A stretch of 25,755 nucleotides of DNA from an uncultured Eubacteriales bacterium (GTDB lineage: Bacteria; Bacillota_A; Clostridia; Oscillospirales; Oscillospiraceae). Within the stretch, counting starts at the first letter, position 1, and the number at the start of each line of letters is the position of its first letter. Location: contig CATKHE010000187.1 of the NCBI GenBank assembly GCA_949747935.1, positions 1 to 25,755 of the forward strand. The letters run 5' to 3'. Positions 1-25,755 of the stretch are shown one piece after another. The position numbers and the translations under genes were made by a program. The notes beneath the pieces are model-generated. The model had not been told where the DNA came from. It searched no databases and was given only the letters and a program-made list of their open reading frames with translations.

Positions 1-145
1 CAAACCGGGTATAGATGGAGCCGGTGGAGGTCCCCGCTTTCTGGGCGATGGTGCGCAGGGACGCTTCCTGATAGCCCTTGTCCAGAAACTCCTCTTTCGT
101 GCGGGCCAGTACCGCGTCGTAGGCCCCTTCAATCTGCTTTGCCAC
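1..145 (-). CDS. TetR/AcrR-family regulator, N-terminal part only (cut by window edge)
   Basis: Reading leftward from a GTG codon at 145, the frame is open to the window edge and gives 48 residues. They form the DNA-binding half of a TetR repressor: a first helix (residues about 4-20), then a helix-turn-helix with the typical series SLRTIAQKAGTSTGSIYTRF. The GTG start is supported by GGAGGG at 157-152, about seven bases upstream, and by the absence of another well-placed start. The ligand-binding C-terminal domain lies outside the window, so the effector and targets are unknown. A promoter and a dyad operator lie immediately upstream, which suggests the protein controls its own gene. Family assignment is secure; function is not. 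Confidence 0.8.
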   Translation of the reverse strand, partial: MAKQIEGAYDAVLARTKEEFLDKGYQEASLRTIAQKAGTSTGSIYTRF

Positions 146-165
146 CGGGAACCCTCCTTCACAAA

Positions 166-199
166 ATTCAAAACGTTGTTTTGAAACGATGTTTTGAAT
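166..199. promoter_or_regulatory. Dyad operator upstream of the partial tetR gene
   Basis: TTCAAAAC (167-174) and GTTTTGAA (178-185) form an 8-base inverted repeat with a 3-base centre. A third copy of the arm, GTTTTGAAT (191-199), pairs with ATTCAAAAC (166-174) to make a wider 9-base dyad. The cluster lies just downstream of the -10 box of the leftward promoter, the usual place for a TetR autorepression operator. That it is bound by the neighbouring TetR protein is inference. Confidence 0.55.
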
Positions 200-226
200 A
201 TAAACCCAGGTTTTTGGATTTGCCAA
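197..226 (-). promoter_or_regulatory. Sigma-A-type promoter for the partial tetR gene
   Basis: On the minus strand, TTGGCA (226-221) and TATATT (202-197) are separated by 18 bases. Transcription would start inside the dyad at 166-199, about 30-40 bases before the tetR start codon. Confidence 0.5.
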
Positions 227-507
227 GAGGGAAATCAAAATTTTCAGAATGCCAGACTGGCGCGGCATTGCTACGTGCTACGCTAAAAATGTCGCTTCCT
301 TCGTCGCTGCTGTCCAAATTCGTTGTATTGCTATTTGGCTCCTCCTTTATTGATGACACTATCTAGTGGATCGTCTGGCTCTGGCTGTTTCTCTTTCTCG
401 TCTGGCTGATTAAAAGGATAACCATATAAATTTTTTTCTGAGAAAAGAGGAATTGGGGAAGTTTTTTCGTATAAGTAATCGTAACAGAAAAACAGGAGAG
501 GGAGGGG
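227..507. other. Gene-free, AT-richer intergenic region before dgt
   Basis: No convincing gene is present. The stretch is much more AT-rich than its surroundings. It holds an AAAGGAGGAG-like ribosome binding site on the minus strand (about 348-339) with no well-placed start codon after it, a short dyad CACTA-TC-TAGTG (357-368), and a repeated CGTCTGGCT element near 370 and 398. A -10-like TATAAA occurs at about 425 and TATAAG at about 470, but neither has a convincing -35 partner, so the dgt promoter cannot be assigned. Confidence 0.4.
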
Positions 508-513
508 ATGCCT

Positions 514-1518
514 ATGACGCTGCGGGAGCAGCTGCAGGAGCGTGAGGAGGCCGCGCTGTCTCCGCTGGCATGCAGATCGTCCCAAAGCCGGGGGCGGGTC
601 CGGTCGGAGGAGGAGTGCGCCATCCGCACTCCCTTCCAGCGAGACACCGACCGTATTGTCTATTCCAAGGCTTTCCGCCGCTTAAAGCACAAGACCCAGG
701 TCTTCCTCCAGCCCGAGGGGGACCACTACCGCACCCGGATGACTCATACCTTGGAGGTCTCACGTATCGCCCGCACCATGGCCCGGGCTCTGTTCCTGAA
801 CGAGGACCTCACTGAGGCCGTCGCCTTGGGCCACGACCTGGGCCACACCCCCTTTGGCCATGCGGGGGAGCGGCTGCTGAATGAGGTAATGCCTGGCGGC
901 TTCGCCCATTACAGGCAGTCGGTTCGGGTGGTGGAGCGGCTGGAGAAGGGGGGAGAGGGTCTCAATCTGACCTGGGAGGTGCGAAACGGCATTGCCTGCC
1001 ACACCAAAGGGCCCCCTGCCGCCACGCTGGAGGGCCAACTGGTCCGTCTGGCCGACCACATCGCTTATATCAACCACGACATTCAGGATGCCCTTCGGGG
1101 CGGTATCATTTACCCCATGGACATCCCGCTGGAAATTTCAAAGGTGCTGGGCTTCACCCACAGTGCCCGGATTGACACCCTGGTCACAGACGCCGTTCAG
1201 GCCAGCTGCGGGCAGGGGGAGATACATCAGTCCCCCGAAGTAAGGGAGGCCATGCTGGCCTTGAAGCAGTTTATGTTTGACAGTGTATACACCAACCCCA
1301 TGGCCAAGGGGGAAGAGGGCAAAGCACAGGACATGCTTCGCCGTCTTTTTGAATATTATCAGAAGAGGCCGGATCAGTTGCCCGACGATTTCCAGGCCAT
1401 CCGGGCGGAGGAGGGGGTCGACCGGGCGGTGTGTGACTACATCGCCGGCATGACCGACCCCTTTGCCGTGGACCGGTTTCAGGAGCTGTTCATCCCCAAG
1501 GGCTGGACTGTTCTGTAA
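514..1518 (+). CDS. dgt: Deoxyguanosinetriphosphate triphosphohydrolase-like protein (HD domain dNTPase)
   Basis: The gene encodes about 334 residues of the HD-superfamily dNTP triphosphohydrolases, which hydrolyse dNTPs to deoxynucleosides and triphosphate and so adjust nucleotide pools. Diagnostic segments are RIVYSKAFRRLKHKTQV, then HYRTRMTHTLEVS with the first metal-binding His near residue 78, the HD pair in ALGHDLGHTPFGHAGE near residues 107-108, and a later LADHIAYINHD with the last metal Asp. The length fits the shorter bacterial dGTPase-like type. The ATG at 514 is preferred because GGAGG (501-505) is well spaced and homologues typically begin with a short M-[TK]-IRE-like sequence; an in-frame ATG at 508 with AGGAG at 494-498 is the alternative. 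It stands just upstream of dnaG, an arrangement I recall from related Clostridia. The exact dNTP preference cannot be read from the sequence. Confidence 0.92.
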   Translation: MTLREQLQEREEAALSPLACRSSQSRGRVRSEEECAIRTPFQRDTDRIVYSKAFRRLKHKTQVFLQPEGDHYRTRMTHTLEVSRIARTMARALFLNEDLTEAVALGHDLGHTPFGHAGERLLNEVMPGGFAHYRQSVRVVERLEKGGEGLNLTWEVRNGIACHTKGPPAATLEGQLVRLADHIAYINHDIQDALRGGIIYPMDIPLEISKVLGFTHSARIDTLVTDAVQASCGQGEIHQSPEVREAMLALKQFMFDSVYTNPMAKGEEGKAQDMLRRLFEYYQKRPDQLPDDFQAIRAEEGVDRAVCDYIAGMTDPFAVDRFQELFIPKGWTVL

Positions 1519-1553
1519 TTGGGATATTTTTCTCTGAAAACGGATACAAATAG

Positions 1554-1568
1554 AGGGGAAATTCCCCT
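1554..1568. repeat. Short perfect dyad in the dgt-dnaG gap
   Basis: AGGGGAA-A-TTCCCCT is a 7-base inverted repeat with a single central base. It could form a five-base-pair stem with a five-base loop in the transcript. It is too short to call a terminator, and it lies 24 bases before the dnaG start, where it might affect initiation or processing. Role unknown. Confidence 0.3.
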
Positions 1569-1591
1569 TTCATGGGAGAGGGGGAAGACCT

Positions 1592-3355
1592 TTGGCCTTA
1601 CCGGAGCGTTTTTTGGATGAACTGCTGGCACGGACCGATATTGTGGACCTGGTGTCTGAGTCGGTGCGGCTGACGAAAAAAGGAAACAGCTGGTGGGGCT
1701 GCTGCCCCTTTCACAGCGAGAAGACGCCGTCGTTCCATGTGGTGCCCGACCGGCAAATGTATAAGTGCTTCGGTTGCGGCAAGGGGGGCGGGGCCATTAA
1801 CTATGTGATGGAGCTGGAAAATTTGCCCTTTAAGGACGCCGTGGCGGTACTGGCCCAGCGGGCCGGGATGCAGGTGCCTGAGTTTGGAGCCGCCCCCGGT
1901 GCGCAGGAGCGGCGGGACAAAATTCTGGAGATGAATCGGCAGGCCGCCCGGGCCTTCCACCGCTGGCTCAACAGTCCGGAGGGGGCGGGGGGGCTGGCCT
2001 ATCTCCGGAACCGGGGGTTGTCCCGCCGGACGCTGACCAATTTTGGTTTGGGATTTGCCCCCAACCGGTGGGATGGGCTGATTGGAGAGCTGTCCGCCCA
2101 GGGTTATGACAAGCGGGACCTGCTGGATGCCGGCCTGGCCGTCAGCAATAAGGACGGGCGAATCTATGACCGTTTCCGCAACCGGGTGATGTTCCCCATC
2201 ATCGACGTGCGGGGAAATGTGATCGGCTTCGGCGGCCGGGTGATGGACGATTCTACCCCAAAGTATCTCAACTCCCCGGACACCCCGGTGTATAACAAGA
2301 GCCGCAATGTCTTTGCGCTGAACATCGCCAAGACCTCTAAGGCCGGGCGGGTCATCCTGACAGAGGGCTATATGGACACCATCTCCCTGCATCAGGCGGG
2401 GTTTGACAGTGCGGTGGCCTCTCTGGGCACTGCGCTGACAGAGGAGCACGGACAACTGCTGGCCCGGTACTTCAAGGAGGCGGTCATCGCCTATGACGGC
2501 GACGGCGCCGGGGTGAAGGCGGCCCAGCGGGCCATCCCCATCCTGGAGAAGGTGGGATTGGCGGTGAAGGTCCTGCAGATGCAGGGGGCCAAGGACCCGG
2601 ATGAGTTTATTAAGGCCTATGGCCGGGAGGCCTTTTCCAGGCTGCTGGACAAGAGTGAGAACCAGGTGGATTACCGTCTGGCACAGCTTCAGAAGAAATA
2701 CGACCTTGCCGACGATAGTCAGCGCATCGCCTTTTTACAGGAGGCGGCCCAGCTGGTGGCCTCGCTCCACAGCGCGGTGGAGCGGGAGGTTTACGGCGGA
2801 CACGCCGCTCAGACGGCGGGAATTACGCCCGAGGCCATGAGGCTGGAGGTGGAACGGGCATTGAAGGTCCGTCTGCGCAAGGCCAAAAAGCAGCAGGAGC
2901 GGCGGGATATGACCCCGGTCAGCCAGCTCCAGCCCAGAACCCGGGGGCTTCGCTATGAGAATATCCGCTCCGCCCGGGCGGAGGAGGGGCTGCTCCGTCT
3001 GCTGATGTTGGACCCGGGGACGGCGGGACTGATGGACGGCCTCACAGGAGAGGAATTTTCCTCCCCGCTGCTGGGCCGGGCCTTCGGTCGGCTGCTCCGG
3101 CGGGCTCAGGAGGGGCTGTCCACCCAGCTAGCCGCCCTGGCGGAGGATTTCTCCGGAGAGGAGATGGACCATCTGGCCCAGGTGGCTGCTCAGCCCGTGT
3201 CGCCGGCCAACAGCGGCCGGGCCATTCAGGACTACATAGCCGTGATCCGCAGAGAGAGGCTGCTGCGGAGCGGAGGGGAGCAGGGAGATGACCTGCTGCT
3301 GGCCGCACAGAAGAAATATCAACAAAAGAAAGCGTATATGGAGGAGAAGCAATGA
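1592..3355 (+). CDS. dnaG: DNA primase
   Basis: DnaG makes RNA primers for lagging-strand synthesis with the DnaB helicase. The 587-residue product has all three parts. The N-terminal CHC2 zinc finger has ligands C38, H41, C59 and C62 (CPFH and CFGCG). The TOPRIM catalytic core has ILTEGYMD near residue 255 with the catalytic Glu, and AYDGDGAG near residue 298 with the metal-binding Asp pair. A helical C-terminal domain of about 170 residues would be the helicase-binding region. The start is TTG at 1592: GGGAGAGGGGG (1574-1584) sits just upstream and the nearby ATG at 1572 is out of frame. The stop overlaps the sigA start in an ATGA, indicating translational coupling. This is the Gram-positive form of the macromolecular synthesis operon, here without rpsU. 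Confidence 0.97.
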
Positions 3356-4671
3356 GCACCAAAAAGAAAGAAACCGCCGTCCCTGAGATGATTCTGGAGA
3401 AGAAACAGGAGAAGCAGCCAGACGTGCAGGCCAGGATGGAGACCGGCAAGGTTGAGATCATGAAGGTGGTCGAGGGTGTGGCCGGCGCGGAGAAGCTGGG
3501 CGAGTTGATCGAGCGGGGCAAGAAAAAGGGGAATCTCTCCTCCACTGAGCTGCTGGACGTGCTGGAAGATATGGAGCTGGGCGCGGAGCAGATGGATAGA
3601 ATCTACGACACCCTGGAGAATCTGGGCATTGAGACGGTGGGAGAGGACTATATCCCCGAGCTGGCTGACAATGCGGAGCCGCCGGCGGAGGAGATGGAGG
3701 AGATCAACGAGGAAGAGATCGTGGATCCCAACACCCTCATCGACACCTTTGGCACCGACGACCCGGTTCGCATGTATTTGAAGGAGATCGGCAAGGTAAA
3801 CCTGCTCACTTCCGAGGAGGAGGTGGAGCTGGCCCAGGCCATGACAGCCGGAACGGAGGCCCAGGCGCAGATGGACGAGCTGATGCAGTCTGGGGAGGAG
3901 ATCCCGGAGGAGCTTCTCAAGGAACTGGAGAAGACCATCAAAAGAGGGGAGAAGGCCAGACAACGGCTGGCCGAGGCCAACCTGCGTCTGGTGGTGTCCA
4001 TCGCCAAGCGGTATGTGGGCCGGGGAATGCAGTTTCTGGACCTGATTCAGGAGGGAAACCTGGGGCTTATCAAGGCGGTGGAAAAATTTGACTATGTCAA
4101 GGGCTTCAAGTTTTCCACCTACGCCACCTGGTGGATTCGTCAGGCCATTACAAGGGCCATTGCGGACCAAGCCCGTACCATCCGCATCCCGGTGCATATG
4201 GTGGAGACCATCAACAAGGTGATTCGGGTGTCCCGCCAGCTGCTCCAGGAGCTGGGTCACGACCCCTCTGCCGAGGAGATTGCGGAGGAGATGAATATGC
4301 CCGCGGAGCGGGTGCGGGAGATTATGAAGATTGCCCAGGAGCCCGTCAGCCTGGAGACCCCCATTGGTGAGGAGGAGGACAGCCATCTGGGAGACTTCAT
4401 TCCCGATGAGGACGCTTCCGAGCCCGCCGAGGCCGCCTCCTTCACCCTGCTGAAGGAGCAGCTGGTGGAGGTGCTGTCCACCCTGACTCCCAGGGAGGAG
4501 AAGGTGCTCAAGCTGCGTTTCGGGATTGAGGACGGCCGCACCCGCACCCTGGAGGAGGTGGGTAAGGAATTCAACGTCACCCGGGAGCGCATCCGTCAGA
4601 TCGAAGCCAAGGCACTGAGAAAGCTGCGCCACCCGTCCAGAAGCAAGAAGCTGAAGGATTTTTTAAACTAA
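3352..4671 (+). CDS. sigA: RNA polymerase primary sigma factor (sigma 70/SigA)
   Basis: This is the housekeeping sigma factor that directs RNA polymerase to -35/-10 promoters. The 439-residue protein has an acidic N-terminal region 1.1-like segment, region 1.2 ([17 protein letters not shown], near residue 135), and regions 2.1-2.4 starting near residue 210 ([19 protein letters not shown], then [13 protein letters not shown]). Region 3 ([12 protein letters not shown]) follows, and region 4 ends in the helix-turn-helix [20 protein letters not shown] near residue 415. The length is slightly above the common 370-residue Bacillus form because of the N-terminal extension, and the large non-conserved insert of proteobacterial RpoD is absent. 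The ATG overlaps the dnaG stop by four bases. No terminator follows clearly; a small CCGCA/TGCGG hairpin (4723-4739) lies before the next gene. Confidence 0.97.
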
Positions 4672-4770
4672 CTATACTGAATAACTGAATATTTTGAAAG
4701 GGTCGGGGGCGGAATCCCTGTCCCGCAAAGAGAATGCGGCGGATTAAAGACAGAAAGGAAGCGGATTACT

Positions 4771-7700
4771 ATGGCAGAAGAAAAAAATATGAACCCGGGG
4801 TCCTTTGACCAAGATTCCGTGATGGTCTATATTGATCCCAAGCTGATGAGCAGTCTGAACGATATGGCCGAGAAAAAGCAGGAGGACCTGAAAGCACTTC
4901 AGTCCGCCGCTGAGGACGGCGATCTGGAGGCCCAGTATAATTTGGGCCGAAGCTACTACTATGGCGAGGACGGCGCGCCCAAGGATGAGGAAAAGGCCTT
5001 TTACTGGTTTTCCAAGGCTGCGGAGGGAGACAGCATTGCCGCTCAGTACTTCCTGGGGTTGTGCTGCCTCCGGGCCGTGGGCACGGAAAAGGACGAAGCC
5101 CGGGCGGTGGAGCTGCTCACCGGCGCGGCGGAGCAGGGCTATGTGCCCGCCGTCTGCGAGCTGGGCCTGTGCTATGAGCTGGGCCACGGGGTGGAGATGG
5201 ACAAGGGAAAGGCGGCCGAGCTCTATCAGGAGGCGGCCGACCAGGACTATGCCCCCGCCCAGTGCAACCTGGGGTATTTTTACTATCAGGGGATCTATTT
5301 TGAGGAGAATAATGAGGCGGCGGCGGAGCTGTTCGCCAAAGCGGCTCAGCAGGGCTACCCCAGAGCTCAGGTGCTGATGGGGGAGTGCTTTGAGAATGGC
5401 TACGGCGTGGAAAAGGATTTTGCCAAGGCTCTGGAGCTCTACCGGGCCGCCCATGCCCAGCACTATCCCGACGGAGCATGCTCCCTGGGCCTGTGCTACG
5501 AGTCGGGCACCGGCGTAGAGGAGGATAAGGGCAGGGCGGTGGAGCTGTACCGTGAGGCCGCCAACCAGGGTTTCCCCCCTGCTCAGTGCAATCTGGGCTT
5601 CTGCTACTACATAGGTATCGGCGTGGAGGAGGATCCGGAGCAGGCGGCGCATTGGTTTGCCAAAGCCGCTGAGCGGGAGTATCCCCGGGCCATATTTTTG
5701 CTGGGCGAGTGCTACGACCGGGGCTTCGGTGTGGAGCAGAACTATGACCGGGCGGTCAAGCTCTACCAGAGCGCGGCGGACAAGGAATATACCTCTGCAT
5801 TCTGTTCCCTGGGCCTGTGCTATGAGCTGGGACAGGGCGTGGAGGAGGACAAGGTCAAGGCAGTGGAGTTGTATCGCAGGGCCGCGGAGCGGGGAATGCC
5901 CCGGGCGCAGTGCAATCTGGGCTTTTGCTACTACACTGGCATCGGTGTGGAGGAGGACAACGATGAGGCCTTCCAGTGGTTCACCAAGGCAGCCGCGGAA
6001 GGCTATCCCCGGGCCATGCAGTTGCTGGCCGAGTGCTATGAGAACGGCTACGGCACACAGAAGGACGATTTTAAGGCGGTAGAACTGTATACCAAGGCCT
6101 ATGAGGCGGGCTATCCTCCCGCCGCCTGTGCCCTGGGGCTATGCTATGAGCTGGGCACCGGCGTGGAGGAGGACAAGGCGAAAGCGGTGGAGCTGTATCG
6201 GGAGGCTGCCGAGAAGGGGGACGCCCGGGCCCAATGCAATCTGGGCTTCTGCTACTACCAGGGGATCGGCATAGAGGAGGACAACGATGAGGCTTTCAAG
6301 TGGTTTTCCAAGTCGGCTGAGGACGGCTATCCCCGCGCGCTGATGCTGCTGGGCGAGTGCTACGACCGGGGCTTCGGCGTGGAGGAGGACGCAGCCAGAG
6401 CCTTTGAGCTCTATCAGCAGTCCAGCGACCGGGGGCACGTGCCTGGCATCTGTGCCTTGGGCCTGTGCTACGAGTTGGGCCGGGGCGTGGAGGAGGACAA
6501 GGCTAAGGCCAGGGAGCTCTATCTCCGGGCCGCCGAGCGGGGGTATCCCCGGGCACAGTGCAATTTGGGCTTCTTCTACTATCAGGGCATCGGCGTGGAG
6601 GAGGACAACGCCGAGGCGGTGAAGTGGTTCACCAGGGCTGCCGAGCAGGACTATCCCCGGGCACAGCAGTTGCTGGCTGAGTGTTACGAGAACGGCTACG
6701 GGGTGGAGAAGGACCTGGAAAAGGCGGCGGAGCTGTACAGGCTGTCTCACGAGGCAGGCTATGTCCCCGCCACCTGCGCTCTGGGCGTGTGTTACGAGTA
6801 CGGCGATGGGGTGGAGCGCGACCTGAGCAAGGCCGTGGAGCTGTACCGTCAGGCGGCGGAGCGGGGGCTGGTCCGCGCGCAGTGCAATCTGGGCTACTGC
6901 TACTATCGGGGCATCGGTGTGGAGGAGGACGACGAGGAGGCGTTCAAGTGGTTCTACAAGGCCGCTGAGCGGGACTACCCCCGGGCCATGAGCCTGCTGG
7001 CCGAGTGCTACGAGAACGGTTACGGGGTCAAGGAGGACGACGCCAAGGCGGCGCAGTGGTATCGCCGGGCGGCGGACGAGGGGTATCCTCCCGCCATCTG
7101 CGGGCTGGGCTTGTGCTACGAGCTGGGCACCGGCGTGGAGATGGACAAAGCGAAGGCGGTGGAGCTGTACCGCCAGGCGGCGGATCAAGGGCACGCCCGT
7201 TCCCAGTGTAATCTGGGCTACTGCTATTACCAGGGCATCGGCGTGGAGGAGAACAACGACGAGGCCTTCCGGTGGTTCCAGAAATCCGCCGCCCAGGGCT
7301 ATCCCCGGGCGCTGTATCTGCTGGGCGAATGCTATGAAAACGGCTACGGTGTGAAGGAGGATGTCGGAAAGGCGGCGGAGCTGTATCAGAGGGCCCACGA
7401 ACAGGGCAGCGCCGGCGGCACCTGTTCTCTGGGCCTGTGTTACGAGCTGGGGCAGGGCGTGCCCGAAGATAAGGCAAGGGCCGTGGAGCTGTACCGTCAG
7501 GCAGCGGAGCGGGGGCTGTCCCGTGCCCAGTGCAACCTGGGCTACTGCTGTTACGAGGGCATCGGCATTGAGAAGGACTACGATCAGGCCTTCTACTGGT
7601 TCAGCAAGGCCGCCGAGGACGGACATCCCCGTGGCCAGTGTATGCTGGGCCTGTGCTATGAGCTGGGCCGGGGTGTGGCTGAGGACAAGCTGAAGGCCAC

Positions 7701-8103
7701 CGAGTACTACCGTCAGGCAGCGGACAACGGCAATGTTACCGCCATGTGCAATCTGGGTTACTGCTACTACACCGGTATTGGCGTGGCCGAGGACGAGGCG
7801 GAGGCCGTCATATGGTTCCGGAAGGCCGCCGACAGGGGCCAGCCCCGGGCGCTGTTCCTGCTGGGAGAGTGCTATGAGGAGGGCAACGGCGTACAAGCCA
7901 ACCTGCAGAAGGCGCTGGAGTACTACCAGAAGGCGGCTGACAAGGGCTATAAGAGCGCCCAGGAGGCCATTGCGCGGCTGAACGGCCGGCCTGCCGGCCC
8001 CTATGCCTATGCCGCGCCCGAACCGCCCAAGGCGGCCGCCCCGCAGGAGAAAGGTCCGGATAAGAAAAAGAAGGGCGGACTGTTTGGCTTCTTCAAAAAA
8101 TAA
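4771..8103 (+). CDS. Large cytoplasmic Sel1-repeat (tetratricopeptide-like) protein
   Basis: The 1,110-residue product is almost entirely Sel1-like repeats, helical-hairpin solenoids used as protein-binding scaffolds. A 53-residue leader has no signal peptide. It is followed by 28 repeats of 36 residues (the first has 37) covering residues 54-1062, and a 48-residue tail rich in Pro and Ala that ends in a Lys-Gly-Phe-rich KKKKGGLFGFFKK segment, perhaps a membrane or nucleic-acid contact. Each repeat carries the LG-x-CY...G-x-GV-x-x-D...A-x-x-x-x-x-x-A-A pattern. Cysteine is unusually frequent (CxLGLCYELG, CNLGFCYY, GECYENG), pointing to a reducing cytoplasm or to metal binding. The ATG follows AAAGGAAG with good spacing. 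No partner is identifiable. The position between sigA and ftsEX does not fix a role; an assembly scaffold is the most that can be inferred. Confidence 0.9.
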   Translation: MAEEKNMNPGSFDQDSVMVYIDPKLMSSLNDMAEKKQEDLKALQSAAEDGDLEAQYNLGRSYYYGEDGAPKDEEKAFYWFSKAAEGDSIAAQYFLGLCCLRAVGTEKDEARAVELLTGAAEQGYVPAVCELGLCYELGHGVEMDKGKAAELYQEAADQDYAPAQCNLGYFYYQGIYFEENNEAAAELFAKAAQQGYPRAQVLMGECFENGYGVEKDFAKALELYRAAHAQHYPDGACSLGLCYESGTGVEEDKGRAVELYREAANQGFPPAQCNLGFCYYIGIGVEEDPEQAAHWFAKAAEREYPRAIFLLGECYDRGFGVEQNYDRAVKLYQSAADKEYTSAFCSLGLCYELGQGVEEDKVKAVELYRRAAERGMPRAQCNLGFCYYTGIGVEEDNDEAFQWFTKAAAEGYPRAMQLLAECYENGYGTQKDDFKAVELYTKAYEAGYPPAACALGLCYELGTGVEEDKAKAVELYREAAEKGDARAQCNLGFCYYQGIGIEEDNDEAFKWFSKSAEDGYPRALMLLGECYDRGFGVEEDAARAFELYQQSSDRGHVPGICALGLCYELGRGVEEDKAKARELYLRAAERGYPRAQCNLGFFYYQGIGVEEDNAEAVKWFTRAAEQDYPRAQQLLAECYENGYGVEKDLEKAAELYRLSHEAGYVPATCALGVCYEYGDGVERDLSKAVELYRQAAERGLVRAQCNLGYCYYRGIGVEEDDEEAFKWFYKAAERDYPRAMSLLAECYENGYGVKEDDAKAAQWYRRAADEGYPPAICGLGLCYELGTGVEMDKAKAVELYRQAADQGHARSQCNLGYCYYQGIGVEENNDEAFRWFQKSAAQGYPRALYLLGECYENGYGVKEDVGKAAELYQRAHEQGSAGGTCSLGLCYELGQGVPEDKARAVELYRQAAERGLSRAQCNLGYCCYEGIGIEKDYDQAFYWFSKAAEDGHPRGQCMLGLCYELGRGVAEDKLKATEYYRQAADNGNVTAMCNLGYCYYTGIGVAEDEAEAVIWFRKAADRGQPRALFLLGECYEEGNGVQANLQKALEYYQKAADKGYKSAQEAIARLNGRPAGPYAYAAPEPPKAAAPQEKGPDKKKKGGLFGFFKK
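4930..7956 (+). repeat. 28 tandem Sel1 repeats with a 108-residue (324-base) three-type superperiod
   Basis: From repeat 3 onward the units fall into three types in fixed order. Type A reads C-x-LGLCYELG-x-GVEEDK-x-KAVELY. Type B reads AQCNLGFCYY-x-GIGVEEDNDEA. Type C reads LLGECYENGYGVEKD. Seven complete A-B-C triads run from 5149 to 7416. Then come an A-B pair without C, and a last A-B-C set starting at 7633. Repeats 1 and 2 are more divergent and act as a cap. The pattern indicates growth by duplication of a three-repeat block. Confidence 0.85.
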
Positions 8104-8126
8104 AACGCGGCAACCCTGCGCTATAC

Positions 8127-8154
8127 GCCCCGGAGGTTTGTAAATCTCCGGGGC
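8127..8154 (+). terminator. Hairpin after the Sel1 gene, probable terminator
   Basis: GCCCCGGAG (8127-8135) pairs perfectly with CTCCGGGGC (8146-8154) around a 10-base loop, 23 bases after the stop codon. The downstream run is only a short ATTTT at 8160-8164, so termination may be weak or factor-assisted. Confidence 0.6.
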
Positions 8155-8196
8155 TGCACTATTTTGGCTTTGGGAAAAAAATAATGAAATTCCCTC

Positions 8197-8225
8197 TTGC
8201 TATTCCTCGGGAAATAGATTACAAT
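8197..8225 (+). promoter_or_regulatory. Upstream promoter (P1) for ftsEX
   Basis: TTGCTA (8197-8202) and TACAAT (8220-8225) are separated by 17 bases in an AT-rich gap after the terminator-like hairpin. It would give a leader of about 190 bases before ftsE. Confidence 0.6.
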
Positions 8226-8263
8226 AAGGTTACAAAAATGACAAAGCAGTTAAAATTTACCGA

Positions 8264-8322
8264 AAATTCCATATAGAGAAAAGATGAGGGCCATTTGCCG
8301 ATTTTTTATTTACATGGAATTT
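8264..8322. repeat. Nine-base inverted repeat flanking the ftsE proximal promoter
   Basis: AAATTCCAT (8264-8272) and ATGGAATTT (8314-8322) are exact reverse complements 41 bases apart. The right arm overlaps the end of the -35 box of the proximal promoter. It could be a regulator site or a transcript hairpin from the upstream promoter; which one is not clear. Confidence 0.4.
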
Positions 8323-8337
8323 GATCTGTGATACACT
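8309..8337 (+). promoter_or_regulatory. Proximal promoter (P2) for ftsEX
   Basis: TTTACA (8309-8314) and TACACT (8332-8337) are separated by 17 bases, with a TGTG-rich sequence just before the -10 box. Transcription would begin about 75 bases before the ftsE ATG. Confidence 0.6.
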
Positions 8338-8421
8338 AAGTGCTCGGGTGGCCCCCAGCCTTTGAAGAGAGAGATACCGCCCCGGGCGGGAGATTGGCTG
8401 AGCGGAGGAGTGGAACATACC

Positions 8422-9111
8422 ATGATACGTCTGATAGATGTACATAAGGAATATGACAACGGGACTAAGGCCCTGAAAGGGGTCAATATGCGCATTGATG
8501 ACGGGGAGTTTGTCTTTCTGGTGGGTCCCTCCGGGTCGGGCAAGTCCACCGTAATCAAGCTGATCACGGCGGAGATCGCCCCCACCGATGGGCGGGTGAT
8601 GGTCAACGGCTACAACCTGAACAATATCAGTCCCCGGCAGGTACCCCATATGCGCCGGACGCTGGGCATTATTTTTCAGGATTTCCGGCTGATTGAAAAG
8701 AAGACGGTATATGACAATCTCTCCTTCGCCATGCGGGCCATTGGGGCCTCCAACCGAGAGCTTCGCCGGCGCATCCCCTACGTGCTCCAGCTGGTGGGCC
8801 TGGACCAGAAGGGCGACCGGTATCCCGGGCAGTTGTCCGGCGGAGAGCAGCAACGGGTGGCCATTGCCCGGGCTCTGGTAAACAATCCCAGTATGATTAT
8901 TGCCGACGAGCCTACAGGCAACCTGGACCCTCAGCGCTCCCTTGAGATTATGATGCTTCTGGAGCGCATCAACGAGTTGGGAACCACCGTTCTGGTGGTC
9001 ACTCACGAGAAGAATCTGGTCAACCGCTTTGCCAAACGGGTGGTGGCCATTGAAAACGGACGGATCATCAGCGACGAGACGGGTGGTTACTACAATGTCG
9101 AGAAAATTTAA
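8422..9111 (+). CDS. ftsE: Cell division ABC transporter ATP-binding protein FtsE
   Basis: FtsE is the cytoplasmic ATPase of FtsEX, which uses ATP hydrolysis to switch on peptidoglycan hydrolases outside the membrane rather than to move a substrate. The 229-residue product has Walker [10 protein letters not shown] (residues 35-43), the ABC signature [15 protein letters not shown] (from about 138), Walker [13 protein letters not shown] (from about 158) and the switch His in VVTHE. Length matches the family (about 228). The ATG at 8422 is chosen because the protein then begins [14 protein letters not shown], as FtsE homologues do; GGAGGAG lies at 8404-8410. An upstream in-frame TTG at 8362 only adds unconserved residues. 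The 3' end overlaps ftsX by 17 bases, so the two are translationally coupled. Confidence 0.95.
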
Positions 9112-9985
9112 CGCGGGATACTATGTCAGCGAGGGCGTTCACGCCATCTTTACCCACGGCTTCATGTCCTTTGCCGCTGTGTGCATGATTGTGGCCTGTC
9201 TGCTCATCATGGGTTCCTTCACCCTGCTGGCCGTCAACCTGGACAGTATGCTGGGAGACCTGGAAAATGAGAACGAAATGGTGGTCTATATCGACGAGAG
9301 CCTCAATGAGGAGCAGGCCCGGGCGCTCCAGGCCGATCTGGCGAGGGTGGATAATGTATCCCAGCTCACCTTTGTCACCAAGCAGGCGGCGATGGAGGAC
9401 TTTAAGGCCAAGCATCAGAACCAGCCACTGCTGGCCGATCTGCCTGATGACACCCTCCGGGACCGCTATCATGTCCACGTGGCGGACATCGAGCGGATGA
9501 GTGAGACCAAGGCCGCCCTGGAGCAGGTGAGGGGTGTGGGCTATGTGAACGCCGCTATCGAGATTGCCGACGGGTTTGTTCTGGTGCGCAACATCGCCAC
9601 CGGCGTGGCTATGGCGCTGATCAGCGTTCTGCTGGTGGTGTCTCTGTTCATCATCGCCAATACCATCAAGCTGGCCACCTTCTACCGCCGGGAGGAGATT
9701 GCCATCATGAAGATGTGTGGTGCTACCGACGGTTTTATCGAGTGGCCCTTTGTGGTGGAGGGAATGCTGCTGGGCCTGTCCGGCGCGCTGATCGCCTTCT
9801 TTGCCCAGTGGGGCCTGTATCAGCTGGTCGCGAAGCTGGCTATCCAGGGCAATGGGCTTTCCTTGGTCACCCTGGTAAGCTACACCTCCATGGCCCCCAC
9901 CATTCTGGGTGTGTTCTGCGCCATCGGCGCGGTCATCGGCGTGGGGGGCTCGCTGCTGGCCATCCGGAAGTTCCTGCAGGTGTAG
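9095..9985 (+). CDS. ftsX: Cell division protein FtsX (permease-like subunit)
   Basis: FtsX anchors FtsE and passes its ATP-driven movement to an extracellular domain that binds a coiled-coil hydrolase or hydrolase activator. The 296-residue protein has one N-terminal membrane segment (about residues 22-45), an extracellular domain of about 120 residues, and three further membrane segments in the C-terminal half (LISVLLVVSLFIIANTI, a glycine-rich one after VEGMLLG, and the last one near the C-terminus). TFYRREEIAIMKMCGATDGFI is the family's conserved cytoplasmic loop. The ATG at 9095 lies inside the end of ftsE. The next genes encode coiled-coil M23 peptidases, the expected effectors. Confidence 0.95.
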   Translation: MSRKFNAGYYVSEGVHAIFTHGFMSFAAVCMIVACLLIMGSFTLLAVNLDSMLGDLENENEMVVYIDESLNEEQARALQADLARVDNVSQLTFVTKQAAMEDFKAKHQNQPLLADLPDDTLRDRYHVHVADIERMSETKAALEQVRGVGYVNAAIEIADGFVLVRNIATGVAMALISVLLVVSLFIIANTIKLATFYRREEIAIMKMCGATDGFIEWPFVVEGMLLGLSGALIAFFAQWGLYQLVAKLAIQGNGLSLVTLVSYTSMAPTILGVFCAIGAVIGVGGSLLAIRKFLQV

Positions 9986-10042
9986 CCCGCAGGAATTGCA
10001 CCCTGTACCGTTTGAACCAACCTGCGCAGAGAAAGGATTATC

Positions 10043-11302
10043 ATGAGGAACAGAGGAACTATCATCCGCCGAGGGCTGGGGCTGATTTTGCTGCTGGCGC
10101 TTGTGCTCCCGATGGCCGGACCGGGGCTGCTGCCCGTGAGCTCAGCGGTGACGCAGGCGGAGATCGACGCGCTGAAAAACAGCGCCAAGACGCTGGCTGG
10201 ACAGAAGGCTGAGATTCAGGCCCAGTTAAGGTCCATTCAGGCGGACAAGGACACTGCTATGGCCCGGAAGGAGCTGCTGGAGCATCAGATCAGCCTGATC
10301 CGGGAGGAGATTGCCAACATTAACGCGCAGATTGCCATGTACGACCAGCTGATTTCGGAGAAGGCTGAGGAGCTGCGGCAGGCGGAGGAGGACGAGGCCG
10401 CCCAGTTTGAGCTGTTCTGCGGGCGTATGCGGTATATGGAGGAGAAGGGGGAGACCTCCTATTGGAATATCCTCTTTGCCTCTGCAAGCTTCAGCGAGCT
10501 GCTGGACAACTATATGATGATTGAGGAGATCATCCAGTATGACAACCGGGTGATCGACCAGCTTACAGCGCTTCAGGAACGGGTGGCGGCCGACAAGGCC
10601 GCTCTGGAGGAGGTCCAGGCCGAACAGGAGGAGGCCAAGCGGCAGCAGGTGGCTGCCCAGGAGGAGCTGGAGGTCCAGGAGGCTGAGGTGGATAAGCTGA
10701 TCGCTGAAATCAGCGCCCAGGAGGACCTGCTGGAGGCCATGGAGGCGGAGCTGAACAAGGCGGCGCAGGATCTGGACGCCCAGATCAAGGCCAAGGAGAA
10801 GGAATATGCCGACCAGATCAAGAATGTGGTCAGCGAATCCGGCTTCCTTTGGCCCCTGCCGGGCAGCTACAACGTGATTTCCTCCTTTGCCGGCGGACGG
10901 GAACACCCGGTCACCCATGTATATGGCAACCACGCCGGGATCGACGTGCCCGCCCCCAGGAACACCAAGATATACGCGGCCAAGAGCGGCGTGGTCACCA
11001 CCTCGGTAAAGGGCACCGGCGGCAGCTGGTCCTATGGCGAGTATGTGGTGGTGTCCCACAGCGACGGCACCAGCACTTTGTATGCCCACATGAACAGCCG
11101 CGCCGTAAGCAAAGGACAGACCGTCACCCAAGGGGACGTGATCGGCTATGTGGGCACCACCGGCCGGTCCACTGGCAACCACCTGCATTTTGAGGTGCGG
11201 GTCAACGGGAACCGGACTGATCCGCTGGACTACTTTAAGGACAAGGCCCTCTATGGCCGATACGACGGCGTGACCAAGCCCGTCTGGGATTGGATGAAGT
11301 GA
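10043..11302 (+). CDS. Secreted coiled-coil M23 (LytM) peptidoglycan endopeptidase, FtsEX-associated, copy 1
   Basis: The product (419 residues) starts with RNRG-RR and a long hydrophobic signal peptide (about residues 11-30, likely cleaved near SSA at 33-35). Two long coiled-coil stretches follow (about 36-150 and 185-265), separated by the RYMEEKGETSYWNILFAS segment typical of EnvC/CwlO-like hydrolases. The C-terminal M23 domain has a complete zinc site: H297 and D301 in NHAGID, and H380 and H382 in HLHFE. EnvC-type proteins are engaged by FtsX through the coiled coil; unlike EnvC, whose LytM domain has lost zinc binding, this one should be catalytic. It lies 57 bases after ftsX with an AGAAAGGA ribosome binding site. 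A role in septal or sidewall peptidoglycan cleavage is well supported by context; the exact bond cut is not known. Confidence 0.9.
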   Translation: MRNRGTIIRRGLGLILLLALVLPMAGPGLLPVSSAVTQAEIDALKNSAKTLAGQKAEIQAQLRSIQADKDTAMARKELLEHQISLIREEIANINAQIAMYDQLISEKAEELRQAEEDEAAQFELFCGRMRYMEEKGETSYWNILFASASFSELLDNYMMIEEIIQYDNRVIDQLTALQERVAADKAALEEVQAEQEEAKRQQVAAQEELEVQEAEVDKLIAEISAQEDLLEAMEAELNKAAQDLDAQIKAKEKEYADQIKNVVSESGFLWPLPGSYNVISSFAGGREHPVTHVYGNHAGIDVPAPRNTKIYAAKSGVVTTSVKGTGGSWSYGEYVVVSHSDGTSTLYAHMNSRAVSKGQTVTQGDVIGYVGTTGRSTGNHLHFEVRVNGNRTDPLDYFKDKALYGRYDGVTKPVWDWMK

Positions 11303-11333
11303 GCGGAAACCAGAAACAAGGAGGTCGCGGAAA

Positions 11334-11435
11334 ATGAAGCGACAGAAGAGACAGCGGGTCCTGATGTCGGTGTTGGCGGGATTTTTGGCGCTGCTGATGC
11401 TGCTGCCAATTTTGGCAAATATCCTGATCCGATGA
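11334..11435 (+). CDS. Small single-span membrane peptide (33 residues)
   Basis: A short gene with a textbook Shine-Dalgarno (AAGGAGGT at 11318-11325) and an ATG at 11334 encodes 33 residues. The N-terminus is strongly basic (MKRQKRQR), followed by one hydrophobic helix of about 20 residues (VLMSVLAGFLALLMLL and onward) and a short C-terminal IR. It would insert with its basic end in the cytoplasm. Its TGA overlaps the ATG at 11432 in ATGA, tying it to the second M23 gene. It lies exactly between the two FtsEX-linked hydrolase paralogues, so a small regulatory or stabilising subunit of this division complex is an attractive inference, but no family is recognised. Confidence 0.6.
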   Translation: MKRQKRQRVLMSVLAGFLALLMLLPILANILIR

Positions 11436-11455
11436 GGAAGCCGGAGGGAGAAGCG

Positions 11456-12709
11456 GTGAGAATCAGGAAAAGTGCGTTGCGACGGGGGCTTGGACTGGCT
11501 CTGGCCCTGACAATGCTTTTGCCGCTGACGGGCCCCGCTGTGGTCGCGGACAGCCGCGCCGCGGAGCTGGAACTGGACGGCCTGAAAGGGGACGCCAGTG
11601 AGTTGGACAGCCAGCGAAGGGAGATTCAGGCCCAGCTGAAGTCGGTTCAGGCGGACAAGGACAACGCCATGACTCGCAAGGAGCTTCTAGAGCAGCAGAT
11701 CGACGTGATTCAGCAGCAGGTCGGCAATATCGACGATCAGATCACCATGTACGGCCAGCTGATTGAGCAGAAGACGGAGGAACTGGCTCAGGCGGAGGCG
11801 GCGGAGGCGGAACAGTATGAGCTGTTCCAGCGGCGGGTCCGGTATATGGAGGAGCAGGGCGACATCTCCTATTGGAATGTCCTGTTCTCTTCCAGCGATT
11901 TTGCGGAGCTGGTAGACAATTACATGATGGTGGAGGAGATTGTCCAATACGATCATCGGGTTGTGGATGACCTGACCGCCCTACAGGAGCAGGTGCGCAC
12001 TGACCGGGCCGCCCTGGAGGAATCCAGAACGGAGCGAGAGGTTGCCAGACAGCGGCAGATAACCGCCCAGGAGGAATTGAAGGACCAGCAGGATGAGGTG
12101 GATAGGCTGATTGAGGAGATCGGTGGCCAGGAAGATCAGCTGGAGGCCATGGAGGCGGAGCTGAACAAGGCGGCCCGAGAGCTGGATAAAAAGATTAAGG
12201 AGATCGAGAGGGAGCTGGCTCCCGAGATCGCCAATGTGGCCAGTGAATCTGGTTTCCTCTGGCCGCTGGATGGCGGCATTAATACCTTGTCCTCCTTCTA
12301 CGGCGCGCGAAAGGACCCCTTTACAGGGAAGGCCCGCAATCACACCGGAATTGACGTCCCTGCGGTCAGGGACACCCCTATCTATGCCGCTAAGAGCGGC
12401 GTGGTCACCACCTCGGAGCTGGGCAGCGGCGGCAGCTGGTCCTATGGCAACTATGTGGTGGTGTCCCACAGCGACGGCACCAGCACTCTGTATGCCCATA
12501 TGAACAGCCGCGCCGTGAGCAAAGGACAGACCGTCGCTCAGGGAGAAGTGATCGGTTATGTGGGCACCACCGGCCGGTCCACCGGCAACCACCTCCACTT
12601 TGAGGTGCGCGTCAACGGTGACCGGGTGGACCCACTGGACTATTTTCAGGACAAGCCGCTGTATTACCGCAGCGGCGGCAGTACCACCGGGGTGTGGAGC
12701 TGGATGTAA
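11456..12709 (+). CDS. Secreted coiled-coil M23 (LytM) peptidoglycan endopeptidase, copy 2
   Basis: This is a tandem paralogue of the gene at 10043, with the same order: signal peptide (RRGLGLALALTMLLPLTGP, residues about 9-27), coiled coil, RYMEEQGDISYWNVLFSS linker, second coiled coil, and an M23 domain with H296 and D300 (NHTGID) and H379 and H381 (HLHFE). All zinc ligands are present, so it should be active. The GTG at 11456 is preferred because GGAGGG (11443-11448) precedes it and the product then aligns with the start of copy 1 (MRNRG versus MRIRK). The in-frame ATG at 11432 overlaps the stop of the small membrane gene and is a possible coupled alternative adding eight residues. A strong terminator follows, closing the ftsE-to-M23 unit. 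Confidence 0.88.
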   Translation: MRIRKSALRRGLGLALALTMLLPLTGPAVVADSRAAELELDGLKGDASELDSQRREIQAQLKSVQADKDNAMTRKELLEQQIDVIQQQVGNIDDQITMYGQLIEQKTEELAQAEAAEAEQYELFQRRVRYMEEQGDISYWNVLFSSSDFAELVDNYMMVEEIVQYDHRVVDDLTALQEQVRTDRAALEESRTEREVARQRQITAQEELKDQQDEVDRLIEEIGGQEDQLEAMEAELNKAARELDKKIKEIERELAPEIANVASESGFLWPLDGGINTLSSFYGARKDPFTGKARNHTGIDVPAVRDTPIYAAKSGVVTTSELGSGGSWSYGNYVVVSHSDGTSTLYAHMNSRAVSKGQTVAQGEVIGYVGTTGRSTGNHLHFEVRVNGDRVDPLDYFQDKPLYYRSGGSTTGVWSWM

Positions 12710-12729
12710 GGAGAGCGGATGCAAAAAAT

Positions 12730-12766
12730 CAGTCAGGCAGCTGTTTCGGGAGCGGCTGCCTGACTG
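12730..12766 (+). terminator. Rho-independent terminator after the second M23 gene
   Basis: CAGTCAGGCAGC (12730-12741) pairs perfectly with GCTGCCTGACTG (12755-12766) across a 13-base loop. It is preceded by an A-run and followed by TGATTTTG, so it may work in both directions. Confidence 0.8.
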
Positions 12767-12838
12767 TGATTTTGTCACGGAGAAAATCTGTAAAATGAGT
12801 GATAATATATGCGATCAAGTATGAGGAGGCTGTCAGTA

Positions 12839-13042
12839 TTGGGAATTGCGCTGCGGAAGGCCCTGGTGGATCAGGGCAGCTGTGTGGCCTGCGGGTGCTG
12901 TGTCAAGGTCTGTCCAATGTCCGCCATCCGGGTTGTGAGGGGAATTGCGGCACAGGTGGACAGGGACAAGTGCGTGGGATGCGGAAAATGCGCCAAAGAA
13001 TGTCCAGCAACAGTGATTACCATTCAGGAGGCGGCTCTATGA
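12839..13042 (+). CDS. 2x[4Fe-4S] ferredoxin
   Basis: A 67-residue bacterial-type ferredoxin carries electrons between cytoplasmic redox enzymes. Two complete cluster motifs are visible: C15, C18, C21 with C25-Pro, and C45, C48, C51 with C55-Pro. I place the start at TTG 12839, nine bases after AGGAGG (12824-12829). The in-frame ATGs at 12809 and 12821 would put the Shine-Dalgarno inside the coding region and add unconserved residues. The stop overlaps the ATG of the next gene in ATGA, so the ferredoxin and the membrane polyferredoxin are coupled and probably exchange electrons. No convincing promoter is seen between the terminator and this gene. Confidence 0.85.
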   Translation: MGIALRKALVDQGSCVACGCCVKVCPMSAIRVVRGIAAQVDRDKCVGCGKCAKECPATVITIQEAAL

Positions 13043-13623
13043 AAAAAAGCTGGTATGACTACCTGTGGATCGTCTCCCTCGCCTATCTGATCCTTGGTTT
13101 TTTCAACATTCTGTTTGCGTGGCTGGGGCTGCTGTGCTTTTTCATTCCGCTGATCATCGCTGTCGCGGGCGGAAGCAAGGCCTACTGCAACCACTACTGC
13201 GGCCGGGGACAGCTGTTCGGGCTGCTGGGGGGACGCTTTGGCCTGTCCCGGAGGAGGGATATCCCGAAATGGATGAAGAGCAAGCTGTTTCGGTATGGAT
13301 TTCTGATTTTCTTTTTTGTCATGTTCTTCCAGATGCTGTGGAGTACTTATCTGGTCCTTGCGGGCGCCCAGGGCCTGCGGCAGGTGGTGACCCTTCTGTG
13401 GACCTTTAAGCTGCCCTGGCACTGGGCTTACCACGGGTCGCCGCTCCATCCCGGCGCGGTTCAGTTTGCCTTCGGATTTTACAGCGTGATGCTGACGTCC
13501 ACCGTGCTGGGGCTGGTCACAATGGTGCTGTTCAAGCCCCGCAGCTGGTGTGTCTACTGCCCGATGGGGACGATGACGCAGCTGATCTGCAAAGGGAGGA
13601 ATGGTAAGTCTTTCAATGAATGA
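13039..13623 (+). CDS. NapH/CcoG-like membrane iron-sulfur protein (Fer4_5 type)
   Basis: The 194-residue product has four predicted membrane segments: two near the N-terminus (about 10-30 and 31-46), one at about 86-108 and one at about 150-167. Two cysteine-containing motifs face the same side, C50-NHY-C54-GRG and C171-VY-C174-PMG, with another Cys at 184. This is the pattern of the NapH/CcoG/YccM-type proteins that move electrons between the quinone or membrane level and soluble partners. It is shorter than NapH and lacks the C-terminal pair of full ferredoxin motifs; the separate ferredoxin just upstream may supply them. The role is inferred as membrane electron transfer to or from that ferredoxin, with unknown final acceptor. 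Confidence 0.75.
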   Translation: MKKSWYDYLWIVSLAYLILGFFNILFAWLGLLCFFIPLIIAVAGGSKAYCNHYCGRGQLFGLLGGRFGLSRRRDIPKWMKSKLFRYGFLIFFFVMFFQMLWSTYLVLAGAQGLRQVVTLLWTFKLPWHWAYHGSPLHPGAVQFAFGFYSVMLTSTVLGLVTMVLFKPRSWCVYCPMGTMTQLICKGRNGKSFNE

Positions 13624-13635
13624 CAGATAAAATGT

Positions 13636-13684
13636 ACGCTGCCGGGCGGGAATTAATCCCCGCTCAGCAGCGTCAATTTTTTTT
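13636..13684 (+). terminator. Strong terminator between converging genes
   Basis: ACGCTGC (13636-13642) pairs with GCAGCGT (13667-13673), with an inner GCGGG/CCCGC stem, followed by CAA and eight T (13677-13684). It ends the ferredoxin operon. It overlaps the last codons of the converging Crp/Fnr gene, and the opposite strand shows a short ATTTTAT tail, so it may serve both. Confidence 0.8.
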
Positions 13685-14312
13685 GGTCTGTCAGCTCCAC
13701 GCAGCCCCGGGACAGTCTCACCAGGCCCTCGCTCTGGAAATAGCGGAGCATTCGGGTCACCACTTCCCGGGCAGAGCCCAGATGACTGGCTATTTTCTCG
13801 TGGGTGATGGACAAAACAGGGCTCCCCTCCAGGGCGCTCTCCCGGAGGAGAAAATCCGCCAGCCGCCTATCGAAGCTCCGCCACATGATCTGTTCCATCA
13901 GCCACATGACCTCAGAAAAGCGGCCGCTCATCAGATCGTTGGTGTAGTTGGCCACGGCGGCGGATTCTTCCATCAGCGTCCGGTAGATATCCGGCGGAAT
14001 GATCCATACCTGGGTGTCCTTTTCGGCCTCGACAGAGATTTCAAACTGAATGTTGCGCATGACGCAGGAGGCTGTAAAGAGGCAGACATCCATCTCGATC
14101 AGGCGGTAGATGGTAACCTCCCGTCCCTCATCAGAGAGAATATAGGCGCGCAGCTGTCCGGACTGCACCAGCAGCAGGCCGGTACAGTCCAGGGCCCCTC
14201 TGTGGATCAGAGCACCTTTCCCGATCATTTTTCGTGTCACCGACAGGGAGAGCCTGTGCTGCTGCTCCAGGGACAGCTCGTCCCAGATGGGAAAACAGTC
14301 TTTGAATTCCAT
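13653..14312 (-). CDS. Crp/Fnr-family transcriptional regulator
   Basis: About 219 residues. The N-terminal half is a cyclic-nucleotide-binding-like beta-barrel (GALIHRG...LLLVQSGQLRAYILSDEGREVTIYRL). The C-terminal half is a winged helix of the Crp type (ITHEKIASHLGSAREVVTRMLRYFQSEGLV), with the SAREVVTR recognition helix. The N-terminal cysteine cluster of oxygen-sensing FNR is absent, so it is not a classical [4Fe-4S] FNR; the effector is unknown. The start at 14312 is preferred because AAGGGGG (14326-14320) is then seven bases away; ATG 14318 would be too close. It has its own strong promoter. It converges on the ferredoxin/NapH-like pair and stands beside the sugar island, so either could be its target. 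I see no clear Crp/Fnr box upstream of the ferredoxin. Confidence 0.88.
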   Translation of the reverse strand: MEFKDCFPIWDELSLEQQHRLSLSVTRKMIGKGALIHRGALDCTGLLLVQSGQLRAYILSDEGREVTIYRLIEMDVCLFTASCVMRNIQFEISVEAEKDTQVWIIPPDIYRTLMEESAAVANYTNDLMSGRFSEVMWLMEQIMWRSFDRRLADFLLRESALEGSPVLSITHEKIASHLGSAREVVTRMLRYFQSEGLVRLSRGCVELTDQKKLTLLSGD

Positions 14313-14342
14313 GGTCATACCCCCTTGTACACGATACTCTAA

Positions 14343-14371
14343 AGTATAGAGGGATATGCCTTATCTGTCAA
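14343..14371 (-). promoter_or_regulatory. Strong promoter of the Crp/Fnr-type gene, with dyad over the -10 box
   Basis: On the minus strand, TTGACA (14371-14366) and TATACT (14348-14343) are 17 bases apart, a near-consensus sigma-A promoter. ATACT-CTAA-AGTAT (about 14334-14347) is a small dyad overlapping the -10 region and could allow autoregulation. Confidence 0.75.
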
Positions 14372-14418
14372 ATCTTATTGTATGCCTTGGCGGACGGTTT
14401 TCGGAGGTGGATACCAGA

Positions 14419-15105
14419 TCAGGCCTGGATTTTGGCGGCCGCGCCCCTGTCCAGCAGAATAGTGACCTCTGGATGGAGCTGAAGCAAGGTGGCGGGGACC
14501 TCGGCGGAAATGGTCCCGCCGCACATATCCGCAACGGCCTGAGCCTTATCCTCGCCGTTTGCCAGCAGGACGATCCGCTTTGCCAGCAGGATGCTGCGCA
14601 CTCCCATAGCCGCATAGGTGAAGGCGGGCCGTTCCACCCGGTGACAGGCGCTGGTCAGCGCCTGGGCGGGCCGGTTCATGCCGATATGGGCGTCGCTCCC
14701 GATGCCCAGGATCTGCATGTCCAGACGGCCGTCAGGGAGGCTGTTTAGCAGCGCCTCATACCGGACGCATTCCTCCTCCACATCTTGGGAGAGCCCGTCG
14801 GGCAGGCGGAGGCGCTCGGGATTGGCGTCCACATGGTCCAGCAGATGCCGGTGAAGGTAGCTGTGACAGCTCAGCTCATCCTGAGGGGCCACCCCCATTT
14901 TTTCTTCCAGGTTATAGAACCATGCGTTGGAAAAGGATACCCTTCCAGCTTGATAGAGCTTTATCAGCTCGGCGAACATGCCCACGGGGGTCTTTCCCGC
15001 GGTGAGGCCAAGATGGCTGTCGGGCTTGAGCAGAAGCTGAGCCGCCACCAGATCGGCCGCAGCCTGACACATCCGCTCATAGGTATCAAAAATACGGATT
15101 TTCAT
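14419..15105 (-). CDS. NagB-like sugar-phosphate isomerase/deaminase homologue with altered active site
   Basis: The 228-residue protein belongs to the glucosamine-6-phosphate deaminase/6-phosphogluconolactonase superfamily. It has the phosphate loop LGLTAGKTPVGMF (about 32-44), the N65-LEEK segment, LGIGSDAHIGMNRP (133-146) and the C-terminal VPATLLQLHPEVTILLD. In authentic NagB the catalytic residues lie in NMDEY (Asp72), and in DGHIAFNEP (Asp141, His143, Glu148). Here Asp138 and His140 remain, but Asp72 is replaced by Glu67 and Glu148 by Arg145. It is also shorter than NagB (about 266). A standard GlcN6P deaminase is therefore doubtful; a related substrate in the adjacent PTS/dehydrogenase pathway is more likely. 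It has its own promoter with a dyad site matching the one at the PTS operon. Start ATG at 15105 follows AAGGGGAG. Confidence 0.8.
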   Translation of the reverse strand: MKIRIFDTYERMCQAAADLVAAQLLLKPDSHLGLTAGKTPVGMFAELIKLYQAGRVSFSNAWFYNLEEKMGVAPQDELSCHSYLHRHLLDHVDANPERLRLPDGLSQDVEEECVRYEALLNSLPDGRLDMQILGIGSDAHIGMNRPAQALTSACHRVERPAFTYAAMGVRSILLAKRIVLLANGEDKAQAVADMCGGTISAEVPATLLQLHPEVTILLDRGAAAKIQA

Positions 15106-15159
15106 TGATTCACTCCCCTTTGTTCTTAGTTATTGACCGGAATGCTGCAATTTGGCGGT

Positions 15160-15188
15160 ATTATACCTGAGCGCGGGGAGGTTGGCAA
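15160..15188 (-). promoter_or_regulatory. Promoter of the nagB-like gene
   Basis: On the minus strand, TTGCCA (15188-15183) and TATAAT (15165-15160) are separated by 17 bases. The start point would be near 15153, about 48 bases before the ATG. The dyad at 15204-15232 ends 15 bases upstream of the -35 box. Confidence 0.75.
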
Positions 15189-15203
15189 TATTTCAGTGCG
15201 CCA

Positions 15204-15232
15204 TTGTAACAAAACAGCGCTGTTTGTTACAA
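15204..15232. promoter_or_regulatory. Near-perfect dyad operator upstream of the nagB-like promoter
   Basis: TTGTAACAAAACAGC (15204-15218) is mirrored by GCTGTTTGTTACAA (15219-15232) with one base missing in the A/T run. The centre lies about 65 bases upstream of the predicted nagB-like start point. It could also be read as a hairpin at the end of tetR, but it has no loop and no T-run, so an operator is preferred. The arm TGTAACAAAC recurs exactly at 15812-15803 (minus strand). Confidence 0.65.
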
Positions 15233-15243
15233 AACGCGGGCCG

Positions 15244-15786
15244 CTACAGAGGGTCGATACAGCTGAATTTGCTGATAATGCGATAGACGATGATAACCAT
15301 CTCCTCAATGCTCTCCTTCATGCCGCCGCGCAGCCAGTCAGTGAGAATTTTGACAAACATGCCCACCAGGGCGGAAACCTCATAGGGGTTCTCAAAGCCG
15401 TAGGCGGAAATGACGAGATATACACTGGAGTTGAGCTGGTCCTCCAAAAGCGTGGACAGCCGGTTGGACAGATTGTGCTTCTGGATGCATTCCATCAGGC
15501 CGCAGTGCTGTTGGCAGAAGACAAAATAGCTGCGGATAAAAAAGGGGAGGTACTGCTTTTGAGCGCCGCTGTTGGCCAGCCCAAATTCTGACATCTCGAG
15601 GTAGTCAAACAGGATATCGTTCAGGTCAGTATAGTTGCGGTAGAAGGTGACGCGAGCTACACCGGCTGTTTTGGTCAGTTGTGAAATTGTGATTTCTGAC
15701 AGATCCGTGTGTTCCAGAAGCTTGAGCAGCGCCATCTGCATCCACTGGCGGGCGAGTATGTTCTGCGGATTACCGGGTTTTTTCAT
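15244..15786 (-). CDS. TetR-family regulator, DhaS-like, likely activator of the island
   Basis: About 180 residues from ATG 15786 (GTG codons at 15801 and 15798 are alternatives; GGTGGTGA lies about 10 bases before the ATG). The N-terminal helix-turn-helix is ITISQLTKTAGVARVTFYRNY. The C-terminal half (SALVGMFVKILTDWLRGGMKESIEEM) resembles the TetR_C group that includes DhaS, the TetR-type activator of dihydroxyacetone kinase operons. The gene is divergent from the PTS operon and upstream of the nagB-like gene. Two matching dyads lie just upstream of the -35 boxes of both promoters, which fits an activator better than a repressor. One dyad also covers this gene's own start region, so it may limit its own expression. 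Ligand unknown. Confidence 0.85.
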   Translation of the reverse strand: MKKPGNPQNILARQWMQMALLKLLEHTDLSEITISQLTKTAGVARVTFYRNYTDLNDILFDYLEMSEFGLANSGAQKQYLPFFIRSYFVFCQQHCGLMECIQKHNLSNRLSTLLEDQLNSSVYLVISAYGFENPYEVSALVGMFVKILTDWLRGGMKESIEEMVIIVYRIISKFSCIDPL

Positions 15787-15812
15787 GGTACAATTCACCA
15801 CCGTTTGTTACA
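15785..15812. promoter_or_regulatory. Second copy of the dyad operator, upstream of the PTS promoter and over the tetR start
   Basis: GTTTGTTACA (15803-15812) matches an arm of the dyad at 15204-15232 exactly. The expected distal arm appears in degenerate form as ATGGTACAAT (15785-15794), at the same arm-to-arm spacing. GTTACA ends exactly 16 bases before the -35 box of the PTS promoter, as it also does before the nagB-like promoter. Confidence 0.6.
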
Positions 15813-15828
15813 GTTGTGGGGAAAGCGG

Positions 15829-15857
15829 TTGCAATATGGATAATTGGTGATTATAAT
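15829..15857 (+). promoter_or_regulatory. Promoter of the PTS/dehydrogenase operon
   Basis: TTGCAA (15829-15834) and TATAAT (15852-15857) are 17 bases apart. The leader would be about 140 bases. Confidence 0.75.
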
Positions 15858-15878
15858 GACGAAAAAACAAAAAGTCAA
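15850..15878 (-). promoter_or_regulatory. Promoter of the DhaS-like tetR gene, overlapping the PTS promoter
   Basis: On the minus strand, TTGACT (15878-15873) and TATAAT (15855-15850) are 17 bases apart. Its -10 box shares bases 15852-15855 with the -10 box of the rightward promoter, so the two promoters face each other and cannot be occupied together. Confidence 0.7.
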
Positions 15879-15908
15879 GCCGAACTTCCGCATAGTATCG
15901 ACAAAATT

Positions 15909-15936
15909 CACAAACAAAACCCCGAACAAGTTTGTG
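15909..15936 (+). promoter_or_regulatory. Inverted repeat in the PTS operon leader
   Basis: CACAAAC (15909-15915) and GTTTGTG (15930-15936) can pair over a 14-base loop. An outer GTCAAGCC (15874-15881) can pair with GGCTGAC (15942-15948) with one bulged base. The leader may fold, but no known riboswitch or antiterminator is recognised. Confidence 0.35.
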
Positions 15937-16002
15937 TGTCAGGCTGACCCGGATGAAAAAATACAGGAGAAAAAATAAAAAAAGGAGAGGTGTAACAGAT
16001 TT

Positions 16003-16425
16003 ATGATTCCGATTATGCTGGTAACGCACGGTGACTTCGCACGGGGAATTATAGACGGAGCGGAGATGCTGGTGGGAAAAAGCGAGAAGCTGGAGTGCGT
16101 CGTCCTCAGGCCCGGCGATGAGTTCGGGGTGTTCCAGAGGAGAATCGCCGAGCGGGTGAAGGAACTGGATGAGGGAGAAGGCGTTTTGCTCCTGGCCGAC
16201 CTGTTGGGAGGCAGTCCCTATAACGCGGCGGCCCTGACCATGGAGCAGGGAAATATAGAGTGTTTGACAGGACTGAATATGAGCATGCTATTGACGGCTC
16301 TGGATCAGCGTAAATACTGCAATTTATCTCAGCTGGTGGCGGTGAGCCGGGAAGCTGGGACATCCAACATTGTCAGCGTTCGGGAGAAGTTGCTTGAGCA
16401 GATCACAGATGATGAAGAAGATTGA
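16003..16425 (+). CDS. PTS mannose-family EIIA component
   Basis: The 140-residue product carries the first phosphorylation site of the permease. The IPIMLVTHGDFARGI start holds the active His9, which accepts phosphate from HPr and passes it to EIIB. LLLADLLGGSPYNAA is the conserved mannose-family IIA core. It begins the twelve-gene rightward operon and is preceded by a GAGGTG site. The C-terminus is acidic (DDEED). The EIIB gene follows within 17 bases. The mannose family transports hexoses, amino sugars and fructosyl- or glucosyl-amino acids, so the family alone does not fix the substrate. Confidence 0.92.
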   Translation: MIPIMLVTHGDFARGIIDGAEMLVGKSEKLECVVLRPGDEFGVFQRRIAERVKELDEGEGVLLLADLLGGSPYNAAALTMEQGNIECLTGLNMSMLLTALDQRKYCNLSQLVAVSREAGTSNIVSVREKLLEQITDDEED

Positions 16426-16442
16426 TGGGAGGATACGACACC

Positions 16443-16940
16443 ATGGCAAATATTAAGCTGACGCGGGTGGATTTCAGACTGATTCATGGACAGATTATCA
16501 CCAAGTGGCGCGGAGTGTTTGGGATCAACAAGATTGTTGTAATTGACGATATTCTGGCCGCAGATGATTTTATGATCCGGGTTTACTCCTCAGCGGTCCC
16601 TGTGGGGACAAAGGTGAAAGTCTATTCGGAGGAAAAAGCCCTGCGGCTGTGGAACAAAAACCAATTTGGCGAAAATGCAGAGGTATTGGTTTTGTTCAAA
16701 GATATTGAAACCTGCGACCGGGTGATCAGAGCCGGTGTTGGCCTGAGGGAAGTCCAGCTGGGTGGCGTACCACAGACGGCGGAGCGCAGGCTGATTAGAA
16801 AGGCGGTGTTTTTGGGAGCAAAAGAGATGGGGCTGGTCTGTGGACTGCACGACGAGCTGGGCGTCAGCTTTTCGGTCCAGGTGGTCCCGGAGGACAGCAA
16901 AATGGGATACGATGAGATCCTGAAGATCTACCAAAACTGA
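16443..16940 (+). CDS. PTS mannose-family EIIB component
   Basis: The 165-residue cytoplasmic domain transfers phosphate to the incoming sugar. The active His15 lies in the family signature RVDFRLIHGQI. IVVIDDILAADDFMIRVY, the VLVLFKDIETCDRVI region and GGVPQTAERRLI follow the usual IIB order. The ATG at 16443 has GGAGG at 16428-16432; the upstream TTG at 16422 overlaps the EIIA stop and is less likely. It is a free-standing IIB, as in the four-gene permeases for fructoselysine or glucosaminate rather than the fused ManX type. Confidence 0.93.
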   Translation: MANIKLTRVDFRLIHGQIITKWRGVFGINKIVVIDDILAADDFMIRVYSSAVPVGTKVKVYSEEKALRLWNKNQFGENAEVLVLFKDIETCDRVIRAGVGLREVQLGGVPQTAERRLIRKAVFLGAKEMGLVCGLHDELGVSFSVQVVPEDSKMGYDEILKIYQN

Positions 16941-16967
16941 CAAAAGAGAGAAACGGAGGAGTAAAAA

Positions 16968-17780
16968 GTGAACAACATGTTAGGTGTAGCAATCTTCTGT
17001 GGACTATGGTACGCGTTCGCGGGATGGCGTCCCTGCTACCTCACCCACACCATTTGGCTTGCGCCGCTGACTGCGGCCCTGCCCATCGGCATTATCATGG
17101 GAGATATTCCAAACGCTATGATTCTGGGCTCGGCAATCGGTATGCTCTATGTGGGCCTGGTGGCTCCGGGCGCTGAGATTCCGGCGGACACCTCTTCAGC
17201 GGGTCTGATTGGCATTGCGATTGGTCTGGCCATCGGTGCGGACACCGGAACGGCCATCGCCATCGCCGTTCCCTTTGGCGTACTGGGGGTGTTCCTGAAT
17301 ACCCTGCGCCGGATTATCAACGCCAGATTTGCCCATATGGCGGACAAGCACGCCCTGACCGGCAATATAGACGGCATTCGCAATTGTGCGGTGTGGTGGC
17401 CGTTGGCGCTGAACCTGGCCACCAAGTTCCCTCCGATGTTCATCGCAATTTACTTTGGGACTGGCGTTGTAGAAAAGGTGATCGATGCGCTTCCCGCTTG
17501 GGTTATGACTGGCTTCTCCGCAGCCGGCAGCATGATGCCGGCAATTGGTTTCGCCATTCTGATCAGCGCCATCGCCAAGAGAAGCATTCTGCCTTTCTTC
17601 TTCCTGGGCTTCTTTGTGGTTAAGATTTTTGGTTGCTCCGCGCTGCAACTGACCTGCCTGGGCGTTCCCATAGTGGTGGCTATTGTGCTGATGGCGAAGG
17701 ATCAGGAGGACGCCACGGTGAACCGGGCCCTGGCGGGCGGAGGAAGCCTGGCTGACGACGACGATGACGACGACGAGTAA
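16968..17780 (+). CDS. PTS mannose-family EIIC membrane component
   Basis: The 270-residue integral membrane subunit forms the sugar pathway together with EIID. Several hydrophobic segments are evident (GVAIFCGLWYAFAG, LTAALPIGIIMGDIP, AIGMLYVGLVAPG, IGIAIGLAIGADTGTAIAIA, and two or three in the C-terminal third). The GTG start at 16968 follows GGAGGAG. The tail ends in seven consecutive Asp and a Glu, an unusual feature for EIIC. Substrate specificity in this family lies mostly in EIIC and EIID and cannot be read directly. Confidence 0.92.
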   Translation: MNNMLGVAIFCGLWYAFAGWRPCYLTHTIWLAPLTAALPIGIIMGDIPNAMILGSAIGMLYVGLVAPGAEIPADTSSAGLIGIAIGLAIGADTGTAIAIAVPFGVLGVFLNTLRRIINARFAHMADKHALTGNIDGIRNCAVWWPLALNLATKFPPMFIAIYFGTGVVEKVIDALPAWVMTGFSAAGSMMPAIGFAILISAIAKRSILPFFFLGFFVVKIFGCSALQLTCLGVPIVVAIVLMAKDQEDATVNRALAGGGSLADDDDDDDE

Positions 17781-17794
17781 AGGGGGAGCATAGA

Positions 17795-18637
17795 ATGATG
17801 CTGAAAGAAAAAACGATGGAGAAAAGTTCGAAAATCAGGCTGTCAGATATTGTAAAGGTATTTTGGCGCTGGCAGCTGGCCGCTGAGATGTCCAATTCCT
17901 ATGAGCGGATGCAGGCCATCGCCTACTGCTATGCGATGGTTCCCGTCCTGAAGGCGCTGTACCCCAACCGGGAGGACTTTGTTGAGGCCCTGCAGCGGCA
18001 TCTGGTGTTCTTCAATACAGAGGGTACCTTTGGCACGCTGATTGTGGGCATGAGCGTGGCGCTGGAGGAGGAAAAAGCCGAGAGCGGCAGCAAAGTGACC
18101 GGCGAGAGCATTATCGCCCTGAAATCCGCGCTGATGGGCCCTGTGGCCGGCATTGGCGACACCATCAACGGCGCCACGCTGAAGCCCATCATTTTCACAC
18201 TGGCCGTTCTGGCCAGCGCGGAGGGCTCGGTCCTGGGCTGGTTTTTGATCTTCCTTTACGCAATTATTTCCGGAATCTACAGCTGGCTCCTGATGCTGAT
18301 GGGATACCGGATGGGCAAGGACGCCTTGGGCAGTTTGATGGCTACCGGCTGGATCGACCGTATTGTCTCCGGCGCCAGTATGCTGGGCCTGTTTATTGTA
18401 GGCGGTCTGGCCGCTTCCAACATCAACATCAAGCTGAACGGGACCTACATGAGCGGCGGAACCGAGAAGACCATCCAAAGCCTGCTGGACGGAATTGTTC
18501 CCGGCATTCTCCCCCTGGTTCTGGTGGTTGGACTGTATTACTATTTCAACAAAAACAAGGGGAATCAGTCCTTTGGAAAGATTGTCCTGCTTCTGCTGGC
18601 GCTGGGCATTCTGCTGGCGCTGCTGGGTCTTGTGTAA
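17795..18637 (+). CDS. PTS mannose-family EIID membrane component
   Basis: The 280-residue product is the EIID subunit, found only in the mannose family. It has the conserved AYCYAMVPVLKALYP and HLVFFNTEGTFGTLIVGMSVALEEEKA region, KSALMGPVAGIGDTI, and hydrophobic segments in the second half, with one at the C-terminus. GGGGGAG lies at 17782-17788 before ATG 17795; ATG 17798 and ATG 17816 are weaker alternatives. It completes the permease; the next gene starts 15 bases after its stop. Confidence 0.93.
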   Translation: MMLKEKTMEKSSKIRLSDIVKVFWRWQLAAEMSNSYERMQAIAYCYAMVPVLKALYPNREDFVEALQRHLVFFNTEGTFGTLIVGMSVALEEEKAESGSKVTGESIIALKSALMGPVAGIGDTINGATLKPIIFTLAVLASAEGSVLGWFLIFLYAIISGIYSWLLMLMGYRMGKDALGSLMATGWIDRIVSGASMLGLFIVGGLAASNINIKLNGTYMSGGTEKTIQSLLDGIVPGILPLVLVVGLYYYFNKNKGNQSFGKIVLLLLALGILLALLGLV

Positions 18638-18652
18638 CGGAACGCTTCGTAC

Positions 18653-19576
18653 ATGAAGGACCGCATAGTAACTGTCGCGGGTCTGTTCGGACGCCGTTTT
18701 ACCGGCAGACAGAAGACCGCTTTTCTCAATTACATAATCGCCCAGGCGGAGTTGGAAAGCATTCCAGCGGTTCTGGACGTCGGGAGGGATTCCAGGAGCG
18801 GGGCCTGCCGGAATCTCTACCTGGGCAATATGAAGCGGGCGTCTCTCCTGATTGCGGTGCCCTATGACACCCCGTCCCGGCTGTTCTGGCCCGACACCCG
18901 CTATTTCCCCCTGAATCCCGGAAGAAATATGCGGCGGGACAGCGGGGAAATGGCGGCGCGTCTCCTGCTGGGAGCCGCGGCGGCTGGCGGATACCTCTTC
19001 CTTGTCCTGCTCCCCGCGGTTCATCTGGGCGGCCCGGCAGTCTGGGCCGCCGCCGCGGGGATGGCGGCAGTAGCGGCTCTTGTGCTCAGGCTGATTGCCG
19101 GCATTCCAAACCGCCGGAATCACGCCAGAAACAGCGCGGGGATTGTGGCCGCGCTGGAGTATCAACGGCGCTTTGGCGGCGAGGCGGCAGTGGCGCTTCT
19201 GGACCAGAGCTGCTGCTCCTACAACGGCTACCGGCAGCTGGCGGAATATCTGGGCGGGACGGCCCAGAGCAAGCGGATGATTGTCCTAGACTGCGTCACC
19301 AGCGGCCCGGAGCTCCATGTCCACTGCGGCCAGCCGCTGGAGAAACGGCTGGAGAAGGCGGTTCGGGGCGCGGAGGTCCACGGCCTGGAGGCGTCACAGC
19401 TGGATCGGACGATGATGAAGCTGTTTCCCAAGGGTATCCTGATTACGGGGGGGTTCCGGGAACAAGGGGAGATGGTCATTGCGGACACCCGCTGCGGCCG
19501 GGACGCCGGCATTGATCTGGAAAAAATAGAGCGGACCCTGGAGGTTATACGGGGCATAGCGGAAGATTTACAGTGA
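18653..19576 (+). CDS. Membrane protein resembling a degenerate M28 peptidase, unknown function
   Basis: The 307-residue product has a cytoplasmic-looking N-terminal part, two hydrophobic segments (about 103-122 and 127-149), and a C-terminal soluble part. Two short regions look like M28 aminopeptidase landmarks. AVPYDTP (68-74) stands where active enzymes have a metal-binding His in A-H-x-D, and RNSAGIVAALE (159-169) resembles D-N-A-S-G-V-A-x-L-L-E. The His is replaced by Pro and the Asp-Asn pair by Arg-Asn, so metal binding is probably lost. The two membrane segments sit between these landmarks. It lies inside the operon between the permease and the dehydrogenase, so a role tied to the permease or in substrate binding is possible. 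The M28 relation is from pattern only and needs a profile search. Confidence 0.5.
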   Translation: MKDRIVTVAGLFGRRFTGRQKTAFLNYIIAQAELESIPAVLDVGRDSRSGACRNLYLGNMKRASLLIAVPYDTPSRLFWPDTRYFPLNPGRNMRRDSGEMAARLLLGAAAAGGYLFLVLLPAVHLGGPAVWAAAAGMAAVAALVLRLIAGIPNRRNHARNSAGIVAALEYQRRFGGEAAVALLDQSCCSYNGYRQLAEYLGGTAQSKRMIVLDCVTSGPELHVHCGQPLEKRLEKAVRGAEVHGLEASQLDRTMMKLFPKGILITGGFREQGEMVIADTRCGRDAGIDLEKIERTLEVIRGIAEDLQ

Positions 19577-19605
19577 GCTAGTTCATACACTGGAGGAATG
19601 TCCAT

Positions 19606-19923
19606 ATGAGAATCGAAACACATCCTATTCTGGGGAGCTGCGAGAAGGGGCCGCTGGTTTCCTTCACCTTGGATGGGAAAGAACTGGAGGGATATGAGGG
19701 GGAGCCGATTGCCGCCGCCCTGCGGGCGGCCGGCGTGATGGTTCACCGGCATACCCTGAAAAAGAATGAGCCGAGAGGTATTTTCTGTGCGATTGGCCGG
19801 TGTACAGACTGCGTGATGATTGTGGACGGAGAGCCCAATGTCCGCACCTGTATCACGCCCCTGCGGGCGGGGATGAGGGTGCAGACCCAGTATGGCGTGT
19901 CGGCAAAGGAGCAAGAGGCATGA
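19606..19923 (+). CDS. [2Fe-2S] subunit of an HcnA/opine-oxidase-like amine dehydrogenase
   Basis: The 105-residue product is a plant-type-fold [2Fe-2S] domain like HcnA, the A-subunit N-terminus of octopine/nopaline oxidases, and the small subunits of dye-linked proline dehydrogenases. C61, C66, C69 and C82 (FCAIGRCTDC and VRTC) are the expected cluster ligands. VSFTLDGKELEGYEGEPIAAAL is the typical N-terminal strand pair. GGAGGAA precedes the ATG at 19606. The stop overlaps the next gene in ATGA. It probably passes electrons between the FAD of the catalytic subunit and the FAD/NAD subunit encoded next. Confidence 0.88.
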   Translation: MRIETHPILGSCEKGPLVSFTLDGKELEGYEGEPIAAALRAAGVMVHRHTLKKNEPRGIFCAIGRCTDCVMIVDGEPNVRTCITPLRAGMRVQTQYGVSAKEQEA

Positions 19924-21497
19924 AACGATATGATTTGATTGTTGTGGGCGCCGGCCCTGCGGGCCTGTCAGCCGCCATCCAGGCGGCCCGGCTGGGCGCC
20001 AAGACGGCCGTTTTTGACGAAAACGCCAGCCCCGGCGGCCAGCTGTTCAAGCAGATTCATAAGTTCTTTGGGTCTAAGGAGCATCGGGCAAAGCTGCGCG
20101 GCTTTTACATTGGAGAACAGCTTCTGAAGGAGGCGTCCGAGGCCGGAGTCACCGTCCATCTAAACGCTGTGGTCATGGGTCTGTTCGACAACAAGGAGAT
20201 CCTGGTCAATATGGGCGGAGAGACCGTCCATTTCAAGGCGGACGCTGTTATCATCGCCGCCGGCGCCCGGGAAAATATGATTTCCTTCCCGGGCTGGACC
20301 CTCCCGGGCGTGATGGGGGCCGGTGCGGCCCAGACGCTGATGAATCTTCACGGCGTCCGCCCCGGCAAGCGCGTGCTGATGGTGGGCAGCGGCAACGTGG
20401 GACTGGTGGTCGGCTATCAGCTGCTCCAGGCTGGGGTAGAGCTGGCCGCCGTGATTGACGCCGCGCCCCGGGTGGGCGGCTACGGCGTCCACGCCGCCAA
20501 AATCGCCCGTATGGGGGTTCCCTTCTACCTGTCCCACACGGTGGTCCGGGCGGAGGGAGAGGACCATGTGATCGGGGCGGTCATCGCTCAGGTGGACAAG
20601 ACCTTCCGGCCCATCCCGGGGACGGAGATATCCCTGGACGTGGATACCGTCTGTATGGCCGTGGGCCTGAGCCCCATGAGCCAGCTGGCGGGCATGGTGA
20701 AGTGCCAGATGACCGACCGCGGGGGCATGGTGCCTGTGACAGACGCCAGAGGGGAGACCTCCATTCCGGGAATCTACGCCGCCGGAGACGTGGCGGGGAT
20801 CGAGGAGGCCAGCTCGGCGATGATCAACGGCCGGATCGCGGGCACCGCAGCGGCGGCCCGCCTGGGCTATCTGGAGGAGGAAGAGTGCGCCGAAACAATC
20901 CAGGAGCTGAAGGCCTCCCTCCAGCAGCTCCATGAGGGCATGTTCAGCCCGGCCAACAAGGGCCGGACAGACCTGACCCAGACAGACGAGGGGATCGCCC
21001 TTTCCGCGAGCCTGCTTCGCCGGGGCTATCTGGGCGACGACGAGGTGGAGCGCTTCCCCGGCGTCAGGTCCAGGGTGGGCATCCATCCCGTCATCGAATG
21101 TACGCAGAATATCCCCTGCAATCCCTGTCAGGACGCCTGCCGGTTCGGCTGTATCCATGTGGGCAAGACCATTACCAGCCTGCCCCAGGTGAATGAGGAG
21201 GCCAAGTGTGTGGGCTGCGGTATGTGTGTCGCCTCCTGCTCCGGCCAAGCAATTTTCCTGGTGGACGAGGACGCGGAGGAGGATTGGGCCACCGTCGTCA
21301 TGCCCTATGAGCTTCTGCCCTATCCCGAGGAGGGGGAGAAGGGGACGGCCTGCGGCCGGGACGGACAGCCTCTGTGTGAGGCGGAGGTTATCTCCTGCCG
21401 GACCAGCCCGGCCTTTGACAAGACGGCCCTGCTCTCCATTTGCGTACCAAAGGACATGTCAATGCGGGCCAGATTTTTCCGCAGAGAGGAGAAATAG
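19920..21497 (+). CDS. FAD/NAD(P)-binding subunit with C-terminal 2x[4Fe-4S] ferredoxin domain
   Basis: The 525-residue product is the HcnB/OoxA-type subunit. The FAD Rossmann motif VVGAGPAGLSAA (8-19) is followed by SPGGQLFKQ, a second nucleotide-binding motif VLMVGSGNVGLVVG (about 153-166), and the ATG-like IPGIYAAGDVAGIEEAS. A C-terminal extension carries two cysteine clusters, CNPCQDACRFGC (about 400) and CVGCGMCVASC (about 430). In related complexes the position of the FeS domain varies; here the ferredoxin is fused to this subunit while the BFD-type cluster is a separate gene. This suggests electrons can leave to a ferredoxin-like or NAD acceptor, as suits an anaerobe. Confidence 0.88.
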   Translation: MKRYDLIVVGAGPAGLSAAIQAARLGAKTAVFDENASPGGQLFKQIHKFFGSKEHRAKLRGFYIGEQLLKEASEAGVTVHLNAVVMGLFDNKEILVNMGGETVHFKADAVIIAAGARENMISFPGWTLPGVMGAGAAQTLMNLHGVRPGKRVLMVGSGNVGLVVGYQLLQAGVELAAVIDAAPRVGGYGVHAAKIARMGVPFYLSHTVVRAEGEDHVIGAVIAQVDKTFRPIPGTEISLDVDTVCMAVGLSPMSQLAGMVKCQMTDRGGMVPVTDARGETSIPGIYAAGDVAGIEEASSAMINGRIAGTAAAARLGYLEEEECAETIQELKASLQQLHEGMFSPANKGRTDLTQTDEGIALSASLLRRGYLGDDEVERFPGVRSRVGIHPVIECTQNIPCNPCQDACRFGCIHVGKTITSLPQVNEEAKCVGCGMCVASCSGQAIFLVDEDAEEDWATVVMPYELLPYPEEGEKGTACGRDGQPLCEAEVISCRTSPAFDKTALLSICVPKDMSMRARFFRREEK

Positions 21498-21498
21498 C

Positions 21499-21825
21499 AT
21501 GGAAATTCTGGATAGAAGCCGGGACCTGGGGCCATTTGTGGCTGGGCCGGACGACGATATGCTGGTCTGCCGCTGTGAGGAGATCACCAAGGGCGAAATC
21601 CGGCGGGCGGTCCACGAGGGCATGTTTACTATGACGGAGGTCCGGCGCTGGCTTCGGGTGGGCATGGGACTGTGCCAGGGAAATACCTGCGGACGAATTG
21701 TCAAGGGCATAATTGCCGCTGAGCTTGGCATACGCCCAGCGGAGCTGGAGGACTGCACGCCCAGGGGCCCCGTCCGTCCCGCTATGGTTGAAGTGTTGGG
21801 AAAAGAGGTGTTCGACCGTGACTGA
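21499..21825 (+). CDS. BFD-type [2Fe-2S] subunit
   Basis: A 108-residue protein with the bacterioferritin-associated-ferredoxin-like fold: C24 and C26 (CRCEEIT) with C59 and C64 (GLCQGNTC) bind one [2Fe-2S] cluster. In many HcnB-like proteins this domain is the C-terminus of the FAD/NAD subunit; here it is a separate gene directly after it. Its stop overlaps the GTG start of the catalytic subunit by eight bases, pointing to fixed stoichiometry within one complex. Confidence 0.87.
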   Translation: MEILDRSRDLGPFVAGPDDDMLVCRCEEITKGEIRRAVHEGMFTMTEVRRWLRVGMGLCQGNTCGRIVKGIIAAELGIRPAELEDCTPRGPVRPAMVEVLGKEVFDRD

Positions 21826-22954
21826 CACCGCTGACGTGATTATCATCGGCTCCGGCATTGTGGGCAGCGCCACGGCCTATGAGCTGGCCAAGCGAGGCCT
21901 GAAGGTTATTGTTCTGGAGAAGTATGGAAACGTAGGCGACGGGGCCTCCAGCCGGAACGGCGCCGGTGTCCGTCTGGGTGGCCGGGTAGCTCCTGAATCC
22001 TGGCTGGCGGCCAAGGCCATCCGGGACATCTGGCCCACCCTGGACCAGGAGCTGGACGCAGACCTGGAGTATCAAAAGGCGGGCTCCCTGACCATGGCCC
22101 ACTCTGAAGCGCAGGTCAAGGCGTGCGAGCGCAAGATTGAGAAGGACAAAGCGGCGGGGGTGGAATCCCGTCTGATCGACGGTGCGGAGGCCCGGGAGAT
22201 CTGTCCCCATCTGTCCAACTATGTGGAAAAAGCGGTTTGGAGCCCGGAGGACGGCTGCGCCAACCCTATGATGGTAACTCTGGCCTATTACCGTGCGGCA
22301 AGAAAGCTGGGGGTGCGCTACATAACCGGGGAGAATGTGATTTCTCTGGAAAAGTGCCGGGGCCGCATCCGCCGGGTTGTCACTGAGGCGGGCACGGTGT
22401 ATGAGGGGAACCAGGTTGTCCTGGCCGCCGGCTTCAACTCCCGCCGCATCGCCAAAACCGTGGGCATCTGGATTCCCTTCCTGAAGAGGGTGGACGAGTG
22501 CCTGATTACCGAGATTCAGCCTCCCATGTTCAAAACCCGCATCTCCTGCGCGGACGGCAACTTCTACGGCAGCCAGACCCGCCACGGCTCCTTCATTTTC
22601 GGGGGAAACACCAACCTGGAGCGCTATGAGGAGTGCTATGACGACAAACCGATGAACACCAACAAGCAGGTGTCGGACAAGTGCCGCATTATTGGACAGT
22701 TTGTCCCCGCCCTCAAGGGGGTCAAGGTGGTCCGATACTGGGCCGGGTGGCTGGATTCCATGGTGGACCGTCTGCCTGTCATCCAGGAGATAGAGGAGAT
22801 TCCCGGGCTGGTGCTGGCCTGCGGCTTCTCGGGACACGGCTTTGCCATCGGTCCTGCCGTGGGACAGGTGGTGAGCCAGATCGTGATGGGTGAGCCCACC
22901 TGTGTGGATGTGAGTGCGCTGCGGTATGACCGTTTCAAGCCCACAGGGTGCTGA
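21818..22954 (+). CDS. DAO-family FAD-dependent amine dehydrogenase, catalytic subunit
   Basis: The 378-residue product belongs to the D-amino acid oxidase/sarcosine oxidase fold. This group oxidises a C-N bond to an imine that then hydrolyses, and includes HcnC, opine oxidase B subunits, D-hydroxyproline and proline dehydrogenase beta subunits, and fructosyl-amino acid oxidases. The FAD motif GSGIVG (11-16) follows VIIIG. GASSRNGAGV, the ADGNFYGSQTRHGSFIFGG segment and the C-terminal GFSGHGFAIGPAVGQ are family signatures. The GTG at 21818 is supported by GAGGTG upstream and by the position of the Rossmann strand. Substrate is not readable from sequence; next to a sugar PTS, a secondary amine linking a sugar to an amino or carboxylic acid is my inference. 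Confidence 0.88.
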   Translation: MTDTADVIIIGSGIVGSATAYELAKRGLKVIVLEKYGNVGDGASSRNGAGVRLGGRVAPESWLAAKAIRDIWPTLDQELDADLEYQKAGSLTMAHSEAQVKACERKIEKDKAAGVESRLIDGAEAREICPHLSNYVEKAVWSPEDGCANPMMVTLAYYRAARKLGVRYITGENVISLEKCRGRIRRVVTEAGTVYEGNQVVLAAGFNSRRIAKTVGIWIPFLKRVDECLITEIQPPMFKTRISCADGNFYGSQTRHGSFIFGGNTNLERYEECYDDKPMNTNKQVSDKCRIIGQFVPALKGVKVVRYWAGWLDSMVDRLPVIQEIEEIPGLVLACGFSGHGFAIGPAVGQVVSQIVMGEPTCVDVSALRYDRFKPTGC

Positions 22955-22958
22955 GCGA

Positions 22959-23627
22959 ATGACAATTAAGGGAATTATTTTTGACATGGACGGGCTCATG
23001 TTTGACACGGAACGGCTTGTGTCCCAGGCCTGGAGTCAGGTAGACCGGGAGATGGGCCTGGGAATGTCGGAGAGAATGCCCGACATGATGGGCGTCAGTG
23101 TGCGCCAGGCCAATCTGATGTTCAAGGCGTGGTTTGGGGAAGATTTTGACTACTTTGAGGCCCGCCGCCGGCGCGTCGCAATTGTGGAGGAAGAGATTGC
23201 GCAGAATGGCCTGCCGGTCAAGTCCGGACTGTATGAGCTGCTGGAGTATCTGGAGAGGAAAAAGCTGCCGATGGCGGTGGCCACCTCGTCGGACCAGAGG
23301 GTGGCGGAGCGGTATTTGAAGCTGTCCGGAGTCCGAAAATATTTTGCCGCCGTGGTCTGCGGGGATATGGTGGAGCGCAGCAAGCCGGACCCCCAGATAT
23401 TTCAGACAGCCGCTGCTCTGCTGGGCACCAGACCGGGGGAGACTGTGGTTCTGGAGGACAGCTTTCATGGAATTCATGGGGCGTTCGACGGAGGATTTCT
23501 GCCCTGCATGGTGCCGGACCTGCGCCAGCCGACGCCGGAGCTGCGCAGGCTGTTGGTCCGCCAGTTCGACAGCCTGCTGGACGTCATCCCGTTTATAGAA
23601 GAGACACAGGGCCGGACGGTGTCCTGA
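22959..23627 (+). CDS. HAD-superfamily phosphatase/phosphomutase (beta-PGM-like)
   Basis: The 222-residue product is a subfamily IA HAD enzyme. Motif I is FDMDGLMFDTE (D9 nucleophile, D11 acid/base), motif II VATSS, motif III KPDPQIF (near 142), and motif IV VVLEDSFHGI. The cap domain between motifs I and II is all-helical, as in beta-phosphoglucomutases and sugar phosphatases. ATG 22959 gives the canonical short start. It follows the dehydrogenase stop by four bases. It may dephosphorylate or isomerise a sugar phosphate formed by the PTS and dehydrogenase; which one is unknown. Confidence 0.88.
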   Translation: MTIKGIIFDMDGLMFDTERLVSQAWSQVDREMGLGMSERMPDMMGVSVRQANLMFKAWFGEDFDYFEARRRRVAIVEEEIAQNGLPVKSGLYELLEYLERKKLPMAVATSSDQRVAERYLKLSGVRKYFAAVVCGDMVERSKPDPQIFQTAAALLGTRPGETVVLEDSFHGIHGAFDGGFLPCMVPDLRQPTPELRRLLVRQFDSLLDVIPFIEETQGRTVS

Positions 23628-23650
23628 ATGTGACAAGGAGGAAACGCGGA

Positions 23651-23914
23651 ATGGTCAAACAAAAAATTTGTATCCAGAACAAGACCGGGCTGCATGCCCG
23701 CCCTGCCAACGAGTTTGTGAAAACAGCCGCTCAATATCCCTGTAAGGTGACGTTTCGCAAGGGGGAGAAGGCCTTTAACGGAAAATCCATTGTCAGTGTG
23801 CTCTCCGCTTGCGTAACATGCGGGACATCAATTGAGATTGTCTGCGACGGCGAACGGGAGGAGGAAGCTCTGCGGAGCTTGGTACAGGCTGTGGAGGCTG
23901 GACTGGGGGAATAA
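23651..23914 (+). CDS. ptsH: PTS phosphocarrier protein HPr
   Basis: The 87-residue HPr has the active His15 in TGLHARPA and the regulatory Ser46 in NGKSIVSVL, which HPr kinase phosphorylates in Bacillota. Both key residues are kept, so it can take part in catabolite control as well as transport. AAGGAGGA precedes ATG 23651. Encoded next to Enzyme I at the end of a substrate-specific operon, it may be dedicated to this permease or may be a general HPr. Confidence 0.93.
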   Translation: MVKQKICIQNKTGLHARPANEFVKTAAQYPCKVTFRKGEKAFNGKSIVSVLSACVTCGTSIEIVCDGEREEEALRSLVQAVEAGLGE

Positions 23915-23927
23915 AGGACGTGAGGAA

Positions 23928-25634
23928 ATGGCTGTGACCTATCAGGGAGTTTCAATTTCACCGGGGGCGGCCCTGGGTCGGGTTTTGGTCGTCCAGGAGA
24001 ATTCAATGGAGCTTCCACAATATAAGCCGGTGGAGCCGGCGGCGGAAATAGAGCGGTTTCGGCAGTGCCATGGCGCCGCCATCCAGGAGACCCGGGAGAT
24101 GCTGGAGAAAGCACGGGCGGGGCAGAACGGGGACGCGGAGGGAATTCTGGACGCCCAGCTCACCCTTTTGATGGATGAATACGCTGTGGTCGAGCCCATT
24201 GAGGAGGCCATCGTTCAGGAGGGACTGAACCTGTTTCAGGCCGCAGGCCAGGTGTTTGAGGAGATTGCCGAAACCTTCCGCCAGGCTGACGATGAGTATA
24301 TGAGCCAGCGGGCCGCCGACGTGGAGGACATTTGTGGCCGGTTTCTGTCTCGGGGATTGGGACTGGGGCGACAGGATTACAGCAGTCTGCCCCAGGGGAC
24401 GGTTTTGGCCGCCCGGAGCCTGACGCCGTCAGACACAATAGGAATGGATCTGGAGCATGTTGCGGCGATTATTACGGAGCATGGGGGGTACTGCTCTCAT
24501 GTGGGTATTATTACCAGGAACCATGGAATTCCGTCGGTCAGCGGCCTGGAGGGAATTGTTTCCCTGCTCCAGGCGGGAGAAGAGGTGCTGGTCGACGGTG
24601 ATGAGGGGGCGGTCACCGCCGGATTGGGCGAGAGCGAGCGGGAGGCGTTTTACATTCTCCAACGGCAGAGGGAGGCGCGGGAGCGGGCCCTGGACCGGTT
24701 CCGAACCGCAGAGAGCCGCGCAGCGGACGGGGAGGCCGGCTTGATCTGTGCCAACATCGGGAGCGAAGCCGAGGCGGCGGGAGCGGCCGCGGCCGGCGCA
24801 GACGGGATCGGTCTGCTGCGCAGCGAGTTTCTCTATATGGGCTATGACCAGCTTCCTGATGAAGAGAGCCAGTTCCGGGCCTACCGCAGGGCGCTGGAGG
24901 ACATGGCCGGCCGGCCGGTGACCATTCGGACATTGGATATCGGCGGCGATAAGGAGCTCCCCGCCCTGCAGATGGAGCGGGAGGAGAACCCCTTTTTGGG
25001 CTGCCGGGCAATTCGTCTGTGCCTGTCACATCCGGATTTGTTCCATACACAGCTGCGGGCGCTTCTCCGGGCCAGCGTCTATGGCCGACTGCAAATATTA
25101 TTTCCGATGATCTCCTGCCTGGAGGAACTTCGGCAGGCGAAAGGGCTTCTGCTCCAGGTCAGAGAGGAGCTGGAGCAAGAAGGAATTCCCACTGCGCCTG
25201 TCCAGGTGGGGATGATGGTGGAGGTTCCATCCGCCGCCCTGCTGGCTGGTCATTTCGCCCAGGAGGTGGATTTTTTCTCCATTGGAACCAACGACCTGAT
25301 TCAGTATGCCTTAGCCTGTGAGCGGGGAAGCGCGAAGGTGGAGCACCTCTATTCCCCCTATCACCCGGCGGTGCTTCGGCTTATTGCCCTGGCCGCTGAA
25401 GGGGCCAGGGAAGCGGGAATTGAGTGTGGAATGTGCGGCGAAGCCGCCGCGGACCCCAGACTTCTGCCCCTGTTTTGGGGCATGGGAGTTCGGGAATTTT
25501 CCATGGCGCCCGCCGCAGTCACCAGAGCCAGAGCTGTTCTGTCCGGCGTAGACACTGCCGCTTGCCGTGAACTGGCCCGCAGGGCTCTGGACTGCGGAGA
25601 TGTAGAGAATGTAATAAAGCTTCTTGAGGTATAG
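23928..25634 (+). CDS. ptsI: PTS Enzyme I (phosphoenolpyruvate-protein phosphotransferase)
   Basis: The 568-residue enzyme starts the phosphate relay from PEP to HPr. The N-terminal domain begins GVSISPGAALG and carries the active His191 in GGYCSHVGIITRNHGIP. The C-terminal PEP-binding barrel has GIGLLRSEFLYM, IRTLDIGGDKELP, EENPFLGCRAIRLCL, MVEVPSAALLAG, SIGTNDLIQYALACERGS and the catalytic Cys503 in GMCGEAA. Length and motifs are canonical. The ATG at 23928 matches the family start; it lies 13 bases after the HPr stop. It is the last gene of the operon, followed by a perfect hairpin. Confidence 0.95.
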   Translation: MAVTYQGVSISPGAALGRVLVVQENSMELPQYKPVEPAAEIERFRQCHGAAIQETREMLEKARAGQNGDAEGILDAQLTLLMDEYAVVEPIEEAIVQEGLNLFQAAGQVFEEIAETFRQADDEYMSQRAADVEDICGRFLSRGLGLGRQDYSSLPQGTVLAARSLTPSDTIGMDLEHVAAIITEHGGYCSHVGIITRNHGIPSVSGLEGIVSLLQAGEEVLVDGDEGAVTAGLGESEREAFYILQRQREARERALDRFRTAESRAADGEAGLICANIGSEAEAAGAAAAGADGIGLLRSEFLYMGYDQLPDEESQFRAYRRALEDMAGRPVTIRTLDIGGDKELPALQMEREENPFLGCRAIRLCLSHPDLFHTQLRALLRASVYGRLQILFPMISCLEELRQAKGLLLQVREELEQEGIPTAPVQVGMMVEVPSAALLAGHFAQEVDFFSIGTNDLIQYALACERGSAKVEHLYSPYHPAVLRLIALAAEGAREAGIECGMCGEAAADPRLLPLFWGMGVREFSMAPAAVTRARAVLSGVDTAACRELARRALDCGDVENVIKLLEV

Positions 25635-25635
25635 A

Positions 25636-25661
25636 GAGGCGGCGCTGAAAAGCGCCGCCTC
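25636..25661 (+). terminator. Perfect hairpin after ptsI, probable terminator
   Basis: GAGGCGGCGCT (25636-25646) and AGCGCCGCCTC (25651-25661) form an 11-base-pair GC-rich stem with a GAAA tetraloop, one base after the stop codon. There is no T-run after it, so it may act as a 3'-end stabiliser rather than a full intrinsic terminator. Confidence 0.6.
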
Positions 25662-25676
25662 AGCTTGTCGAAAAAT

Positions 25677-25706
25677 GGCCTGTCTGGCTTCATAACCAGA
25701 CAGGCC
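25677..25706. terminator. Second hairpin, intrinsic-terminator-like on the minus strand
   Basis: GGCCTGTCTGG (25677-25687) pairs perfectly with CCAGACAGGCC (25696-25706) around an 8-base loop. Five A precede it, so on the minus strand it is followed by ATTTTT, the usual shape of a terminator for leftward transcription entering from outside the window. Confidence 0.6.
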
Positions 25707-25727
25707 GCAAAGTTAATGAGGGATAAA

Positions 25728-25755
25728 ATGTACGAAGTGGCAGTGGAGGAGGGAA
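25728..25755 (+). CDS. Possible start of the next gene (9 codons, cut by window edge)
   Basis: ATG at 25728 is preceded by GAGGGATAAA and opens a frame reading MYEVAVEEG to the window edge. Nothing more can be said, and it may be chance. The minus-strand terminator just before it argues that the neighbouring gene could instead be convergent. Confidence 0.2.

Follow-up and report, generated by a model that had tools for sequence, protein, structure and literature searches.

The Gfr system of Salmonella combines a mannose-family phosphotransferase system (PTS) with deglycases for fructoselysine and glucoselysine, as outlined in the parts of the two reports drawn on here (PMC12675984, PMC12136445). 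Its regulator, GfrR, is described as a sigma54-dependent activator (PMC4987338, in part). A second group of relatives comprises the opine, D-hydroxyproline and archaeal L-proline dehydrogenases, in which a DAO-family subunit with an Arg-X-Trp motif works alongside an FAD subunit and a 2Fe-2S subunit; 'subunit-exchange' has been reported for the opine dehydrogenases (PMC4575208, in part).

We analyzed a 25,755-base stretch of DNA from a clostridial bacterium (the window) in which an initial annotation had described a full mannose-family permease, a four-polypeptide flavoenzyme, a HAD phosphatase and a dedicated HPr and Enzyme I (EI). All of these are present: every gene named lies within 14419..25634 and carries its Pfam domain in a Pfam scan. 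One gene, in the gap between EIID and the dehydrogenase, had been missed; it encodes a 307-aa protein. The resulting block has 14 genes, encoding a NagB-like protein, a TetR regulator, EIIA-D, the 307-aa protein, four dehydrogenase subunits, HAD, HPr and EI (Table 1). The block resembles Gfr in that mannose-family EIIA-D components stand beside enzymes apparently dedicated to a phosphorylated amine-sugar (PMC12675984, PMC12136445). Unlike in Gfr, HPr and EI lie inside the operon, and the block has no sigma54-dependent activator, the TetR_C_8 protein being the sole regulator among its 14 genes. GfrE and GfrF are presumably SIS-domain proteins, whereas no SIS family occurs among the 14 block proteins, where a redox complex and a NagB-type protein are found instead. 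Nor is there an ammonia-lyase domain among them by Pfam, both absences agreeing with the initial annotation. The block appears unlike the known glycation-product pathways with which we compared it.

Table 1. Features of the block, with positions in the window
Feature	Position	Strand	Evidence
NagB-like protein, 228 aa, short subfamily	14419..15105	-	PF01182 72.4 bits; Glu67, His140, Arg145; shortened lid
Operator-like inverted repeat TTGTAACAAA / TTTGTTACAA, upstream of NagB-like gene	15204..15232		motif search
TetR-type regulator	15244..15801	-	PF14278 TetR_C_8 28.8 bits; L001 orthologue 59%
Operator-like TTTGTTACA, tetR/EIIA gap	15804..15812	+	same gap in L001
PTS EIIA, mannose family	16003..16425	+	PF03610 85.4 bits; His motif
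PTS EIIB, sorbose/mannose family	16443..16940	+	PF03830 134.3 bits; His motif
PTS EIIC	16968..17780	+	PF03609 213.3 bits
PTS EIID	17795..18637	+	PF03613 265.1 bits
M28-peptidase-fold protein, 307 aa, zinc site lost (pseudo-peptidase)	18653..19576	+	fold model; no family match
HcnA-like [2Fe-2S] subunit	19606..19923	+	PF13510 109.4 bits; C-x4-C-x2-C-x12-C
HcnB-like FAD/NAD-type subunit, C-terminal ferredoxin-like Cys clusters	19920..21497	+	PF07992 139 bits; motifs
BFD-like [2Fe-2S] subunit, 108 aa	21499..21825	+	PF04324 50.8 bits
DAO-family catalytic subunit, 378 aa, clade A	21818..22954	+	PF01266 240.7 bits; Arg224, Arg241, Arg269, Lys288
HAD phosphatase	22959..23627	+	PF13419 108.1 bits
HPr	23651..23914	+	PF00381 99.4 bits
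Enzyme I, 568 aa	23928..25634	+	PF02896 364.7 bits, PF05524, PF00391

A recurrent block with its own PTS

The block is more than a chance cluster. In a second locus, from an Oscillibacter MAG (L001), all 14 genes are syntenic and in the same order, with 42-83% identity. The genes for HcnA, HcnB, BFD and DAO form a single run between EIID and HPr/EI, spaced by -8 to 29 bases, and they occupy the same place in L001. Intact motifs are seen in HPr (His and Ser sites alike), EIIA, EIIB, EI and HAD, at the GxGxxG of each of the two flavoproteins, and in the HcnA 2Fe-2S site, BFD and two Cys clusters of HcnB. The EIIA-man, PTSIIB_sorb, EII-Sor and EIID-AGA domains all score above their Pfam cut-offs, which places the permease in the mannose/sorbose family. 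EIIA has a THG motif and EIIB an RLIHGQ motif, which we take to carry the phosphorylatable His; homology and these intact motifs suggest that the PTS would phosphorylate its substrate on import. The HAD phosphatase most resembles the phosphatase portion of mannitol-1-phosphate dehydrogenase/phosphatase (NF046057, 184.3 bits, below the cut-off of 800; structure match 7oct). Rfam gave no match in the window at the gathering threshold and none in 14300-16100 at E 0.1, and the window holds no tRNA.

The NagB-like gene had been called divergent and co-regulated. It does lie on the strand opposite the operon, but the two are not direct neighbors: between them comes tetR, which shares the strand of the NagB-like gene. 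Co-regulation itself gains support from the motif TTTGTTACA, whose three copies in the 25,755 bases all fall in the two gaps flanking tetR (0.05 expected). In L001 it occurs twice, once in each of the gaps beside tetR (0.03 expected). The short NagB-like gene is probably under the control of the same TetR.

Among the genome sets searched, the block was found in no genome beyond G001, the source of L001. With DAO as the query, matches occurred in 9 of 394 order genomes (E 1e-60), 11 of 391 class genomes (1e-100) and 6 of 397 family genomes (1e-110), sets that overlap and have G001 at their center; G001 matched at 80% and the next best genome, G152, at 50%. The family of the genome that holds a PTS-free cassette, L002, gave matches in 6 of 58 genomes (1e-100), the best at 47%. 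HcnB matched in 5 of 86 genus genomes (1e-100), at 81% in G001 and at 65, 56, 52 and 50% in the others. For EIIC, 3 of 295 genomes matched (1e-30), the two outside G001 at 31 and 33%, and for the 307-aa protein 30 of 300 (1e-3), the 29 outside G001 at E 4.6e-13 or weaker. The short NagB query matched 5 of 20 genomes (1e-30), with the short form in G001 and an ordinary NagB in four. In one further group 5 of 14 genomes matched it (1e-40), all five being ordinary NagB by their residues, and in another, a set with no positive control, 0 of 19 did (1e-70). PLSDB held no plasmid match to DAO at E 1e-60, and viral contigs no relative of queries A4 or A5.

In the set of papers searched, to which these statements are confined, no operon joining a mannose-family phosphotransferase to an FAD-dependent oxidoreductase was reported, nor any combination of a phosphotransferase system with sarcosine oxidase and fructoselysine, or of opine dehydrogenase with a PTS and EIID. 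For 1-deoxynojirimycin breakdown, the matches listed were all unrelated.

The dehydrogenase and its PTS-linked catalytic subunit

Like the opine, D-hydroxyproline and L-proline dehydrogenases, the block encodes a DAO protein with Arg-X-Trp, an FAD subunit and a 2Fe-2S subunit, and both the alpha FAD motif and the gamma motif C-x4-C-x2-C-x11..12-C, as defined in the consulted part of PMC4575208, are present. Unlike in those enzymes, the BFD domain is a separate protein, the HcnB subunit has two extra Cys clusters (Fer4_7, 20.1 bits, below the cut-off of 27) and the catalytic subunit falls in a PTS-linked clade that carries additional basic residues. The C-x-C..C-x4-C [2Fe-2S] motif lies not inside the block's alpha subunit but on the 108-aa protein, and we therefore regard the complex as a relative, not a member, of the bacterial three-subunit type. 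Sarcosine oxidase membership is likewise not indicated by NCBIfam: DAO scores 155.7 bits for soxB against a cut-off of 529.45, and HcnB 125.5 for soxA against 1164.

The DAO subunit carries the motifs GSGIVG (GxGxxG) and RYW (Arg-X-Trp), and its predicted model (pLDDT 89.1) finds its best fold matches among amine or amino-acid oxidases and dehydrogenases. In other Clostridia the dehydrogenase cassette also occurs without a PTS. In a midpoint-rooted FastTree phylogeny, read without support values, the PTS-linked DAO subunit lies in its own clade (A), apart from the sister clade (B) of PTS-free cassettes. Arg224, Arg241 and Arg269 are found in 37 of 37 clade A sequences and Lys288 in 36; among 50 clade B sequences a basic residue occupies these four positions in 10%, 0, 0 and 0, and position 241 is always Met. 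Arg52, presumably the counterpart of the carboxylate-binding Arg of sarcosine oxidase, is retained throughout both clades (37/37 and 50/50). These basic residues would fit a phosphorylated substrate.

Median identity to the PTS-free cassettes falls from 74.5% for HcnA through 64.2% for HcnB and 61.0% for BFD to 48.1% for DAO, yet all four subunits are 79-83% identical to those of L001. This is the pattern expected after a change of catalytic subunit. With the block syntenic in L001 and its DAO in a distinct clade with specific basic residues, we do not favor a plain proline, hydroxyproline or sarcosine dehydrogenase inserted by chance, the possibility the initial annotation had raised against itself.

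The NagB-like and M28-fold proteins

The NagB-like protein scores below the curated cut-off for all eight NCBIfam families it matches (TIGR00502, 180.7 against 236.9 bits). It shares a Pfam family with NagB, aligns with B. subtilis NagB (2bkv) at 42% identity and retains the catalytic His, but differs from it at two of three catalytic positions compared. In E. coli numbering, which like the catalytic roles we assume here, Asp72 is replaced by Glu in all 48 members of the short subfamily (Asp in none), His143 is kept in all 48, and Glu148 is basic (Arg/Lys/His) in 44 and Glu in none. The lid has 21-23 residues, about 16 fewer than the 36-39 in 70 of 75 other sequences. On the residues at Asp72 and Glu148 we reject a canonical NagB, and the suggestion that the protein processes a released sugar phosphate in NagB's usual way is not supported. 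Contig data tie the short subfamily to DAO clade A, as two exact longest-contig sizes are common to both (about 0.03 expected by chance). The initial annotation had named two findings that would refute its reading, a lack of co-inheritance and a plain DAO subunit inserted by chance. With these shared sizes, the syntenic block in one other genome, L001, and the separate DAO clade, neither refuted it within the genomes covered here.

No Pfam or NCBIfam family matches the 307-aa protein at E 0.001. Its model shows an M28 fold with two long predicted helices (89-125 and 128-148). At what we take to be the zinc-ligand and catalytic Glu positions of M28 enzymes, five of seven are replaced and two kept, identically in the window, L001 and P0002. 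Lacking the zinc site and bearing the two helices, it differs from M28 zinc aminopeptidases and glutaminyl cyclases. Its role is probably that of a scaffold or of a binding protein.

A candidate oxidative route and its alternatives

We lean toward reading the block as a self-contained operon for the catabolism of an amine-bearing carbohydrate, in which PTS import is followed by oxidative cleavage of the C-N bond in an N-substituted sugar phosphate, and put this at somewhat better than even. EI, HPr, EIIA and EIIB would power uptake by EIIC/EIID and add the phosphate; the four-subunit complex would then oxidize the phosphorylated substrate at a C-N bond, in the DAO subunit. The flavins, the 2Fe-2S proteins and HcnB's ferredoxin-like tail would carry the electrons away, and hydrolysis of the imine would yield a sugar phosphate and an amine or amino acid. 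Oxidation of a secondary amine, this electron route and the hydrolysis are modeled on the related dehydrogenases for opines, D-hydroxyproline and L-proline. With its rebuilt Glu/His/Arg site, the short NagB-like enzyme may act on that amine-sugar phosphate or on what is formed from it, and the HAD phosphatase may dispose of or recycle the sugar phosphate. We infer a substrate that is an amino sugar, glycation product or opine; our first guess is an N-hexosyl or N-hexityl amino acid of Heyns, Amadori or mannityl-opine type. A more specific version, which we offer tentatively and think rather unlikely as a whole, is redox deglycation: the PTS would import N-glycated (Heyns/Amadori or hexityl) amino acids as 6-phosphates, the flavin complex with its phosphate-binding pocket would cut one linkage and the re-engineered NagB (Glu/His/Arg) the other, replacing the Gfr deglycases, and the zinc-less M28 protein would bind the amino-acid part or serve as a subunit.

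If the dehydrogenase instead acts on a free secondary amine or amino acid of the proline, hydroxyproline or sarcosine type, the PTS could import an unrelated sugar and be merely co-regulated, for example in co-fermentation. The closest solved relatives of DAO by sequence, L-proline dehydrogenase beta (1y56_B, 142 bits) and sarcosine oxidase beta, speak for this, as do the sister cassettes, which by eye lie near RidA-like proteins and amino-acid permeases and in one case near an ornithine-cyclodeaminase superfamily protein named 'tyramine oxidase subunit B' by NCBIfam (L002:11176-12312, NF004848, 552.5 bits). However, the dehydrogenase genes are tightly embedded in the PTS operon here and in L001, the basic residues are specific to clade A, and the catalytic subunit has diverged more than its partners, so we judge a free-amine substrate unlikely. 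We give still less credence to DAO oxidizing, as GlpA/GlpO do, the C-OH of a phosphorylated polyol, within a pathway for hexitols or related phospho-polyols that involves no amine: against its soxB score and 131.8 bits for ThiO, DAO reaches 69.4 for glycerol-3-phosphate oxidase and 67.2 for GlpA, and its top fold matches are to enzymes of amines or amino acids.

We counted one substrate apart from the others of the C-N cleavage reading. In mannityl opines, mannose is described as being conjugated to glutamate or glutamine (PMC6341043, in part), and an N-(1-deoxymannityl) amino acid 6-phosphate could be oxidized to mannose 6-phosphate, which would enter glycolysis through phosphomannose isomerase. 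A phosphomannose-isomerase-like frame does follow EI in L001 (L001:11785-12318; PF20511, 41.6 bits; TIGR00218, 63.4, below the cut-off of 116.2). That single occurrence is a broken frame near the end of a MAG contig, though, and no such gene is seen from EI to the end of the window; this variant seems to us improbable.

If the favored reading of oxidative C-N cleavage is true, Oscillospiraceae-like bacteria would have an oxidative, PTS-coupled route for amine-sugar compounds in addition to the deglycases already described. Two enzyme subfamilies would be defined as well, and their listed members, where named, bear the names of other enzymes ('glucosamine-6-phosphate deaminase' and 'glycine/D-amino acid oxidases'), and the clade-specific residues and shared motif make this reading directly testable.

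The operon and its conservation in one relative

By domain and motif searches, the operon encodes a complete PTS with its own HPr and EI, and adjacent operon genes lie -8 to 29 bases apart; the NCBIfam comparison covered 10 of the 14 block proteins. TTTGTTACA has three copies in the window and two in L001, a contig of 12,960 bases from an uncultured Oscillibacter MAG, all within the two gaps flanking tetR, and is a putative TetR operator. An inverted repeat behind the operon is possibly its terminator.

Features in the window and, where marked, in L001
Feature	Position	Strand	Remarks
Operon	16003-25634	+	EIIA, EIIB, EIIC, EIID, 307-aa protein, HcnA-like, HcnB-like, BFD, DAO, HAD, HPr, EI
tetR	15244-15801	-	Upstream of operon
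NagB-like gene	14419-15105	-	Upstream of operon
Inverted repeat	25636-25661		GC-rich; directly after EI; spotted by eye
Crp/Fnr-family regulator	13653-14318	-	Close upstream of block
Protein with weak 4Fe-4S match	12799-13623	+	Close upstream of block
rpoD	3352-4671		Housekeeping region
1110-aa protein	4771-8103	+	Mostly Sel1 repeats (28 stretches); directly 3' of rpoD
Phosphomannose-isomerase-like gene	L001:11785-12318		Frame-broken; immediately 3' of EI, close to contig end

Genome contigs were scanned with the DAO subunit using exact short peptide patterns, which find close relatives only, and two loci were recovered, L001 and L002. The initial annotation had proposed one candidate pathway for these genes, and they occur together in one relative: L001 carries all 14 genes in the order and orientation of the window. 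Identities to L001 are highest for the dehydrogenase subunits (HcnA 83%, HcnB 81%, BFD 79%, DAO 79%); the PTS proteins are at 59-77% (EIIA 63%, EIIB 62%, EIIC 77%, EIID 71%, HPr 70%, EI 59%), NagB-like at 53%, TetR at 59%, HAD at 53% and the 307-aa protein at 42%. L002 matches the four dehydrogenase genes only.

Rarity of the block and the two DAO clades

In overlapping genome sets drawn from the order (394 genomes), the class (391) and the family (397), a DAO protein well over 50% identical was found in the genome of L001 alone (80%), the next best being 50% in another sampled genome, G152; the best in 58 genomes of another family was 47%. EIIC is just as isolated (295 genomes). Among 7,998 candidate proteins scored, 598 passed at E 1e-60, and the best 120 of these were listed. 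The DAO tree was built from those proteins among P0003-P0079 that are 340-400 aa long, with P0080-P0122 left out. By the topology alone of this midpoint-rooted FastTree, P0003-P0041, the window and L001 form clade A, whose genomic context comes from two members only, and P0042 onward form clade B together with 13 loci holding PTS-free four-subunit cassettes (L002, L051-L062), which probably encode an amine or amino-acid dehydrogenase. The basic residues typical of clade A are rare or absent in clade B. Fold comparison of the DAO subunit also returned a glycerophosphate-oxidase match. RidA-like and amino-acid permease genes, judged by eye, stand beside several PTS-free cassettes, and a 'tyramine oxidase subunit B' gene (ornithine-cyclodeaminase superfamily) adjoins one.

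The NagB-like and M28-like proteins

With the NagB-like protein as query, 122 sequences passed at E 1e-20. Among the best 120 of these, 46 close clusters (P0123-P0168; 48-99% identity) are followed by ordinary NagB at no more than 44% (matches covering at least 90% of the query). When the 46 clusters, the window and L001 were aligned, all 48 sequences had Glu at the Asp72 position and retained His143, the Glu148 position was Arg in 33, Lys in 7, His in 4 and another residue in 4, and the lid spanned 21-23 residues. The 75 others (P0169-P0242 and the B. subtilis structure 2bkv), a set that includes fragments, have Asp at 72 in 68, Glu at 148 in 69 and a 36-39-residue lid in 70. Short NagB cluster P0126 and clade-A DAO P0035 both have a longest contig of 1,470,107, and P0133 and P0023 one of 8,497: two such coincidences among 46 clusters, where about 0.03 would be expected by chance. 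As P0164 and the clade-B DAO P0092 likewise coincide (12,273), strict exclusivity with clade A cannot be claimed. At E 1e-30, across 20 genomes with either DAO clade, short NagB was present in the single clade-A genome and in 0 of the 19 clade-B genomes.

The search with the 307-aa protein scored 7,997 candidates and gave two relatives, 99% and 51% identical; the 42% L001 orthologue was absent from this result, so more may exist. Of 299 other genomes in the family, 29 hold distant relatives, M28 peptidases among them; all four relatives scanned carry PF04389. At 22 of the 29 loci a frame caller chose an open frame that fits the profile. All seven checked zinc-site residues are intact in 13 of these 22; M28-like proteins with a partly lost site (9 of 22 aligned) were seen in L008, L010, L011, L015, L016, L018, L020, L022 and L023. 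The 307-aa protein keeps two of the seven in the window, L001 and P0002, with identical replacements (Pro, Arg, Ser, Cys, Arg). Because these residues are replaced and its model (pLDDT 74.3, pTM 0.73; other four models pLDDT 47.5-59.8) resembles M28 enzymes by Foldseek and VIA-align, we read it as a pseudo-peptidase. Its gene stays between the permease and dehydrogenase genes in the window and L001. To judge by the nine loci with a partly lost site, zinc-site degeneration may be common among M28 proteins of the family.

Known systems, substrate and host range

Domain searches of the 14 block proteins found no SIS domain, the domain of the Gfr deglycases. Gfr has the same PTS class as here but a regulator unlike this one (PMC12675984, PMC12136445, PMC4987338), and the D-glucosaminate system Dga has a sigma54-type activator, as in Gfr (PMC4987338). 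In the literature collection searched, no publication matched the combination of a PTS with a dehydrogenase of this kind. The sequences show which genes the block holds, its synteny in a single relative, the intact motifs and the clade-specific changes. Its substrate would be a phosphorylated amine-sugar, oxidized at the C-N bond, and the NagB-like, HAD and M28-like proteins would have roles in the same pathway. Since NagB takes the C2 amine off an amino sugar 6-phosphate and the Arg in place of Glu could, we infer, hold an amino-acid carboxylate, a Heyns or Amadori substrate is attractive. The idea of a mannityl substrate comes from the one broken phosphomannose-isomerase frame in L001.

The window RpoD has a counterpart in 20 of 24 genomes from the genus of L001 (that of L001 itself not among them): 18 are 70-75% identical and the other two, both partial, 78 and 83%. 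Most of these values fall short of the identities that the dehydrogenase subunits show to L001 (79-83%), which hints at horizontal transfer. Two short NagB members, P0147 and P0153, bear the source names of Hungatella MAGs, and so the block may reach beyond the Oscillospiraceae.
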